Assembly: GCA_002705265.1 (NCBI GenBank)
Contig: PAHR01000021.1
Coordinates: 1-64,000 of the forward strand
From: Pelagibacteraceae bacterium
GTDB taxonomy: Bacteria > Pseudomonadota > Alphaproteobacteria > HIMB59
Reading direction: 5' to 3'
DNA: 64,000 nucleotides
Shown piece after piece: positions 1 to 64,000 of the stretch. The notes below the pieces were generated by a model. That model was not told the DNA's origin. It did no database searches and was given only the letters and a program-made list of their open reading frames with translations. Each line of letters begins with the position of its first letter. Positions within the stretch are counted from its first letter, which is position 1. Position numbers and translations under genes: made by a program.

Positions 1-205
1 CTATTTCTGGATCCTGCATAGCTTCTTGCATTTTCTCCATAGATTCTACTTCTAAAACTTGGTAAATTTTGTTTTCATTATCTTTGGGATGGCCATATGC
101 TAGAACTTTGATTCCATACTTTTCTCTTGCAGCATCTGCACTTATGAAAAGTTGTTTCCATTTTTCATAACCCTCATTAATTTCTACATTCATAATTATT
201 TTCAT
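1..205 (-). CDS. Small ferredoxin-fold protein of unknown function, 3' end cut by window edge
   Basis: This gene is too short for the ORF track because it runs off the window. Reading leftwards from ATG at 205 gives 68 codons without a stop. An excellent ribosome binding site (AAAAAGGAGAAAT) lies just upstream and decides the start. The peptide begins MKIIMNVEINEGYEKWKQLF and continues with a pattern of strand, helix with a Trp-containing segment, GIKVLAYGHPKDN and a strand near YQVLEVES. This resembles small alpha/beta dimeric-barrel proteins such as DUF3764 or antibiotic-biosynthesis-monooxygenase-like proteins. The family is an inference from the pattern; no function is claimed. Confidence 0.6.
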   Translation of the reverse strand, partial: MKIIMNVEINEGYEKWKQLFISADAAREKYGIKVLAYGHPKDNENKIYQVLEVESMEKMQEAMQDPEI

Positions 206-297
206 ATATTTCTCCTTTTTTAATTAAATATATTATCATGCGATGCTGCATATGTGTTGCGCAAAGTTTTAATGAAAAATAAAAATGGTGGATTTAT

Positions 298-372
298 TGG
301 AGCGGGCGAAGGGATTCGAACCCTCGACTTCAACCTTGGCAAGGTTGCGCTCTACCCCTGAGCTACGCCCGC
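298..372 (-). tRNA. tRNA-Gly (anticodon GCC)
   Basis: The reverse complement folds as a complete cloverleaf. The 7-bp acceptor GCGGGCG/CGCCCGC is followed by discriminator T and an encoded CCA. The D arm contains GTAGCTCAGGGGTAGAGC, the anticodon stem-loop is AACCTTGCCAAGGTT with anticodon GCC, and the T arm contains GGTTCGAATCC. The span includes the encoded CCA (298-300). No intron is present. Confidence 0.97.
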
Positions 373-572
373 TTATTGTTGATTCTATTGGTGTTTTATG
401 ACTAAGCTACTTGGGTATAGCATCAAAGCCCGCCTATAGAAACACAAAGTGCGTTTTGCATTATATATTTTTGCATATTCAAGGCAATACACAGATTCAA
501 GTCTAAATGGATTCCCAGAATCTTTAAATGGAAAATTTAAGTGTAGTTTTTAGCTGTTATTCGCTTATTTAA

Positions 573-1352
573 CTAGTTTATTTTAATACTAGCGTCTGAT
601 AATAAATCATTTTTATAAAATTTATTAATAATAGGTTTACTTGCATTTAATATTATATCTAAACTATCTTTAGACAAATTAATAGTTTGGTTTTCATGAG
701 CTGTTTTTTTAAAATGTATATCTTTTAATAATGACCCAAGGTTTTTTTTATCTAAATACGTCTCTCCAAATTGATTTAAATTATTTTCAAAATCCTCATA
801 TTTTATAACAAAATCATATGCACTAAGATTATCACCAAGAATACCAAGCTGTTGAGAAAAAAAACTATAAGCATTTTCTTTAACAAATTTATCAAAGTTT
901 GCATATGTTTTAGATTTTGCATCACTAGATTCAATTTTTCTTTTTTTTTGCCAATTATAGTATGAAAATAAATTTGTAATTGGGTTTCTTATGGAAGTAA
1001 TATAACTGTAATTTAAAGCTTCTTGATAATTAGCTAGAATTTTTTTTAAAGACATATGTGGAGTAAATTTTCTTTTTATGATGAAAAAAGTTGGTTTAGG
1101 ATTTTTTTTTAGTAAAAATTTTAAATATCGATATAAAGTTGAGTAATATTCATAGCTGAATAAATCATTAAAATTAATACCAACTGCTGGGTTATTATAT
1201 TTATGATATTTTTTTCTGTATATCTCTTCTTCGTATAGAGAAGTAGTAAAATATTTTTCGGACAAATACTTTGATATGATGAATTCAGAAGTAGTGGAAC
1301 CTGTTTTAAGTGTTTTAACATAAAGAAATTTATTTTTCTTAGAAATAATCAC
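573..1352 (-). CDS. Sulfotransferase-family protein
   Basis: The 259-residue protein carries the two PAPS-binding signatures of cytosolic/carbohydrate sulfotransferases. A 5'-phosphosulfate loop lies near residues 13-21 (KTLKTGSTT) and a 3'-phosphate motif at about 120-131 (SIRNPITNLFS), with Arg, Pro and Ser in the expected places. It would transfer sulfate from PAPS to an unknown acceptor, perhaps a surface glycan. No signal peptide is visible. The called start at 1352 is GTG without a clear ribosome binding site, so the start is uncertain. It follows the RhaD-SDR gene after an 83-nt gap in the same direction and may be read through from that operon, but nothing ties it to sugar catabolism. 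Base composition is very AT-rich. Confidence 0.75.
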   Translation of the reverse strand: MIISKKNKFLYVKTLKTGSTTSEFIISKYLSEKYFTTSLYEEEIYRKKYHKYNNPAVGINFNDLFSYEYYSTLYRYLKFLLKKNPKPTFFIIKRKFTPHMSLKKILANYQEALNYSYITSIRNPITNLFSYYNWQKKRKIESSDAKSKTYANFDKFVKENAYSFFSQQLGILGDNLSAYDFVIKYEDFENNLNQFGETYLDKKNLGSLLKDIHFKKTAHENQTINLSKDSLDIILNASKPIINKFYKNDLLSDASIKIN

Positions 1353-1435
1353 ACTAAGCTTTATTGTTCTCTTCCACTATTCTCTTGTATCTTTTGCTAG
1401 CATTTCTATAGCTAATTTTTTAATCAATAAAAATT

Positions 1436-3466
1436 CTATCTTAAAGATGCCTCTATATTTCCACCATCAATGGTGATTACACTGGCTGTTGATTTATAAG
1501 ATATTGTTAAATGATAAAATGCATCGGCCACATCATTAACTTTTACTTCCTGTTTTAACAAATTTCCCGACATGTATTCATCAACTGTCAATCCTCTTGA
1601 TTTTGCTCTCTTAGAAATCATATCTGAATTTAAAAGACCACTGCGAATTCTATCAGCATTAACTCCATTAAATCGTATTCCATACTTACTTGACTCTACA
1701 ACATACTGTTTCATCAAGAACATTAGTGTTGCCTTAGGTAGTCCATAAGCAGCAAAGCCAGGACCCGGATTAACCGATTGTTTAGATATGTTAAATACTA
1801 CAGACCCTTTTGTTTTTTGTCTCTTCATTACATTAGTACCATGTTTAACAAAATAATGGTGTGCAAAAAAATTCAAATCAAAACTATCATCTAATTGTTT
1901 TTTTGATAGATCAGCTAATGAAGACTGAATAGCAAAACCTGCATTAGAAATTAATATATCTACTCCCCCATAAATGTGACAAATTTCATCAAACACATTT
2001 TTTACATTATTTTCTTTTGTAATATCACACTTTATATAAGTCATACCTGAAATATTTTCTTTAACTTTTTTGTGATCAATAATATCAAGTAGTATTATTT
2101 CAGCTCCCTCGTTTTGGAATTTCTTTGCTGTAGCATATCCTATTGCACCTAGCCCACCAGTAATAACGGCAACCTGGCCTTTTAACTTCTGACTAGATGG
2201 TTTTATTTTTGCTAGCTCTAATGGCCAATATTCCATTCTAAAAATTTCTTTTTCTGGTATCGATTTAAATGATCCAAATTTAGAAGCTTCTAAAATCACT
2301 GATAAAGAATTTAATCCAACATCCATAGCTATTTTAGCATCTTTAAATGAAGGTCCGGTTGAAAACATACCCATTCCTTTAACAAGAATCAGTCTTGGAT
2401 ATGGATCTAGCATTGATGCAGAAGAGTTATATTTGTGATTTCTTTTAAAATATTTTTTATAATCTTCTTTATATTTTTGAATAGATCGAATTATTATATT
2501 TTCAAGGTTTTTGCCCTTTTCTTTACTAAGATCTATTACTAAAGGATGAGACTTAATTCTAATCACATGATCTGGTGTTACAGGACCCTGTTGAGTGAAT
2601 TTTTTTAGATTTGGATGTGAGAAAAATTCATCAAAAAAAGATGGTTTTTTAAAATGAACAATTTTTCTTTCATAGTCATCTCCTTTTTTATTGGAAATTT
2701 GTTGTCTTATTAAATTTGAAACTACATGAACATTTATTTTTTTTTCTATATATTTTTGAATACGAATACTTTTAGATTTTTTAGCTAATTCTTTTTCTGC
2801 TTTGGTTATATATCTAATCATTCGCAAATAACTTTCCTTTGCATCATTTGCAAAAGTGAAGATACCATGGTTAAGCAGAATTAATCCTTTAACATTTTTA
2901 TTTTTCTCATAAACTTCTGCCGCTTTTTTTGCTAATTCAAAACCTGGCATAATGTAAGGAACGATGCCCATTTCATTACCAAAAACTTTTTTACAAAATT
3001 TTTCTGGATTTGGTTGGTCGATTAAAGCAAGAATTGCATTTGAATGAGAATGATCTACAAATTTATGAGGTAAAAAAGCATGAAGAAGTGTTTCAACAGA
3101 AGCGTTTGGAAAAGTTGTATCAAGCATGTATTTTCTTTGATAGTTAACCATTTGAAAATCATCTAACTTAGATAACTTTCTCATTTTAAGAAGATTATTC
3201 ATTTCTAAAGCAGGAAAGCCGTCTTCTTCAATATCTCCCATATCTTTTCCGCTACCTTTGACATAAATTACGTTTTCATTATTTCCTAAAAGAGTTTTTG
3301 TTGATGATTTAACTGAAGTGTTACCACCTCCGTGGAGAACAACAGTTGGATCATTTCCTAGTAATTGTGTTGTATAAATTCTTAAGGATAGATCTTTGCT
3401 AACCCCTCTTTTCCCATACTTTTTAATAAACGAATTTGCTTCAGTCTCTTTATATCTACTTTTCAT
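1436..3466 (-). CDS. Bifunctional class II aldolase / short-chain dehydrogenase (RhaD-AlDH type)
   Basis: The 676-residue fusion has a class II aldolase/adducin half (about 1-415) and a Rossmann SDR half (about 428-676). In the aldolase half, GGGNTSVK (46-53), Glu125, His139 and His141 (VDHSHSN) and His200 (LNHGIF) are the expected phosphate-binding and zinc-ligand positions. In the SDR half, TGGLGAIGYA binds NAD(P), and Tyr574 and Lys578 (YGLPK) form the catalytic pair. Proteins of this architecture cleave rhamnulose-1-phosphate or related ketose phosphates and oxidise or reduce the aldehyde product. It is the last catabolic gene of the system A operon, 21 nt after the ATPase gene. The substrate is inferred at family level only; no rhamnose isomerase or other rhamnose-specific gene is nearby. 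Confidence 0.87.
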   Translation of the reverse strand: MKSRYKETEANSFIKKYGKRGVSKDLSLRIYTTQLLGNDPTVVLHGGGNTSVKSSTKTLLGNNENVIYVKGSGKDMGDIEEDGFPALEMNNLLKMRKLSKLDDFQMVNYQRKYMLDTTFPNASVETLLHAFLPHKFVDHSHSNAILALIDQPNPEKFCKKVFGNEMGIVPYIMPGFELAKKAAEVYEKNKNVKGLILLNHGIFTFANDAKESYLRMIRYITKAEKELAKKSKSIRIQKYIEKKINVHVVSNLIRQQISNKKGDDYERKIVHFKKPSFFDEFFSHPNLKKFTQQGPVTPDHVIRIKSHPLVIDLSKEKGKNLENIIIRSIQKYKEDYKKYFKRNHKYNSSASMLDPYPRLILVKGMGMFSTGPSFKDAKIAMDVGLNSLSVILEASKFGSFKSIPEKEIFRMEYWPLELAKIKPSSQKLKGQVAVITGGLGAIGYATAKKFQNEGAEIILLDIIDHKKVKENISGMTYIKCDITKENNVKNVFDEICHIYGGVDILISNAGFAIQSSLADLSKKQLDDSFDLNFFAHHYFVKHGTNVMKRQKTKGSVVFNISKQSVNPGPGFAAYGLPKATLMFLMKQYVVESSKYGIRFNGVNADRIRSGLLNSDMISKRAKSRGLTVDEYMSGNLLKQEVKVNDVADAFYHLTISYKSTASVITIDGGNIEASLR

Positions 3467-3487
3467 TTAAGTTCCCTTCCTTTGAAA

Positions 3488-4546
3488 TTAATCTACTCTT
3501 TTTGATGTTGATTGATCAAAAATATGAGCTTTATCAATATTTATAGAAAGAGGAATAAGGTCTCCGCTTTTAATATTTGAGCGCCCTCCAGATTGAACAA
3601 TTCTAAATTCATTATCATCAAGCATAGCTATAATATGCGTTTCCGATCCTGTTGTTTCAACTAAAATTACTTCAGCTTTTATATTTGACTCAGAATCGAT
3701 TACGATATCAGTGGGCCTTATGCCATAAACAACTTCCTGATTATTAGTTATATTTTGCTTTGAATGAGACAATTCCTGATTTTTTAATTTAACAGTCTTC
3801 CTGTCAGTGGCCATACCTCTTAAAAGATTAATTGCTGGTGACCCTATGAAATCGGCAACAAATAAATTGTTTGGCTTCTCATAAATTTCATTAGGATTTG
3901 CAATTTGTTCTATTATCCCATTATTCATGATTACAATTTCATCAGCCATGGTCATTGCTTCAATTTGATCATGCGTAACATATACCGTTGTTGCATTTTG
4001 CTGATTGTGTAATTTTCTAATTTCTAGTCTCATGTGGGCTCTTAATTTTGCGTCAAGGTTTGACAAAGGTTCATCAAATAAAAATACCTTTGGGTCTCTG
4101 ACAAGAGCCCTGCCCATTGCAACTCTCTGGCGCTGACCACCAGATAGTTCCTTTGGTGTTCTTTTTAAATATTCGGTAAGATTTAAAACTGTAGCAGCCC
4201 ACTCAACTTTATTTTTTATTTCTTCAGTTCCCATTTTTCTAATTTGTAAACTAAATGCAATGTTATCAAAAACATTCATTTGCGGATAAAGAGCATAGTT
4301 TTGAAAAACCATAGCTATGTCACGATCTCTTGGATGGATATTATTAACAATATTGCCACCGATAGAAATTTCTCCGCTAGTAATGGTTTCTAAACCAGCT
4401 GTCATTCTAAGAAGCGTGGTTTTACCACAACCCGAAGGACCTAATAAAACAACAAATTTTTGATTACTTATAGTGAGATTGATATCCTTTAAAACTTCAA
4501 CAGAGCCAAAATTTTTTTTGATATTTTTATATTCTACTTCAGACAT
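3488..4546 (-). CDS. MalK/UgpC-type sugar ABC transporter ATPase (system A)
   Basis: This 352-residue ATP-binding subunit energises the system A importer on the cytoplasmic face. All catalytic elements are canonical: Walker A GPSGCGKTT (about 37-45), Q-loop in MVFQNYALYP, signature LSGGQRQRVAMGRAL, Walker B LFDEPLSNLDA and switch histidine in VTHDQIEAM. A C-terminal regulatory TOBE/OB domain follows (about 240-352). The gene overlaps the end of the preceding dehydrogenase gene by 8 nt, which implies translational coupling. It is the only ATPase in system A, so it probably works as a homodimer with the permeases encoded on the other strand. Confidence 0.92.
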   Translation of the reverse strand: MSEVEYKNIKKNFGSVEVLKDINLTISNQKFVVLLGPSGCGKTTLLRMTAGLETITSGEISIGGNIVNNIHPRDRDIAMVFQNYALYPQMNVFDNIAFSLQIRKMGTEEIKNKVEWAATVLNLTEYLKRTPKELSGGQRQRVAMGRALVRDPKVFLFDEPLSNLDAKLRAHMRLEIRKLHNQQNATTVYVTHDQIEAMTMADEIVIMNNGIIEQIANPNEIYEKPNNLFVADFIGSPAINLLRGMATDRKTVKLKNQELSHSKQNITNNQEVVYGIRPTDIVIDSESNIKAEVILVETTGSETHIIAMLDDNEFRIVQSGGRSNIKSGDLIPLSINIDKAHIFDQSTSKRVD

Positions 4547-5840
4547 TTATTAATCCGTCTAATTGATTACTATCTCCAGCTAAATCTAGAATGGTATAGC
4601 GATCTCTTATGAACCTAGCATACTTTAAAGCATCTTTGTAAAAATTGCTATCAAGTTTAGCGTCTTCTGGGGTTCTTAGCGCCCCACATTCTCCCATTGA
4701 ATTCCAAATTGTATTATAGTCCAACATCTTTTCTCTAAGTGGCTGAACAAATTCAAGCCAATTTTTTGAGAAAAAATTATTAATATAATCTGATTTTTCT
4801 GTATCAAATAATTTTGGTTTCATTATCTCTTTTATGTTGTCTAACATTGGTTCTCCAAGTTTTTGAATAATTTCTTCTTCGGGTATTTCTGTAGGATTAA
4901 TTGTTGGTGGGCTATCATTGTTCAAAATGGCATTTTGAAATTTTGATATGCTAATTGTAGCAATGCCAACTTGCTCGCCATGAGAAGTTCCTGGATGTAT
5001 ATCTTTTGCAAACATATCTATATAATGAGAAATTCCGTGTTCTCCCATACTTCCTACGTGAGTTGTTTGAGTAAAAGAAGTTCCTAGCCCCATGATTGCT
5101 GAAATTCTTGTTAGTAATGCTAAAGCATTAATGTCGCCAGATGCAATTGATGAAGCGTTTTTTATCATTTCATTTTCATATAAAGCTAGCAAATAATAGG
5201 GCGTTGGTTGATAGTCTGTGTTAAGAAGTTTATGGGACATTAGCCAGTCAACTTGAGCTGTAGTACGACAAATAACATCTGCAAAAGCTGCAGCCGTCAA
5301 TCTTTTAGGACATTTACTTAAAACTTCCAAATCAAAAAAAACTCCCTGCGCATAATGCGCAACTAATGATTTTTTAATCCCTTTGAAAGATATTGAAGCA
5401 GTCCCTGTTGTGTAAGCATTCATGGGTGTGGTCGCAAATACAGAATAAACTTTTTTCTCTAAAAAGGTTGCATATTTAATACTGTCACTAACCGTACCTG
5501 ACCCAACTGCGATCATTCCATCATAATTTTGAAGTTTTGTCCTAAGAAAATCAACGCCTTCTATACTTGAAGAAGGTTTTTCCCAAACATATTCATGAAT
5601 GTTTGCTTTGCCCTTTATATTGTTAATTATTCTTGATCCCATTGCTTTATAAGTAAATGGATCGCTGACTAATAAGAGCTTTTGATTAGGGTGCAACTTA
5701 TTAATTAATTCTGCTTCCAAGCCATCAAGACTCTCAGATATTTCTATTTTCTTTATAGGGATTCCATAATTTTTATTATCAGCAGGATTAATCCACTTAC
5801 CATTAGAAAGATCATCAATAACTCCGTTGTGTTTATTCAT
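4539..5840 (-). CDS. Glycerol-1-phosphate dehydrogenase-like (EgsA/AraM family) enzyme, copy 1
   Basis: This is an NAD(P)- and metal-dependent dehydrogenase of the iron-containing alcohol dehydrogenase fold, about 433 residues. The dinucleotide loop is AVGSGTVSDSIKYA. Metal-ligand histidines lie in HVGSMGEHGISHYIDM and HPGTSHGEQVG. The track starts at 5903, but I use the ATG at 5840. The encoded MNKHNGVIDDLSNGKWINP aligns with the N-terminus of its paralogue at 27454 (MTDYLGVINSLIKGDYISP), and this cuts the overlap with the kinase gene to 8 nt. Family members oxidise or reduce glycerol phosphate; here the substrate may be another polyol phosphate. It lies between an FGGY kinase and an ATPase gene. 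Confidence 0.84.
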   Translation of the reverse strand: MNKHNGVIDDLSNGKWINPADNKNYGIPIKKIEISESLDGLEAELINKLHPNQKLLLVSDPFTYKAMGSRIINNIKGKANIHEYVWEKPSSSIEGVDFLRTKLQNYDGMIAVGSGTVSDSIKYATFLEKKVYSVFATTPMNAYTTGTASISFKGIKKSLVAHYAQGVFFDLEVLSKCPKRLTAAAFADVICRTTAQVDWLMSHKLLNTDYQPTPYYLLALYENEMIKNASSIASGDINALALLTRISAIMGLGTSFTQTTHVGSMGEHGISHYIDMFAKDIHPGTSHGEQVGIATISISKFQNAILNNDSPPTINPTEIPEEEIIQKLGEPMLDNIKEIMKPKLFDTEKSDYINNFFSKNWLEFVQPLREKMLDYNTIWNSMGECGALRTPEDAKLDSNFYKDALKYARFIRDRYTILDLAGDSNQLDGLINV

Positions 5841-7356
5841 GTTTGTATTTTTCTGTAAATTCAACGAGTGATTTATTGATTGATTTATTAGAGTCATAAA
5901 CATTTTTATAAATATTAATTAAATCTTCATATTTAGATTTATTATTAAGATTTGGTTTAATTAATTTTGTTTTACCGCTCATTTTTTCAGCGGATTCTTT
6001 TATGCTTCCATACCAGCCCGCTCCATAAGCTGCAATCATTGCAGCGCCCAAAGATGATGCTTCTACGGTGTCTGCTATTAAAACATTTTTTCCAGAAGCA
6101 TCAGCTAACATTTGAACCCATGTTGGGCTATTAGCGCCGCCCCCAATTGCTAAATATTCTTTAACATTAATTCCTGTTTCTTTTTCAATGTTTTGGGTTC
6201 TAAAAACTGCATCTAGGGTTAATCCCTCTAATATTGATCTATAAATATGGTATGGGGTGTGGCTTATACTTAATCCTGCAATAACACCTCTTGCATAGGA
6301 ATCCCAATACGGATCCATAACTCCTCCTGTATAAGGTTGCAATATTAAACCATCACTTCCTATAGGTATTTTATTAACCTGTGTTTCAAGATTTTTAAAA
6401 AAGTTTTTATCTTTTCTATCGCCTTGAATAAATTGATCTACGTACCAGTTAACAAGTAAGGCTCCTGACAATAGAACATTTTCAAAAATATATCCCTCTC
6501 CGTGAGCAGCTATTTCAGTTCTCCAATTTCTAGATATTTTGTAATCATTAGACCATACTCCTGAAACAACAGCCGAACCCAAATTTATATAAGCACGATC
6601 TGACTTCGTACAATTCGTTCCCAATCCGGCAAGCTGACCATCACCACCAGCAGCAAAAATTTGCAAACCTTCCTTCAGCCCTGTTTCTTTAGCGGCATTC
6701 ATGGAAACTTTTCCAATCAATGATCCAGGTTTAAATGATTTTGGGAGTTTTGATTCATCTATTTCTAAATGACCAAGGATTTCCTTTGACCAACATTTAT
6801 TTACAACATCAAACATACCGTGGGGATCTGAACTTATCCAACCAGTATTAAATTCACCTGACAGCCGATGAACTAAAAAAGCTTGAACATCAGCAAAACA
6901 ATTAACCTGATCAAAAATTTTTCTTTCATGTTTTTTAAGCCAAAATACTCTATATAAACAAGGACATGGGTCTTTAGGCCTACCGGTAATCTCATGAATA
7001 CGATTGTCTCCCATGATTTCATTTAACTCTTCAACTTCTTCAACTGCTCTTTTGTCCATCCAAACCGTAGCAGGATAAACAGCAGCTCCTTGATTATCTA
7101 ATTTTGCGAGGGTCTCCCTTTGATTTGATATAGCTATAGCATCAACTTCATTTATATTTATTTTTTTACTTAGCTCATTACAAGAAACGCAAAAGGCATT
7201 CCACCAGTCTTCAACATTTTGCTCAAACTTTTCTAAGCTTGGATTGTTTAAGGGTATATCGCATCTGCCTTCAGCAATTGCATTACCGTCAATATCCCAT
7301 GCTATTGCCTTCGTAGATTGAGTTGAACTATCAACTCCAATTACAAGACGACCCAT
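5833..7356 (-). CDS. FGGY-family carbohydrate kinase, xylulokinase-like (system A)
   Basis: The 507-residue protein has the two-domain FGGY fold. The N-terminal phosphate loop is GVDSSTQSTKAIAWD, followed by ISNQRET and WMDKRA. The catalytic aspartate region is GGDGQLAGLGT, and the C-terminal ATP-binding motif is IGGGANSPTWVQMLAD. It phosphorylates a sugar or polyol with ATP; the length and motifs are closest to xylulokinases, but the sugar cannot be named. It starts 1 nt after the SDR stop and ends overlapping the dehydrogenase start by 8 nt (ATGAATAA). A likely role is the activating step for the substrate imported by system A. Confidence 0.88.
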   Translation of the reverse strand: MGRLVIGVDSSTQSTKAIAWDIDGNAIAEGRCDIPLNNPSLEKFEQNVEDWWNAFCVSCNELSKKININEVDAIAISNQRETLAKLDNQGAAVYPATVWMDKRAVEEVEELNEIMGDNRIHEITGRPKDPCPCLYRVFWLKKHERKIFDQVNCFADVQAFLVHRLSGEFNTGWISSDPHGMFDVVNKCWSKEILGHLEIDESKLPKSFKPGSLIGKVSMNAAKETGLKEGLQIFAAGGDGQLAGLGTNCTKSDRAYINLGSAVVSGVWSNDYKISRNWRTEIAAHGEGYIFENVLLSGALLVNWYVDQFIQGDRKDKNFFKNLETQVNKIPIGSDGLILQPYTGGVMDPYWDSYARGVIAGLSISHTPYHIYRSILEGLTLDAVFRTQNIEKETGINVKEYLAIGGGANSPTWVQMLADASGKNVLIADTVEASSLGAAMIAAYGAGWYGSIKESAEKMSGKTKLIKPNLNNKSKYEDLINIYKNVYDSNKSINKSLVEFTEKYKHE

Positions 7357-7357
7357 A

Positions 7358-8080
7358 CTAGTAATCTTGCTTTGTAGGCGTTACAACAATTTCTTGCATA
7401 ATAACTTTTTGGGGCATCTCGTAAGCAAAAAGTATCATTTTAGCAACATAGTCTGGCGAAATTCTACCACCTATTCTTTCAATATTTTTTTTATAAGCGG
7501 CTAAAGTATTTGGATCTGTAATGCCCTTTAACACCTCGGCTTCAATATTACCTGGTGATAAAACAATTACTCTAACATTGTGAGGAGAAAGATATCCTCT
7601 AATACTTTCTGAAATGGCATGAACAAAATATTTAGTGCCACAATATACCGTATGATCTTCGTATACTTTCCTACCTGCAATTGAGCTCATATTAACAATC
7701 GTTCCAGATTTACGTGCCTTCATATCACTCATAACAGCAAAAATTCCATTCATGACCCCTTTAGTATTAACGTCAATCATTTCATCCCACTCTGAAGGAT
7801 CTTGGGTGCTTATGTCCGCGAGTCTTGCCACTCCAGCATTATTAAATAACATGTCTGTCGGCCCATATTGTTTTTCTGCTTCTCTTATTGCTGTCACAAC
7901 AGCGTCCCTATCTCGGACATCAACTTTTTTACATATAGAGTTTTTAAGATTGAATGATTCCATAATTTCCAATCTTCTAGCTAATAGCAGTGTTGGGTAT
8001 CCGGCGTTTGAGAAAGCTTTAGCAGTGGCTTCGCCAATTCCTGAGCTGGCACCTGTAATTACCGCAAGAGGTTTTGTCAT
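7358..8080 (-). CDS. NADP-type short-chain dehydrogenase/reductase (system A)
   Basis: This is a classical 240-residue SDR. The cofactor loop TGASSGIGEATA (about 10-21) is followed by LLARR, which suggests NADP(H) preference. NNAGVA and the catalytic Ser (NMSSIAG), Tyr and Lys (YCGTK) are all present. The size and motifs resemble YdfG-like serine/3-hydroxy acid or polyol dehydrogenases. It is the second gene of the system A operon, between the binding-protein gene and the kinase gene. It may oxidise the imported polyol or reduce an aldehyde; the direction is not determined by sequence. The ORF on the opposite strand (7752-8084) is a shadow. Confidence 0.88.
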   Translation of the reverse strand: MTKPLAVITGASSGIGEATAKAFSNAGYPTLLLARRLEIMESFNLKNSICKKVDVRDRDAVVTAIREAEKQYGPTDMLFNNAGVARLADISTQDPSEWDEMIDVNTKGVMNGIFAVMSDMKARKSGTIVNMSSIAGRKVYEDHTVYCGTKYFVHAISESIRGYLSPHNVRVIVLSPGNIEAEVLKGITDPNTLAAYKKNIERIGGRISPDYVAKMILFAYEMPQKVIMQEIVVTPTKQDY

Positions 8081-8109
8081 TTAAAAAATTTTTATATTTC
8101 TATTAACTC

Positions 8110-8140
8110 AACTAGGGCGATTATATCTATCGCCCTAGTT
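8110..8140 (-). promoter_or_regulatory. Intercistronic hairpin after the system A binding-protein gene
   Basis: A perfect 12-bp inverted repeat (AACTAGGGCGAT / ATCGCCCTAGTT) flanks a 7-nt loop between the stop of the binding-protein gene and the SDR start. No run of T follows directly, so it is not a classical intrinsic terminator. It more likely protects the upstream mRNA from 3' decay or reduces downstream expression, as known for malE-malF-type operons. A comparable hairpin lies at the same operon position in system B. Confidence 0.6.
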
Positions 8141-8155
8141 ATTAATATTTAATTA

Positions 8156-9673
8156 TTAAACTCCAACGGTTTTGTTAAAGTTCTTACCAATTGAGTCCAT
8201 ACACTCTTTAGCTGATCCATACTCACCAGCCCAATATCTACCTAATTCAATAGGTATCATATTACTAGACATGTCTGCCCATTCTGGAAGATCTGGCTCT
8301 GAGCCCATATCATTAAAGATCGCATCTCTAACAACGTCTAAGTGACGAGTTGTTCCATTACCACTTCTTGCGTTGGCTTTGATACGCTCATCATCATAAA
8401 CACCAGCTCTAGTTGGTCCAGTACCACCACCGAGTGCAGTGATATAAACCTGAGTCTCATAGCTAGTTGCCCATTGAGCAAATAACCATGCAGCATCTTT
8501 GTTCTTTGAGTATTTAGATACAGCCAGTGAAGATCCTCCTTGGTGAGCAACACCAGGGATTTCTCCATAACCACAGTCACCTGTTTGTCTTAGTGGACTT
8601 GCTGGTGCAGGACACGCAGCTGCCATCATTTTTCCTTGAACAGCAGATTCATCTGAATCCCACCATGGGAAAAATTCACCCCATGAAATAGTTTGGGCAG
8701 ACCCACCTTGAAGTATGTCTTGACCCTGTCCATCCCATGTCCAACTTGTAACACCTGAAGGCATAGATTCTTTTAGCTTTGTCCAATAATCCATACCTGC
8801 TAGACCATTTGCATCATTACCTGCAAAACTTCCATCAGGGTTAGTAATTGAACCACCAAAAGCCCAACAGAACATTGTCCAATCACACTCTAAGCTGTAG
8901 TGTCCGGATTTCATCTGTCCATTAGTGCCATAAATTGGTTTACCGTCAGGATTGAGGTGTCCCAATTTTGCTGCCTGAATTGTCTGAGCATTCTTCATGT
9001 ACTGATCAAAAGTAGTTGGTACTGTTAGCCCTAGCTCTTTATAAACATCATCTCTGTACATCATAATGAATACAGGGATGTCATAAGGAACTCCTACCAT
9101 TGTTCCGTCATACATTGAGATACCGTCAACAAGAGGGCCTAAGAAATCATCAAAGTTGTAATTAGGCATAGCTAAATCTGGTTTAGCTGCATACAACTCT
9201 CTAGGATCCTCAGCGTCACCTCTAAAAGCAGCCATCCAACTTTGATCTAAATAATAAGTATCATAAGTTCCAAGCCCTGAAGCAACGTCAAGAGTAAGTT
9301 TTTGCAAAACTTGCTCAAGTGGCAAAACTTCAATCTCAACCTTAATTCCAGTTACTTCTTCGAAGAAAGGTTTTAAGGTTGTGTTAATAGCATTAGATGG
9401 AGGAGTTGATTCAGTTGCCAATGTAACTGTTTGGCCTCTGAAAGGAGATGATACATCTTTTAACCAATCCATCATATCCCCTCTCCATTCTATATTAGTA
9501 GCAGCATGAGCTTGTGGAATAAACTTTCTGCTCATAGTGCCCATTGTGCCTAAGCAACCAGCTCCTAGTCCAAGCATTCCGGCATTTTTAAGAAAATCTC
9601 TTCTCTTCATGTTGCCGTTAACGTACTTGCCTACGATGTTTGCTAAGTGCATCTTTCTATACATATCGCGCAT
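8156..9673 (-). CDS. Extracellular solute-binding protein (sugar/polyol), Tat-type signal (system A)
   Basis: This 505-residue family 1 periplasmic binding protein captures substrate for the system A importer. The N-terminus carries a twin-arginine motif (KRRDFLKNAG, about 23-32), a hydrophobic Gly/Ala/Leu stretch and an Ala-x-Ala cleavage region near 55-58 (AHAA), so export by Tat is predicted. The body is rich in Trp and Tyr, typical of carbohydrate-binding clefts, and ends with an aromatic-rich C-terminal lobe. The start at 9673 is fixed by GGAGGA 7 nt upstream. Codon use is cleaner and less AT-rich than in its neighbours, which fits high expression. It is the first gene of its operon, divergent from the permease genes. 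Confidence 0.92.
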   Translation of the reverse strand: MRDMYRKMHLANIVGKYVNGNMKRRDFLKNAGMLGLGAGCLGTMGTMSRKFIPQAHAATNIEWRGDMMDWLKDVSSPFRGQTVTLATESTPPSNAINTTLKPFFEEVTGIKVEIEVLPLEQVLQKLTLDVASGLGTYDTYYLDQSWMAAFRGDAEDPRELYAAKPDLAMPNYNFDDFLGPLVDGISMYDGTMVGVPYDIPVFIMMYRDDVYKELGLTVPTTFDQYMKNAQTIQAAKLGHLNPDGKPIYGTNGQMKSGHYSLECDWTMFCWAFGGSITNPDGSFAGNDANGLAGMDYWTKLKESMPSGVTSWTWDGQGQDILQGGSAQTISWGEFFPWWDSDESAVQGKMMAAACPAPASPLRQTGDCGYGEIPGVAHQGGSSLAVSKYSKNKDAAWLFAQWATSYETQVYITALGGGTGPTRAGVYDDERIKANARSGNGTTRHLDVVRDAIFNDMGSEPDLPEWADMSSNMIPIELGRYWAGEYGSAKECMDSIGKNFNKTVGV

Positions 9674-9877
9674 ATATATTCCTCCGTTATCAAAAAAATT
9701 TTTGCATTTTGGTTAGGTTTATTCAAGGTTTTCTTAGTGTTTTTTCATTATTTTTTGTTTTTTTAAGTTGACTTTTATAAAATATTTAAGAACAGGGGTT
9801 TAGTTAATTTAAACAAGTTTTATGTTAATAAGATTTAAAATCCCAAATAATCAATTAAAGTATATACTTAATTAATA
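9674..9877. promoter_or_regulatory. Divergent promoter region of system A
   Basis: The 204-nt gap separates the leftward binding-protein operon from the rightward permease-regulator operon and must hold both promoters and probably the DeoR-family operator. A TTGACT hexamer stands at 9768 on the plus strand, but no good -10 lies 16-18 nt downstream, so I do not assign promoters. The region contains long T runs, and no clear inverted repeat was recognised. Confidence 0.5.
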
Positions 9878-10774
9878 ATGGACTCAAAAAAATCTTACTC
9901 TTTGCCAGGCGGCTTTATAAACTCTGATAGCTCTTTGCCATGGCTATTGCCATTAATCACTATGCTTGTGGTATTTGCAATTATTCCATTTTTTTACAAT
10001 ATTTATCTTAGTTTTCATGAGTTTGTACCAGCCAAAAGAGCTTTGCTGTTTGTTGGATGGGATAACTGGATAAGGTTATTTACAGATGAGGTTTTTTGGG
10101 GATCATTAAAAGTTTCTCTTTATTACACTTTTATGTGTTTGGCAATTCAATTGGTTCTTGGTATGGGAATTGCGCTGCTAATTGACTCTGATGATCCTGG
10201 TTTTGGAATAATTAGATCTATATTAACTCTTACGCTTGTGATACCGCCTGCAATAGCTGGAATGATATTTTTAATTATGGAAGATGCTAACTATGGACTT
10301 ATAACCTGGGGATTAAAATCTATGGGGTTAATTGGCCAAGAAGATACAATCTTAGCAGACCCAACATTAGCATTGTGGGGGGTTATGCTTGTTGATATTT
10401 GGCAATGGACACCTTTTATGGTTTTAATTTTAGTTGCAGGATTAAGATCTCTACCAAGCGAGCCTTTTGAGTCAGCAATGATTGATGGTGCACGACCATT
10501 TCAGGTTTTTAGAAGATTAACTTTGCCAATGCTGCATAAGGTTATTGCTGTGGCTGTATTAATTAGAGGAATAGACTTATGGAGAATGGTGGATTATGTT
10601 TTTGTTTTAACTTCTGGGGGGCCGGGAACATCAACATATACTCTAAGTTTATATGCATGGCAAAGATTCACTTTTGTTCAATGGGGCTATGGGGCTACGA
10701 TAAGTCTTTTTTCTTTAATAGTGATCTTAATTGTGGGTAATGCTTTTATACATTTTGCGAAAGTGAAGTGGTAA
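9878..10774 (+). CDS. MalF/UgpA-type ABC sugar permease (system A)
   Basis: This 298-residue inner-membrane subunit has about six hydrophobic segments, starting with LPLITMLVVFAIIPFFY. The EAA cytoplasmic loop, which docks on the ATPase, appears as SAMIDGARPFQVFRRLTLPML (about 204-224). It would form the transmembrane channel with a MalG-type partner encoded 4 nt downstream and use the MalK-type ATPase at 3488. It is the first gene of the rightward operon. ATG at 9878 is used; no strong ribosome binding site is visible. Confidence 0.92.
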   Translation: MDSKKSYSLPGGFINSDSSLPWLLPLITMLVVFAIIPFFYNIYLSFHEFVPAKRALLFVGWDNWIRLFTDEVFWGSLKVSLYYTFMCLAIQLVLGMGIALLIDSDDPGFGIIRSILTLTLVIPPAIAGMIFLIMEDANYGLITWGLKSMGLIGQEDTILADPTLALWGVMLVDIWQWTPFMVLILVAGLRSLPSEPFESAMIDGARPFQVFRRLTLPMLHKVIAVAVLIRGIDLWRMVDYVFVLTSGGPGTSTYTLSLYAWQRFTFVQWGYGATISLFSLIVILIVGNAFIHFAKVKW

Positions 10775-10778
10775 AACA

Positions 10779-11645
10779 ATGAATAAAGTATTAAAACAAG
10801 TTTTGGGATGGTTCACTGCGGCAGTGTTTTTCTTTCCAATTTACTTTTGGATTACCGTTTCAATAAAAAAAGATAAAGATATTTTTGCACTACCTCCTAA
10901 ATTATTTAATTTTGATATTTCACTAGAAGCGTATGAGGAGGTATTTGGAATTTCTCGATTCTTGTATGTGGAGGATATGGGGGCTGTGCGCCCTGGCGGC
11001 GGAGATTTCTATATGATGCCAAATCTAGTTGATAGTATTATAATTGCTTTAGGATCAACTGGTCTTGCAATGTTAATTTCCATTTTGGGAGCTTATTCTC
11101 TTTCAAGAATTCCTATTAGAGGTCAACAACATTTCATGGGCTGGATACTATCAACAAGAATGATGCCTCCTGTAGCAGTAGCAATTCCAATGTTTTTTAT
11201 TTATAAAAATATTGGTTTAATGGATACACACTTAGGTATTATCATTATTCATGCTTTAATGAATCTTCCTCTAGCAGTCCTATTAATGAAAAGTTTTTTT
11301 GATGATATACCTAAAGACATTGACGAGGCGGCTCTTTTAGATGGCGCATCAAGGTTTTATGTTTTTTGGAGATTAATAGTTCCTTTAGCAATAGGAGGTA
11401 TTGCGGCTACAGCTGTTCTTTGTTTTATTTTTAGTTGGACTGAGTTTATTTTTGTTTTGATACTTACACAAACCGGCCTAAAAACTATTCCTGTAGTATC
11501 TACATCATTTGTAACATCTACTGGAACAGCGTGGGATAATATGGCAGCTTTAGGTACTGCTGCTATTATTCCTGCTTTTATTTTTATACTACTAGTACAA
11601 AGGCACTTGGTGAGGGGCTTAACTCTAGGGTCAGTGAAACAATAA
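10779..11645 (+). CDS. MalG-type ABC sugar permease, copy 1 (system A)
   Basis: This 288-residue membrane subunit has the MalG pattern: an N-terminal helix (WFTAAVFFFPIYFWITVSI), a periplasmic segment, four to five further helices, an EAA loop EAALLDGASRFYVFWRLIVPL and the characteristic C-terminus HLVRGLTLGSVKQ. It carries a Gly-rich periplasmic insertion (GAVRPGGGDF) that is missing from its neighbour at 11652. It pairs with the MalF-type subunit upstream. It is followed after only 6 nt by a second MalG-type gene, which is unusual. Confidence 0.92.
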   Translation: MNKVLKQVLGWFTAAVFFFPIYFWITVSIKKDKDIFALPPKLFNFDISLEAYEEVFGISRFLYVEDMGAVRPGGGDFYMMPNLVDSIIIALGSTGLAMLISILGAYSLSRIPIRGQQHFMGWILSTRMMPPVAVAIPMFFIYKNIGLMDTHLGIIIIHALMNLPLAVLLMKSFFDDIPKDIDEAALLDGASRFYVFWRLIVPLAIGGIAATAVLCFIFSWTEFIFVLILTQTGLKTIPVVSTSFVTSTGTAWDNMAALGTAAIIPAFIFILLVQRHLVRGLTLGSVKQ

Positions 11646-11651
11646 GGCAAT

Positions 11652-12467
11652 TTGCTCAGAAAAATTTTTGCTTATGTAGTTGGTGTAATATTTTTCTTTC
11701 CTATTTATTTTTTAATAACTTCTTCATTTAAAAATAATATTGACATTTTTGCGCTACCACCAAAATTATTTTTTTTTGATATTGATTTTTCAATTTATGA
11801 AAAAGTATTTTTTTTTTCAGACATATTCGAAGATAATTTTTTTTCATCTAGAATAATCGATAGTCTAATTATAGGCATTGGTTCTGCCTCATTGACTTTG
11901 ATAATAGCTATTTATTCTGGATATTGTTTATCTAGAATTAGTTTTAGTTATAGAAAGTTTTTTATTTTAGGAATTTTAAGTGCAAGAATGATGCCATTAA
12001 TGGCAATTACAATACCGATATATTTTTTATACGCAAAACTTAATTTAATAGATACTTATACTGGTATAATTTTAGTTCACACCTTTATAAACCTACCCTT
12101 AGCTGTATTATTGCTAAAAAGTTTTTTTGATGAAATACCTAAACAAATTGATGAAAATGCGTTCATTGATGGCGCTAGTAGACTTAAAATTATTCACAAA
12201 ATTATAATTCCTTCTGCAAAGAATGGCTTAGCGGTTACTTTTATTTTGTCTTTTATATTTAGCTGGACTGAGTTTATTTGTGCTCTGATGATAGGGCAAA
12301 TGAATATCAAAACTGTTCCTGTTCAAGCTTCTATTCTTAAAACAATACCAAGCTGGGACTACATGGCTGCATTTACAACTATCTCAATAATTCCAGTATT
12401 TATAATGATTTTATTGGTTAAAAATCATTTTGTCAGAGGCTTAACTCTAGGATCTATTAAGGAATAG
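11652..12467 (+). CDS. MalG-type ABC sugar permease, copy 2 (TTG start)
   Basis: The 271-residue protein is a clear paralogue of the permease just upstream. Matching landmarks are the first helix FFFPIYFLITSSFKN, IFALPPKLF, SARMMPL, NLPLAVLLLKSFFDEIP, the EAA loop ENAFIDGASRLKIIHKII and the end VRGLTLGSIKE. It starts at TTG, preceded by AAGG at a short distance; no ATG is available near the N-terminus. It is much more AT-rich and Phe/Ile/Lys-rich than copy 1. The EAA loop and all helices are kept, so it looks functional. It has no MalF partner of its own here and may exchange with copy 1 in alternative complexes. Confidence 0.86.
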   Translation: MLRKIFAYVVGVIFFFPIYFLITSSFKNNIDIFALPPKLFFFDIDFSIYEKVFFFSDIFEDNFFSSRIIDSLIIGIGSASLTLIIAIYSGYCLSRISFSYRKFFILGILSARMMPLMAITIPIYFLYAKLNLIDTYTGIILVHTFINLPLAVLLLKSFFDEIPKQIDENAFIDGASRLKIIHKIIIPSAKNGLAVTFILSFIFSWTEFICALMIGQMNIKTVPVQASILKTIPSWDYMAAFTTISIIPVFIMILLVKNHFVRGLTLGSIKE

Positions 12468-12481
12468 AATATAATAAAAGT

Positions 12482-13258
12482 ATGGATTTGAAAGAAAACA
12501 GACTCTCAATAATTATTAGTGATATAATAAAAAATGGACAAATTGATATCAAATCCTTATCTAAAAAATTAAAAGTTAGTACTATGACCATATATAGGGA
12601 TGTTGAGGAATTTACTAAAAGTGGTGTTATAAAAAAAGAAAAAGGAATTTTATCTTCAAGCCAAACATTTACTCTTGAATATTTTCATGATGTAAGAGCA
12701 AATTTAAACTTGGCCCCTAAAATTAAGACTGCAGAGGAAGCTGGAAAAATAATTAAGCCTAATTCATTTGTTGCAATTGATGATAGCACTACATGTCTAC
12801 AGTTTGCAAATTTTCCTAAATATTTTGAGAATACAACAGTTGTAACAAATAATATAAAATTAATTAATATTTTTAGTAAAAATCCAAAAATTAAAATAAT
12901 TTCATTGGGTGGTAGATATAACAGACCCACAGGAAGTTTTTTGGGTCTTTCTACAGAAAATACAGCTTCTCAAATCCCATGTCATTATCTATTTATGTCT
13001 TCCTCTTCTCTAGATGGTACTAAATTATATACACACGACGAAGATGTATTTAGAACTAAAGCAATTCAAATGATAAACTCTGAAAAAAAATACTTTCTTT
13101 GTGATTCATCAAAAATAGGAAAAAAGGCTATGAATGTACAAGCAGACTTATCAAATTTTGAAAAATGTTTTTTTGCAGGTAATTTTTTTGATAAAGGATT
13201 TGAAAGCTTGCTCAAAAAGAAAAAAATTAATTTTGCCTACTTCAAAACAAAAAACTAG
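12482..13258 (+). CDS. DeoR-family transcriptional regulator
   Basis: This 258-residue cytoplasmic regulator has an N-terminal winged helix (about 1-57; LSKKLKVSTMTIYRDVEEF is the recognition region) and a C-terminal sugar-phosphate sensor domain of the isomerase-like DeoR fold (from about 75, with AIDDSTTCLQFA, VTNNIKLI, LGGRYN and LCDSSKIGKKA). Members usually repress sugar operons and are released by a phosphorylated intermediate. It closes the rightward operon of system A and ends overlapping rpiB tail-to-tail by 4 nt. It probably acts on the divergent region at 9674-9877 and perhaps on system B; this is inference. Confidence 0.9.
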   Translation: MDLKENRLSIIISDIIKNGQIDIKSLSKKLKVSTMTIYRDVEEFTKSGVIKKEKGILSSSQTFTLEYFHDVRANLNLAPKIKTAEEAGKIIKPNSFVAIDDSTTCLQFANFPKYFENTTVVTNNIKLINIFSKNPKIKIISLGGRYNRPTGSFLGLSTENTASQIPCHYLFMSSSSLDGTKLYTHDEDVFRTKAIQMINSEKKYFLCDSSKIGKKAMNVQADLSNFEKCFFAGNFFDKGFESLLKKKKINFAYFKTKN

Positions 13259-13698
13259 CTATCAAGCTCATTAATCTTATCAACTTTTTTTCCCGATCTT
13301 TCAGAATGAAATTTATTGTTTAACCAAATATCAGTATACATCAAGGCATTTGGGGTTCCGGTTACAAGGGCGCCAAATGTAATAATTTTTGCATTATTGC
13401 TTGCAATTGATCTTTCCGCTGTATAGGCATCATTGACACAAACTGCTCTTACACCTGAAAATTTATTAGCAACTATCGCCATACCAGCGCCAGTACCACA
13501 AACTAAAATACCTCGTTCAAAATCATTATTTTGAATCTTTTTAGCTAAACTTTTTCCTACATCAGGATAATCAACCTGCTCCTCTTCATTAACACCAATA
13601 TCTGTTACTTCAATTCCTTTTGACTCAAGATGTGCTTTTATTGAGTCTTTTAGGTCTTTTCCTAAATGATCAGCTCCTATTATTATTTTTTTAAGCAT
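13255..13698 (-). CDS. rpiB: RpiB/LacAB-family sugar-phosphate isomerase (system B)
   Basis: The 147-residue protein has the RpiB fold. The N-terminus IIIGADHLGKDLKDSI carries the substrate-binding Asp and His, and LVCGTGAGMAIVANK includes the catalytic Cys region, followed by GVRAVCVNDAYTAE. Family members interconvert aldose and ketose phosphates (ribose-5-P/ribulose-5-P, galactose-6-P, or erythrulose-4-P/erythrose-4-P in the erythritol pathway, EryI/DerI). It is the last gene of the 14-gene system B run. Given the EryA-like kinase and D-ribulokinase-type kinase upstream, a polyol-derived C4 or C5 phosphate is a reasonable guess, not proven. Confidence 0.87.
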   Translation of the reverse strand: MLKKIIIGADHLGKDLKDSIKAHLESKGIEVTDIGVNEEEQVDYPDVGKSLAKKIQNNDFERGILVCGTGAGMAIVANKFSGVRAVCVNDAYTAERSIASNNAKIITFGALVTGTPNALMYTDIWLNNKFHSERSGKKVDKINELDS

Positions 13699-13704
13699 AT
13701 TTAA

Positions 13705-14712
13705 TTATATATTTAAATCGCTCCAAGGTACATCTAGTTTTTGATCTTTGCAGATACTTAATAAAATATTATTTAAAATTGGTAGCTTTTTTATATCTAC
13801 ATGTTGTTGAAAAAAGATTTGGAGATCTTGAATTAACAACGCTCCTTCAATTGTTTCTCCTTTTAGTTCATTAGAAATAATTTCAGAGTATTTTTTATTT
13901 TTTGCTAAAAATTTTCCAAGGGAGCCATTTCTACCAGTACCAGATGTAACATGTAAATCCCCAAGTCCTGAAAGTCCATAAACTGTATCAGTCCTTCCAC
14001 CCATTGAAACTACCAAAGAATTCATTTCGTTTAAACAATGTGAAAATAGTGCTGATTCTGGATTAAAAATTTTTTTATTATTAGAATAGTATATTTGAGA
14101 GTATCCTATAATAATTGCGTAAATATTTTTCAAAGCAGCACTAGCTTCTGATCCTATTAAATCGCTTAGTGTATTAATAATATAAAAATTATTTTTGAAA
14201 ATATTTGATATTTGAATTGCTATATCTAATTCCTCATTTACAAAACATATATTTGTTAAATTTTTATTTGCTAATTCTTGAGCCTTACAAGGACCAGTAA
14301 CAGCCGTAATATTAATATCTTGGTCAATATTTTTTAGAATCTTATTTGGAAAAATATCTAACTTGTTATTGTCATTAACATACATTCCCTTTGTAATTAA
14401 TAAAAATTTCTTTTTTTCAATATTAAATTTTTTTACATAATCAATAAACCAGTCCAAGCCTTGTGAATTTACCCCAACTACAACTACATCAGCTTTATCA
14501 ATATCCTCCTGGGTCATTTCATTATTATGTTTTGCAATAGTATTAATTAACTGAACATCAAGTATTGGATGGTATGACTTTTCTTTTATAGAATTAATTA
14601 TTTCTTTATCTAAATTTGTACCAACTATCAAAGCGTTGTGACCATTATTTGTAGCAGGGATTGTAATAGCAGTTCCCATTACTCCAGCACCAATTGATAA
14701 AATATTAGACAT
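13705..14712 (-). CDS. GpsA-like NAD(P)-dependent glycerol-3-phosphate dehydrogenase family protein (system B)
   Basis: The 335-residue protein follows GpsA along its length. It has an N-terminal Rossmann loop IGAGVMGTAI, the conserved lysine region SAALKNIYAIIIG and the C-terminal signature GLSGLGDLHVTSGTGRN. Several positions differ from housekeeping GpsA: GAGVMG replaces the usual GAGAWG, and TGPCKAQELA stands where SGPSFA is usual. With its place in a catabolic operon, this suggests a paralogue acting on another polyol phosphate rather than the phospholipid enzyme. It overlaps the SDR gene by 1 nt. Whether a second, housekeeping gpsA exists outside this window cannot be seen. Confidence 0.78.
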   Translation of the reverse strand: MSNILSIGAGVMGTAITIPATNNGHNALIVGTNLDKEIINSIKEKSYHPILDVQLINTIAKHNNEMTQEDIDKADVVVVGVNSQGLDWFIDYVKKFNIEKKKFLLITKGMYVNDNNKLDIFPNKILKNIDQDINITAVTGPCKAQELANKNLTNICFVNEELDIAIQISNIFKNNFYIINTLSDLIGSEASAALKNIYAIIIGYSQIYYSNNKKIFNPESALFSHCLNEMNSLVVSMGGRTDTVYGLSGLGDLHVTSGTGRNGSLGKFLAKNKKYSEIISNELKGETIEGALLIQDLQIFFQQHVDIKKLPILNNILLSICKDQKLDVPWSDLNI

Positions 14713-15482
14713 TATGAAATAAATTGGCCTCCATTAATCTCAATAATTTGTCCTGTTAAATATCCGCTCATTGTATTAGAGCAAAGAAAAACAATTGGCC
14801 CTACACAATCTTGAGGACTTCCGATCCTTTTCATTGGTATTTTTAACCTCGTAGCTTCTAATTTTTCTTTAGAAGAATATTGTTCATGAAATTTAGTATT
14901 AATCGTGCCTGGAGATATGGCATTAATTCTAATATTGAAAGGGGATAATTCAGATACAAGAGATCTTGTTATGCCAGAAACAAAAGCTTTTGAAGCTGCA
15001 TAAACGCTTGATCCTGCGCTGCCTCCAGTTCTGGCACTAATAGTAGAAACATTAACAATGCATCCTGAATTATTTTTTTTAAATACGTCTGATGCTTTTT
15101 TAGTAGCAAAATATGCTGATTTAGCATTCAAATCAAATATTTCCAAAAACTCACTTTCAGATATTTTTTCTAAATTGTACCTACCTATCATTGTACCTGC
15201 ATTATTAACCAATATATCTAATCCATCTAAATATTTTATAGCATCATTCATAAAATTATTTACATTTTTTAAATCATTAAAATTAGATTTAATTACTTTA
15301 AAGTTTTTGTTATTGGTTTTTGAAAGTATTTTTTCTTCTAATCCATCAGTTGAATTATTACCATGAAATATTACTTGGGCACCTAAGGTTAAAAATTCTA
15401 AAGCAGTGTGAAATCCTATACCTGTACTTGAGCCCGTTACTATAACTTTTTTATTTTTAAACTCCTCAAAATTAATAATCAT
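14712..15482 (-). CDS. Short-chain dehydrogenase/reductase (system B)
   Basis: This is a 256-residue classical SDR. The cofactor loop is VTGSSTGIGFHTALEF, followed by NNAGT and the catalytic NVSTIS serine region. Tyr and Lys are in YAASK, and the C-terminus GYLTGQIIEINGGQF is typical of FabG-like sugar-alcohol dehydrogenases. It would oxidise or reduce a polyol or hydroxy-intermediate with NAD(P)H. Start and stop overlap both neighbours (4 nt with the HAD gene, 1 nt with the GpsA-like gene), so it is translated as part of the system B message. Confidence 0.87.
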   Translation of the reverse strand: MIINFEEFKNKKVIVTGSSTGIGFHTALEFLTLGAQVIFHGNNSTDGLEEKILSKTNNKNFKVIKSNFNDLKNVNNFMNDAIKYLDGLDILVNNAGTMIGRYNLEKISESEFLEIFDLNAKSAYFATKKASDVFKKNNSGCIVNVSTISARTGGSAGSSVYAASKAFVSGITRSLVSELSPFNIRINAISPGTINTKFHEQYSSKEKLEATRLKIPMKRIGSPQDCVGPIVFLCSNTMSGYLTGQIIEINGGQFIS

Positions 15483-16324
15483 TTTAGTTCATCTATAACA
15501 AAGTCTGGCATGCCAGTTACTTGTAAGTCCGATTTAATACTGTGAATTGTATCAATATCTGAAATTTTTTCAGAAAAGTTTTTCTTATGTATGCCATTTT
15601 TTATCAAAAGTGATTTAATTCCAAAGTTATTAGCGCCAGCAATATCATTAAAAAGCGAGTCTCCTATCATAAGTATTTCATCTTTATTTTTTAATGATTT
15701 AGCTTGAACATATTCATAGATTTCAATTCCTGGTTTTCCAAAAACATAAGTTTTTCCTCCTATTTTCTTGTAAAATATTGCTAAATCACCAGTTGATGGA
15801 TGGATATCTTTCCCAGATATGCCCAATATGTCTGGGTTAGAGCAAATAAGTGGTATATTTAATTTTAATGCAATTTTCATTTCTTTATGTGCATTTTCAA
15901 AATCATGAAAACCAGCAGTTGAAGTAAGCAATAAAAAATCTGCATGTTCTAAATTAGTAGTTTTATTAAAATTAGTATCTTTCAATAATGGGTAATCTAT
16001 TCCTATGGGATAATAATTTTTACCTATGTCCTTACAAGGTCCTTTATTTTCAGTTAAATAATTAAGACAAACATCACCAGAGGTGATAATTTCTGTTTTT
16101 AAAATGTGTTTGGCGCCCATCTGTTGAAGCCTTCCTATATTATCAGAAGATTTTTTACCAGAATTACTAACAACAAAAATTAATTTATTTTCTTCTAAAA
16201 GATCTTTAAATATCCTTTCAGCGTTTGGATATAAATTTTCTCCATTATGGATTACACCCCACTGATCAAAAAGAAATACATTAAATTCATTTTTAATATC
16301 ATAAAGTGACTCTAAGCATTTCAT
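15479..16324 (-). CDS. HAD-superfamily IIA (NagD-like) phosphatase (system B)
   Basis: The 281-residue protein has a HAD core with a C2-type cap. Motif I is LFDQWGVIHNG, with the nucleophilic Asp and the Trp-Gly variant seen in a known HAD-IIA subgroup. Motif II is VVSNSG, the lysine of motif III lies in FGKPG, and motif IV is MIGDSLFNDIAGA. Relatives dephosphorylate small sugar or glycerol phosphates. In this operon it may remove a dead-end or toxic phospho-intermediate, or adjust a phosphate pool. It lies 1 nt after the D-ribulokinase-type gene and overlaps the SDR gene by 4 nt. Confidence 0.85.
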   Translation of the reverse strand: MKCLESLYDIKNEFNVFLFDQWGVIHNGENLYPNAERIFKDLLEENKLIFVVSNSGKKSSDNIGRLQQMGAKHILKTEIITSGDVCLNYLTENKGPCKDIGKNYYPIGIDYPLLKDTNFNKTTNLEHADFLLLTSTAGFHDFENAHKEMKIALKLNIPLICSNPDILGISGKDIHPSTGDLAIFYKKIGGKTYVFGKPGIEIYEYVQAKSLKNKDEILMIGDSLFNDIAGANNFGIKSLLIKNGIHKKNFSEKISDIDTIHSIKSDLQVTGMPDFVIDELK

Positions 16325-16325
16325 T

Positions 16326-17597
16326 TTAATTTATAAAACCCCCTGCAATTAAAGCTGAACCAAATGAAGCCTGAGTAGATAATGGGGTAACTAATTTAAT
16401 ATCTAGAATTTTAGATCTAATCTTGTTCCAATTATCATTGTTTGAACCACCGCCAACAGTAAAAATCTCATTGGGATAATCTCCTCCAATTTCTTTTAAT
16501 CTTGAGTAACATAATTTCTCTACATTTGATATTCCTTCTAATATTGCTTGAAAAAAAATTATTTCTGAATCAGGCCTAGGTTCTAAAATTGCTTTTTTAT
16601 TAGGATCGTTATATGGAAATCTCTCTCCTGTTTTAAATAAGGGGTAATAATCCATACCAGTTAGTTTAGAAGGATTGACTTGTCTAGAAAGTGATTCAAT
16701 CTTATCTTCAAATAAATGCTTTAGGATATTCCCTCCCACATTTGAAGCCCCACCTGCAAGCCACTTGCTTCCTAGTTTATGGCTATAAATACCATAATCT
16801 TTGTTAAATATAGGTTTTTTAGATATGTACTTAACTACTAAACTAGATCCTATAGATGTAACTGCTTGACCAATTTTATTTGCTCCAGTTGCTAAAAAGG
16901 CGGCAATGCTATCTGTTGTACCTGCTACAACTTGAGTTTTTTTATTGAAACCTAAGTCTAAGAGTTCTTTATTTTGTAAAAAATTTAATGTCGTTCCGGG
17001 TGATAAAATTTTTGGCAGGCTTTCTTGATTTATTGGCAATTTAGCAATCCAATCTGGCCATTTTTTATTCACACAATCATATCCTAATTTTAATGAATTA
17101 TTATCATCAGAGTAAATAAATTCATTAATAATTTTACCTGCTATCCAATCAGCTTGGTGTAAAATTTTATATGATTGGATATCTTTTTTCTTATCTTTGA
17201 TGATTTTTAGTGCTCTTACTAAAGCATTACTTGAACTAGATACTATGGGATGATTATCAGAGATTTTTTCAACTAATTTACCTTCATTAATGGAAGATGT
17301 ATCATTATACATTATCGCATTGGATAAAGGCATTCCCACAAAGTCAGTTAGGAGCACTGTGCCTGATGTACCATTTACAGAAATCTTATTAATTGATTGT
17401 ATATCAAAATTTTTTTTTAAATTATTACTAAGCTCTATAAAAGCATTCCACCAAATATAAGGGTCTTGAGAAATTATATTATTTTTCTCTAAAGGGAGAG
17501 GTATTGGAACTTGGCAGTTATAAATTTCCTTTTTATCTTTATTAATTACCGATGCTCGAACACCGGATGTACCAAAGTCAATACCAAGAAACATCAA
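16326..17597 (-). CDS. D-ribulokinase-type FGGY kinase (system B)
   Basis: This 423-residue FGGY kinase is shorter than xylulokinases and matches the compact cyanobacterial/plant D-ribulose kinase group. GIDFGTSGVRASV, NGTSGTVLLTD, AGTTDSIAAFLATGA, AVTSIGSSLVVK, YSHKLGSKWLAGGASNVGG and GERFPYNDP are the group's recognisable blocks. The reaction would be ATP-dependent phosphorylation of D-ribulose, the product of ribitol or arabitol oxidation, to ribulose-5-phosphate. This fits the RpiB-type isomerase encoded downstream. The identification rests on remembered family motifs rather than a search. It overlaps the aldolase gene by 4 nt. Confidence 0.82.
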   Translation of the reverse strand: MMFLGIDFGTSGVRASVINKDKKEIYNCQVPIPLPLEKNNIISQDPYIWWNAFIELSNNLKKNFDIQSINKISVNGTSGTVLLTDFVGMPLSNAIMYNDTSSINEGKLVEKISDNHPIVSSSSNALVRALKIIKDKKKDIQSYKILHQADWIAGKIINEFIYSDDNNSLKLGYDCVNKKWPDWIAKLPINQESLPKILSPGTTLNFLQNKELLDLGFNKKTQVVAGTTDSIAAFLATGANKIGQAVTSIGSSLVVKYISKKPIFNKDYGIYSHKLGSKWLAGGASNVGGNILKHLFEDKIESLSRQVNPSKLTGMDYYPLFKTGERFPYNDPNKKAILEPRPDSEIIFFQAILEGISNVEKLCYSRLKEIGGDYPNEIFTVGGGSNNDNWNKIRSKILDIKLVTPLSTQASFGSALIAGGFIN

Positions 17598-18619
17598 TTA
17601 ATTGTCTGTCTATATATCTCTGCATCCCAATTTAGCAATTCATTTTCTTGATTTTGAGTAAAATATTTTATCTCATTATCTAATTGGACTCTTAATAAAA
17701 TTTCTATAAAGCAATCCATCATTTCTCTTGCTGCATCAATACAACTGTTAGATTCAAACAGACCGTATTTTTCTATAATTAAAAAAGGCGGGGGCTTAAT
17801 TTCCTTTTTCTTCATCTCTGAATTAAACTTATTAGCATCATCTGAGGATTTAAAAACGGGAACACCTGGTCCTAAGAAAATTACATGATCTGGATATAAA
17901 GATTTAGAAAAAATTTCTAGTAACTTTTTATCAGATGTTTGAAAAATCCTATATTTTTCAGTATTTTTAAAAATATAATCAGTAACTTCTACCTCATCAT
18001 CAATATCATATAGCGGGCATGAGTCATTATATACTTGGTCTAATTTATCGTGAGTTTCAATTAATAGATCATAGGTTCTTTCAAGGCTATCTCCAGCTAC
18101 TATCAATCCATGATTTTCTAAAATAATAATTTGAGTATCACTTTTTATTATACTTTTCATCAAATTTGTTAAAGGCACGCCTGGTCTTATATAAGGTACA
18201 AATACTATATCTTTACCAAGTTTTTGTTTTAATAATTTTTCTGAATTCACATAAACTGCATTAGCAATTATAGAAGTAGAGTGTACATGTAATACGTATT
18301 TAAATTTAAGTAATGCGTGGAAAGAGGTCTCAGTCGAAGGACGCAGATCATTATTGGAAATGATATCCTCTACAAAATTATCATCAACGTCATTGCTAAT
18401 TTTTTTTTGAATTGATTTTAGGTTTACTTCAACAAATATATCTTTTTTTAAAGAATCTTCTAACCATGTTCCTGAAGCTTTAATAAACATACTATCATCA
18501 AGTTTAATGGAAGTATTTCCTCCAGCTGCCTGAACCAGATTTTTATTCGAACCAAGTTTATATGAAATTTCTTTGAAATTTTTAAGTTCTTCTTCTACAG
18601 AAGAATTAATATTTACCAT
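17594..18619 (-). CDS. Class II aldolase with C-terminal extension, stand-alone RhaD-like (system B)
   Basis: The protein resembles the aldolase half of the RhaD-SDR fusion at 1436, including the extension after the core (YPDHVIFLGPGVPVF, then a C-terminal ELLNWDAEIYRQ), but lacks the SDR domain. GGNTSIK, HVHST and ENHGL mark the phosphate- and zinc-binding sites. The track start at 18637 is a TTG; I prefer ATG at 18619, leaving a 14-nt overlap with the upstream aldolase gene. It would cleave a ketose 1-phosphate into a triose phosphate and an aldehyde. It is one of two class II aldolase genes in tandem. Confidence 0.83.
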   Translation of the reverse strand: MVNINSSVEEELKNFKEISYKLGSNKNLVQAAGGNTSIKLDDSMFIKASGTWLEDSLKKDIFVEVNLKSIQKKISNDVDDNFVEDIISNNDLRPSTETSFHALLKFKYVLHVHSTSIIANAVYVNSEKLLKQKLGKDIVFVPYIRPGVPLTNLMKSIIKSDTQIIILENHGLIVAGDSLERTYDLLIETHDKLDQVYNDSCPLYDIDDEVEVTDYIFKNTEKYRIFQTSDKKLLEIFSKSLYPDHVIFLGPGVPVFKSSDDANKFNSEMKKKEIKPPPFLIIEKYGLFESNSCIDAAREMMDCFIEILLRVQLDNEIKYFTQNQENELLNWDAEIYRQTIN

Positions 18620-19247
18620 ATGACTTAATTGCCTCAACTATTATTTTCATATATTTATTTTCAACAAGCTTGGGCTTACCATTTATTCTTGCAATTGTAA
18701 TTTGTTTACAAAGTATTTCAAACTCTTCTGTCAAAAACATTGCTTCTTCCAAATCTTTACCACAAGTAATAGGTCCATGATTTGCCAACAGACATGCTTT
18801 CCTATCCTTAAGAGCTTTTAATGCTGCTTTAGATAATTCCTTTGAGCCTGGAAGGGCAAAAGTTGAACATTTAATGGTGTCGCCACCCATAAACCCAATC
18901 ATGTAGTGATATGGCTTAATGTCTTTTCTTAAGATCGACATCCCAGATCCATAAGCAGGATGATTATGGACTACAACATTGAACTCTTTTCTATTTTTTA
19001 AAATATCTAAATGAAACATCCACTCACTAGATGGTTTCCAAATTCCTTGATGTTTGCCTTTATTATCAACAAAAACAATGTCTTTTGCTTTCATCCCATC
19101 ATAGGATATCCCAGAAGGTGTAATGAGCATGCCGTCTTTCCATCTGACGCTGATATTTCCTGCTTTTCCTTGATTTAATCCTTTTTCTTCAAGAATTAAG
19201 CATGCTTTAATTATGCTTTCTCTTACTTGTTTTTCTTTTTTATTCAT
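18606..19247 (-). CDS. Class II aldolase, FucA/AraD-like (system B)
   Basis: This compact aldolase of about 213 residues has all the family features: QGKAGNISVR for phosphate binding, PSSEW with the acidic catalytic residue, the first two zinc histidines in VVHNHPAYG and the third in LANHGP. It resembles fuculose-phosphate aldolase and related sugar-phosphate aldolases or epimerases. The track start at 19265 is TTG. The correct start is most likely ATG at 19247, because AGAAAGGA lies 5 nt upstream of it. The gene begins 11 nt after the hydroxyacid dehydrogenase stop. Two neighbouring aldolases suggest that the pathway handles two stereoisomers or two steps. Confidence 0.87.
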   Translation of the reverse strand: MNKKEKQVRESIIKACLILEEKGLNQGKAGNISVRWKDGMLITPSGISYDGMKAKDIVFVDNKGKHQGIWKPSSEWMFHLDILKNRKEFNVVVHNHPAYGSGMSILRKDIKPYHYMIGFMGGDTIKCSTFALPGSKELSKAALKALKDRKACLLANHGPITCGKDLEEAMFLTEEFEILCKQITIARINGKPKLVENKYMKIIVEAIKSYGKY

Positions 19248-19258
19248 GTTTGTCCTTT

Positions 19259-20299
19259 CTAACAAATCTTATTAATTAGCTTTTTGTTTTCTAAATAATT
19301 TTTTAAGTCTTCAGCTATTACTTCGGCTGCATAATAGACAGTCTTGATCGAGGCTCCCGCAATATGCGGAGTTAATGTAACATTGTCAAGTTTTCTTAAG
19401 GGATGGTTTCCTGGCAATGGTTCAATATCAAATGTATCTAACGCCGCACCACTCAGATGTCCGCTTTTAAGATTATCTAACAAAGCATCATAATCTACCA
19501 GGGGACCTCTTGCGGTATTAATAAAATAAGAATGTTTTTTCATGTTACTAAATTCAGGACCTGCAAAAAATTTTTCTGTTTCTTTTGTTACTCTCGCGTG
19601 TAGCGATACTACATCTGATCTTGATAAAAGCTCTTCTTTTGAAACTCTTTCAATATTATTCTTTTTATCAATTTCATCTTTCTCCACAAACGGGTCAGTA
19701 AAAATGATTTTACAACCAAATGGTATTAATAAATCCCTTACTCTTTTCCCAATATGACTATATCCGACAAGACCAACGGTGAGTTCAGATAATTCTCTTC
19801 CTGTAATATCAAATCTATAAAGGTCTCCCCTCCATTCACCATTAATCATACTTTGGTGACCTTTTGTAACTAATCTCGTTTCAGATAATATTGATGCTAT
19901 CGTGAACTCCGCTACTGCTGATGCGTTTCTTCCCGGGGCATTAACAACAGTAATGTTATTTTTTTTACAAGCATCTATGTCAATATTTACTGGACCACCT
20001 CTTGATACTCCAATAAATTTTAAATTTGGAAGTTTTTCAATAATTGCTTCAGTAATCGGCGCCAAATCAGTGATTAAAATTTCATTGTCTTTTACAATGC
20101 TTACAACATCTTCTTCGGTTCCAAAGTATTCTTTTACTTTAGAAAAATTATCTTTTCCGTAATCATTATGAAAAGGACCATCTGGCCATTCGATATCTTT
20201 TTTTAAGAAGTCAAGATCATAGCTATTTAATTTTTTTGATATTACTTCTTCAAAAATATCAGCTTTCATAAAGCGATCACCATATATGCTAATTTTCAT
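19259..20299 (-). CDS. D-isomer-specific 2-hydroxyacid dehydrogenase (system B)
   Basis: The 346-residue protein has the split catalytic domain and Rossmann domain of the phosphoglycerate/hydroxypyruvate/glycerate dehydrogenase family. The NAD motif is VGYSHIGKRV, and the catalytic triad Arg (NTARGPLVD), Glu (FDIEPLPG) and His (TPHIAGAS) is intact. It likely reduces or oxidises a hydroxy acid derived from the imported substrate, for example from the aldehyde released by the aldolases. No ACT domain follows, so it is not a regulated SerA. It overlaps the kinase gene by 1 nt. Confidence 0.88.
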   Translation of the reverse strand: MKISIYGDRFMKADIFEEVISKKLNSYDLDFLKKDIEWPDGPFHNDYGKDNFSKVKEYFGTEEDVVSIVKDNEILITDLAPITEAIIEKLPNLKFIGVSRGGPVNIDIDACKKNNITVVNAPGRNASAVAEFTIASILSETRLVTKGHQSMINGEWRGDLYRFDITGRELSELTVGLVGYSHIGKRVRDLLIPFGCKIIFTDPFVEKDEIDKKNNIERVSKEELLSRSDVVSLHARVTKETEKFFAGPEFSNMKKHSYFINTARGPLVDYDALLDNLKSGHLSGAALDTFDIEPLPGNHPLRKLDNVTLTPHIAGASIKTVYYAAEVIAEDLKNYLENKKLINKIC

Positions 20300-21858
20300 T
20301 AATCATTTTCCTTTAAATCAGAGTAAGAATTCCAAAATGGGCCCATATTTTGATATCCTTTTTTATATGTTTCAAAAGCATTATTATATATGTCGGATAG
20401 CTCCTCATCATAATTTTCAATTTTACTTAAGTAGGGATTTATCCAATCTTTATTTGAGTCTTCATATTCTTTGTAATGCTTAAGTGCTAATAAGCCCACG
20501 ATGCAGGCACCTGCAGCACCCTGTTCACTATTATTTATAACTTGAACATCATTTTTGGTTACGGCACCAACAATCTTTCTTACTAGATTACTTTTGCTAG
20601 CTCCACCAGTTAACATTAGTAGATCTAATTTAGCTCCGAATTCTGTGTAGCAATCCCTACATGCATAAGCTAATCCTTCATACAAAGCTCTAACTAAATC
20701 ATAGGTAGATGTTGTGGTGCTTAATCCTAAATATTGAGCTCTGGCTTTAACGTTTACAAATGGTCCTCTTTCGCCATTTGGTGAAATAAAAGGGTGGTAA
20801 AAAATTTGAGCGGGACTAGATTTTGATGCACCGTCCTCAAATATTTTTAATATTTTATCTTTGTCTGCCTTTAAGCTTGAATAGTCGCCTATGATTGTAG
20901 AAAAAATATCAATTAACCAATCTGTATTTAAAGAGGCTACCATATTTGATATCATCTTGGCATTCGCATTTGAGCCAGAAATTGGAAGTGTATATCCTAA
21001 TTGTTTTGAGGTATCGGCTTGTTTTTTTTCAAAGTCTACAAAAATGTGTATCCCGGCTGTTCCTAGGACAGTACATCCAATTTTTTTATTTTTATTAACA
21101 AAACCACTTCCGATACCAGAACAAACTATATCTACAGGAGCTAGTATAATAGACAGTCCTTCTTTAAGACCTAGTGCTTTTGAAGCATCACTGCTTAATT
21201 TTCCAATATATTCGGTACTATCTATCATGTTAGGTTGCTTTGGTTTCATATCTTTAAAATCAAGTATCTCTAAAATTTTATCATCATATTTTCTAGTCAC
21301 AGGGGATCCCCATGTCATATTTCCCGAGCCAATTTCTGTAAGTAAATCACCTGTCATTTTATGAAATATCCAATCTTGGCATCTCAATACCTTATCAATT
21401 TTCGCAAACCTATCAGGTTCATTCAAATAAATATGAAACATCTGTCCTGTTTGCATAGAGGAATTCAATCCTGTATGAGTGATAGAGGTTATACTTTTAC
21501 CAATGTTGTTATTTCTCCACTCATCAATTAAATCCCCTGATCTGCCATCAAGCCATAAAGCTGCATCGCCTACAGGATTTTGAGATTTATCTATGGGCCA
21601 GCTACCGTCTCCTTGGCCTGTAATAGATATTGCAATAACATTATCTACGAGATCTCCCATCTTTAATTTAAGTTTAGAAAATGCCTGTACAACCTTTGAC
21701 CATGTTTCTTCTAGGTTTTGTTCTGCCTTGTTTCCTTTTCTGTAATAAACTTTATTAGGGACGGATGCTGTCTCTATGAGCTTGCCCTCAAGTGTAAAAG
21801 CGACAAACTTGATCAAGGACGTACCAGCATCTAGTCCGATAATGATTTCTTTTGCCAT
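20299..21858 (-). CDS. EryA-like polyol (erythritol-type) kinase, FGGY family (system B)
   Basis: The 519-residue FGGY kinase shows blocks that I associate with Brucella/rhizobial erythritol kinase. They are GLDAGTSLIKFVAF at the N-terminus, SVPN, SITGQGDGSW, LWLDGRSG, CQDWIF and GCTVLGTAGIHI. ATP-dependent phosphorylation of erythritol or a similar linear polyol is the expected reaction. It is the first enzyme gene after the transporter genes and overlaps the second ATPase gene by 1 nt, as expected for the entry step. An AI-2-kinase or L-xylulose-kinase-like specificity cannot be excluded from sequence alone. No EryB/EryC-named set is complete here. Confidence 0.8.
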   Translation of the reverse strand: MAKEIIIGLDAGTSLIKFVAFTLEGKLIETASVPNKVYYRKGNKAEQNLEETWSKVVQAFSKLKLKMGDLVDNVIAISITGQGDGSWPIDKSQNPVGDAALWLDGRSGDLIDEWRNNNIGKSITSITHTGLNSSMQTGQMFHIYLNEPDRFAKIDKVLRCQDWIFHKMTGDLLTEIGSGNMTWGSPVTRKYDDKILEILDFKDMKPKQPNMIDSTEYIGKLSSDASKALGLKEGLSIILAPVDIVCSGIGSGFVNKNKKIGCTVLGTAGIHIFVDFEKKQADTSKQLGYTLPISGSNANAKMISNMVASLNTDWLIDIFSTIIGDYSSLKADKDKILKIFEDGASKSSPAQIFYHPFISPNGERGPFVNVKARAQYLGLSTTTSTYDLVRALYEGLAYACRDCYTEFGAKLDLLMLTGGASKSNLVRKIVGAVTKNDVQVINNSEQGAAGACIVGLLALKHYKEYEDSNKDWINPYLSKIENYDEELSDIYNNAFETYKKGYQNMGPFWNSYSDLKEND

Positions 21859-22991
21859 TAAATTCCGTTGAATATAACTTCTTCAGAATCTCGATTAAAA
21901 GCATTAATGGACTCTGAAGGAAAATGCATTTTTATATCAGAGCTTGGTTGAAAGTTTCTGTCTGCCACGCTTATAATTGATGAGCCGCCAATTTCAATTC
22001 CAATATGAACTTGATCTCCTAGCCAATGATAGGTGGAACTTTCTGCCTTGCCTTCTAAATTTGTAGTTTCTTTATTAAAGTTAATTTTGTGAGGGCGAAT
22101 ACCTAAAGTAATAATTTGTTCATTCGCAATTTTATTTAAATTTTCTTTGTTTAACTCATTATTAGAATACTTAATAGAAAAATTTTTTTCATCTTTGTCA
22201 TTTAAAATTTCGAAAGTCAAATGGGTTTCTGTTTTTAAAACTTTTGCTTTGAGAATGTTCATTGGTGGCTCTCCAATAAAAGATGCAACAAATACATTAG
22301 AAGGTTTAGAGCTGATGTCATAAGGAGAAGCTAATTGTTTAAGATCTCCCTCTTCCATAACTGCTATTTTATCTGCGAGGGCAACTGCTTCAGTTTGGTC
22401 ATGTGTAACAAAAATAACAGTTTTATTATTATGTTGAATATAATCTTTAACTCTCGCTCTAAGAACCGCTCGAAGCTGGGGCTCAAGCTGTGACATAGGC
22501 TCATCTAATAAAAGTGCATCAGAATCTCTTACAAGAGCTCTTGCTAAACTAACTCTTTGTTGTTGTCCTCCAGATATAGAGGGAGGATATCTTTCTAAAA
22601 TATCAGTTATTTCGAGTAATTCTGAAACTTCTTTTACTTTACTATCAACTTCATTTTTTGAAATTTTTTCTTTCATTAAGCTAAACGCTATATTATCCCT
22701 AACAGTTAGTGGGGGATAAAGAGCATATCCTTCGAACGCCATAGCAACATTTCTTTCTGCCGGCTTTAAATCATTAACAAGCTTACCACTAATTTTTATT
22801 TCACCTGATGTAATAGTTTCAAATCCAGCGATCATTCTTAAGGTTGTTGTTTTTCCACAACCCGAGGAACCAAGGAGAGCTAAAATTTCCCCTTCTTCAA
22901 GATTTAAGTTAAAGTTATTTACTGCTTTTACATCTGTTCCTGCCTTAATTTCAAATATTTTGTTGAGATTATTTAATATAACTTTGGACAT
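21858..22991 (-). CDS. ABC transporter ATPase, second subunit of a non-identical pair (GlpT-like, system B)
   Basis: The 377-residue ATPase has Walker A GSSGCGKTTT (41-50), signature SISGGQQQRVSLARAL, Walker B ALLLDEPMSQLEP and switch His in FVTHDQTEA. Two positions are unusual: the Q-loop glutamine is replaced by Glu (MAFEGYALYP, residue 87), and the D-loop reads SQLEP instead of SNLDA. A C-terminal OB/TOBE domain follows. Its direct neighbour encodes a second ATPase with different defects, so a heterodimer is likely, as in the rhizobial glycerol transporter GlpSTPQV. This one keeps the catalytic Glu and switch His and is probably the active partner. Confidence 0.88.
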   Translation of the reverse strand: MSKVILNNLNKIFEIKAGTDVKAVNNFNLNLEEGEILALLGSSGCGKTTTLRMIAGFETITSGEIKISGKLVNDLKPAERNVAMAFEGYALYPPLTVRDNIAFSLMKEKISKNEVDSKVKEVSELLEITDILERYPPSISGGQQQRVSLARALVRDSDALLLDEPMSQLEPQLRAVLRARVKDYIQHNNKTVIFVTHDQTEAVALADKIAVMEEGDLKQLASPYDISSKPSNVFVASFIGEPPMNILKAKVLKTETHLTFEILNDKDEKNFSIKYSNNELNKENLNKIANEQIITLGIRPHKINFNKETTNLEGKAESSTYHWLGDQVHIGIEIGGSSIISVADRNFQPSSDIKMHFPSESINAFNRDSEEVIFNGI

Positions 22992-24074
22992 TTATTCTAA
23001 GTTCCTTTTTGTAATAGCGTCAAAAAAAAGACATTTATCCTCCTTAAAGGACACATATAGTTGTTCTTTTTCTTTTATGTTTTTAGCTTCCTCCTCGCTC
23101 ATTGAGCACAAAAGCTCTAAGCCATTAGAAAGCTTAACCAAAAATACTATTCTTAAATTTAATGGTGTTTTAGTTCTAAACTCAACTTTTAAAGATTCTT
23201 CAGTTTGTTGATTTGATAAATTAATGTCTTCTGGGCGTATACCAACAATACATTCTCCATTTTCTATACTTGTCTTTCTTTGTAAGATAATTTTTTCACC
23301 ATTACATTCAGCTATTACACGATTTTCATTTTTACTAATGACCGCATTAAAGTTGTTTATAGTTGGATCACCAAAAAGTTTCGCTGTAGTTAAAGAAGAA
23401 GGTTTTTCATAGATATTTTTTGGTAAGTCAATATCATTAAACTTTCCATCGTATAAAACAGCAATTCTATCAGCTAATGCCATTGCCTCTCTATAATCTT
23501 GAGATATATAAATTACTGTCGTATTAAATTCTTTAAGAACTTTTGGTAGTTCTAATCTCATTTCAAATCTTATTTTTGCATCTACGTTTCTCAAAGGATC
23601 ATCTAGTAGAACTACCGATGGTCTGTTTACTAAACTTCTGGCAAGAGATGTTCTTTGTTTTTGTCCATTTGATAATTCTTTTGGATATTGATTAAGAACA
23701 TGATCAATTTTTAAGAGATTTGCTATTTCTTTAACTTTGGAATCGATTTCATCTTGCGAAATATTATTTGCCTTTAATGGACTGGCGATGTTTTCGTATG
23801 CTTTCATATGGGGGTAAAGAGCAAAATTTTGAAAAGCCATTGAAACATCACGTTCTTCAGGATGTAAGTCATTTATAACTGCGTTTTCCATTTTTATTTC
23901 ACCTGAATCAGGAAGGAGAATGCCTGAAAGCAATCTTAATAAAACAGTTTTACCAGATCCCGATGGACCAAATATTACAAAAAATTCACCTTTATTAATT
24001 TCTGCATTGAGACCTTGTATAACTTTGTCATCCTTAAAGCTTTTTGAAATGCTTTCTAATTTAATGTAACTCAT
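22992..24074 (-). CDS. ABC transporter ATPase with degenerate catalytic residues (GlpS-like, system B)
   Basis: The 360-residue protein has an intact Walker A (GPSGSGKT, 36-43), but the signature reads LSNGQ (134-138). The Walker B catalytic Glu is Asp (VVLLDDP, residue 159), and the switch histidine is Gln (ISQDYREA, residue 192). Such changes usually leave a subunit that binds ATP but hydrolyses it poorly. It abuts the second ATPase gene with no intergenic base and overlaps the permease gene by 1 nt. The pairing of two non-identical ATPases resembles GlpS/GlpT of rhizobial glycerol importers; the assignment is by organisation and motif pattern. Confidence 0.88.
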   Translation of the reverse strand: MSYIKLESISKSFKDDKVIQGLNAEINKGEFFVIFGPSGSGKTVLLRLLSGILLPDSGEIKMENAVINDLHPEERDVSMAFQNFALYPHMKAYENIASPLKANNISQDEIDSKVKEIANLLKIDHVLNQYPKELSNGQKQRTSLARSLVNRPSVVLLDDPLRNVDAKIRFEMRLELPKVLKEFNTTVIYISQDYREAMALADRIAVLYDGKFNDIDLPKNIYEKPSSLTTAKLFGDPTINNFNAVISKNENRVIAECNGEKIILQRKTSIENGECIVGIRPEDINLSNQQTEESLKVEFRTKTPLNLRIVFLVKLSNGLELLCSMSEEEAKNIKEKEQLYVSFKEDKCLFFDAITKRNLE

Positions 24075-24928
24075 TAACCTTTAATTGCGCCTAAACTCAA
24101 TCCCTGAACAAGATACTTTTGAATAAATAAAGCCAGTATTAATGTAGGTAAAACTGAAACCACAATACCACACGCGATAAGCCCATATGGAATAGCGCTT
24201 GCTGTAATAAATGCTAGGGCACCAACAGTAACTGGCTGAATTGCGCTTGACCCTAAAATCAATGCAAAAACGAAATTATTCCAAGCATAAATAAAACACA
24301 ATAAAGATGCTGCCGCTATTCCTGGTTTTGCTAATGGAATAGAAATTTTCCAAAAAGATTGAAACCAAGAATGTCCATCTAATCTGTAGGCATATTCTAT
24401 ATCTGGACTTATATCTTCAAAATAACCTCTAACAATCCATAACAATAATGGAAGTGTAATAAGCTGGTATACCCAAATTAGTGCGATATAACTATCGTAA
24501 AGGCCTATCTGTGTAAAATATAAATTTAAAGGGATAATTATTAATAATGCAGGCGCAAATCTAAAACTTAAAAGAGTAAAAGCTATATCTTCTCCTCCTT
24601 TAAATTTATACCTAGCAAAGGCATAAGCGGCCGGAACACCAAGAACAAGAGTTAAAGCAACTGAAAAGCTAGAAAGTATAGCGCTATTAATTAAATTTTG
24701 TTTAAAATAAATATACATCGTTGCAAATCCTGGAATTGAAATTTCCCCTTCCCATATTCCAATGTAGTTTTTAAGGGTTGGCTCATAAAATAAAACTGGT
24801 ACTTTTCTTAAAATCTCATCATTTGTCATAAATGACATGTTTAAAATCCAAGCTATTGGAAATAGAAAAAATAAAATAATTGCGGCATAAGCAAATATTT
24901 TTAAGATAGACCAAATATTAAATTTCAT
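24074..24928 (-). CDS. MalG-type ABC permease (system B)
   Basis: The 284-residue inner-membrane subunit has about six helices: an N-terminal one at FAYAAIILFFLFPIAWILNM, further helices at ALTLVLGVPAAYAFARY and later, the EAA loop YAYRLDGHSWFQSFWKISIPL and the terminal QGLSLGAIKG. The EAA loop departs from consensus (EYAYRLDG rather than EAAxxDG), which may match the unusual ATPase pair. It overlaps the partner permease gene by 4 nt (ATGA) and the ATPase gene by 1 nt. Confidence 0.91.
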   Translation of the reverse strand: MKFNIWSILKIFAYAAIILFFLFPIAWILNMSFMTNDEILRKVPVLFYEPTLKNYIGIWEGEISIPGFATMYIYFKQNLINSAILSSFSVALTLVLGVPAAYAFARYKFKGGEDIAFTLLSFRFAPALLIIIPLNLYFTQIGLYDSYIALIWVYQLITLPLLLWIVRGYFEDISPDIEYAYRLDGHSWFQSFWKISIPLAKPGIAAASLLCFIYAWNNFVFALILGSSAIQPVTVGALAFITASAIPYGLIACGIVVSVLPTLILALFIQKYLVQGLSLGAIKG

Positions 24929-25815
24929 TGAAGTAGCTCACCTTTAGTCTTAATTTTTAATTTTTGCCATTGTTGCACAAACACATGACACAAAAAGTAA
25001 CAAATTGCCCATAATACAACCATCATCGCAGCTGACTTGCCTATATTAGTATACTGAAAAGTATGAAGGTATGCTGACACTTGAAAGACCATACTGCTTT
25101 CTCCAGGTCCTCCTTGAGATAAAGCATAAATTATATCAAATTGCTGAATGCTCTCAAGCAAACGAAAAAGACTGGCGGTTAAAATAAATGGAAATAACAT
25201 AGGGAGTGTAATTCTAAAAAATTTATAGTATTCAGGAACTCCATCGAGTTCGGCAGCTTCAAAAGGCTGTCTTGGAAGTGACCTTAGGCCTGCTAATAAT
25301 AAGACCATTATAAAGGGCGTAAAAACCCAAACATCAACCATTATTAATGTAAACAAAACCGTATCTGGATGACTTGCCCAAGTGAATTCACTCAATCCAA
25401 CAAAGGAGAGAATATAATTCACAATCCCAAAGTTTGGATTTATCATTAACTTCCAAATTAAGGAAGCAAGAGCGGGCGCGATCATCAATGGTAAAATTAG
25501 CAAAACACCTAAAATATTATTTAGCCAGTTTCTTTTAGCTAGAAGCAAAGCTATTCCTAACCCTAATAATAGCTCAACAATTATCGTGAAAAAAGTATAG
25601 GTCAGAGAAACTTTTATTGTGTTCCAAAAAGAAGCATCAGTAAAAATATTAATATAGTTATCAAACCAAATAAATCCTTTCATATGAGGCATTTTTAAGT
25701 TGTACCTTTGAAGAGAATAATAAACTGCTGTAAAGAATGGAATTAATATTCCAACACAAACTAATAATGCGGGAAGAGTTAAGACATATGGGAATAGTTT
25801 ACGGTTAATTTTCAT
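24925..25815 (-). CDS. MalF-type ABC permease (system B)
   Basis: The 296-residue membrane subunit opens with a helix at LFPYVLTLPALLVCVGILIPFF and contains a conserved EAA loop (EAAELDGVPEYYKFFRITLPM). A typical periplasmic turn, YALSQGGPGESS, lies before the last helices. It forms the channel with the MalG-type subunit encoded immediately downstream (4-nt overlap). A 67-nt gap with a stem-loop separates it from the binding-protein gene upstream. The ATG start at 25815 fits the first helix. Confidence 0.92.
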   Translation of the reverse strand: MKINRKLFPYVLTLPALLVCVGILIPFFTAVYYSLQRYNLKMPHMKGFIWFDNYINIFTDASFWNTIKVSLTYTFFTIIVELLLGLGIALLLAKRNWLNNILGVLLILPLMIAPALASLIWKLMINPNFGIVNYILSFVGLSEFTWASHPDTVLFTLIMVDVWVFTPFIMVLLLAGLRSLPRQPFEAAELDGVPEYYKFFRITLPMLFPFILTASLFRLLESIQQFDIIYALSQGGPGESSMVFQVSAYLHTFQYTNIGKSAAMMVVLWAICYFLCHVFVQQWQKLKIKTKGELLQ

Positions 25816-25833
25816 ATTTATTATTGAACGTAT

Positions 25834-25868
25834 CCTACACCGCTTTTGATAAAATTAAACGGTGTAGG
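25834..25868 (-). promoter_or_regulatory. Intercistronic hairpin after the system B binding-protein gene
   Basis: A 9-bp perfect stem (CCTACACCG / CGGTGTAGG) with a 17-nt loop lies between the binding-protein stop and the MalF-type permease start. No T run follows on the transcribed strand, so a role in mRNA 3' protection or partial attenuation is more likely than full termination. It sits in the same operon position as the hairpin at 8110-8140 but differs in sequence. Confidence 0.55.
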
Positions 25869-25882
25869 TTAAAAGATTTAAT

Positions 25883-27331
25883 CTAAGCTAAACCGACGTC
25901 TTTCATCATTCCATCAATCTTGCCTGCAAGTTTATCAAGTGTTTCGCCTACATTTGATCCAGTTTGCATTTCTTGAAGAGCTGCAGCCCATTCTGTTGTT
26001 GTTTCAAAGAATAGTGGCTGTGCTGTGAAATGAATTTTTGATCCATCAATTGAGCTGTTATACTGTTCCATATAACCAGGAGATGTTCCACGAATTTTAT
26101 CATCAAAATCACCTGAAGCCCATACTGACTCTCTAACAGGGTTAACTTGATTGTGCTTAACTCCCCCTGCCATTGCATTTTCAGGACCATTAGCCCATTG
26201 CATCCAATACCAAGCAGCATCTTTATTCTTAGAAAAGTTACTCATTGCAAGAGACCAAATCCAAACGTTTGGAGTCGGTGCACTAGCGCTTGGGTTTGGA
26301 GTGAATCCATGGAATCCAAAGTTTCCAGCTTCTTTATTGTCTGGGTTACCATTGAAGAAGTATCCTAAAATATCAGCATCAAAAATCATTGCTGAAGAAC
26401 CTGCTCCAATGTCATTACCAACCTCATACCAAGTATAGTTAGACCAGTTTTTAGGTCCTGAAGATGAGATCATTTTAACCCATTGCTCGTGAAAGTCTTT
26501 TGAAGCTTGAGAATTCATCGCGGCTTTTAATTTTCCACCATTGTTCTCAAAATCACTAAGACCATAGTTTGCATAAGCAGACATAAACCCTGGATGGATT
26601 GTAGCCCAACTTCTACTTCCTCTAGTTCCTATACCATAAGACCATTCATCTGGGTTTTTGGTAAACCATTCAGCTTGATCAGTCATTTCAGGAAGATTTG
26701 AAGGTGGCTTCATACCAGCCTTATCAAAATATCTCTGATTATAAGTAACACTATTTAGCTCAAAGCCCCATGGCATACACCATTGCTTTGATCCTGCGCC
26801 ACCTGGTACTTCACCAGCTACACCACTCCAAGAACAAGCATCTCTTAAATTACCAACAACGTCGTTCCAGTTGTAGCTAGGATTAGTTTTGCTTGAATCG
26901 CCAATATAGTCATTCAAGTCTGCACACCATCCTGCTGGTCCGTAAGTCCAAGTCATATAAGCACCTGTCATAAAAGCATCATATTCTGATGACTTAGATG
27001 ATAGGGCTGCTGTTACTTTATCAAAATAAACATCTTCAGCAAAAATATCGTACTCGACATTCATTCCAGTCAAAGCTTTGAAATTATCAAGCTCGGCTAT
27101 CATGGAATCCATGTATGGATGTTTGTTCATTAAAAGCTTTATCGTTGTGCCACTGTGTTTCTTCCAATCAAAGTCTTGTGCGGCTAAAGCACTAGTAACC
27201 TGAGTTCCCATTAACTGCGTTAATGCAGCGAACCCAATACCATATTTACCTGCTTTGATTAGGAGATCACGTCTAGACATCTTTCCTTTAAGGAAAGTGT
27301 CAACGGCATTCTTCATTTTTGAATGAGACAT
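25883..27331 (-). CDS. Extracellular solute-binding protein (sugar/polyol), Tat-type signal (system B)
   Basis: This 482-residue family 1 binding protein is the periplasmic receptor of system B. The N-terminus has a twin-arginine motif SRRDLLIKAG (about 19-28), a hydrophobic stretch and an AxA-like cleavage region near SALAA (about 47-51). The body is Trp- and Tyr-rich, as in carbohydrate receptors. The start at 27331 is fixed by GGAGGG about 7 nt upstream. Base composition is richer than in neighbours, suggesting high expression. It is the first gene of the 14-gene leftward run. It shares general fold and signal type, but little obvious sequence, with the receptor of system A. Confidence 0.92.
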   Translation of the reverse strand: MSHSKMKNAVDTFLKGKMSRRDLLIKAGKYGIGFAALTQLMGTQVTSALAAQDFDWKKHSGTTIKLLMNKHPYMDSMIAELDNFKALTGMNVEYDIFAEDVYFDKVTAALSSKSSEYDAFMTGAYMTWTYGPAGWCADLNDYIGDSSKTNPSYNWNDVVGNLRDACSWSGVAGEVPGGAGSKQWCMPWGFELNSVTYNQRYFDKAGMKPPSNLPEMTDQAEWFTKNPDEWSYGIGTRGSRSWATIHPGFMSAYANYGLSDFENNGGKLKAAMNSQASKDFHEQWVKMISSSGPKNWSNYTWYEVGNDIGAGSSAMIFDADILGYFFNGNPDNKEAGNFGFHGFTPNPSASAPTPNVWIWSLAMSNFSKNKDAAWYWMQWANGPENAMAGGVKHNQVNPVRESVWASGDFDDKIRGTSPGYMEQYNSSIDGSKIHFTAQPLFFETTTEWAAALQEMQTGSNVGETLDKLAGKIDGMMKDVGLA

Positions 27332-27367
27332 AAATATATTCCCTCCTACTTTTATTTAATCATTTGA

Positions 27368-27395
27368 ATTTTAGCACGTTTGATGTTAAAAACAA
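27368..27395 (-). promoter_or_regulatory. Predicted promoter of the system B operon
   Basis: On the minus strand TTGTTT (27390-27395) and TAAAAT (27368-27373) are separated by 16 nt, giving a plausible sigma-70-type promoter. It would start transcription near 27361, about 30 nt upstream of the binding-protein ATG. The 122-nt gap also has to serve the rightward genes at 27454; no clear plus-strand promoter was recognised. Confidence 0.45.
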
Positions 27396-27453
27396 CAAAG
27401 TTTGTGTTATTTTAGGCCAATAAGCCGATACATAATTTATAAATTCATAAAAA

Positions 27454-28758
27454 ATGACTGATTATTTAGGAGTTATCAACAGCCTCATAAAAGGCGACTA
27501 TATAAGCCCTTCATCTAAAGAAAAAATATCAATTCCAATTGAAGAAATAAAAATTGTAAAATCAATCATTGATTTGGAATTTAAATTTTCAAATAAATTA
27601 TTTAACAAAAAAAATTTGATATTGGCTGGAAATAATTCATACAAAGCTTTCGGGGATAAAGTTGAGTCATCACTTAAAAACAATAATATAAATTATGATC
27701 TTAAGATTTTAAATAATTATACTTCTAGTCTTGAGTTTGCTAGAAAATTAGCTGACGTTGTTAAAGATTACGAAAATATAATTGCTATAGGGTCTGGTTC
27801 ATTAATAGACATTTGTAAATTTATTGCATCTAGCAATAATCAAAAATTAATTGTGTTTTGTAGTTCGCTCACTGCTGCTGCCACAACGAGCACAGTTTCC
27901 TTAACTAACAATGGAATAAAAAGTTCATTAAATTCTCATATACCTGAAGCAATTATAATTGATTTAGATAATCTTAAAAAAGCCCCTCCGCGTCTTTTAA
28001 GAAGCGCACTAGGTGATGTTTTATGTAGAAGCACATGCCAAATTGATTGGCTTACTTCTCACTTTCTTTTAAAAACAAAATACGACGAGACACCATTTGA
28101 ACTTCAATATGACGATGAGTCTTTTCTTTTGCATAATTCAAACAAAATATTAATTGGCGATTATGATGCATTGGCTGCATTATCTAGAATGACTCTATTA
28201 AACGGTATTGCTGCAATAATTATAGGGTCAACTCATGCGGGAAGTATGGGGGAACATTTAATTAGTCATTACATAGATATGTTTATGGGCGATGACCATC
28301 CAGGCACTCTTCATGGAGAACAGGTAGGAGTTGCAACTCTTTTAGTTTCTAGAATTCAAAATCAAATCATAAATAATTCTAATATTTTAGAGTTTAAAAA
28401 TATTGATATTTCAAAAAAAAAATTCCAAAACCTCTTTAGTAATGATTTGTCATCAAAGATGTATGAGCAATTTAAAATGAAATATTTTGATAGCGAAAAA
28501 TTAAATAGAATAAATTTTTATTTAAAACAAAATTGGGAGAACCACAGGTCTATTTTGAAGAAACATCTTTTGCCAACAGAAAAAATTAAAAATGCTTTAG
28601 AAAACTGTGGCGCTTTAACAAATAACGAGGATCTTAAAATTTCAAATAAATTTTACAATGAAGCTATTGAAAACTCATTTTTACTTAGAGATAGGTTTTC
28701 TTACCTTGATATTGCTCACTATACCGAAACTATTAAAAATTATCAATTTATGGAATAA
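27454..28758 (+). CDS. Glycerol-1-phosphate dehydrogenase-like (EgsA/AraM family) enzyme, copy 2
   Basis: The 434-residue paralogue of the gene at 4539 has the cofactor loop AIGSGSLIDICKFIA, a block VLCRSTCQIDWLTSHFLL shared with copy 1, and metal histidines in HAGSMGEHLISHYIDM and HPGTLHGEQVG. It runs divergently from the system B operon and is followed by glpD, with which it probably shares a message. A role in oxidising a glycerol- or polyol-phosphate is likely. One copy per transport cluster suggests a shared chemical step for both systems. The ATG at 27454 matches copy 1 in alignment. Confidence 0.85.
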   Translation: MTDYLGVINSLIKGDYISPSSKEKISIPIEEIKIVKSIIDLEFKFSNKLFNKKNLILAGNNSYKAFGDKVESSLKNNNINYDLKILNNYTSSLEFARKLADVVKDYENIIAIGSGSLIDICKFIASSNNQKLIVFCSSLTAAATTSTVSLTNNGIKSSLNSHIPEAIIIDLDNLKKAPPRLLRSALGDVLCRSTCQIDWLTSHFLLKTKYDETPFELQYDDESFLLHNSNKILIGDYDALAALSRMTLLNGIAAIIIGSTHAGSMGEHLISHYIDMFMGDDHPGTLHGEQVGVATLLVSRIQNQIINNSNILEFKNIDISKKKFQNLFSNDLSSKMYEQFKMKYFDSEKLNRINFYLKQNWENHRSILKKHLLPTEKIKNALENCGALTNNEDLKISNKFYNEAIENSFLLRDRFSYLDIAHYTETIKNYQFME

Positions 28759-28771
28759 GATTATAAAAATT

Positions 28772-30205
28772 TTGGAAGATTTAATAATAATAGGTGGTGG
28801 AATTAATGGCGCTGGAATTGCGAGAGATGCTGCGGGCAGAGGATTAAAAGTTACGCTAATTGAAAAAGGGGACTTGGGAGCAAAAACTTCTTCATGGTCA
28901 ACTAAATTAATTCATGGTGGTATTCGTTATTTAGAAAATTATGAATTTAGATTAGTTAGAGAATCTCTTAAAGAGAGAGAAGTAATAAAAAAAATTGCCC
29001 CACATATTACAAAGCCGATGCGATTTGTATTGCCCCATGTACCTAGTTTGAGATCAACGTGGTTAATTCGATTAGGTCTCGCTTTATATGATCGGCTTGG
29101 GGGGATTACTACATTTCCAAAATCTAGAGTAATTTCATTAAACAAGGAATTTGAAAACAATCCAATTAAATCAAATTTTAAAATAGGATATGAGTACTCT
29201 GATTTATTTGTTGATGACTCGCGCCTAGTTCTTTTGAATGCGGAGGACGCTATAAATAGAGGTGCGCGTATTTTTACAAATACAAATATATCTAAAGCAG
29301 TAAGAAAAAAAAATAGTTGGAATATTTATTTAGAAAATGGGGATATGTTATCATCAAAAGTTATTATTAATGCTGCTGGCCCTTATGCTTTAGAAGTATT
29401 GGAAAATATTTTTGGTATTCATTCAAAGAAAAAAATTCGTCATGTTCAAGGCAGCCACATAGTTGTGAAAAAATTATATAAAGGGGACCAAGCTTATATT
29501 CTTCAATTAGACGATAAAAGAATAATATTTTTGATACCATATTTAGAGCAATACACTTTGATTGGAACCACTGATAATGAAGTTAAAAGTTTTGAAAATC
29601 CCAAAATAACCAATCAAGAAAAAAACTATCTCATTAACGCAGTAAATAATTTTATAAAAACAAAAATGAGTGAACAGGATATAGTTTGGTCTTATTCTGG
29701 GGTTAGACCATTAGTTGAGGACTATAATAAAAAAGCATCAAAAGTAACAAGGGATTATACTTTCGAAATTGAAGAGAAGAATGCTCCAATTCTTACAATC
29801 TTTGGTGGGAAGCTAACTACTTATAGAAAGTTGTCAGAACATGCATTAGAAAAGCTTTCAAAATATTTGGTATTTTCTAAAGAATCATGGACAGACAAAA
29901 AAATTCTTCCTGGGGGGAGCGCAAAGTCACAAGTAAAAATACAGTTACCAAATAAATTTTTAGAAAGATTTGAGAGTGCTTACGGCAGTAAAATAATCAA
30001 ATTAAATCAGTATTATAATGAATTAAAAAATGGCGGGGAGATAATTACCAAAGATCTTTATGAATTTGAAATTAAATATTTAGTTAAGGAAGAAATGGCA
30101 AAAACATCAGACGATATTCTCTTTAGAAGAACAAAATTAGGTATTAATTTTCCAATAAGCAAAATAGCTAAATTAGAAGCTATTTTAAAAAAATACCTAA
30201 TATAA
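28772..30205 (+). CDS. glpD: Glycerol-3-phosphate dehydrogenase (FAD, GlpD family)
   Basis: This membrane-associated flavoenzyme oxidises sn-glycerol-3-phosphate to DHAP and passes electrons to quinone. The FAD loop GGGINGAGIARDAAGRG opens the protein, followed by TKLIHGGIRYLENYEFRLV and, later, the second conserved block FGGKLTTYRKLSEHA. The track start at 28658 lies inside the preceding gene. Family alignment starts at the residues just before EDLIIIGGG, so I place the start at TTG 28772. There is no ATG nearby and no strong ribosome binding site, so the exact start is uncertain. EryB of the erythritol pathway belongs to the same family, so a different polyol phosphate remains possible. Confidence 0.88.
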   Translation: MEDLIIIGGGINGAGIARDAAGRGLKVTLIEKGDLGAKTSSWSTKLIHGGIRYLENYEFRLVRESLKEREVIKKIAPHITKPMRFVLPHVPSLRSTWLIRLGLALYDRLGGITTFPKSRVISLNKEFENNPIKSNFKIGYEYSDLFVDDSRLVLLNAEDAINRGARIFTNTNISKAVRKKNSWNIYLENGDMLSSKVIINAAGPYALEVLENIFGIHSKKKIRHVQGSHIVVKKLYKGDQAYILQLDDKRIIFLIPYLEQYTLIGTTDNEVKSFENPKITNQEKNYLINAVNNFIKTKMSEQDIVWSYSGVRPLVEDYNKKASKVTRDYTFEIEEKNAPILTIFGGKLTTYRKLSEHALEKLSKYLVFSKESWTDKKILPGGSAKSQVKIQLPNKFLERFESAYGSKIIKLNQYYNELKNGGEIITKDLYEFEIKYLVKEEMAKTSDDILFRRTKLGINFPISKIAKLEAILKKYLI

Positions 30206-30319
30206 AGCTAACATGATCGGTAAATAAAAAATTAAAGAAATATTTAGCTAAATGATAAAAATTAAAAGTTATATTATTTAGTATCTTGTTTTATCAAAAT
30301 AATTTACCACATATTTAAC

Positions 30320-31192
30320 ATGGAACTAATAAAAGATATAAGCCAAGAAAATTTTCTAAAAGAAGTAGTTGAAGAATCCAAGACATTGCCTGTATTGGTT
30401 GATTTTTGGGCTCCTTGGTGCGGGCCATGTAAACAACTTACTCCTTTACTTGAAAAAATAGTTAATGAAAATAATGGTAAAATCTTACTAGCTAAAATCA
30501 ATGTTGATGACAATAAAGAACTAGCTGCTAAACTAAATGTTCAGTCAATACCGACTGTTTATGCGTTTGTTAACGGTAAGCCAATTGATGCATTTCAAGG
30601 CGCACAGCCTGAAGATAAAATTAGACAGTTGATCGCAAAAATGATCGAACTAACACCAGGCAATGAAATCCAAAAATTATTAGAGGAAGCAAATAGCAAA
30701 TTTAAAGAAGAATTATTTGAGGAAGCACAAACTATTTACGAAAAACTTATAGGAATGGATTCTTCTAATCAAAATATAATTATTGGGCTGTTAAGAACTT
30801 ATTATCAACTTAAAAAAAACAACGAGGCTATTGAGCTTTATGAGTCACTTGACTCTGAAATAATCAAAAACGATGAAATTGAAAAAATTATTAACTTAAT
30901 TAAATCATTTAATAATCCAGAATTTAATGAAGAAGAACTTAATGAGATAAATAATTTCGTATTAAAAAATCCTAATGACAAAAAAGAAAGATTTAAATTG
31001 TCGAACATGTTATTGAAACAACAAAAAATTAAAGAAGCTTTTGATCATTTACTCTTAATTTATGAACAAGATCCTAACTGGAATGATTCAGCAGCAAAAC
31101 AAAAACTTTTGGAATATTTTGAAATGCTCGGCGCAGGAGATTCAAATGTTATTGCAGCTAGAAAAAAATTATCTAGTATGATGTTTAAGTAA
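30320..31192 (+). CDS. cnoX: Thioredoxin-TPR co-chaperone (CnoX/YbbN family)
   Basis: The 290-residue protein has an N-terminal thioredoxin domain (about 1-108) with an intact WCGPC site at 33-37 and a cis-Pro loop (SIPTVYAF). A helical TPR-like region follows (about 115-290). CnoX proteins protect unfolded proteins from oxidation and hand them to GroEL. Both active-site cysteines are kept, as expected for alphaproteobacterial members, whereas the E. coli protein lacks one. It is followed directly by the Lon-N-domain gene (1-nt overlap), a common alphaproteobacterial pairing. Confidence 0.92.
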   Translation: MELIKDISQENFLKEVVEESKTLPVLVDFWAPWCGPCKQLTPLLEKIVNENNGKILLAKINVDDNKELAAKLNVQSIPTVYAFVNGKPIDAFQGAQPEDKIRQLIAKMIELTPGNEIQKLLEEANSKFKEELFEEAQTIYEKLIGMDSSNQNIIIGLLRTYYQLKKNNEAIELYESLDSEIIKNDEIEKIINLIKSFNNPEFNEEELNEINNFVLKNPNDKKERFKLSNMLLKQQKIKEAFDHLLLIYEQDPNWNDSAAKQKLLEYFEMLGAGDSNVIAARKKLSSMMFK

Positions 31193-31842
31193 TGAACGAA
31201 AATACAAAGAAATTATTTGAAGTTGGTGCTTCAGATATTCCAAATCAACTGCCAATTTTTCCCTTAGATAATGTTTTATTATTACCTTTTGGCAAGTTAC
31301 CTTTAAATATTTTTGAAGAAAGATACATAAATATGATTTTTGATGTCCTTCAAAATAAGAGGTTAGTGGGAATTGTTCAGCCCAAAAACAATAATGGAGA
31401 TTTTTTTAAAGTAGGGTGTGTTGGAAAAATTACATCCTATATTGAAACGCCAGATCATAGAATTGTATTAAATTTGGACGGGGTTTGTCGCTTTAATTTA
31501 CTAGACTCCCAACTAACAACCAAAGGATACCATAAAGCTAATATTTCTATTGATAATTTTATTCATGACATAGACCTTATTGAACCAATGATAGATAGGG
31601 AAAATCTTATTAAAAAATATACAAATTTTTTTAAAATTAAGAAATATGAACTTGACTTAGACGTGCTTGAAGAAACTTCAAATTTGCAATTAATAACTAC
31701 TCTTACAATGCTTGCTCCATTCAATAAAATTGATAATCAAGCTATACTTGAAGCTAAAAATCTTTCTGAAAGATTAAAGGTTATAAACTCTATATTAGAT
31801 CTCAATACTTTTAAAATAGTTGGAAGTACATCGAAACATTAA
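31192..31842 (+). CDS. Lon N-terminal-domain (substrate-binding) protein
   Basis: The 216-residue protein consists of the LonN/PUA-like domain without ATPase or protease parts. LPIFPLDNVLLLPFGKLPLNIFEERY is the usual opening, followed by GCVGKITSY and a C-terminal helical bundle (TMLAPFNKIDNQAILEAKNLSERL). Free-standing versions are widespread in alphaproteobacteria next to cnoX. They are thought to work in protein quality control, but the mechanism is unknown. It starts at the stop of cnoX (overlap 1 nt) and converges with the flavoprotein gene by 4 nt. Confidence 0.88.
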   Translation: MNENTKKLFEVGASDIPNQLPIFPLDNVLLLPFGKLPLNIFEERYINMIFDVLQNKRLVGIVQPKNNNGDFFKVGCVGKITSYIETPDHRIVLNLDGVCRFNLLDSQLTTKGYHKANISIDNFIHDIDLIEPMIDRENLIKKYTNFFKIKKYELDLDVLEETSNLQLITTLTMLAPFNKIDNQAILEAKNLSERLKVINSILDLNTFKIVGSTSKH

Positions 31843-32981
31843 TCGAATATTTTATTTTTTCCCATTGCCTGTTGAACAAAGACCTCTCTAATAAAATTAA
31901 AATTCTTTAAAACTTTCAAGCTGGCTTTCCCAAAAAATTTTGTAATTGGGCTGTTAGAATTATATGTTTTGTTAATTATTTCTGTAAAGAAAAAATAAAT
32001 AGAGCTTTCAAATTTTCTTTGATAATAAAATAATTTATTAAAATTTTTAGACGAAAGTCCTTCGGTTTCTATCAACTTATTAAGTCCTTGAATATCTTTG
32101 ATGCCTAAATTCCATCCTTGCCCCGCTACAGGGTGTATTGATCTTGAACAATCTCCTAAAAATATTAAATTTTCAAATACATTTATAGAATTAAATAAAT
32201 ACGGGCTAATCTTGTATGAAAAAAAATCTTTTGATAAGTTTATTTTCCCATGAGTTTTATAAAAATTTTTCTTTATAATATTTTTTAATTCTACAAATGA
32301 TATTTCATCTTTTGTAGAATATATAAATGTCGAATATGTATTATTTTTATATGGGGCCGGCAAAGCCGCCAAAGGTCCATTTTTTGTAAAATATTCATAG
32401 GCTTTATTATTGTGATTAAAAGAATGATAAAAAAACCCAACATAAGCTCTATGACCTGAAGATCCTTTAAAAAAATATTTTGGGTTTACTTTTTTTTGTA
32501 TTTCTTTTCCTGTTGCAATAATTACTTTTTCAAAATTATAAGTTTTATTCTTTATTTTGATAATCTTTTGCTTATTTAGTTCCTCTAGCCCCACTAAGGT
32601 TTTATCTAATAATGATTTTTTTTTTAATAAATACTTATGGGATTTTGCCAAAAGATCTTTATTAAAAATTACAGAACCCATAGTTTCGTTATTATTTTCG
32701 AAAATTAAGCTTTCATTTTCCTGATAATGAGTCTTAATAATAATTTGATTTATGTCCTTCTGCTCTTTTTTAAGATCTCTCCACATGTCTATTGATTCTA
32801 AAAAATCCCTAGAATTAGCGTTTATAGCCAAAGTTCTTTGATCATCATATTTATTAGATATTTTCTCTTTTTCAATTACGAGAACCTTGTGCTTTTTTTT
32901 GATTAATGAGATTGCCAATAAAGAGCCAATTAACCCAGATCCGACAATCAAAAAATCATATTTAAGTATTTTATTTTCCAT
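31839..32981 (-). CDS. FAD-dependent ubiquinone-biosynthesis hydroxylase (UbiH/UbiF/UbiL family)
   Basis: The 380-residue flavoprotein monooxygenase has the N-terminal GxGxxG loop VGSGLIGSLLAISL and a terminal-domain block FLGDCSRSIHPVAGQGWNLGI that contains the family's GD(A/S) and HP motifs. It hydroxylates the benzoquinone ring during ubiquinone synthesis at the inner membrane. Alphaproteobacteria use several paralogues (UbiH, UbiF, UbiL, UbiM), and the exact ring position cannot be assigned from sequence. It is divergent from ftsK with a 26-nt gap. Confidence 0.87.
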   Translation of the reverse strand: MENKILKYDFLIVGSGLIGSLLAISLIKKKHKVLVIEKEKISNKYDDQRTLAINANSRDFLESIDMWRDLKKEQKDINQIIIKTHYQENESLIFENNNETMGSVIFNKDLLAKSHKYLLKKKSLLDKTLVGLEELNKQKIIKIKNKTYNFEKVIIATGKEIQKKVNPKYFFKGSSGHRAYVGFFYHSFNHNNKAYEYFTKNGPLAALPAPYKNNTYSTFIYSTKDEISFVELKNIIKKNFYKTHGKINLSKDFFSYKISPYLFNSINVFENLIFLGDCSRSIHPVAGQGWNLGIKDIQGLNKLIETEGLSSKNFNKLFYYQRKFESSIYFFFTEIINKTYNSNSPITKFFGKASLKVLKNFNFIREVFVQQAMGKNKIFD

Positions 32982-33007
32982 TGTTGTGAATATATTAATT
33001 TTATACC

Positions 33008-35071
33008 ATGAGTTATAAGTTTTTTCCTAATTCATTATTATTATTACTGAATAAATTATGGGGCTGGATACAATTTGTAATTTATTTAGCTTTATTTATA
33101 TATTTTGCTGTTTCGCTTTATTCGTTTAATCCCAATGATAGTTCGCTGTTTGTTATTTCTTCAGACCCTATTAGTAATTATTTTAATAAATACGGGTCTT
33201 ACTTATCTAGTTTTTTAATATATTTTTTTGGATCCTTTTCTTGTCTTATTCCAATATTTTTTTTAATAGGATGTTTTCATAAAATTAATAAATCAAATTT
33301 TGAATTTATTTTCTTAAGATTATTAATTTATCTTATTTCTATAATTTTAATTGAACAAATATTTATTTTTTACAACATCAATCTTAATTTATTTGGGGAA
33401 AATTATATTTGGGGAATAATTGGGTTGCGGCTATACGGATTATACCAAAATCTATATTTTGATTTATTGCTTTTAGCATTGGGACTTATCGGGGTGTTTG
33501 TTTCACTTAATATATTTAGTTTTTTCAAATTAAAATTAAGTTTTAAATTTTTCAAGTTAAAAAAAATTAAATCTCATTCTACTAGCAAAGCTAAAAAATT
33601 TGATCCATTAGTTTCTAAAAACTTTCCAACGGATATAAATGAAAATATAGCCGAAACAGATAAAATAATGTTATCAAAATATACAAAGCCATCTTTAGAT
33701 AACCTGAACAATGAAAAAAATAAATCTACCGACAAGGTTGATAAAGATCTTTTAAAAGATGATGCAAAATTTATTGAGGGTGTATTTAACGATTTTAATA
33801 TTACTATTGAGGTTATAAATATAAAAGTTGGTCCGGTGGTTACTCTTTATGAAGTTCTGCCAGCACCAGGTATAAAAATTAACTCAATTATAAATTTAGC
33901 TGATGATATTTCTAGAAGCATGGGCGCAACATCAGTTAGAATTGCTCAGGTGTTTGGCACAAAATTTATTGGCATTGAAATTCCTAATAAAGAAAGGGAG
34001 GTTGTTACTATAAGAGAGCTAATCGCCTCTAGTGAATTTAAAAAAACAGGCGGTAAAATACCAATATGTATAGGCAAGGATATTACAGGAAATACAGAGG
34101 TAATTGACTTAACAAGAACCCCTCACTTACTAGTAGCTGGTACGACTGGATCAGGAAAGTCGGTTTTTATTAATAGTATGCTAACTAGTATTCTTTACAA
34201 ATTCTCTCCGTCAGAATTGAGATTAATATTGATTGATCCTAAAATGTTGGAATTGAGCGTTTATAATGACATACCTCATTTACTAACACCCGTTGTTACA
34301 GAACCAAGAAAATCGGTCACTGCTTTAAAGTGGGTTTGTTTAGAAATGGAGAGAAGATATAAGGTTATGAATGAAGTTGGCTCAAGAACATTAGAAAACT
34401 ATAACGCTGACGCAAAAGACAAAATGCCATTCATTGTAATAGTAATTGATGAAATGGCAGACTTAATGATGACAGCCGGAAAAGAAGTTGAACATTACGT
34501 CCAAAGATTAGCTCAAATGGCTAGGGCTTGCGGCATACATTTAGTTATGGCCACACAGCGTCCAAGTGTGGATATTATAACAGGTAGCATAAAGGCAAAT
34601 TTTCCTACAAGAATTAGTTTTCAAGTAGCGAGCAAATATGACAGCAGAACTATTCTTGGCGAAGTGGGTGCCGAGCAGCTTTTAGGCAATGGTGATATGC
34701 TAATGATGAAAAACGGTAGCAGCATACTTAGATACCAATCTGCATTTATGTCAGACAAAGAAGTACAAAAAATGATTAAAGAAATTAAATCACATCAAGA
34801 AGTTCAATATGTTGAAGAAATAGGAAATATAATTAACAGTGACTCTGAAAACGGAATTAATTTAAAATTAAGCACTGAGGACGAAGAGCTCATTACTAAG
34901 TCAATCGATTTAATAAAAAGCAGTGGAAGGGCATCTACAAGTTACCTTCAAAGAAATTTTCAAATAGGATATAACAAGGCGGCAAGAATAATGGAGGTTT
35001 TAGAGGAAAGAGGAGTTGTTTCATCGCCCAATCATTCTGGTAAAAGAGAAGTTTTAATAAATACTAATTGA
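33008..35071 (+). CDS. ftsK: DNA translocase FtsK
   Basis: The 687-residue septal DNA pump has four N-terminal membrane segments (about 15-175), a short Lys-rich linker and the alpha-beta motor. Walker A is GTTGSGKSV at about 377-385 and Walker B is IVIVIDEMADLM. The C-terminal winged-helix gamma domain (about 618-687; YLQRNFQIGYNKAARIMEVLEERG) reads KOPS-like sequences. It aligns and clears chromosome termini at division. It is shorter than the E. coli protein because the linker is reduced, which suits a small genome. The 3' end overlaps the wHTH gene tail-to-tail by 8 nt. Confidence 0.95.
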   Translation: MSYKFFPNSLLLLLNKLWGWIQFVIYLALFIYFAVSLYSFNPNDSSLFVISSDPISNYFNKYGSYLSSFLIYFFGSFSCLIPIFFLIGCFHKINKSNFEFIFLRLLIYLISIILIEQIFIFYNINLNLFGENYIWGIIGLRLYGLYQNLYFDLLLLALGLIGVFVSLNIFSFFKLKLSFKFFKLKKIKSHSTSKAKKFDPLVSKNFPTDINENIAETDKIMLSKYTKPSLDNLNNEKNKSTDKVDKDLLKDDAKFIEGVFNDFNITIEVINIKVGPVVTLYEVLPAPGIKINSIINLADDISRSMGATSVRIAQVFGTKFIGIEIPNKEREVVTIRELIASSEFKKTGGKIPICIGKDITGNTEVIDLTRTPHLLVAGTTGSGKSVFINSMLTSILYKFSPSELRLILIDPKMLELSVYNDIPHLLTPVVTEPRKSVTALKWVCLEMERRYKVMNEVGSRTLENYNADAKDKMPFIVIVIDEMADLMMTAGKEVEHYVQRLAQMARACGIHLVMATQRPSVDIITGSIKANFPTRISFQVASKYDSRTILGEVGAEQLLGNGDMLMMKNGSSILRYQSAFMSDKEVQKMIKEIKSHQEVQYVEEIGNIINSDSENGINLKLSTEDEELITKSIDLIKSSGRASTSYLQRNFQIGYNKAARIMEVLEERGVVSSPNHSGKREVLINTN

Positions 35072-35597
35072 CATCTAGTTTGATTTTACCTTTTGAAGTT
35101 TTAAAATTTAAATAGTATTCACTAAAATCAAAAATAAGGTTTCTCAAGTTAGTTAGATGAGTGTCTAATTTATTTTCAAAAATTTCTTTATCTCTTGGCC
35201 ATATATCTAAATATAAATCCTTTTTATAAATGCCCTCTTTGTAGCAAACCAAAGAAGACATAATTGTATTTTGTGTCTCGCTCAACCAGATTGACTTATT
35301 ATTATATTTTATATTCCCGCTGCTAACGTAATAGGTCAAATCACCAATAATTTCATAATAATTATGTTGAATTTCATAGATAATTTTCATTAGATCCGAA
35401 TAATGAAAAGGTTTTTGCAATGTATAATTTTTATTAATATTGTCACTTATTGTAATTAATTTTTCAGCTGAGAAAAAATTTAATTTTAAGAGTCTGTGGT
35501 TTTTACTGTCTAAGACTTTATAGCTAGTAACTTGCTTGATTGTGGTCTCTATAAAATTTTCTAATTGTGTATCGTTGGAGCTAACTGCTAAAAACAT
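35064..35597 (-). CDS. OmpR-type winged-helix protein with a shortened degenerate receiver
   Basis: The 177-residue protein ends in a domain that fits the OmpR/PhoB effector. LSETQNTIMSSLVCYKEGIYKKDLYLDIWP is followed by NKLDTHLTNLRNLI, the usual DNA-recognition helix pattern. The N-terminal part starts like a receiver (MFLAVSSNDTQLENF) and keeps the late KPF motif (62-64). The acidic pair is lost, no phospho-acceptor Asp is evident, and only about 50 residues separate the first strand from KPF. It therefore looks like a phosphorylation-independent regulator. No histidine kinase is encoded nearby. It is followed directly by the LolA-like gene upstream in the same run (1-nt overlap). Target genes are unknown. 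Confidence 0.65.
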   Translation of the reverse strand: MFLAVSSNDTQLENFIETTIKQVTSYKVLDSKNHRLLKLNFFSAEKLITISDNINKNYTLQKPFHYSDLMKIIYEIQHNYYEIIGDLTYYVSSGNIKYNNKSIWLSETQNTIMSSLVCYKEGIYKKDLYLDIWPRDKEIFENKLDTHLTNLRNLIFDFSEYYLNFKTSKGKIKLDVN

Positions 35598-36088
35598 TAC
35601 TGGTATCTAAAAACCGGGTTTTCACTAAAAAATAAATTATTTATCGGTTTATTTAAATTACAATTTTTTAAATAAAGACTTAATTTAGCACGATTACTAT
35701 CTATAGATATTCTTTTTATAAATTTTTTACTTTTGTTAAATTCCAATTTAATATCAATATCATCTTGCCTTATGTTGCTCGGTATGTCTGGGAACTTTGA
35801 AGCTATGTCCATCATTTGATCAATTACTTGAATAGTTTGTGTAAAGGGTTTGGTCGTTTTATTTTTGTTATTGTATAAGAAGGTGCCTTTTTTATTGATA
35901 AAAATTATAAATAGATCTTTGCTAAAATATTCATAACGTAATTTATTTTCTTTATATAAAATTAATCCTTGATTAATGCTTCCATTAGAGTGAGCTTCTT
36001 CAAAGTTGCATGCAAAGCTCAAATCTGAAGCAATGGTATTTTTTGCAAAAGTAACTAAAAAAAATAAACTTATAATTATCTTATTCAT
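35597..36088 (-). CDS. lolA: LolA-like outer-membrane lipoprotein carrier
   Basis: The 163-residue protein has a signal peptide (MNKIIISLFFLVTFAKNTIA) and a beta-rich body. NGSINQGLILYKENKLRYEY followed by GTFLYNNKNKT matches the LolA pattern of strands around the hydrophobic cavity. LolA shuttles lipoproteins through the periplasm to the outer membrane. The position next to ftsK is the usual alphaproteobacterial one and supports the call. The sequence is strongly diverged and shorter than typical LolA (about 180-200 residues). It overlaps the YggS gene by 8 nt. Confidence 0.65.
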   Translation of the reverse strand: MNKIIISLFFLVTFAKNTIASDLSFACNFEEAHSNGSINQGLILYKENKLRYEYFSKDLFIIFINKKGTFLYNNKNKTTKPFTQTIQVIDQMMDIASKFPDIPSNIRQDDIDIKLEFNKSKKFIKRISIDSNRAKLSLYLKNCNLNKPINNLFFSENPVFRYQ

Positions 36089-36716
36089 AAAAAAAAGAGG
36101 ATCCTATTCTTAACATATTGCTTTCACATGCTAGGGCTTCTTGATAATCATTGCTCATTCCCATGCTTAATAAAAGATTTTTGTTTATAGAGTTTTTGAT
36201 TTCAATCATTTTTTGAAAATAAATTTTAGCTTTATTATTATTAGGAGGGATGCACATCAATCCTTGGATTGGCAATTCTGAACTTTTACAATAAAAATAA
36301 AAATCTTTTATTGACTTAATTGGCACGCCCGATTTTTGTTGCTCTTCGCCTATATTAATTTGAATATAAAAATTTTGAGTTAAAGAGCTTTCATCTCTTT
36401 GTTTTACAATTTCTTTTACTAATTTTTCTCTGTCTAAGGTTTGGATAACATCAAATACCTTTAATGCCAGCCCAGCCTTATTAGATTGTAGGGGCCCTAT
36501 GAGATGCAATTTAATGTTATTATATTTTTTTCTTAATTCGCTAAATTTTATACTTGCCTCTTGAACTTTGTTTTCACCAAACAAGAAGTGATTTTGTTTA
36601 ATAATTTGCTCAATAAGAACCAAAGGTCTGTTTTTTGTTACAGCCATTACTTCACAAAAAGGATATTCTGTTACTTCATTTTTAATCTTTTCAAAAAATT
36701 CTTTATTAAATTGCAT
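36081..36716 (-). CDS. YggS/PLPBP-family pyridoxal phosphate-binding protein
   Basis: The 211-residue single-domain TIM-barrel protein carries the PLP lysine in MAVTKNRPL (Lys near 27) and the blocks FGENKVQEA, LHLIGPLQSNKA and GMSNDYQEAL that define the family. It keeps PLP homeostasis in the cytoplasm and has no known enzymatic activity. It overlaps its downstream neighbour by 8 nt and its upstream neighbour by 1 nt, so it belongs to a compact leftward run that also contains a sulfotransferase-fold protein. Confidence 0.93.
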   Translation of the reverse strand: MQFNKEFFEKIKNEVTEYPFCEVMAVTKNRPLVLIEQIIKQNHFLFGENKVQEASIKFSELRKKYNNIKLHLIGPLQSNKAGLALKVFDVIQTLDREKLVKEIVKQRDESSLTQNFYIQINIGEEQQKSGVPIKSIKDFYFYCKSSELPIQGLMCIPPNNNKAKIYFQKMIEIKNSINKNLLLSMGMSNDYQEALACESNMLRIGSSFFYE

Positions 36717-37681
36717 TAAAAATATTTAGCTATTAATTCCCCGCAATCTCTATCAATAATTTTTTTATCTTTGTTTGAAATTTCAATTTCATTAAGATGC
36801 TTATTATTAATTTGCAGAGTGCTTGCTAATTTATTTAGCTCTTGGGAGTTTATGTTTATTTCAATGCCCGACTCTTTTAAATGACCTGCTATCTCTATTA
36901 ATTTGTCTTCTAAATTAGATAGTAAATCATCAAAATTAATTATTAATCCTCTTAGGGAATTTTGAACGTTTTCATTAGTCCAGCTTGATACATTTACCGA
37001 CCAAGATTTACGCTGTTCTTGACAAGTCTTGGTTTTGTTATTTTGTTCTGAGTGTATTTGCAAGGGCTTATCATCTAAACCACATAACAAATTAATTATT
37101 TCATTACTTTCATATCCTGAATGCCGCAAGTCATCAAAAATTTTATATGGATGTTTTATTATATAAATAAAACATTTTGTAAGTTTTGAATGAGTGAAAT
37201 ATGTGTTCTTGTTATATTCAAAGAAAGCGCTACTTGTATTTAATGTTTTAAGATTAGGATTTTTATTATTTACTAGAATTTGAAAATAGTAATGTGATTT
37301 TAAGAATATATCGTTAACTGTAGAATAGTCTTCCAATTCTTTATCGTTAAGAACTGAAAGAACCTCTTGATAAAAATTAAAGTTTTTAATACTTAAATTT
37401 GATGTATTGGAAATTATTTGCGACACAATATTTGAAGCAAGAACCGCATCTTCTGGATTAAAAGAATTGGCCCATATTATATTGTCATTAAATAAATAAC
37501 TCAGATCTTCAACATCTATAAATTTATCTGCGTTATATCTTAGATATTGATTAGCTATATTTGGGTCTAGTTTTTTAATGTTATTAAAATGCTCTTTAAA
37601 ATCGGTAAAATCTTGACTGTCTATACATTGATTTAGTATTTTAGTACTATATTGTAATTTTATATTTTTTAAAAAACTCAT
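36716..37681 (-). CDS. Sulfotransferase-fold protein lacking the PAPS loop (probable pseudoenzyme)
   Basis: This 321-residue protein is not obvious by sequence, but it keeps the order of landmarks of small bacterial sulfotransferases. NIIWANSF (68-74) stands where the family has IIWLASYPKSGNTW. LKSH (127-130) replaces the KTH motif, FIYIIKHP (171-178) replaces IYIVRDPR, SWSVNVSSW (226-234) is conserved, and INFDDLL (248-254) replaces YEDLL. The phosphosulfate loop residues are lost (NPEDAV) and RDPR has become KHPY, so catalysis is doubtful. It lies head-to-head with a TPR-sulfotransferase gene. Function is unknown; a binding or regulatory role is possible. Confidence 0.6.
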   Translation of the reverse strand: MSFLKNIKLQYSTKILNQCIDSQDFTDFKEHFNNIKKLDPNIANQYLRYNADKFIDVEDLSYLFNDNIIWANSFNPEDAVLASNIVSQIISNTSNLSIKNFNFYQEVLSVLNDKELEDYSTVNDIFLKSHYYFQILVNNKNPNLKTLNTSSAFFEYNKNTYFTHSKLTKCFIYIIKHPYKIFDDLRHSGYESNEIINLLCGLDDKPLQIHSEQNNKTKTCQEQRKSWSVNVSSWTNENVQNSLRGLIINFDDLLSNLEDKLIEIAGHLKESGIEININSQELNKLASTLQINNKHLNEIEISNKDKKIIDRDCGELIAKYF

Positions 37682-37716
37682 TATAATAAATAAGATGTAT
37701 GATCTATGTTTAAATT

Positions 37717-39309
37717 ATGAATGACACTTTTCAAGACATTATTGATGCGGTTATTAAAAATGAAAACCATCATGCTGAAAATCTTTGCTGGTCAGCGCTA
37801 AAAAGCAATCCAAATTCATCAAAATTATATAAATGGCTCGGGATAGCACTTCTAAAACAGAAAAAATATGACGGAGCCCTTGAAGCACTTTTAAAATCTT
37901 TGCCCGAAAATGAAGGAGATTACGATGTTTTGAATAATCTGGCATTTGTATACAGACATTTGGAGGATTACAAAAAAGCCCAAGAATACTGTGATAAAGC
38001 GGATAAGATAAAACCACACACCTATGGCGTAACTTTTAATAGAGCCCAAATAGCTATGGAATTAAAGAAATATGATGTAGCAAAAAAACTAACTATTGAG
38101 TGCTTTGATTTTATTAAAAATGCGCCTCAAGACGGTCTAGCTTCAATTAGAAATTTAAAAAGATTTTATGTTGATATTTTATTAGCTCAAAGAAATGTCG
38201 AGGAGTCAGTCAGGTATATGAAGGAATCTCTCGAAGAAGAGTTTGATGCAAGAATTTTTTTTGATCTTGCAAATATTAGTCCCTCTGATGTCAATGATAA
38301 TATTTTCAAATTGGCAGAAACTTATGCCAGCCAAGAACAAAATCATTTTTTATTAAAAGCGTCAGCTTTGTTTGGGATTGGGAGAATATATGAAAAAAAT
38401 AAAAATTATGAATCTGCATTTAAAAAATATTCTGAGGCTAATTTGATAAAATCTAAAATGCTTAGATTTAAACCGTTTTCTGGGCAGGAATACTTGAAGC
38501 AGAGTTTTAAATTTTTTACTCATGAAACTTTTAAAAAATATAATTTTATCAATAGAGACAAAGGCAAGGAATGTATTTTTATTTTGGGCAACCCCCGCTC
38601 TGGAACAACTCTTGTTGAGTCCATTGTTGGTAGTTCAGATAAGGTGGTTTCTGCGGGTGAGCTAAATAGTTTTTTAAGAATTAGTGAAAAAGTTGCATAC
38701 AAAAACTTTACAAATATAGATAAAATAAATTTAGATGAGCTCGGTAACAATTATTTAAGAATTCTAAAAATTTTCTCAGAGAATAATTCTTCAAAATTTA
38801 TTATCGATAAAATGCCGGCTAATATAATGAATGTTGGGGTGATTAGATTACTACTTCCTGCTGCGAAAATTATTTGCCTTAATAGACGCCCGCTTGATAA
38901 TGCCTGGTCTCTATTTACTCAACTCTATTTGGGGAACATTCCTTATAGCTCTAATCTATTTAACATGGGCATAGCGATGGCAAATGTAGAGGCAGCAAAA
39001 AAATTTTGGCAATCACAAAATATAGATAAAAATTTTATGATTATAGACTACGAGAAAGTTGTTGAAGATCCAAAGAATAATTCTGGTTTACTTTTCGATT
39101 TTATTGGAATTGAAGCAGATTACGATGAGGGGAAAAGAAAGAAATTTTATTCTCGTACCGCATCAAGAACTCAGGTGCAAAAGGACATATATACCTCATC
39201 AATAAGTAGGTCTAAAGAATATGATAAGTTTATGGGCGAATTTCAAAAAAGCTTTGATAATCAAAACTTGTACTGGGATGGCATATTTAAGTCACAAAAA
39301 AACCAATAA
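37717..39309 (+). CDS. TPR-repeat sulfotransferase
   Basis: The 530-residue protein has N-terminal TPR units (about 1-260; WLGIALLKQKKYDGALEALLKS and AFVYRHLEDYKKAQEYC are clear repeats) and a C-terminal sulfotransferase domain. The PAPS loop NPRSGTTLVES lies near 290, and the 3'-phosphate motif LNRRPLDNAWSLF near 388. Its length and order match bacterial tyrosine-protein-sulfotransferase-like proteins. No signal peptide or membrane helix is visible. The acceptor, protein or glycan, is unknown. It is divergent from the pseudo-sulfotransferase gene (35-nt gap) and is closed by a strong palindrome. Confidence 0.9.
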   Translation: MNDTFQDIIDAVIKNENHHAENLCWSALKSNPNSSKLYKWLGIALLKQKKYDGALEALLKSLPENEGDYDVLNNLAFVYRHLEDYKKAQEYCDKADKIKPHTYGVTFNRAQIAMELKKYDVAKKLTIECFDFIKNAPQDGLASIRNLKRFYVDILLAQRNVEESVRYMKESLEEEFDARIFFDLANISPSDVNDNIFKLAETYASQEQNHFLLKASALFGIGRIYEKNKNYESAFKKYSEANLIKSKMLRFKPFSGQEYLKQSFKFFTHETFKKYNFINRDKGKECIFILGNPRSGTTLVESIVGSSDKVVSAGELNSFLRISEKVAYKNFTNIDKINLDELGNNYLRILKIFSENNSSKFIIDKMPANIMNVGVIRLLLPAAKIICLNRRPLDNAWSLFTQLYLGNIPYSSNLFNMGIAMANVEAAKKFWQSQNIDKNFMIIDYEKVVEDPKNNSGLLFDFIGIEADYDEGKRKKFYSRTASRTQVQKDIYTSSISRSKEYDKFMGEFQKSFDNQNLYWDGIFKSQKNQ

Positions 39310-39323
39310 TATCAATATTTTTT

Positions 39324-39345
39324 ATTGTTGCAATTTTGCAACAAT
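39324..39345 (+). terminator. Palindromic terminator after the TPR-sulfotransferase gene
   Basis: A perfect 10-bp inverted repeat (ATTGTTGCAA / TTGCAACAAT) with a 2-nt centre lies 15 nt after the stop. It is preceded by a T-rich stretch and followed by AACTTTTTTT, so it can terminate transcription before the porin promoter. The stem is AT-rich and only moderately strong. Confidence 0.6.
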
Positions 39346-39355
39346 TTAACTTTTT

Positions 39356-39384
39356 TTGGTTTTTATCTTTTAAAATTATATAAA
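39356..39384 (+). promoter_or_regulatory. Predicted porin promoter
   Basis: TTGGTT (39356-39361) and TATAAA (39379-39384) with a 17-nt spacer form a good sigma-70-type promoter. The predicted transcript starts near 39391, giving a leader of about 60 nt before the porin ATG. Confidence 0.5.
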
Positions 39385-39419
39385 AACTCCTGAAAATAAC
39401 TAAATTCCTACTTGTTAAC

Positions 39420-39437
39420 GTTTATATATATATAAAC
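39420..39437 (+). repeat. 18-bp perfect palindrome in the porin leader
   Basis: GTTTATATATATATAAAC is fully self-complementary and ends directly before the ribosome binding site AGGAAAGGA. It could be a regulator site, a second promoter element or an RNA hairpin that modulates initiation. It is noted as seen; no factor is assigned. Confidence 0.5.
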
Positions 39438-39453
39438 AGGAAAGGACTATAAA

Positions 39454-40476
39454 ATGAAAAAACTATTAACATTAGTATCAGCATTATTTGCTGGTTCTAT
39501 TGGAACAGCAGCTGCAGAGGTTTCTGTATCTGGTGCTTCAAACTTCTTCTATGGATCAGGTTCCGGTACAGGAAATGTTGCAGGTGAAGAAGATAGTATC
39601 TTCGTAGTTGGTGGTTCGGTTGCATTTGCTATGTCAACTGAAACAGCAAACGGTGTTACTGTTTCAGGTTCAGCTTCTCTTTCTGCTGACACTGATGATA
39701 TTGCTACTGCTGCAACAGCTACTGCTGTAGGTGGTATGTCACAAATTACTTTCGGTATGGACGGTATGACTATTACTGTTGGTGATATTAATAACGCTGG
39801 TTCAGGAACTGGTGAAGGTGGTGACGTGTCATCATTTGCTTCAACTGTTGCTGGTCAATTTGATACAGACCCTGCTGCTTCTGCAGACGGTGGTTTAGTT
39901 GACGGTATTGCAGACGGTACTGGTTTCAACGTATCAACTTCTATTGGTGATGCTTCTGTAGATGCTACTTGGGTACAAACTCAGGGATCAGGAAGAAACT
40001 CATACAGTGGTGGTGTTTCAACAACTACTGGTAACACAAACGGTTATGCTATCAACGTTGGAATGGATGTTGCTGGCGCAAGTGTAAATGTTGCTCTTGG
40101 TGGTAACGATGAAATGACTTCTGGAACTGATGACGATTCAGCTGTTGGTGTTGAAGTATCATACGACGTTACTGATGCTATGACTCTAACATTTGGTGGT
40201 ACTTCAGGTAACACAGGTGCAAGCGACAAAGACAATCAGTTCGCAAGCATTGCTTACACTGTAGATGCTGACACAACTCTAAGCATGGGTTTTGCAACTG
40301 CTGACGATACAACTGCAAGCGTAACAGACAAGCAAACTGTAACTTCAGTTAACCTATCAAGATCTCTTGGTGGTGGTGTTTCAGTATTTGCTGAATACGC
40401 AGCTGTTGACTCAGATAATGCTGGTGTAAATACTGACGGTAGCGCTGTTGCTGTTGGTACAACAGTATCATTCTAA
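39454..40476 (+). CDS. Outer-membrane porin
   Basis: The 340-residue protein has a cleavable signal peptide (MKKLLTLVSALFAGSIGTAAA) and a mature part made of alternating beta-strands rich in Gly, Ser, Thr, Ala, Asp and Val. It ends in a strand with terminal Phe (VAVGTTVSF), the usual outer-membrane insertion signal. This is the general porin type of SAR11-like bacteria, allowing diffusion of small solutes. Codon use is strikingly biased (GCT, GGT, ACT, GTT), and the GC content is higher than in neighbours, as expected for one of the most expressed proteins. It has its own promoter, a strong ribosome binding site and an intrinsic terminator. Confidence 0.9.
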   Translation: MKKLLTLVSALFAGSIGTAAAEVSVSGASNFFYGSGSGTGNVAGEEDSIFVVGGSVAFAMSTETANGVTVSGSASLSADTDDIATAATATAVGGMSQITFGMDGMTITVGDINNAGSGTGEGGDVSSFASTVAGQFDTDPAASADGGLVDGIADGTGFNVSTSIGDASVDATWVQTQGSGRNSYSGGVSTTTGNTNGYAINVGMDVAGASVNVALGGNDEMTSGTDDDSAVGVEVSYDVTDAMTLTFGGTSGNTGASDKDNQFASIAYTVDADTTLSMGFATADDTTASVTDKQTVTSVNLSRSLGGGVSVFAEYAAVDSDNAGVNTDGSAVAVGTTVSF

Positions 40477-40496
40477 TAATTTAGAATATAATTTTA

Positions 40497-40527
40497 AAAG
40501 CCGGGGTTTTACCTCGGCTTTTTTTTT
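40497..40527 (+). terminator. Rho-independent terminator of the porin gene
   Basis: AAAGCCGGGG and CCTCGGCTTT form a 10-bp stem (one G-U pair) with a TTTTA loop, followed by an uninterrupted T run. It is the clearest intrinsic terminator in the window and lies 20 nt after the porin stop. Confidence 0.92.
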
Positions 40528-40587
40528 GTTTGTCACAAATCGATATTTGACCTAAAATTTAAATTGACCTAGTATGTGTTCTAATTC

Positions 40588-41157
40588 ATGAAACCCTTAT
40601 TAATATTATTAGTTTTGTCAGTTATACTAACTGGCTGTGGAACAGGAAAAAACTATCAAGAAGTAAAACAAAAACAGATAGAAAATGACCCTTGTGTTTA
40701 TGACAGAATTAAAGGCCAAAAAGCCGAGGAAAGATGTATAGCTAGAGTAAATGCAAAAGCAGCTGAGGGAGAGGGTCTTTTTGCAACTATGATAGAAGAT
40801 ATAAAAGAGGATTTAGGAGAAGGGGCTGGCGGTTCTTCTTATGTTAATAAATGGTTATGGAACGGCTCAATAGAAACCCTAGGAGAATTTCCCTTAAAAA
40901 TTGCAGATGCATTTGGAGGGGTAATTGAAACAGATTGGCTTATAAAAGACGGCGTTCCTGACAACAGGTGTGCGGTAAAAGTCCTTATAAAAACCAAGGA
41001 TCTTGTGTCAAATGGTGTAGAGGTAAACACGATATGCCAAAAATATAATGGAACTAACTGGGTTCTTGTTAATGATGATTTGTCAGAAGCTAACAGAGAA
41101 ATAGAAAACTCCATTCTAAGTTTAGCAAGGAAAAACTATCTTGCCTTTGCTGGTTAG
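40588..41157 (+). CDS. DUF3576 lipoprotein
   Basis: The 189-residue protein starts with a lipoprotein signal (MKPLLILLVLSVILTGC; Cys17 is the lipid site). The body matches the alphaproteobacterial DUF3576 family: VNKWLWNGSIETLGEFPLKIADAFGGVIETDWL is the diagnostic block. An extra N-terminal segment (about 20-75) precedes it. The family is conserved directly upstream of leuS in alphaproteobacteria, as here (13-nt gap). An envelope role is presumed; function is unknown. Confidence 0.87.
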   Translation: MKPLLILLVLSVILTGCGTGKNYQEVKQKQIENDPCVYDRIKGQKAEERCIARVNAKAAEGEGLFATMIEDIKEDLGEGAGGSSYVNKWLWNGSIETLGEFPLKIADAFGGVIETDWLIKDGVPDNRCAVKVLIKTKDLVSNGVEVNTICQKYNGTNWVLVNDDLSEANREIENSILSLARKNYLAFAG

Positions 41158-41170
41158 CTAAACTAGCCCG

Positions 41171-43534
41171 ATGCCCAAACAGTATGTATTAGAAATGTTT
41201 CCCTATCCTTCTGGGAATATACATATGGGCCATGTAAGGAACTATACAATTGGAGACATATACACAAGATATTTAAAACTAAATGGACACGAAGTAATTC
41301 ATCCAATGGGCTGGGATGCGTTTGGACTTCCTGCTGAAAATGCCGCTATACAAAATAAAACTCATCCTAAAAAATGGACTATAGAAAATATTGGAAATAT
41401 GAAGAAGGAATTACAATCACTAAATTTAGATTTAGATTGGGATAGAGAGTTAGCAACATGCGAAGAAAAATATTATAAGCACCAACAAAGGCTATTTATA
41501 GATTTTTATAAAAAAGGATTGGTTTATAAAAAAAATGCTGTTGTAAACTGGGATCCTGTTGATCAAACCGTACTTGCTAATGAACAGGTCATTGATGGTA
41601 AAGGATGGAGAACGGGCGCAACTATTGAAAAAAAACAATTATCTCAATGGTTTTTTAAAATAACTGAATACGCAGAGGAGCTGTTGTCGAGCATTGACAC
41701 TCTTAATAAATGGCCAGAAAAAGTTAAAACCATGCAAAGAAATTGGATAGGAAAGTCTATTGGTGCAGAAATAAATTTTAAGATAGAAAATTCAGATAAA
41801 AATATTGAGATTTATACAACAAGGCCTGACACAATTTTTGGAGCAACTTTTATAGCACTGTCTATAAACCATGATTTCATAAGACATTATTTAGATGAAA
41901 GCCGGATTTTAAAAATTCAAAAAGAATTTTCACAAGCTGATGAAAAGGAAAAAGTCGGTATTTTTTTAGACCTAAATTGCATACATCCAATCACAGAAAA
42001 AAAAATACCAATCTATATAGCAAATTTTGTTTTGGATAATTATGGCCAAGGTGCGATCTTCGGTTGTCCAGCGCACGATGAAAGAGATTATGAATTTGCA
42101 AAAAAATATTCAATTCCAATTATTAAGGTTGTTAATTGTGATGACAAAGAGCTTCCTTACACCGGTGATGGAGAAATGGTAAATTCCTCATTTCTTAATG
42201 GCCTGGGCAAAGACAAAGCAATCGAAGAAATAATAAAATACTTTTCAGAAAAAAAAATAGGAAGGAGGTCTATTAACTTCAAATTAAGAGATTGGGGGGT
42301 GTCAAGACAAAGATACTGGGGTTGCCCAATACCAGTAATATACTATGAAGATGGTTCATATAGGGTGTTAGAAAAAGATGAGCTTCCAGTAACACTTCCT
42401 GATGAGATAGAGTTAACCGGACAAGGAAATCCGCTAGGAAGAAACAAAAATTGGGTCGAAATAATTTGCAAAAAAACTGGAAAAAAGGCATTTAGAGAAA
42501 CCGACACATTAGATACTTTTGTGGATTCTTCTTGGTATTACTTCAGATTTTTAGACCCAAATAACAATGAACAGCCTTTTGATATTAATTTAGTCAAAAA
42601 ATATGCTCCTGTTGATAAGTACATTGGGGGGATTGAACATGCAATTCTTCATCTTCTCTATTCGAGGTTTTTCACCAAGGCAATTAGAGATATATATAAT
42701 TTACCAATTGATGAGCCATTTAAAGAGCTTTTCACACAGGGAATGATCACCCACAAAACATTTAAAAGCCATAAAAAATCGTGGCTGCGCCCAAATGAAG
42801 TTGCTTTAAAGGATGGAAAAATGGTTGATATTTTTGACTCTATGCCTGTTTATGAAGGTGCAATAGAAAAAATGAGCAAATCTAAAAGAAACACTATTGA
42901 ACCAAAGGAAATTCTTGATAATTATGGCTTGGATGCAACTAGGGTATTTATGATTTCTGACTCACCTCCAGACAGAAATCTTGAATGGACAGACGAAGGG
43001 ATACAAGGGTCAAAAAATCTAGTAAATAGAATTAAGAGGTATTTTGATAATAAAAAAACCTCTCTCAACGAAGAACAACAAAAAAAAATAAAAATATTCA
43101 TTTATAATATGAGCGAAAATATAAAAGACTTTACTTTTAATAAATGTGTTGCGGAAATTTATACGTTGTTAAATTATTTGGAAAAACAAAAAGCATACGC
43201 GGGTGAAAGTGAACAAGGAAAAGATATTCTTTGTTGCCTTTTTCCAATAATGCCCAGCCTTGTTACAGATTTAATTTCCCATAAGTTTAAAGACTCAAGT
43301 AATACTTTAGCTTGGCCAAAAGTTGACATTAACGAAATCGGGGAAGACATAATTAATTTACCAATACAGATTAATGGGAAATTTATTACAACCATAGAAA
43401 CAAAAATAAACTATGACGAAAAATTCTTACAAGAACAAATATTTAAAATAACAAAAATAGAAGAAAGACTTAATAACAAATTAATAAAAAAAACAATCCA
43501 TGTTAAAAACAAAATTATCAATTTTATTATTTAA
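41171..43534 (+). CDS. leuS: Leucyl-tRNA synthetase, N-terminally short
   Basis: The enzyme charges tRNA-Leu. The HIGH-type motif is [13 protein letters not shown] (about 12-24), [15 protein letters not shown] is the family block, an editing domain (CP1) with [12 protein letters not shown] lies in the middle, and EKMSKSKRN is the KMSKS loop. The protein has 787 residues against about 860 usually. It starts with [15 protein letters not shown], so the ordinary N-terminal 35-40 residues before this block are missing. An in-frame stop at 41159-41161 rules out an upstream extension in this frame. The 3' end overlaps the lipoprotein gene by 35 nt. Confidence 0.95.
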
Positions 43535-44135
43535 TATATTTTTTTTGATTTCTTGCAACTCTGCTTTAAATCAATCCCTTACAGAAGGATCTTTAAAATT
43601 TTCTGTGCATCATATTGAAGGCGATAAAAACGGATTCATATTTAGTAATTTACTAAAACAGCAATTAAGAGTGAATGACTTTTATGACCCTTTATCAACC
43701 AATGTGATATACGTAACAACTAGTAATGAAACAAAGTATTTAGTCACATCTGTAACAAAAACCTCAACAAGAAATGCTGTTTACTCAAATGTTTCAATGG
43801 AAATTGGAACTTCATCTAATCGATTGCCAATTAGTATTAATTTCACCTGCTCAAAAATGGAAGAAACGTATAGTGCAGATCAAATGTATATGCTTGCTGC
43901 AAGTAATGCTAACCTTAGTAATATTGAGGCAGAAAATGACATAATAATTCTTAATAGTGAAAACATAATTGACATGATGATAGATGATTTAATTTTTTAT
44001 AGACAAAATGACTGCTATTTGTCAAAGAAATTAACTAATATAAGCTTGCCTGAAAATGAACAATTAGAAAAGAATCTTTCTGAAAAAGGAAAACTTTTAA
44101 AGGAAATAAAAAACGAACTAAATGCCGGTGAATAA
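43500..44135 (+). CDS. lptE: LptE-like LPS-assembly lipoprotein
   Basis: The 211-residue protein has a lipoprotein signal with lipobox FLISC (Cys19). The region after it is beta-rich and then helical, as in LptE, which plugs the LptD barrel and helps place lipopolysaccharide in the outer membrane. Sequence similarity alone is weak. The call rests on the position between leuS and the holA position, conserved in alphaproteobacteria, and on the lipoprotein signal. It overlaps leuS by 35 nt and the next gene by 14 nt. Confidence 0.65.
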
Positions 44136-44784
44136 CAATATTAATAAAATTAAAAATTATATTTCTGGGGGCGAAGAAAAAATTGTTCTTGTGAATATTG
44201 TTAATGAAAAAGTAAGTTTATTTTATAAGTTATTAATTCAAAAAATATCTAATGATAATAAAATTAGGACAAATTACGTTGAGGATTCCAATGAGTCATT
44301 TTCAAAAAATGCAACAGATTTATTTTTAGAGAGACAAACATATATCCTAGAAACAACAACCCAAAGCAAGGTAGAAAAAATACAATTATTAAAAGATGAA
44401 AGTAAAAAAATATTTTTATTTGTTCCATATAGTATTTTTAAAAAAAATTCCTCCGGTAGTGACAAAAATATTAATGCTTATGATTTTAAAAAAGACATGT
44501 CAGCTTATATAAACGAAAGACCTGACTTAAAAAAAATATCAAGCGAGGATAAGTTTCGATTCTTGGAAACGCTCAAAGAAATGCCACATTTATTTTTTTC
44601 TGAAATAGACAAAATCAGAATTAATTATGCTGATAATTATATTAACAACGTCGACGATGTGTCTTTGATAGGACAGCTAAGACAGGGTGTTTATAAAATG
44701 AAAAGAAACTTTTCAATTAAGGAATTATCCTCTTTATACAATCTTATAAAAAAAGAGATTATTTTAAAAAAATTTAACTTTTAA
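44122..44784 (+). CDS. Uncharacterised protein in the holA position (possibly a reduced DNA polymerase III delta subunit)
   Basis: The 220-residue cytoplasmic protein has no signal peptide and few recognisable motifs. It begins INKIKNYISGGEEKIVLVNI, which is compatible with the first strand of HolA, and it occupies the place of holA after lptE. HolA is normally about 330-340 residues, so either the clamp-loader subunit is reduced here or the gene has been replaced. The C-terminal part is Lys/Ile-rich and helical. Its end overlaps parB tail-to-tail by 11 nt. I treat the function as unknown. Confidence 0.4.
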   Translation: MPVNNNINKIKNYISGGEEKIVLVNIVNEKVSLFYKLLIQKISNDNKIRTNYVEDSNESFSKNATDLFLERQTYILETTTQSKVEKIQLLKDESKKIFLFVPYSIFKKNSSGSDKNINAYDFKKDMSAYINERPDLKKISSEDKFRFLETLKEMPHLFFSEIDKIRINYADNYINNVDDVSLIGQLRQGVYKMKRNFSIKELSSLYNLIKKEIILKKFNF

Positions 44785-45610
44785 TTTTTTTTACAAGAAA
44801 ATCGTATTGTTCTAGATTATCGTAAAAAATTTTTATATATCCCTTTCCTTTAAAGTCGTATTTGATTTGTGATTTGAATCCTATGAGGCTGCTAAGGTTT
44901 TTTTCTTCTGTAGTAATATTAATGTCTGATTTCTTAACTTGTTTTTTATTATTAATAATTTTTTCAAGCTCTCTAACAGATATTTTCTTATTACTAAATC
45001 TTTTAAGCGTCTTCTCATCAAACATTGAGGGATCTCTGCCAATTAAAATTTTAGCGTGGCCTAAAGATATGATTTCTTTATCAAGCAAATCCATGAAAAA
45101 TCTATTTAAGCTTAATATTCTTAAAATATTTGTTATATGTGATCTGCTTTTGCCGACTATGCTTGCTAATTGGTCATGTGTGTATTTTTTCTTCTCAATT
45201 AAGTTTTTATACGCATTTGCTTCTTCGGTGATTTTTAAATTTTCTCTCTGTATGTTTTCTATTAACGATACTTCGTTATTGTCTAGGTCTGCAGGTAAAA
45301 TGATAGATGGAATTGCTTTTAAATTTGCAATTTGAGCAGCTCTCCACCTTCTTTCTCCGGCTACAATTTTATAATCATTTTCAGCATTTTTTGCCAAAAT
45401 AATAGGCTGGATTAATCCGTGTTGCTTGATAGAAGAGGCAAGTTCTTTGATTTTTTCTTGGTCAAATTCTTTTCTTGGTTGACCGGGGTCACGGCTAATA
45501 TGTTCAATGGGAGTAAAAAATAAATTTTTCTCACTTGCCAAGTTTTTTTCAACACTTGGCTTAGCACCTAACAAAGATGATAGTCCCATGCCGAGCTTTT
45601 TATTTTTCAT
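44774..45610 (-). CDS. parB: Chromosome-partitioning protein ParB
   Basis: The protein (about 278 residues) binds parS and spreads to form the partition complex. It contains the N-terminal KLGMGLSSLLGA typical of chromosomal ParB and the CTPase block (PGQPRKEFDQEKIKELASSI). GERRWRAAQIA is followed by LIENIQRENL, then the helix-turn-helix (HDQLASIVGKSRSHITNILR) and a C-terminal dimerisation segment. The track start at 45670 is replaced by ATG 45610, preceded by AGAAAGGA and matching the family N-terminus. It overlaps parA by 1-3 nt. A matching parS site lies about 3.2 kb away. Confidence 0.95.
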   Translation of the reverse strand: MKNKKLGMGLSSLLGAKPSVEKNLASEKNLFFTPIEHISRDPGQPRKEFDQEKIKELASSIKQHGLIQPIILAKNAENDYKIVAGERRWRAAQIANLKAIPSIILPADLDNNEVSLIENIQRENLKITEEANAYKNLIEKKKYTHDQLASIVGKSRSHITNILRILSLNRFFMDLLDKEIISLGHAKILIGRDPSMFDEKTLKRFSNKKISVRELEKIINNKKQVKKSDINITTEEKNLSSLIGFKSQIKYDFKGKGYIKIFYDNLEQYDFLVKKIKS

Positions 45611-46362
45611 TATGTGTTCCTTTCTATAAATTCTCTGGCTAGCCCGATATATGCTTGGGATCCAGCGCAATTCAAATCATAAATGATTGCTGGAAGGCCA
45701 TGACTGGGGGCTTCAGACAACTTTACATTTCTAGGCACATTAAATTTATATACAGTTGCCTCAAAATATTTTCTTGCCTCCTCCTCTATAAGAGAAGATA
45801 GAGAATTTCTTTTATCGTACATTGTTAAAATAATGCCGTTTATTTTTAAATTTTGATTGAGATTGTCTTTTATCATATCTATTGTCTTAACTAATTTGGA
45901 CAGGCCCTCAAGAGCAAAAAATTCGCATTGCACCGGTATAAGAACCTCGTCGCTCGCAACTAATGCGCTAATTGTCAATAAACCAAGTGTTGGGGGCGTA
46001 TCTATAAAAATATAATCATAGGTATTTTTTAAATTATCGAGTTGTTTTTTAATAATAAAATTTCTATTTTCATCATTAGCCAATTCGTATTCGGCGGCTG
46101 CAAGATCCTCGCAAGCTGAAATAATTTGTAAGTTAGGTATTTGTGTATCTTGAATTAGTTCTTCAAATTTTTTTTCTCCGCTCAATGCTTTATAAATTGA
46201 TAAATCATGTTGATACCTATTAAAAGATAACGACGAGTTATACTGTGGGTCTACATCAACAATAAGAATTTTTTTATCAATAGATGCAAGAGCCGTACCC
46301 AAGTTTACAACGGTCGTGGTTTTTCCAACCCCTCCTTTCTGATTAGCTATTGTTATGATCAT
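45610..46362 (-). CDS. parA: Chromosome-partitioning ATPase ParA (Soj)
   Basis: The 250-residue deviant-Walker ATPase begins IITIANQKGGVGKTTT, with the signature lysine; DVDPQYNSS and FIDTPPTLGLLT are the other nucleotide-site blocks. It forms a nucleoid gradient that moves ParB-parS complexes apart. The gene overlaps rsmG by 4 nt, and the stop shares bases with the parB start, in the conserved order mnmG-rsmG-parA-parB. Confidence 0.97.
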   Translation of the reverse strand: MIITIANQKGGVGKTTTVVNLGTALASIDKKILIVDVDPQYNSSLSFNRYQHDLSIYKALSGEKKFEELIQDTQIPNLQIISACEDLAAAEYELANDENRNFIIKKQLDNLKNTYDYIFIDTPPTLGLLTISALVASDEVLIPVQCEFFALEGLSKLVKTIDMIKDNLNQNLKINGIILTMYDKRNSLSSLIEEEARKYFEATVYKFNVPRNVKLSEAPSHGLPAIIYDLNCAGSQAYIGLAREFIERNT

Positions 46363-46973
46363 TTGGACATTAGCTCTACAATTCCTGAATCTCTAGATGT
46401 AATGCTATTAAAAAAACGCACACAAAATTTTTTATTATTAATAAGTTTGACTTCTTCTATATATGTTTTTCCTTTCATAAAAAGGTATATTGTATTTCTG
46501 TCTGATAGATTTTTTGTTAGCTTTAAAATTTGGTCTATTTTTGCAAAAGCTCTTGAAACTATATATGAAAATTTTTTTGAAATAATGTTTTCTACCCTGT
46601 CGTTGTGAACGATCATTTTAAGACCTAAGTCTTTATTAACCTTTTCGAGAAAAAGGCATTTTTTTCTTTGTTTTTCAATAAGATTAATGTTTTTACATCC
46701 CGCAATTGCCAACATCACTCCAGGTAATCCCGCTCCTGATCCTATGTCTGCAATTGTTTTTTCTTTGTCTTTTATCAAATTAATAATCTGCAATGAGTCT
46801 AATAAATGCCTGCTATCAATATCATCAATAGTAGTTTTGCTTATTAAATTAATTTTGCTATTTTCTTCAATCAAAAGTTTTTTATACATCATGGTTTTTT
46901 CTAAAATAATTTTTTTATCTTCGTTGGTCTCAAACGTACTAATAAAATTCTTTAAATTATTTTGATTGGACAT
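46359..46973 (-). CDS. rsmG: 16S rRNA (guanine-N7) methyltransferase RsmG
   Basis: The 204-residue SAM-dependent enzyme methylates G527 of 16S rRNA. The SAM loop ADIGSGAGLPGVMLAI and the block NLIEKQRKKCLFLEKV are conserved, as is the VSRAFAKIDQIL region. It overlaps mnmG by 17 nt and parA by 4 nt, in the classical origin-proximal gidB position. Confidence 0.95.
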   Translation of the reverse strand: MSNQNNLKNFISTFETNEDKKIILEKTMMYKKLLIEENSKINLISKTTIDDIDSRHLLDSLQIINLIKDKEKTIADIGSGAGLPGVMLAIAGCKNINLIEKQRKKCLFLEKVNKDLGLKMIVHNDRVENIISKKFSYIVSRAFAKIDQILKLTKNLSDRNTIYLFMKGKTYIEEVKLINNKKFCVRFFNSITSRDSGIVELMSK

Positions 46974-48816
46974 TTCTAGATTTACTTTTTTTGAAACTTA
47001 GTAGTTGAAAGAGTGCGCTTGGAGTCATTCCGGATATTTTGCTAGCATCATCTAAATTTTCTGGCTTGTGTTTTTCCAATTTTTCAACAACTTCCTTTGA
47101 TAGTGAAGGTATGCTTTTGAATGAAAGTCCTTTTAGTTTAAACCTTTGATTTTTTATTAGTAAGTCTTTTGATCGCTGTTCCCTTTCATAAAAAACTTCA
47201 TATTTTGAATCAAATATGATCTTTGTCAGAAGTTTTTTATTAATTATAATATTAAAAAGACGTTTAAAAAGATTTATATCTGGATCCATTAATTTTAAAA
47301 CCTCAAATCCGTTTCTTATTTTGCCATCAAGCTTTGTTTTAATTCCATATTTTAATAACTTGTTTGGAGAAAATTTTTCTTTGTTTATTTTTTTTAAAAT
47401 AGATTTTTCTTTTTTGATCATTGCATCAATTATTTTTGTGTCTGTTGAATTTAAAAGCTTAAGTTTTTTTGAATTTGGATAAATTCTTTCATAAGCATTA
47501 TCCGTTCTTTGTTTAAGTCTGTATTCCGATCTCGATGTAAACATTCTATAAGGCTCTGTTACACCTAGTTTTGTTAAATCATCAACCATTACTCCTATGT
47601 AGCTATTTGATCTTGAAAAAATATTGTTCTTAATATTTAGTTTTTTAACTTTAATAGATGCGTTTAGCCCTGCATAAATGCCCTGACCCGCTGCTTCTTC
47701 ATATCCTGTTGTTCCATTAATTTGTCCTGCTAAAAATAAATTTTTAATTTTTTTGCTTTCGAAATTTTTATTTAAATTTCTTGGGTCTACTGCATCATAT
47801 TCTACTGCGTATCCATATTCTGATATTTCACATTTTTCTAAACCAGGGATTGTTTTTAAAAATTTTCCTTGGGTATTTTTATCTAAAGAATTTGATATGC
47901 CATTTGGATACACAAGATTTGAATCATAACCCTCTGGTTCAAGAAAAATATTATGTCCATTTCTATCTCCAAATTTAACAATCTTATCTTCAATAGAAGG
48001 ACAATATCTTACGCCCTGGGACCGGATTGCACCTGAATACATAGCAGATTTGTGTAAATTATCTCTGATAATTTTATGTGTTTTGCTTGTTGTTTTTGTC
48101 ATATAGCAATTAATCATTTTGTTCTTATTTTGTTCTGTAAAAAATGATAGATATATATCATTATTTTCTGATTCTTGAGGGCGCAGCTTAGAAAACTCAA
48201 TTGAATCTTTGATTATTCTTGGAGGGGTTCCTGTTTTTAATCTCATTGTTTGAAAATTTTCTTTAACAAATCTGGCTAATTTTTTTGAGGATTTATTATT
48301 TATTCTCCCCGCTTCATATTTTTCCATACCAAAGTATATATTGCCATTTAAAAATGTACCTGTAGTTAAAATTACTACTTTAGCGTAAATTTTGTTGTTG
48401 TTCTTGGTATTTACACCTCTAACCATAGATCGATTAGTTAAAATATCAGTAACTTCGTCTTCAATTATACTGATTTTGGATTTAGAAATAAATTCATACA
48501 TATTTTTTTGGTATAATTTTCTGTCAATTTGAGCTCTGATTCCCCAAACAGCAGGCCCCTTTGAAAGATTTAAAACCCTATAATGAATTGCCGAAATATC
48601 ACCAATTTTACATATCAGGCCTCCCATTACATCTACTTCTCTGGCAATATGAGTTTTTCCAACTCCGCCAATACTTGGATTGCAGGACATTTTTCCTATA
48701 TCGTCTTTTTTATTAGAAATTAAAGCTGTTTTTAAACCAAATTTATTACATATATTGGCTGCTTCGATACCAGCATGGCCTGCGCCAACTATAACTATGT
48801 CAAAATCATGTTTCAC
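46957..48816 (-). CDS. mnmG: tRNA uridine-5-carboxymethylaminomethyl modification enzyme MnmG (GidA)
   Basis: The 619-residue FAD enzyme works with MnmE on U34 of tRNAs. The FAD loop VGAGHAGIEAANICN, SCNPSIGGVGKTHIAREVDVMGG, GYEEAAGQGIYAGLNA and SRSEYRLKQRTDNA are family blocks. The start is GTG at 48816, since the frame reads GTG AAA CAT GAT and no in-frame ATG exists before the FAD loop. This start codon lies inside a near-perfect parS site. It follows mnmE by 7 nt. Confidence 0.96.
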   Translation of the reverse strand: MKHDFDIVIVGAGHAGIEAANICNKFGLKTALISNKKDDIGKMSCNPSIGGVGKTHIAREVDVMGGLICKIGDISAIHYRVLNLSKGPAVWGIRAQIDRKLYQKNMYEFISKSKISIIEDEVTDILTNRSMVRGVNTKNNNKIYAKVVILTTGTFLNGNIYFGMEKYEAGRINNKSSKKLARFVKENFQTMRLKTGTPPRIIKDSIEFSKLRPQESENNDIYLSFFTEQNKNKMINCYMTKTTSKTHKIIRDNLHKSAMYSGAIRSQGVRYCPSIEDKIVKFGDRNGHNIFLEPEGYDSNLVYPNGISNSLDKNTQGKFLKTIPGLEKCEISEYGYAVEYDAVDPRNLNKNFESKKIKNLFLAGQINGTTGYEEAAGQGIYAGLNASIKVKKLNIKNNIFSRSNSYIGVMVDDLTKLGVTEPYRMFTSRSEYRLKQRTDNAYERIYPNSKKLKLLNSTDTKIIDAMIKKEKSILKKINKEKFSPNKLLKYGIKTKLDGKIRNGFEVLKLMDPDINLFKRLFNIIINKKLLTKIIFDSKYEVFYEREQRSKDLLIKNQRFKLKGLSFKSIPSLSKEVVEKLEKHKPENLDDASKISGMTPSALFQLLSFKKSKSRNVQSK

Positions 48817-48824
48817 GTGGAACC
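48809..48824. promoter_or_regulatory. parS: parS partition site overlapping the mnmG start
   Basis: On the minus strand the site reads GGTTCCACGTGAAACA, differing in one base from the B. subtilis-type 16-mer TGTTCCACGTGAAACA. The CACGTG core and GTT/AAC arms are intact. It spans the last base of the mnmE stop codon, the short gap and the mnmG GTG start. Its distance to parB (about 3.2 kb) and to the proposed oriC (about 3.8 kb) fits an origin-proximal centromere. No second CACGTG-centred copy was noticed in the window. Confidence 0.88.
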
Positions 48825-50155
48825 TATTTTCCTATACAAAAACTACTAAAAACATTATCTAGCATATCTTCGTTATTAATATAACCAAAATTTTCAGAAA
48901 ATTCATCAATTATATTTCTAAATATTTCCTGTATAATTAATAAGTCTTGCTGATTTAAAATAAACTCTCCGTTTTCTAACAGCTTTTCAAGGAAATTGAT
49001 CTCATTTTTATTTACGGTAAGTATTTCTTTGCTTTTTTTGATATATTTATGATGGATGTTTTGAAGTTTGAGCAATTTTATCGTTTTCTGTCTATTTATT
49101 GACTTATTAAGATAAATATACTGGTTATTCTTGGTCTTTTTATGAGTGTCAGATTTATTCAGAACTAAACTAAAATTGTTTTTTATATTAAATTCCTTTT
49201 TAATCCTGTTTAAATCATTTTTTGATAAAGCATCATTAAATACTATAAGAAAATGGTTGATTTCCTTACTTAATAATAATGCTTTTTTATATCCGAGCAG
49301 CTCTATTCTTCCTTGTTTTTTTCTATAGCCAGCAGTGTCATAAATTCTGTAAATTTTGTTTTCCAATAAAAGGTTTTCAGCAACAACGTCTCTGGTAGTG
49401 CCCTTAATATTTGTAACTATTGCTCTTTCTTGACCGATAATTTTATTAAAAATTGTTGATTTTCCAACGTTTACATCTCCAATTATCATAACATTAAGTA
49501 TATTATTTTGTTCTATAACTGTTCTGTTTTTTTTAATAATTTTTTGAATTTTTTGAAAAAACAACCTTATATCTTTTATAATTGAATCTAAATCAAAGCT
49601 TTCATCTTCGATAAAGTCAATAGATGTAATAATCTTTGAATAAATATTAATTGCACTTTCTTTAAGGTCGTAAAGTTCGCTTTCCTCATCGCCATTAAAT
49701 AAAACTTTTTTACTATAATCAATTTCTTGCAAATTTTCAGACATTATAATGTTGTTTATTGCCTGGCTTTGTTTCAGTGAAACCTTGTTATTTATCATTG
49801 CCCTATATAAAAACTCACCGTTTTTTGCCTGTCTAAAATCGATGGGGTTGATTTTAGAAAAAGATTTTTCTAGATGGCTTGCTATGGCTGGGGATCCGTG
49901 AATATAAATTTCAGCCACATCCTCGCCGGTAAACGATTTCGGCCCCTTAAAATAAACAATATTACATCTGTCAATTATTTTATCCGAATAATCATATAAT
50001 GATTTATAAAATACTTTGCCCGGATAGTTTTTGAACTTAAACCTTGTAAGTAAAGATAAGATTTTAAGTGTGAGGGGCCCAGATATTCTGTACCCAATCA
50101 CTGCGGATTTAACAACTGGCGTAAAGCTCGAATATATAGTATCAGGTTTATACAA
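48824..50155 (-). CDS. mnmE: tRNA modification GTPase MnmE
   Basis: This GTPase partners MnmG in making 5-carboxymethylaminomethyl-uridine. The N-terminal folate-binding domain starts at DTIYSSFTPVVKSAVIGYRISGP. G1 is GDVNVGKST, G3 is DTAGYRK, and the C-terminal catalytic CIGK is the last four residues. The track start (TTG at 50209) adds residues not found in the family. I use TTG at 50155 (LYKPDTIYSSF), which also lies just downstream of a TATAAT box, suggesting an almost leaderless transcript. The length is then about 443 residues, normal for MnmE. Confidence 0.92.
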   Translation of the reverse strand: MYKPDTIYSSFTPVVKSAVIGYRISGPLTLKILSLLTRFKFKNYPGKVFYKSLYDYSDKIIDRCNIVYFKGPKSFTGEDVAEIYIHGSPAIASHLEKSFSKINPIDFRQAKNGEFLYRAMINNKVSLKQSQAINNIIMSENLQEIDYSKKVLFNGDEESELYDLKESAINIYSKIITSIDFIEDESFDLDSIIKDIRLFFQKIQKIIKKNRTVIEQNNILNVMIIGDVNVGKSTIFNKIIGQERAIVTNIKGTTRDVVAENLLLENKIYRIYDTAGYRKKQGRIELLGYKKALLLSKEINHFLIVFNDALSKNDLNRIKKEFNIKNNFSLVLNKSDTHKKTKNNQYIYLNKSINRQKTIKLLKLQNIHHKYIKKSKEILTVNKNEINFLEKLLENGEFILNQQDLLIIQEIFRNIIDEFSENFGYINNEDMLDNVFSSFCIGK

Positions 50156-50164
50156 GGCGCGGTC

Positions 50165-50192
50165 ATTATAGACCTTGGCACATAGTAGTAAA
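50165..50192 (-). promoter_or_regulatory. Predicted mnmE promoter
   Basis: On the minus strand TTTACT and a perfect TATAAT (50165-50170) are separated by 16 nt in the gap between the divergent mnmE and rlmN genes. Transcription would begin only a few bases before the preferred TTG start of mnmE. The -10 box is strong and the -35 is moderate. Confidence 0.5.
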
Positions 50193-50213
50193 GCATTCAA
50201 AGGCGACAAAAAA

Positions 50214-51287
50214 ATGTATGAGCAAAATTTTTATAATTTAGAATACAATGAATTAAAAAAACATTTGTCTGAATTTAATTTATCTGAAAAAGCTGCGAGC
50301 ATGAGAGCAAACCAAATATGGAAATTTGTTTACAAAAAGGGCGTTGGCAATCCAGATAATTTTATAAATCTTCCTTTAGAATTAATAAATAAAATTAAAA
50401 CAAAAATAGACTTTAACAAGATATCCATTGAAGAAAAAAAAGCTTCGCGGGATGGTACTATTAAATGGCTTTTCAAACTAAATGACGGCAATCTTATAGA
50501 AACTGTTTATATTCCATTTGGCAAAACAGGCACTCTTTGTGTATCATCGCAAGTTGGCTGTACTTTAAATTGTAAGTTTTGTCATACTGGAACTCAAATG
50601 ATTGTAAAAAACTTAGAAACAACAGAAATCATACAACAAGTATTGTTAGCAAAAGACGAGCTGACTGACTGGTCTAAAGAAAAAAAAATAAGAAATATAG
50701 TATATATGGGAATGGGGGAGCCACTTTATAATTTTAATAACGTTAAAAAATCAATTGAGATTTTAAAGAATGTTGATGGATTAGAATTTGGTCCAAAAAG
50801 AATTACTATTTCGACTGCTGGGATTGTTCCAGAAATATTATCGGCTTCAAAAGAAATTAAAACTTGTTTGGCTGTTTCTCTCCATGCTCCTACTGATGAA
50901 ATTAGGGAAAAAATTATGCCGATCAACAAAAAGTATAAGCTCAAGGCTTTAATTGACAGCTGTAGAAAATATGCGGAAATGAATAAAGAAAAAATTTTCT
51001 TGGAGTATGTTTTATTAAAAGACATCAATGATACAAAATACTGCGCACAAAAACTTATAAAGCTTATGGGAGGGTTTCCCTGTAAGCTAAATCTTATAGA
51101 ATTTAATGTTTGGCCTGGGGCTGGCTTTGAGCCTTCCTCAAAAGAGAAAGTCTCAGAGTTTTATAATACTATAAAAGAATCCGGCCATGTGGTGACCCTA
51201 AGAAAATCGAAGGGTAATGATATTTTGGGTGCGTGCGGCCAACTTAAAACAGAGAGCAAAAAAATATCTAAAAAGCTTGATAATTAA
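50214..51287 (+). CDS. rlmN: Dual-specificity 23S rRNA/tRNA methyltransferase RlmN
   Basis: This radical-SAM enzyme makes 2-methyladenosine in 23S rRNA (A2503) and tRNA. The cluster motif [11 protein letters not shown] (CxxxCxxC), [19 protein letters not shown] and ACGQL near the C-terminus are present, including the C-terminal cysteine. The track start (TTG 50175) precedes the family N-terminus. ATG at 50214 ([18 protein letters not shown]) fits better and has AAAGG upstream. The length is about 357 residues. The 3' end meets rho tail-to-tail with a 4-nt overlap. Confidence 0.95.
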
Positions 51288-52543
51288 GCTTTATTCATGC
51301 TTAAGAAAAATTCTTGGTTGGTTTTACAATCCTTCATTTTGTCTAATAAAAACTCCATGGAGTCAACTGTACCCATGGAAGATAAAATTTTTCTTAATAT
51401 AAAAACTTTTTGTAAATCACCTTGATCAATTAATAGGTCTTCTTTTCTTGTCCCGGATTTTTGGACATCTATTGCAGGATAAGTTCTTTTGTCGGATAAT
51501 TTTCTATCTAGGACTATTTCTGAATTACCAGTTCCCTTAAACTCCTCAAAAATAACTTCGTCCATTCTGCTTCCTGTTTCAACTAGGGCGGTGGCTATAA
51601 TTGTTAGAGACCCACCTTCCTCTATATTCCTTGCTGCGCCAAAAAATCTTTTAGGTCTTTGCAGGGCATTTGCATCTACACCGCCTGTTAGGACTTTCCC
51701 ACTTGATGGCACAACCGTATTATATGCTCTTCCTAATCTTGTTAATGAATCAAGCAAGATAACCACATCCAATTTATTTTCTGCTAATCTTTTTGCTTTC
51801 TCGATAACCATCTCTGCAACTTGTACGTGTCTTGCCGCTGGTTCATCAAATGTGGAGCTAATGACTTCTCCCTTGACAGATCTTTGCATATCAGTTACCT
51901 CTTCTGGTCTTTCATCAATTAATAAGACTATTAAATAAACATTAGGGTAATTTTCTGTGATAGATTTTGCTATCTTTTGTAATATTACGGTTTTTCCAGA
52001 TCTTGGGGGAGCAACTATTATTGATCTTTGGCCAGCTCCTACCGGAGCCACAATGTCTATAATTCTTGAAGTAAGATCTTTGTCTGGTTTATCTGTTTCT
52101 AAACTAAATTTTTTCTCTGGGTATAGGGGTGTTAAATTATCAAAATTTGTCTTAAATTTATTATAATCTTTAATATCAACAAAATTTATTTTTTTTGTCT
52201 CTATGAGTGCAAAATATCTTTCTCCATCCTTGGGCGGCCTAATTGGTCCTTCTAAGGTATCACCTTTTCTAAGACCATATTTTTTTATTTGGCCAGGACT
52301 TACATATATGTCGTCTGGTCCAGGCAGGTAATTGGAATCTGCTGATCTAAGAAAACCAAATCCATCCTGCATAGTTTCTAGAACCCCTTCACCTATGATT
52401 TCCTCTCCTTTTTCACCTAGTTTCTTAAGTATAGAGAAAAATATCTCTTGTTTCCTTTGGCCAGCAGAGTTTTCTATACCTATACTACTTGCGTAGTCCA
52501 AAAGTTCCTGAGGTTTTTTTACTTTTAGTTCGTTTAAATGCAT
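51284..52543 (-). CDS. rho: Transcription termination factor Rho
   Basis: The 419-residue hexameric helicase has an N-terminal Rho-N helix bundle, the RNA-binding cold-shock-like domain with GFGFLRSAD (RNP1-like), Walker [11 protein letters not shown], Walker [10 protein letters not shown] and the Q/R-loop blocks [24 protein letters not shown]. It ends transcripts lacking hairpins, which matters here because few intrinsic terminators are visible. It is the first gene to the left of the proposed origin, transcribed away from it. Confidence 0.97.
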
Positions 52544-52783
52544 TGAAGTTTATTAAATTAAAGAAATTATGAATTAAGATAATATATAAAAATATAAATA
52601 AATAAATATTTTTTTTAAAAGAAGAAGGGTTAATGTTGTATGTCTATATGTGGGGATTAACACCAAAAGAATGATATTTTGTATATTTTTTAAGACAAAT
52701 ATCTAATATTCACAGCTGTTAGTAACTTAATAAGGATAAAAGTTATACATAAATTTTAAAAATAAATTAAAAAGGTAATATTT
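52544..52783. other. oriC: Candidate chromosomal replication origin (oriC) between rho and maf
   Basis: This 240-nt gap is the largest protein-free gap in the right half of the window. It has an uninterrupted 42-nt A/T run (52579-52620), suitable for strand opening. Two 9-mers one base from the DnaA-box consensus TTATNCACA follow: ATATTCACA at 52706-52714 and TTATACATA at 52743-52751. Genes run away from it on both sides (rho, mnmE, mnmG, rsmG, parAB to the left; maf, aroE, coaE, dnaQ to the right), and parS/parAB lie close by. In many alphaproteobacteria the origin sits beside this maf-aroE-coaE-dnaQ block. hemE, often present there, is absent. Confidence 0.55.
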
Positions 52784-53380
52784 ATGAACATTAATAAACA
52801 GCTTAAGAATAACTTACTAATAGGAACTAAAAGCACAACAAGAAGAAAGTTGTTTAAAAGTGCCGGCCTTAGGTTTAAATACAGGTCCCCCGAAGTAGAA
52901 GAAGAAAAAGCATTGCAAGGAAAAAATATACCAGTTGAAAAACAATCACTTTTTATAGCCAAGGCAAAAGCTAAGTTTCTATGTAAAAGGCACCCTGGTT
53001 TCTACGTTGTGTGTTTTGACACAACAATACACGTAGGCAGGAAAACAATATTTAAATCCAAAAATAGAAAAGAATGTTTGTGGGTTTTAAATTATTTAAA
53101 TAACAAAAAACATTATCTTTATACATCCTGTGTGATAATGAAAGATAATAAATTAATTTTATCAAATGTTGACATGGCAATAATTGAATTTAAGAATAAC
53201 TCTCAGTCAGAACTAAAAAATTATGTGAAAAAACATTATAATAAGATAGTTAACTCCGTTGGATGTTATAATATAGAAGCAGAAGGGATGGAAGTTATAA
53301 AACGAATGCATGGAAGCTACTATTCTGTCTTGGGCGCACCACTAATATTAATGATAGATAAATTAACAAAATTAAAATAA
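52784..53380 (+). CDS. maf: Maf-family nucleotide pyrophosphatase, divergent
   Basis: The 198-residue protein follows the Maf pattern. LIGTKSTTRRKLFKSAGLRF replaces the usual LASASPRRRELL, SPEVEEEKA carries the acidic pair, and VVCFDTTIHVGRKTIFKS matches the DT block. SVGCYNIEAEG is followed by MHGSYYSVLGAPL, matching the C-terminal signature. Maf enzymes hydrolyse non-canonical or modified nucleotides to limit their incorporation. It is divergent but complete. Ribosome binding site AAAAGG lies 8 nt before ATG. The place before aroE at the origin is typical for alphaproteobacteria. Confidence 0.8.
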   Translation: MNINKQLKNNLLIGTKSTTRRKLFKSAGLRFKYRSPEVEEEKALQGKNIPVEKQSLFIAKAKAKFLCKRHPGFYVVCFDTTIHVGRKTIFKSKNRKECLWVLNYLNNKKHYLYTSCVIMKDNKLILSNVDMAIIEFKNNSQSELKNYVKKHYNKIVNSVGCYNIEAEGMEVIKRMHGSYYSVLGAPLILMIDKLTKLK

Positions 53381-53382
53381 AA

Positions 53383-54204
53383 ATGAAAAAAATAGGAATA
53401 GTTGCTGAAAGCCTGGCACATAGTCTGTCCCCAGACATACATAATTATTGGATTAAAAAAAATAAACTAGATGTTGAATACCAGTCAATTGAAATAAAAG
53501 AAAAACAACTTAATCAATTTTTTAAAAAGTTTGTTGATGATAAAAATTTTTTGGGATTTAATATAACGGTTCCATACAAAGAAAAATTTTTTAAGATCTG
53601 CCCAAATATTTCAGATAAAGGAAAAGACATCGGCTCAATAAATTTAATTTATAAAAGTAAAAATAAGATTTTTGGAGAAAACACCGACTATATAGGATTT
53701 AAAAAAACATACGAAAAAACTATAAAATCAAAAATAAATAAAGTTTTGGTTATAGGATCGGGCGGAGCAGCAAGGGCGATATTAAAATACCTAAGTGATA
53801 AGGGCATTTATGAAATTGACATATATTCTAAGTCATTCAAAAAGAGAAGAGCGATAAATAAAGGATTTAACATCAATAACTATTTTATTGATAGCAATCA
53901 TCTTATATCAAGAAAATATAATCTAATTGTAAATGCCTCTACGGGGGGAATGACCAATCATAGTAAATTCAATTCACAAATTATCAATCTTGTAAAATCG
54001 ACGGACTATCTTATTGATATTGTATATAATCCAATAAAAACAGCGTTAATTAAAGAGGCGATAAAAGCAAAAATATCTTATTCTGGCGGCCTAACAATGT
54101 TATTAGAACAAGCAAAGCCATCTTTTGAGCTTTGGCTCCCAGGCAATAAAGCAAAAATATCAAGCTATCTGTACAATAAGGTTAAAAAAAAACTCAATGA
54201 CTAA
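53383..54204 (+). CDS. aroE: Shikimate dehydrogenase
   Basis: The 273-residue NADP-dependent enzyme reduces 3-dehydroshikimate to shikimate. The substrate-binding SLAHSLSPDIHN, the catalytic Lys in NITVPYKEKF, Asn/Asp of GENTDYIGF, the cofactor loop VIGSGGAARAIL and the C-terminal GLTMLLEQAKPSFELW are all conserved. It starts 2 nt after maf, and its stop overlaps coaE by 8 nt. Confidence 0.95.
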   Translation: MKKIGIVAESLAHSLSPDIHNYWIKKNKLDVEYQSIEIKEKQLNQFFKKFVDDKNFLGFNITVPYKEKFFKICPNISDKGKDIGSINLIYKSKNKIFGENTDYIGFKKTYEKTIKSKINKVLVIGSGGAARAILKYLSDKGIYEIDIYSKSFKKRRAINKGFNINNYFIDSNHLISRKYNLIVNASTGGMTNHSKFNSQIINLVKSTDYLIDIVYNPIKTALIKEAIKAKISYSGGLTMLLEQAKPSFELWLPGNKAKISSYLYNKVKKKLND

Positions 54205-54754
54205 AATTGCAATTACAGGAAATATTGGATCCGGAAAAACCACGGCCTTAAATTTTTTTAAAAAAAAACAATATTTTACTTTGTCCTCTGATGAAATAAT
54301 TAAACATATCTACTCTAATGATATTTTGAGATCTTGTGTCTTAAAAACCCTAAACATAAAATTTAATGACTACAAGGCCGAAATAATAACCAAAATGACC
54401 AGCCCATATTTTAATTCTAAATTAAAAAAAACACTATACCCGATCATGAATGAAATTAAAAAAAAAAGAACATATAAGCATATAACCAAAAAAAAATTGT
54501 TTTTTGAAATACCTCTTTTGTTTGAAGAAAAACTAGAAAAAAATTATGATTTAATTATATTTATTAAAAGCGATCACAATATCAGATTAAAAAGAGTGTT
54601 GGCAAAGGGCATGACAGAAAATTACTTTAGGTTAATGAGTAAATACCAACAGACTAATTCTTTAAAACAAATATCCAGCGATATAACAATTTTAAACAAT
54701 GGATCTGTTTTTGATCTATATGAAAGTCTTAATTGGTGCGAGAGATCCTTGTGA
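54197..54754 (+). CDS. coaE: Dephospho-CoA kinase
   Basis: The enzyme (about 185 residues) adds the 3'-phosphate in the last step of CoA synthesis. The P-loop ITGNIGSGKTTA begins a few residues after the start; SSDEIIKHIY and EIPLLFEEKLEKNYD are family blocks. The track start at 54125 is inside aroE. ATG at 54197 gives MTKIAITGN, the normal N-terminus, with an 8-nt overlap (ATGACTAA). It is slightly shorter than usual, with a reduced C-terminus. Confidence 0.93.
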   Translation: MTKIAITGNIGSGKTTALNFFKKKQYFTLSSDEIIKHIYSNDILRSCVLKTLNIKFNDYKAEIITKMTSPYFNSKLKKTLYPIMNEIKKKRTYKHITKKKLFFEIPLLFEEKLEKNYDLIIFIKSDHNIRLKRVLAKGMTENYFRLMSKYQQTNSLKQISSDITILNNGSVFDLYESLNWCERSL

Positions 54755-55404
54755 GAGAAATTATATTAGACATAGAAACTACAGGACTAGACCACAGCGT
54801 AGGACACAAAATTATCGAAATAGGGTGTTTTGAGCTTATTGATAAGCAAATGGGAAAAAACTATCATCAATATATTAATCCTAATAAAAAATTAACCGAG
54901 GATAATATTAAGATACATGGGTTAACAAATGAATTTTTAAATAAATATCCTCTTTTCTTTGATGTAGCAGAAGATTTTTTAAAATTTATTGGAAATGATC
55001 CAATTGTAGCGCACAATGCTCAATTCGATATAGGATTTCTAAACAACGAACTTGAAGACGCGCGACTTGAAAAAATAACACAAGACAGGATAGTTGACAC
55101 CCTCGTTATAGCCAGGAATATGTTTCCCGGACAACAAATAAACCTAGACAGTCTTGTAAAAAAACTAAAAATTCAAACTCTAATTAACAGAGACCATCAT
55201 GGGGCCTTAAAAGATGCAAAAATTTTGACCGATGTATATCTTGAGCTAAGAGGACATACTCAGATGGGGCTTGATCTTTTCACTGATACAGCTCAATCAA
55301 ACCCCTTATTATATGAGCCATATAATGGTAAGGTTGTCCTAACAAAAGACGAGACAGATAACTTTAAAGAGTTTATAAAAAGTATAGTCAATAATGGACA
55401 ATAA
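54751..55404 (+). CDS. dnaQ: DNA polymerase III epsilon subunit (proofreading exonuclease)
   Basis: This is the 3'-5' exonuclease of the replicase. The DEDDh motifs are complete: ILDIETTGLD (Exo I), VAHNAQFDIGFLNNE (Exo II) and DHHGALKDAKI (Exo III with His). A C-terminal clamp/alpha-binding tail follows. The track start at 54733 is TTG inside coaE. GTG at 54751 gives the family N-terminus MREIILDIETTG and forms a GTGA overlap with the coaE stop. Position beside aroE-coaE is the alphaproteobacterial norm. Confidence 0.95.
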   Translation: MREIILDIETTGLDHSVGHKIIEIGCFELIDKQMGKNYHQYINPNKKLTEDNIKIHGLTNEFLNKYPLFFDVAEDFLKFIGNDPIVAHNAQFDIGFLNNELEDARLEKITQDRIVDTLVIARNMFPGQQINLDSLVKKLKIQTLINRDHHGALKDAKILTDVYLELRGHTQMGLDLFTDTAQSNPLLYEPYNGKVVLTKDETDNFKEFIKSIVNNGQ

Positions 55405-55407
55405 AAA

Positions 55408-55923
55408 ATGAATGGTGAGTTTCTAGATATTATAATTTTTGGTGTTGTGGCCGTGTTTCTAATAATGAGACTAAAAAAAATCCTGGGATCAAATCAAGGA
55501 AAAATCATTAATATAAAAACTAGAAAAAACAATATTATTAAACCCAAAAAAGCAACTATTAAGAAAATTGAACAAGATGACGAATTTATTAATGGAGCAA
55601 ATCAAGCTTTTTCCATGATAGTCAATGCATACCAAGATAATAATATTACCAAGGTGAAAGACTTATTAACAAATGAAGCGCTGAAAATTCTTAGTGAGAA
55701 TAAGGCGCCCGACCAAATTAAATTTATGAATGTTAAAAAATCTAAAGTTATATCAACAACCGAGCAGGGCAACAAAATTCTAAAAATAGTACACTTTGAA
55801 ACAGAGCATTATGATTTAAAAATTAATGACCAAATAGTTGTTTCAGAAGAGTGGGGCTTTGAAAAAGAAAACAAATCAAAAGACCCTAACTGGAAACTAT
55901 TCTCCATTAAAGTTATTGAATAA
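55408..55923 (+). CDS. Tim44-like domain membrane protein
   Basis: The 171-residue protein has one N-terminal membrane anchor (FLDIIIFGVVAVFLIMRL), a basic linker and a Tim44/NTF2-like domain (about 62-171) that begins DDEFINGANQAFSMIVNAY. Bacterial Tim44-like proteins are inner-membrane proteins of uncertain function, proposed to be relatives of the mitochondrial import-motor subunit. The place between dnaQ and an Smr-domain gene is conserved in alphaproteobacteria. Its 3' end overlaps the Smr gene by 8 nt when the preferred start of that gene is used. Confidence 0.88.
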   Translation: MNGEFLDIIIFGVVAVFLIMRLKKILGSNQGKIINIKTRKNNIIKPKKATIKKIEQDDEFINGANQAFSMIVNAYQDNNITKVKDLLTNEALKILSENKAPDQIKFMNVKKSKVISTTEQGNKILKIVHFETEHYDLKINDQIVVSEEWGFEKENKSKDPNWKLFSIKVIE

Positions 55924-56455
55924 AATTAAAATTCCACTTCAAGACAATAGGACAAGAAAAAAAAGACAAAGTAGCGCAAAACAAAGCGTTAGAAAAATTA
56001 CTATTAGTTTTAATGACGGGAGGGAAAAAGAAAATAAAACTAATTTAAATCTCAAAAACCCATTAAATAAAAATAGCATTTCTCCTGAAACAAAAAAAAC
56101 AAAAATTAACAAAGAAACCATAGCGCCATTTTATGATAAAAATATTCATAAGTTTTTTAAAAAAAATAATTTTTATAAACTTGATCTACACGGCCACACG
56201 CTAGAAAGCGCAAAGACAAATTTATATAATTATTGTTACGGACACTTTAAAAGTAAAAACCTATTGCACATTATAGTAACGGGACTTGGAAATAAGTCAG
56301 ACAAAGAAAGCTTTTTTTCTGGTAAAATACGAAATTCTTTTAGTGATTGGATAAATCAAAATCCCTTGAATGAAATTATTAAAAGCTATCATCCTTGTAA
56401 AATCCAGCATGGTGGATTAGGCGCGTTTTACATAAAAATAAAATCTATAAAATAA
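55916..56455 (+). CDS. Smr-domain protein
   Basis: The protein (about 179 residues) has a basic, low-complexity N-terminal region rich in Lys, Arg and Asn. The C-terminal Smr domain carries LDLHGHTLESAKTNL (the LDxHG motif) and ends with HGGLGAFYIKIK. Smr domains act as nickases or RNA endonucleases, and MutS2-type Smr domains act in ribosome rescue; the role of stand-alone versions is not settled. The track start at 55838 lies deep in the Tim44-like gene. TTG at 55916 gives an 8-nt overlap and is preferred, though unproven. It ends overlapping hslU tail-to-tail by 11 nt. Confidence 0.87.
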   Translation: MNKIKIPLQDNRTRKKRQSSAKQSVRKITISFNDGREKENKTNLNLKNPLNKNSISPETKKTKINKETIAPFYDKNIHKFFKKNNFYKLDLHGHTLESAKTNLYNYCYGHFKSKNLLHIIVTGLGNKSDKESFFSGKIRNSFSDWINQNPLNEIIKSYHPCKIQHGGLGAFYIKIKSIK

Positions 56456-57758
56456 ATTTTTGATCGTCTTTTGATTTAACTTCGCTGCCTAAAGACTTAT
56501 CAACCCATGCAGCATCAATTAAAACATCTTTGGTTTCATTTAAATTTGCCTGAAAACTAATTTCTTCTAGAATTTTTTCAAACATAGTTTGCAGTCTTCT
56601 AGCGCCAATATTTTCGACATCTTGGTTGATTTTTTCAGTAAGCTCGGCAATTTTATTGATTGCCCCATCATCAAAACTTAAATGAATATTTTCTGTATCA
56701 AATAAAGCTTTATATTGTTTAATAAGACTATTGTCTGTTTCCTTTAATATTTTAACCAGATCATCTCTTGTTAAACCATTCAATCTCACCCTAACAGGCA
56801 GTCTTCCTTGAAGCTCTGGTAATAAATCGCTAGGTTTGGATTGATGAAAAGCGCCTGATGCTATAAAGAGTATGTGATTTGTTTCAACTGACCCATATTT
56901 TGTAGAGACAGTTGTCCCCTCAATTAATGGCAAAAGATCTCTTTGTACGCCGTCTCTTGATACGTCGCCCCCCCTCCTAGTCGTATTTGTTGCAATCTTA
57001 TCTATCTCATCAATAAAGACTATTCCGCTTTCCTGAACCTTTTTCATGGCCATCTGAACGACATTCTGTTTTTCTGCGATTTTTTCTATTTCTTCTTGTA
57101 TGATTGGTTCGTAAGCGTCACCAATTTTAATCTTTGTTTTTTTCTTATTTTTCATGCCCTTACCAAATATGTCACCAATGTTCATCATTCCCAATTGTGC
57201 ACCAGGCATGCCTGGTATGTCCATAGACTGAAAAGGGTTGTTCTTTTGATCAATTGATATTTCAACTTCTTTATCATTTAATTCATTGTTACGAAGCATA
57301 GTTCTAAATTTTTCTTTAGTTTCTTGTGTTGGGTTTTCACCAAGCAATGCGTTTAAAATAATTTCCTCCGCATTTTCATAAGCAACACTAATATATTTTT
57401 CTTTAATAATTTTTTTTTCTAAATTAATCGCAACTTCCACAAGGTCTCTAATTATTTGTTCAACATCTCTTCCAACATATCCTACTTCTGTGAATTTTGT
57501 TGCTTCGACTTTAATAAAAGGAGATTGAGTTAATTTTGCAAGTTTTCTTGCAATTTCTGTTTTCCCACAACCTGTTGGACCTAGCATTAAAATATTTTTT
57601 GGAATTATGTCTTCTCTTAAAGCCTTATCTTTTATATTCAATCTTCGCCAACGATTACGAAGAGCAATTGAAACTGCCTTTTTTGCATTGTCCTGGCCTA
57701 TAACATACCTATCTAATTCTTCTTTAATAGCTTTTGGTGTTAATGTTTGGTCGTCCAT
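56445..57758 (-). CDS. hslU: HslU, ATPase subunit of the HslUV protease
   Basis: This AAA+ unfoldase works with HslV. TPKAIKEELDRYVIGQDNAKKAV is the family opening, LMLGPTGCGKTEIARKLA is Walker A, VFIDEIDKIA is Walker B, and RRGGDVSRDGVQRDLLPLIEGT and GARRLQTMFEKILE (sensor 2) are conserved. The I domain (about 110-230) carries GMPGAQLGMMNIGDIFGKG. The track start at 57806 is replaced by ATG 57758, where the family sequence begins and which shares one base with the hslV stop. The length is about 437 residues, normal. Confidence 0.96.
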   Translation of the reverse strand: MDDQTLTPKAIKEELDRYVIGQDNAKKAVSIALRNRWRRLNIKDKALREDIIPKNILMLGPTGCGKTEIARKLAKLTQSPFIKVEATKFTEVGYVGRDVEQIIRDLVEVAINLEKKIIKEKYISVAYENAEEIILNALLGENPTQETKEKFRTMLRNNELNDKEVEISIDQKNNPFQSMDIPGMPGAQLGMMNIGDIFGKGMKNKKKTKIKIGDAYEPIIQEEIEKIAEKQNVVQMAMKKVQESGIVFIDEIDKIATNTTRRGGDVSRDGVQRDLLPLIEGTTVSTKYGSVETNHILFIASGAFHQSKPSDLLPELQGRLPVRVRLNGLTRDDLVKILKETDNSLIKQYKALFDTENIHLSFDDGAINKIAELTEKINQDVENIGARRLQTMFEKILEEISFQANLNETKDVLIDAAWVDKSLGSEVKSKDDQKFIL

Positions 57759-58309
57759 TAAGTTTTTATTTCTGCAATATTTAAAGTTTCGTTTGTATAA
57801 ATGCAAAGCTCAGCCGCAATTTTTAGTGACTCAGTTGCAATTTCTTTTGCGCCTAGCTTGCTATTTCTCTTTAATGCTCGCGCAGCACTTAAAGCAAAAT
57901 TACCTCCAGAACCAATTGCAATGACACCTTGCTCAGGCTCTAAAACATCTCCGGTCCCACTTATTAAAAACGTCTCATTCTTATCTGCAGCAATAATCAT
58001 TGATTCAAGTCTTCTTAGATATTTATCTGTTCTCCAATCTTTTGCTAGTTCAACACAAGCCCTTTTAAGATTATATGAGTATTCCTCGCATTTTTTCTCT
58101 AATCTCTCGAAAAGCGTAAACGCGTCAGCCGTTGATCCAGCAAAGCCGACGATAATTTTTTCATCGTTAAAAGTCCTAATTTTATTGGCATTTGACTTCA
58201 TTACGGATGTTCCAAGTGTTACCTGTCCATCAGAAGCAATTACTACGGATTTTTCATCCCTGACACAAACAACCGTAGTCGCCCTTATAATTGTTTTGTT
58301 TTTTTCCAT
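57758..58309 (-). CDS. hslV: HslV, proteolytic subunit of the HslUV protease
   Basis: The subunit (about 183 residues) forms the double hexamer protease core. The N-terminal nucleophile threonine lies in [25 protein letters not shown], after a propeptide of about nine residues that must be removed; [14 protein letters not shown] is a conserved block. The track start at 58381 adds an unrelated hydrophobic stretch. ATG at 58309 gives [12 protein letters not shown] and agrees with the short propeptide seen in alphaproteobacteria. Confidence 0.95.
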
Positions 58310-58319
58310 TAATCTTATA

Positions 58320-58347
58320 AATATAGTTATTAAATATCCATTTACAA
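58320..58347 (-). promoter_or_regulatory. Predicted hslVU promoter in the 41-nt gap to hisB
   Basis: On the minus strand TTGTAA (58342-58347) and TATATT (58320-58325) are 16 nt apart. The transcript would start very near the hslV ATG at 58309, so the leader would be only a few nucleotides. The gap between the divergent hslV and hisB starts is only 41 nt, so the hisB promoter must overlap this region or lie within hslV. Confidence 0.35.
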
Positions 58348-58350
58348 ACC

Positions 58351-58935
58351 ATGAGAAAATATTTATTAAACAGGAAAACAAAAGAAACAGATATCAACAT
58401 TAATATCAATATTGATGGTTCTGGAAAAAGCAACATTAGCACAAAAATTCCTTTTTTTGACCACATGCTTGAACAAATTTCTACTCACTCATTGGTTGAC
58501 CTGGACATAAATTGTGATGGCGACTTAGATATTGACTATCATCACACCGTAGAAGATGTTGGCTTAGTTTTGGGCCAGGCAATTAAAGAGAGCTTGGGGG
58601 ACAAAAAAGGCATAAAGAGATTTTCAAATGCGTACGTTGCATTTGATGAAACATGCACAAGGACTGTTTTAGATCTTTGTAACAGGCCTTTTTTTATATG
58701 GAATGTAAAAACTTCTTTAGAAAAAGTAGGTGACATAGACACGGAACTATTCCCAGAGTTTTTTAAATCTCTTACAACTGAAGCTAAAATGAACTGTCAT
58801 ATCGAAACATTATACGGGAATAACAACCATCATATTATTGAAAGCTGTTTTAAGTCATTTGCATTAGCGCTTAAAGAAGCAACAGAGATTGATCAAAGAA
58901 AAACTTCTGTGCCTAGCTCTAAAGGGGCGCTTTGA
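58351..58935 (+). CDS. hisB: Imidazoleglycerol-phosphate dehydratase
   Basis: The 194-residue manganese enzyme of histidine synthesis has the two repeated His-rich half-sites: [13 protein letters not shown] and [10 protein letters not shown] in the first half, and [18 protein letters not shown] in the second. It lacks the phosphatase domain fused in enterobacteria, as usual in alphaproteobacteria. It is the first gene of a his cluster; hisH overlaps by 4 nt. Confidence 0.96.
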
Positions 58936-59567
58936 AAAAAAAAGTTATTGGATTAATTGACAGTGACTCAGGAAATATAGGGTCTATTAAAAAAGCTATA
59001 CTAAAATCAATAGTAAGAAAACCATATAAATTAAAAATAATAAGAACAAAAAAAGATTTTATTAATGTAGATAAAATTATATTACCGGGCCAAGGAGCAT
59101 TTGCAACGCTAATAAATAGTTTAAAAAAAAAGAAATTATATAATGAGCTACTTAAGTCTATTACAGATTTATCACTGCCTTACCTTGGGATTTGCGTTGG
59201 TATGCAAATATTAGCATCATATGGACATGAAAATAAAAAAATAAGGGGCATGAATATAATTAAAGGAGACATTGTTAAATTTTCCAAAAAAAAACTTACT
59301 ATTCCTCATATGGGGTGGAACTCCATAAGTATTAAAAAAGAAAACAAGGTTTTTAAAAAAAAAGATCTACATCTCAAAGATTTTTACTTTGTTCATAGTT
59401 ATTACTTTAAAGGAGTTAAAAAAGAGGATGTAACAGCGACAACAAATTATAGCATTAACTATCCATCAATTATTTCCAAAAACAACATATATGGAGTACA
59501 GTTTCATCCTGAAAAAAGCCACAAAATTGGCTTTAAAATAATCAATAATTTTATATTGAAATCATGA
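58932..59567 (+). CDS. hisH: Imidazole glycerol phosphate synthase, glutaminase subunit HisH
   Basis: The 211-residue class I amidotransferase supplies ammonia to HisF. The nucleophile Cys lies in YLGICVGMQILA, the oxyanion block is ILPGQGAF, and the catalytic His and Glu lie in YGVQFHPEKS. Expected partner hisF is two genes downstream. Overlaps of 4 nt with hisB and hisA indicate coupling. Confidence 0.96.
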   Translation: MKKKVIGLIDSDSGNIGSIKKAILKSIVRKPYKLKIIRTKKDFINVDKIILPGQGAFATLINSLKKKKLYNELLKSITDLSLPYLGICVGMQILASYGHENKKIRGMNIIKGDIVKFSKKKLTIPHMGWNSISIKKENKVFKKKDLHLKDFYFVHSYYFKGVKKEDVTATTNYSINYPSIISKNNIYGVQFHPEKSHKIGFKIINNFILKS

Positions 59568-60280
59568 AAATTTATCCCGCAATAGACATTAGTGAGGGCG
59601 CTTGCATAAGACTTACTAAAGGGGTCTTCGAAGATAAATCGGTTTATAAATTCAGCCCATTGGAAATGGCCATGGAATACAAAAAAGAAGGATTTGAGAA
59701 CATACATATTGTTGACATTGATGCAACTCTTGCTAGGGGAAACAACTTTGAATTAATAAAGGATATAAGAAAAAAAATTGATATAAATATACAAGTAGCC
59801 GGAGGCATTAGAGATACAAAAACAATTAAAGATAAAATTAATTATGGATTTAATCAAATTGTAATTGGAACGCTTGCCGTAAAAAAAACCGATTTTATTA
59901 ATGACCTCTTAGATGATGAACAAAGCAAAATATCAATAGCTTTGGATTTAAAAGATGGTTTTATTGCTAGTCATGGATGGAAGGAAAAGAACATTGTGTC
60001 TCTTTCAGACATAACAAAAATTTATAACAATAAAAATATTCATTCGTATTTTATAACAGATGTGTCAAAAGACGGTATGCTGAGTGGACTAAATTTTGAT
60101 ATTTTCAATTCTGTAAAAAAACTTACATCAAAAAAAATTACAGTTGGCGGAGGTGTGAAAAATATGGAGGATATCATTAAAGCAAATAAAAAAGGATATG
60201 ATGGAATTGTTGTGGGTAAGGCAATTTATGAGCATAATATTAAATTAAGAGATCTTTCAAAATATCAAACACAATGTTAA
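59564..60280 (+). CDS. hisA: Phosphoribosylformimino-AICAR-phosphate isomerase HisA
   Basis: The 238-residue TIM barrel opens KIYPAIDISEGACIRL with the catalytic Asp, has the phosphate-binding loops VAGGIRDTKTI and TVGGGVKN, and carries the second Asp in FITDVSKDGMLSG. It performs the Amadori rearrangement before HisF. It overlaps hisF by 7 nt and hisH by 4 nt. Confidence 0.95.
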   Translation: MKIYPAIDISEGACIRLTKGVFEDKSVYKFSPLEMAMEYKKEGFENIHIVDIDATLARGNNFELIKDIRKKIDINIQVAGGIRDTKTIKDKINYGFNQIVIGTLAVKKTDFINDLLDDEQSKISIALDLKDGFIASHGWKEKNIVSLSDITKIYNNKNIHSYFITDVSKDGMLSGLNFDIFNSVKKLTSKKITVGGGVKNMEDIIKANKKGYDGIVVGKAIYEHNIKLRDLSKYQTQC

Positions 60281-61026
60281 AAGTTAGAATTATTCCATGT
60301 TTAGACATAATAAAAAACAAAGTTGTCAAGGGAGTAAAATTTAAAAACATAAAAACTCTTGGCGATCCTGTTTTGTTCGCAAAAAAATATTCTGATTCTG
60401 GTGCTGATGAAATATGTATGCTAGATATCACAGCATCTCATGAAAAGAGGAAGACTTTTTTAAAAACGGTAGAGGCAATTGCTAAAGTTATAGACATACC
60501 ACTAACTGTTGGAGGAGGAGTCTCTCAATTAAATGATATTACAACATTGTTAAATGCAGGGGCAGACAAAATTTCAATCAATACAGCTGCGGTTTTAAAT
60601 CCCAATCTTATCAAAAAAGCATCAATAAAGCATGGATCCCAATGTATAGTCGTTGCAATAGATGGAAAAAGACATAATAAAAAAATGATCGTTACAATTA
60701 AAGGAGGAAGAGAAAAAACAGACAAAACACTTATTAATTGGGCAAAAAAAATGCAAGCTTTTGGCGCGGGAGAACTTCTAGTAACCTCAATGGATACAGA
60801 TGGAGTACAAAAGGGATTTGATAAAGAAATGTTAAAATTAATTAATAAAGAAGTAACTATACCAGTTATTGCATCAGGGGGAGTGGGAAAATTAAGACAC
60901 TTCATTGAAGGATATGAAACGAACTCCAGTGGACTTTTAGCTGCAAGCGTATTTCACACATCAAAATATTCCATTACAAAGGTTAAAAATTATTTAAAAA
61001 GGAATAAGATACCGGTAAGACTATAA
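60274..61026 (+). CDS. hisF: Imidazole glycerol phosphate synthase, cyclase subunit HisF
   Basis: The 250-residue TIM barrel begins VRIIPCLDIIKNKVVKGVKF with the first catalytic Asp. VVAIDGKRH carries the second, and LTVGGGVSQ and VIASGGVG are the phosphate loops. It closes the imidazole ring, using ammonia from HisH. It is followed directly by a HIT-family gene with a 1-nt overlap. hisE, often next in alphaproteobacteria, is not present here. Confidence 0.96.
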   Translation: MLKVRIIPCLDIIKNKVVKGVKFKNIKTLGDPVLFAKKYSDSGADEICMLDITASHEKRKTFLKTVEAIAKVIDIPLTVGGGVSQLNDITTLLNAGADKISINTAAVLNPNLIKKASIKHGSQCIVVAIDGKRHNKKMIVTIKGGREKTDKTLINWAKKMQAFGAGELLVTSMDTDGVQKGFDKEMLKLINKEVTIPVIASGGVGKLRHFIEGYETNSSGLLAASVFHTSKYSITKVKNYLKRNKIPVRL

Positions 61027-61361
61027 TGAATTATGATAATGAAAATATTTTTGCTAAAATTATTAAAGGCGAAATACCATCAGAAAAGATTTTAGAAACA
61101 GATTTTATTTTAGCTTTTAATGACATTTCACCAAAAGCCAAGATACATGTTTTAGTTATACCAAAAGGAAAATATATTGATATTTATGATTTTAATAAAA
61201 ATGCTTCGCGTGAAGAAATTTTAGGCTTTTGGGAAGGCGTTAACGAAACAATTCAAAAACTAAAGTTAGAGGAACTCGGGTTTCAAATTAAGATTCACAA
61301 GGGTGAAAGCGGAGGACAAGAAGTATTTCACTTCCATATTCACATTCTATCAAACGATTAG
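61026..61361 (+). CDS. hinT: HIT-family (HinT-like) nucleotide hydrolase
   Basis: The 111-residue histidine-triad protein begins with NENIFAKIIKGEIPSEKILE and has the catalytic triad motif HFHIHIL near its end. The family cleaves adenosine phosphoramidates and similar AMP conjugates. It is the last gene of the hisBHAF run (1-nt overlap) and is somewhat short at the C-terminus, with only a few residues after the triad. Confidence 0.92.
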   Translation: MNYDNENIFAKIIKGEIPSEKILETDFILAFNDISPKAKIHVLVIPKGKYIDIYDFNKNASREEILGFWEGVNETIQKLKLEELGFQIKIHKGESGGQEVFHFHIHILSND

Positions 61362-61384
61362 TAAAATATTAAAAATATGTTTAT

Positions 61385-62005
61385 TTAAGAATCAGAGAGC
61401 TCAGGGCTAATGATATCTACATAGTCAATGATATCTAAAACACCCTTGATAGATCGTGCATGTTCAAACACTCTTTCCAGCTCTTCTGTATTTGATGTAA
61501 CGCCCATTATAAAAATAATTTTATCTTGAACCTCAAAAGTATATTTTAGTTTTTTAATATTTCTATCAACCAAAACCTTACCAAGCAATTGAGCATGAAT
61601 TGATTTGTCCTCGGCATAATTTATTATGTTAAGCCCCTCTGTTAAATCAATTTCATTTAAAACTTCAGTAACACCTGTTTGTTTCCAGGCAAGCCTAACA
61701 ATCTCAACTCTTTGTGACTGATCTTTAACTTTGCCTGTCAAAAGAACTTTACCTTGTTGAACATCAACGCCAATTTTAGTTACAAGTATAGCGTCATACA
61801 TAAAAATTCTATCTTTAATGCCCAAAGATATGGCAGTATCATTTACCGCCTCTCCTAAAGTTTTTTCATCTTGTGTTGTGGCAACTCCTGTTGTGACTCC
61901 CGTGCCTATTATTTGCGTTCCTGAACAGCTAAATAAGATCAGCGGCAGTAAAAGAATCAGGCAGCTAATTTTTTTTAAGGGAAAGAATTCTTTTATAAAG
62001 CTCAT
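61385..62005 (-). CDS. dolP: BON-domain lipoprotein (DolP/YraP-like)
   Basis: The 206-residue outer-membrane-type lipoprotein has a signal with lipobox LILFSC and two BON domains (about 60-130 and 135-200; VDVQQGKVLLTGKVKDQSQRVEIVRLAW is the first core, and VQDKIIFIMGVTSNTEELERVFEHAR the second). DolP binds anionic phospholipid and supports outer-membrane integrity. The neighbours rsmI and an LpoA-like gene give the same set as the E. coli yraL-yraM-yraP region, supporting the call. Its start overlaps the end of rsmI by 41 nt. Confidence 0.84.
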   Translation of the reverse strand: MSFIKEFFPLKKISCLILLLPLILFSCSGTQIIGTGVTTGVATTQDEKTLGEAVNDTAISLGIKDRIFMYDAILVTKIGVDVQQGKVLLTGKVKDQSQRVEIVRLAWKQTGVTEVLNEIDLTEGLNIINYAEDKSIHAQLLGKVLVDRNIKKLKYTFEVQDKIIFIMGVTSNTEELERVFEHARSIKGVLDIIDYVDIISPELSDS

Positions 62006-62783
62006 TTCTTTTTATTTTATATTTTGTTGAGTATATTTCATATATATTTTTTTTTCCGTATTTTTCAATATCTTTTAATAATGTATTGTCGTCAAATTTT
62101 TTATTATGCTTGACTTCATTAAATTCTACGCAAACCACCAGCTCTCCTTTTAGATTCATGGGCAAAAGTTCCCTAAAATTATTTAAGTTAAAATGGATTT
62201 TTTTTTCATAAATTTTAGTCATTTCATTTAGTATGACAACATTCGCGCTTGAGTCCAATTCTGATAATAATTCAATTTCTTTGTTGAGCTGAGAGCTTGT
62301 AGTAAAAAAAATTAGATTTGACGATATAATATTTTCAAAAATCTTCTTTTTTTGCTGGATCTTTTTAGGCAGAAATCCCAAAAAAACAAATGGATTTGGA
62401 TTTAAAAATCCACATAGTTGTATAGCCATCGTTAAGGAACTAGGCCCGGGAATGCTTTCGACATGACAGTTATTTTCAAACAAATATTTTATTAATTTTG
62501 CCCCCGGGTCTGATATTAACGGAGAGCCAGCATCAGAAATTAAAGAAATAATCTTACCTTGCTCTATTTTTTGTTTTATATAATTATGTTTAAGGTCAAA
62601 GTCATGGTCAGTATATTTTTCAACATATAAAGGATTAATATTAATGTGTCTAAATAGCTTTGAGCTGTGTTTTGTGTTTTCACAAAAAATAATATCAGAT
62701 TTTTTTAAGACACTAATGCCCCTTATTGTGATATCATCTAAATTTCCTATGGGAGTTGCAACTATATATAACCCAGGTTTCAT
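61965..62783 (-). CDS. rsmI: 16S rRNA 2'-O-ribose C1402 methyltransferase RsmI
   Basis: The 272-residue tetrapyrrole-methylase-fold enzyme opens GLYIVATPIGNLDDITIRG, has IFCENTKHSSKLF and the SAM-binding SLISDAGSPLISDPG, then a diverged C-terminal domain. It modifies C1402 in the decoding centre. It is divergent from the LpoA-like gene, with a 14-nt gap between the start codons, so the promoters must overlap the coding ends. Confidence 0.94.
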   Translation of the reverse strand: MKPGLYIVATPIGNLDDITIRGISVLKKSDIIFCENTKHSSKLFRHININPLYVEKYTDHDFDLKHNYIKQKIEQGKIISLISDAGSPLISDPGAKLIKYLFENNCHVESIPGPSSLTMAIQLCGFLNPNPFVFLGFLPKKIQQKKKIFENIISSNLIFFTTSSQLNKEIELLSELDSSANVVILNEMTKIYEKKIHFNLNNFRELLPMNLKGELVVCVEFNEVKHNKKFDDNTLLKDIEKYGKKNIYEIYSTKYKIKRNELYKRILSLKKN

Positions 62784-62797
62784 TGGGACCTAGATTA

Positions 62798-63793
62798 ATG
62801 AAATTATTAATAATTTGCACACTATTTATTATTTATGCCTGTGCGCCAACCACACAGCAAACGCCCATTAAAAAGGAAAAACCCACAATTGAAATAGTTC
62901 CACAAGCCCCAGTGGAAATTAAAAACCTAGATAATGTCATTGTAGTCTTGGATGAAAACAAAACATCCCAAAAGTTATTTTTTGAAGAATTTACTAATTC
63001 CAATTTAATTACCGAACTAGATAAAAAAATTATATTTTATTATGACATAGAAGAAATCACGGACGAAAAGATAAATAATACTATTATAATCGGCCCCAAT
63101 AAGTCAGATAAGCTCATACTGTTAAAAGAAAAATTAGGCAATAACAATTTAATATTAAGTCTTACAAATGACCTAACTCTAAAAAGGCAATTCAACGAAG
63201 ACCAAATTATTTTTTTAGGAATGTCACCTTTTTTTCACGTAGCAAAATTAAAACAAGAATTATTTGCCTCAACATCAGTTGCGGTTTTATACAAGCAAAG
63301 TTTTTATGGAGTTAGAATAAATAATTATCTTAAAAAATTATATATAGGTAAATACATAAAATCATCGCCTTATACCGAAGAGCCACAAGATATTATTTTT
63401 TCAATTAAAGCACTTGGTGATTTAGCCCAGTATGACAATGTCATTCTGATTGATGACACAATGGTTTACAAAAACGTTCTAACTAATCTTGCATCACAAG
63501 ATACAATTTACCCTTATAATAAAATTTATTTAATTGATAATTTTTTAGAGCAGAGGAACTCTATATCTAGTTTCTATAATCAAATTAACAGAGCAAATAT
63601 TTCAAATATTGATTTAAAATCAGCAAAAGATCCGCATAGAGAGTTTTTTTATCGCGCATCTGTAAATATGGCTATTTCAATTGCGCACGAAATTATTAAA
63701 ACAAAAGAGTTCTCCAAAATAGTTTATTCTGACCAACTGGGGTTTTTAGAAGTAAAAGACCTTACAATAAATTATCCAATAAAATTTGACTAA
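62798..63793 (+). CDS. LpoA/LppC-like lipoprotein (penicillin-binding protein activator)
   Basis: The protein (about 331 residues) has a lipoprotein signal (MKLLIICTLFIIYAC) and a region resembling the periplasmic-binding-protein fold of LpoA/LppC. In gammaproteobacteria LpoA activates PBP1a from the outer membrane. ATG at 62798 is used because it begins the signal peptide; the track start at 62756 only adds residues antisense to rsmI. Similarity is at family and position level: it is divergent from rsmI as in many proteobacteria. The N-terminal TPR domain of E. coli LpoA is missing, as usual in alphaproteobacteria. It overlaps the rdgB-like gene tail-to-tail by 32 nt. Confidence 0.78.
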   Translation: MKLLIICTLFIIYACAPTTQQTPIKKEKPTIEIVPQAPVEIKNLDNVIVVLDENKTSQKLFFEEFTNSNLITELDKKIIFYYDIEEITDEKINNTIIIGPNKSDKLILLKEKLGNNNLILSLTNDLTLKRQFNEDQIIFLGMSPFFHVAKLKQELFASTSVAVLYKQSFYGVRINNYLKKLYIGKYIKSSPYTEEPQDIIFSIKALGDLAQYDNVILIDDTMVYKNVLTNLASQDTIYPYNKIYLIDNFLEQRNSISSFYNQINRANISNIDLKSAKDPHREFFYRASVNMAISIAHEIIKTKEFSKIVYSDQLGFLEVKDLTINYPIKFD

Positions 63794-64000
63794 TTTTTTT
63801 TTTAAAATCTAAAAAAGCAAAATATCTGTGGGATAAAATTAGTTTTTCAATTTTTTCCATTTCAGCAAATGTTTTTTTGTGCCCTTTTGGGACAAAAAAA
63901 GGATCAAATCCGAAGCCGTTATGACCTCTTTTATTTTTTATAATCTTTCCCTCTACCATTCCATTAGCTGATATTTCATTATCTTTATCTAAATAATTTA
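63762..64000 (-). CDS. rdgB: RdgB/HAM1-family non-canonical purine NTP pyrophosphatase, 5' part outside window
   Basis: Only the C-terminal third is visible. The frame is open through the window edge (codons upstream of the track's ATG at 63959 read NYLDKDNEISANG without a stop), so 63959 is not the real start. VEGKIIKNKRGHNGFGFDPFF, KTFAEM and LSHRYFAF are the conserved C-terminal blocks of the family, which hydrolyses ITP, XTP and dITP. The end overlaps the LpoA-like gene tail-to-tail. Confidence 0.92.
   Translation of the reverse strand, partial: NYLDKDNEISANGMVEGKIIKNKRGHNGFGFDPFFVPKGHKKTFAEMEKIEKLILSHRYFAFLDFKKKISQILLDNLL

Follow-up and report, generated by a model that had tools for sequence, protein, structure and literature searches.

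A run of fourteen genes on the minus strand of a 64,000-nucleotide stretch of DNA from a HIMB59-type Pelagibacteraceae bacterium (the window) is probably an operon for pentitol uptake and catabolism, acting on ribitol or L-arabitol and perhaps also on erythritol. It is homologous to a polyol locus established by genetics in root-nodule bacteria, that of S. meliloti, and is remodelled in HIMB59-type bacteria. Expanded sugar use in the AEGEAN-169/HIMB59 clade has been described only broadly (PMC10308909), and a literature search gave nothing specific on HIMB59 and pentitols among the papers listed. For a large block in this abundant marine clade, the comparison supplies a testable substrate class (ribitol/L-arabitol) and an order of steps.

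All fourteen open reading frames were confirmed between positions 13255 and 27331, each on the minus strand and with zero internal stops (Table 1). This agrees with the original prediction of a leftward block whose junctions, after one hairpin-bearing gap, are overlaps or gaps of at most 11 nt. Read 5′ to 3′, the junctions are 67 nt, −4, −1, 0, −1, −1, +11, an overlap, −1 or −4, +1, −4, −1, and +6 nt. The +11 junction before fucA presumes an ATG start at 19247 and becomes −7 with the listed TTG; the ATG is likelier than the TTG (19265). NCBIfam and Pfam profile matches upheld the family labels of the fourteen genes, with calls to RpiB, a GpsA-like protein, an SDR, HAD-IIA (TIGR01459), two FGGY kinases, RhaD-like and FucA-like class II aldolases, a 2-hydroxyacid dehydrogenase, and a family-1 substrate-binding protein (SBP). 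The order of the fourteen genes is kept in the eight genomes (this one included) where both halves are visible, and the arrangement is therefore not due to chance. A convergent DeoR-type gene forms the left boundary, and functionally related genes extend beyond the block on both sides (1436–13258 and 27454–30205).

Table 1. Features of the block and its surroundings (positions in the window; percentages are identities).
Feature	Position	Strand	Remarks
Second polyol cluster: SBP, permeases, UgpC ATPase, FGGY kinase, G1PDH paralogue, SDR, aldolase/SDR fusion	1436..12467		
DeoR-family regulator	12482..13258	+	Convergent, 4-nt overlap; 27–29% to DeoR gene of S. meliloti/NGR234 loci
RpiB-type isomerase	13255..13698	-	NCBIfam
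GpsA-like dehydrogenase	13705..14712	-	Clade apart from housekeeping GpsA
SDR dehydrogenase	14712..15482	-	NCBIfam/Pfam
RbtC-type HAD-IIA protein	15479..16324	-	About 30% to S. meliloti RbtC; TIGR01459
RbtB-type D-ribulokinase	16326..17597	-	38% to S. meliloti RbtB; RbtB clade 100/99
LalA-type class II aldolase, RhaD-like	17594..18619	-	33% to S. meliloti LalA
FucA-type class II aldolase	18606..19247	-	42% to S. meliloti fucA
RbtA-type 2-hydroxyacid dehydrogenase	19259..20299	-	50% to syntenic S. meliloti gene
EryA-type FGGY polyol kinase	20299..21858	-	33% to S. meliloti EryA; EryA clade 100/100
MptE-like ATPase	21858..22991	-	47% to S. meliloti
MptD-like ATPase	22992..24074	-	43% to S. meliloti
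MptC-like permease	24074..24928	-	50–69% to S. meliloti
MptB-like permease	24925..25815	-	63% to S. meliloti
67-nt gap with conserved 12-bp hairpin	25816..25882	-	
MptA-like polyol-binding protein (SBP)	25883..27331	-	56–59% to SBPs of rhizobial/rhodobacterial mpt loci
Divergent promoter region	27332..27453		TGTT-N6-AACA before TAAAAT, largely kept upstream of the SBP gene
G1P-dehydrogenase-like Fe-ADH (G1PDH-like)	27454..28758	+	Missing along with front unit in relatives
GlpD/EryB-like FAD dehydrogenase	28772..30205	+	45% to S. meliloti eryB

The claim that no described pathway has exactly this set of genes did not survive comparison with S. meliloti. Eleven of the fourteen genes are colinear, one-to-one, with mptABCDE-eryA-rbtA-fucA-(eryB)-lalA-rbtB-rbtC, the order of rbtA, fucA, lalA, rbtB, and rbtC included, and counterparts of RpiB, GlpD, and the DeoR protein sit elsewhere in the same locus. 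The rhizobial and rhodobacterial loci came to light when plasmid proteins were searched with the 2-hydroxyacid dehydrogenase as query. With annotation gaps filled by mapping the window's proteins, the S. meliloti locus (L096) reads sugar-binding regulator, SBP, permease, permease, ATPase, ATPase, kinase, 2-hydroxyacid dehydrogenase, class II aldolase, GlpD-like, class II aldolase, FGGY kinase, HAD, sugar-phosphate isomerase, DeoR, triose-phosphate isomerase, and RpiB. In the comparison given in PMC3599248, this erythritol/adonitol (ribitol)/L-arabitol locus (Geddes & Oresnik 2012) is mptABCDE-eryA-rbtA-fucA-eryB-lalA-rbtBC-eryC / eryR-tpiB-rpiB. Gene names were assigned from the order in that paper and the annotated record, the paper not giving products gene by gene; the name rbtA for the gene at 19259–20299 is likewise derived from gene order. 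S. meliloti uses MptABCDE and EryA for erythritol, adonitol, and L-arabitol alike, and lalA-rbtABC for adonitol and L-arabitol, the latter genes not being needed for erythritol (PMC3599248). The substrates first proposed for the block, ribitol, arabitol, and erythritol among them, overlap with these.

The same colinearity was seen in S. fredii NGR234 (which lacks fucA) and in Gemmobacter plasmids, and two large alphaproteobacterial genomes (L084, L086) carry a transporter-EryA-RbtA-FucA-GlpD run followed by shuffled lalA, rbtB, and rbtC homologues. Unlike the S. meliloti locus, the block has its eryB-like gene outside, on the opposite strand, and lacks eryC and tpiB; it has extra SDR, GpsA-like, and G1PDH-like genes, its rpiB lies inside the operon, and its proteins are only 30–69% identical. 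The R. leguminosarum/Brucella erythritol operon (eryABCD, EryEFG) shares an EryA-clade kinase, a GlpD-like EryB, RpiB, and DeoR genes, but has a ribose-type transporter, EryC, and TpiB and is without lalA/rbtABC. Also similar, going by the table of PMC3599248 only, is the Bradyrhizobium/Acidiphilium/Verminephrobacter type without eryC, eryR, and tpiB, which has MptABCDE, EryA, RbtA, LalA, and RbtBC; here an SDR, a GpsA-like protein, RpiB, a G1PDH-like protein, and an adjoining DeoR gene are added. The locus type without EryC has been tied to the adonitol/L-arabitol complement (PMC3599248). EryC was not found in eight genomes of the window's genus beyond two marginal matches (E > 0.003). The adonitol/L-arabitol-only group of the paper likewise lacks it, and we counted this in favour of pentitols. 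The adjoining DeoR-family gene may be EryR-like, though the resemblance is weak. Judged by its genes, the block belongs to a known locus type, in a form that is divergent, remodelled, and open to loss; the pathway type is not new. New relative to the template are the gene mix (SDR, GpsA-like, and RpiB at the tail, and the divergent G1PDH-like gene) and repeated loss in close relatives.

The transporter genes (SBP, two permeases, and two ATPases) follow the MptABCDE order exactly, with 43–69% identity to S. meliloti. The closest solved structure to the SBP is a sorbitol SBP (PDB 4rya). In a forty-row kinase tree, the kinase at 20299, which adjoins the transporter, falls in a clade with EryA of S. 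meliloti, R. leguminosarum, Shinella, NGR234, and Marinovum (support 100/100), though at 33% identity to S. meliloti EryA it is below the 46% cut-off of PMC3599248. The kinase at 16326 falls within the RbtB clade (100/99), and a third FGGY kinase (5833) lies outside both; deep placement among the E. coli kinases is unsure, with long branches. The 16326 kinase also matches SePSK/AtXK-1 in the PDB (5htr/5htn; phmmer E about 1e-81 to 1e-83), and SePSK phosphorylates D-ribulose (PMC4880283), so that by sequence it groups with D-ribulose-phosphorylating kinases. The EryA-like and D-ribulokinase-type labels of the original prediction are thus borne out by the PDB match and the tree, and neither kinase groups with enzymes of unrelated substrates: both sit with the known pathway's own kinases.

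A role in glycerol or glycerol-phosphate utilisation is very improbable. Such a region would combine a GlpSTPQV-like two-ATPase transporter with glpD, glpK, and the gpsA-like and G1PDH-like genes, and the two-ATPase ABC architecture, the G1PDH family, and the glpD (plus glpK in relatives) adjoining the block are all compatible with it. However, each of the genes for the SBP, the permeases, the two ATPases, and the kinase has its own counterpart in the mpt-eryA locus, and a pentulokinase and two aldolases would have no role in glycerol use. The 20299 kinase was ruled out as a glycerol kinase, as it lies outside the GlpK clade, and we rejected a glycerol operon on this placement. The GlpD/EryB-like gene, on the opposite strand and adjoining the block, is the only such homologue found in the genome. 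GlpD probably also serves glycerol, and a single enzyme may fill both this and the EryB-type role.

Metal ligands are intact in both aldolases, and the FucA-type enzyme retains E/H/H/H relative to E. coli FucA. The top NCBIfam matches of the LalA-type aldolase are RhaD-type fusion aldolases. E. coli FucA has been used in a D-ribulose-1-phosphate pathway and RhaD in an L-xylulose-1-phosphate pathway (PMC6443609); fucA is dispensable in S. meliloti (PMC3599248). The RbtC-type protein has D-Q-W, and all ten aligned sequences have D-Q-[WFY], in place of the canonical HAD DxD. With the second Asp of this motif missing, it is an unproven, putative phosphatase.

The SDR is without counterpart in the S. 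meliloti locus and is possibly a ribitol/arabitol 2-dehydrogenase. The GpsA-like protein belongs to a clade of its own, split from housekeeping GpsA with 100/100 support. A housekeeping role for it was rejected, given the separate canonical copies in its own genome and in G111; none was found in G139, G155, G136, or G119. The operon RpiB is a second copy beside a housekeeping RpiB in most relatives, RpiA being absent, which makes it unlikely to be the housekeeping isomerase; in its own, incomplete genome it is the sole copy found.

This RpiB bears on whether the block is mainly a tetritol (erythritol/threitol) pathway, in which an EryA-type kinase and an EryB/GpsA-like dehydrogenase would feed an RpiB with the role of an EryI/DerI-type tetrulose-4-phosphate isomerase. 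The EryA homology, the use of MptABCDE/EryA for erythritol in S. meliloti (PMC3599248), and a weak RpiB match to the NCBIfam D-erythrulose-4-phosphate isomerase model (126 bits, cut-off 240) fit such a pathway, but we consider it distinctly unlikely. The tree that places the operon RpiB outside the EryI clade is poorly resolved and suited to coarse use only (two housekeeping rows are wrong-frame ORFs). EryC did not turn up in the eight genus genomes, the block has no tpiB, and lalA-rbtABC would be superfluous for erythritol.

The predicted polyol logic of uptake, kinase, dehydrogenase, isomerase, and aldolase was right in outline. Homology and colinearity are direct observations, from which we infer every reaction step. 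A polyol would be imported by the Mpt-type ABC transporter and phosphorylated at one end by the EryA-type kinase. The carbon beside the phosphate would then be oxidised by the GlpD/EryB-like enzyme, by the NAD-dependent GpsA-like and G1PDH-like enzymes, or by both, to give a 2-ketose-1-phosphate; the latter two could stand in for the GlpD-like step or add to it. The phosphate of the erythritol pathway is sn-G3P-like. If the stereochemistry of EryA is the same here, ribitol would yield D-ribulose-1-phosphate and L-arabitol L-xylulose-1-phosphate, the first cut by the FucA-type aldolase and the second by the RhaD-type LalA, both to DHAP and glycolaldehyde. This offers a stereochemical reason for two class II aldolases occurring together. 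Alternatively, RbtC would take off the 1-phosphate, RbtB would phosphorylate D-ribulose at C5, and RpiB would lead into the pentose phosphate pathway; the SDR may also oxidise ribitol straight to D-ribulose for RbtB. RbtC is the weak link of this phosphate-relocation branch because of the D-Q-[WFY] motif of its family. Substrate drift is possible, because the enzymes are only 30–50% identical to those of S. meliloti and mostly below the cut-offs of PMC3599248 (for those not given above, LalA 49%, RbtB 51%, and RbtC 40%). A more speculative and rather doubtful extension is that the GpsA-like and G1PDH-like enzymes, with the FGGY kinases, provide soluble NAD-linked polyol-phosphate oxidation for both a G3P-like and a G1P-like series, the two aldolases being shared, so that one merged locus would handle several stereoisomeric pentitols. 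No such two-series scheme was found in the literature searched.

The expectation that the genes would be inseparable in relatives stood in part: the full order is kept in eight genomes, but a front unit is missing in seven. This unit comprises the transporter, the EryA-like kinase, and the 2-hydroxyacid dehydrogenase; the divergent G1PDH-like gene goes with it. Of 162 genomes in the order, ten have the SBP, all in the window's genus (93–95% identity in the nine relatives), and sixteen have the LalA gene with at least 57% identity. Of the genomes inspected, eight show the full arrangement, and in seven (G111, G115, G129, G132, G133, G139, G149) there is only aldA to RpiB, the last seven genes, beside glpD; two more (G127, G140) end at contig edges and are in neither group. 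In five of the seven (G139, G132, G129, G149, and G133), the G1PDH-like gene runs at its end directly into the final 18 nt of the 2-hydroxyacid dehydrogenase gene (GTGAATAGGATCTGTTAA or a point-difference variant). The best explanation of this scar is descent from a genome with the front unit, from which about 9.4 kb were lost, and its being common to five genomes indicates a single deletion event. Neither G111 nor G115 yielded such a scar, so the losses there were probably separate. Horizontal gain of the front unit was ruled out for the G139 lineage by the scar in genomes without it. A transport and kinase module deleted from a streamlined genome, with the downstream enzymes kept, amounts to a natural experiment on the back half alone.

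Retention of the back half could also mean that these seven genes belong to the second polyol system (1436–13258) as its lower part. The substrate would then be a different pentitol or a hexitol, and Mpt-EryA-RbtA an accessory feeder. The seven relatives keep the second cluster too, where it is visible, and the two units have the DeoR gene between them. Homologues of the second cluster adjoin lalA/rbtBC/fucA or gpsA-like/rpiB in other alphaproteobacteria. In one genome (G493), an operon that otherwise corresponds to the left cluster of the window (permeases, SBP, SDR, kinase, G1PDH, UgpC) closes with packed GpsA-like and RpiB homologues, a gene there being 39% identical to our GpsA-like protein; in another (G189), lalA-rbtBC-fucA homologues flank a second-cluster homologue beside an mpt transporter, and in a third (G335) lalA and fucA are packed with one. 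We nonetheless hold this arrangement to be unlikely, if worth keeping in mind: lalA-rbtB-rbtC are linked to mpt-eryA-rbtA in rhizobia, rhodobacters, and L084/L086, and all fourteen genes form one run in the window. The two polyol systems have probably exchanged or shared lower enzymes.

Two features of the noncoding DNA recur across genomes. The hairpin between the SBP and permease genes has a 12-bp stem (z = −3.5) and is present again in the same gap of four relatives (z −4.9 to −5.8). It was not among the terminator-like sites, and having no T-run it is probably an mRNA-stability element, which is likelier than a terminator. Scans for sigma-70 promoters and terminators returned fewer sites than in shuffles and were hence set aside. 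TGTT-N6-AACA occurs at chance frequency within the window; only its position across genomes is suggestive.

The binding-protein gene is preceded by a largely conserved motif, TGTT-N6-AACA followed by TAAAAT. This motif also lies upstream of aldA, the first of the operon's last seven genes, in G115 (locus L050), a relative without the front unit of transporter, EryA-like kinase and 2-hydroxyacid dehydrogenase. It is possible that this putative operator is shared by the binding-protein gene and the G115 aldA.

In one relative (G116, locus L045) the operon is split into many frames from the kinase to the transporter. These are probably assembly indels, though decay is a possible alternative. Canonical GpsA was not found in four incomplete genomes (G139, G155, G136, G119), where the operon's GpsA-like gene is present, and the whole GpsA family is missing from G118, also incomplete.

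Six loci (L041-L044, L046, L047; family f2) carry a pair of EryA-clade kinase and FucA-type aldolase without the remaining operon genes; the kinase placement was tested for L041-L044. Such a pair is perhaps a minimal polyol route. In other genomes of the genus (L054-L062), a different sugar locus holds a distant homologue (32-36%) of the aldolase LalA, adjoining galE in L056.

Positions of features in the window
Feature	Position
Third permease, second polyol cluster	11652-12467
Motif region upstream of binding-protein gene	27332-27453
glpD, as listed	28658-30205
glpD, suggested start	near 28772

The third permease stands beside two others, with 48% identity to its neighbour, and is an extra duplicate that changes faster among relatives (60-84% vs 94-95%). 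For glpD, the listed ATG start gives a 101-nt overlap with the preceding gene, and alignment to relatives suggests that the true start lies further in.
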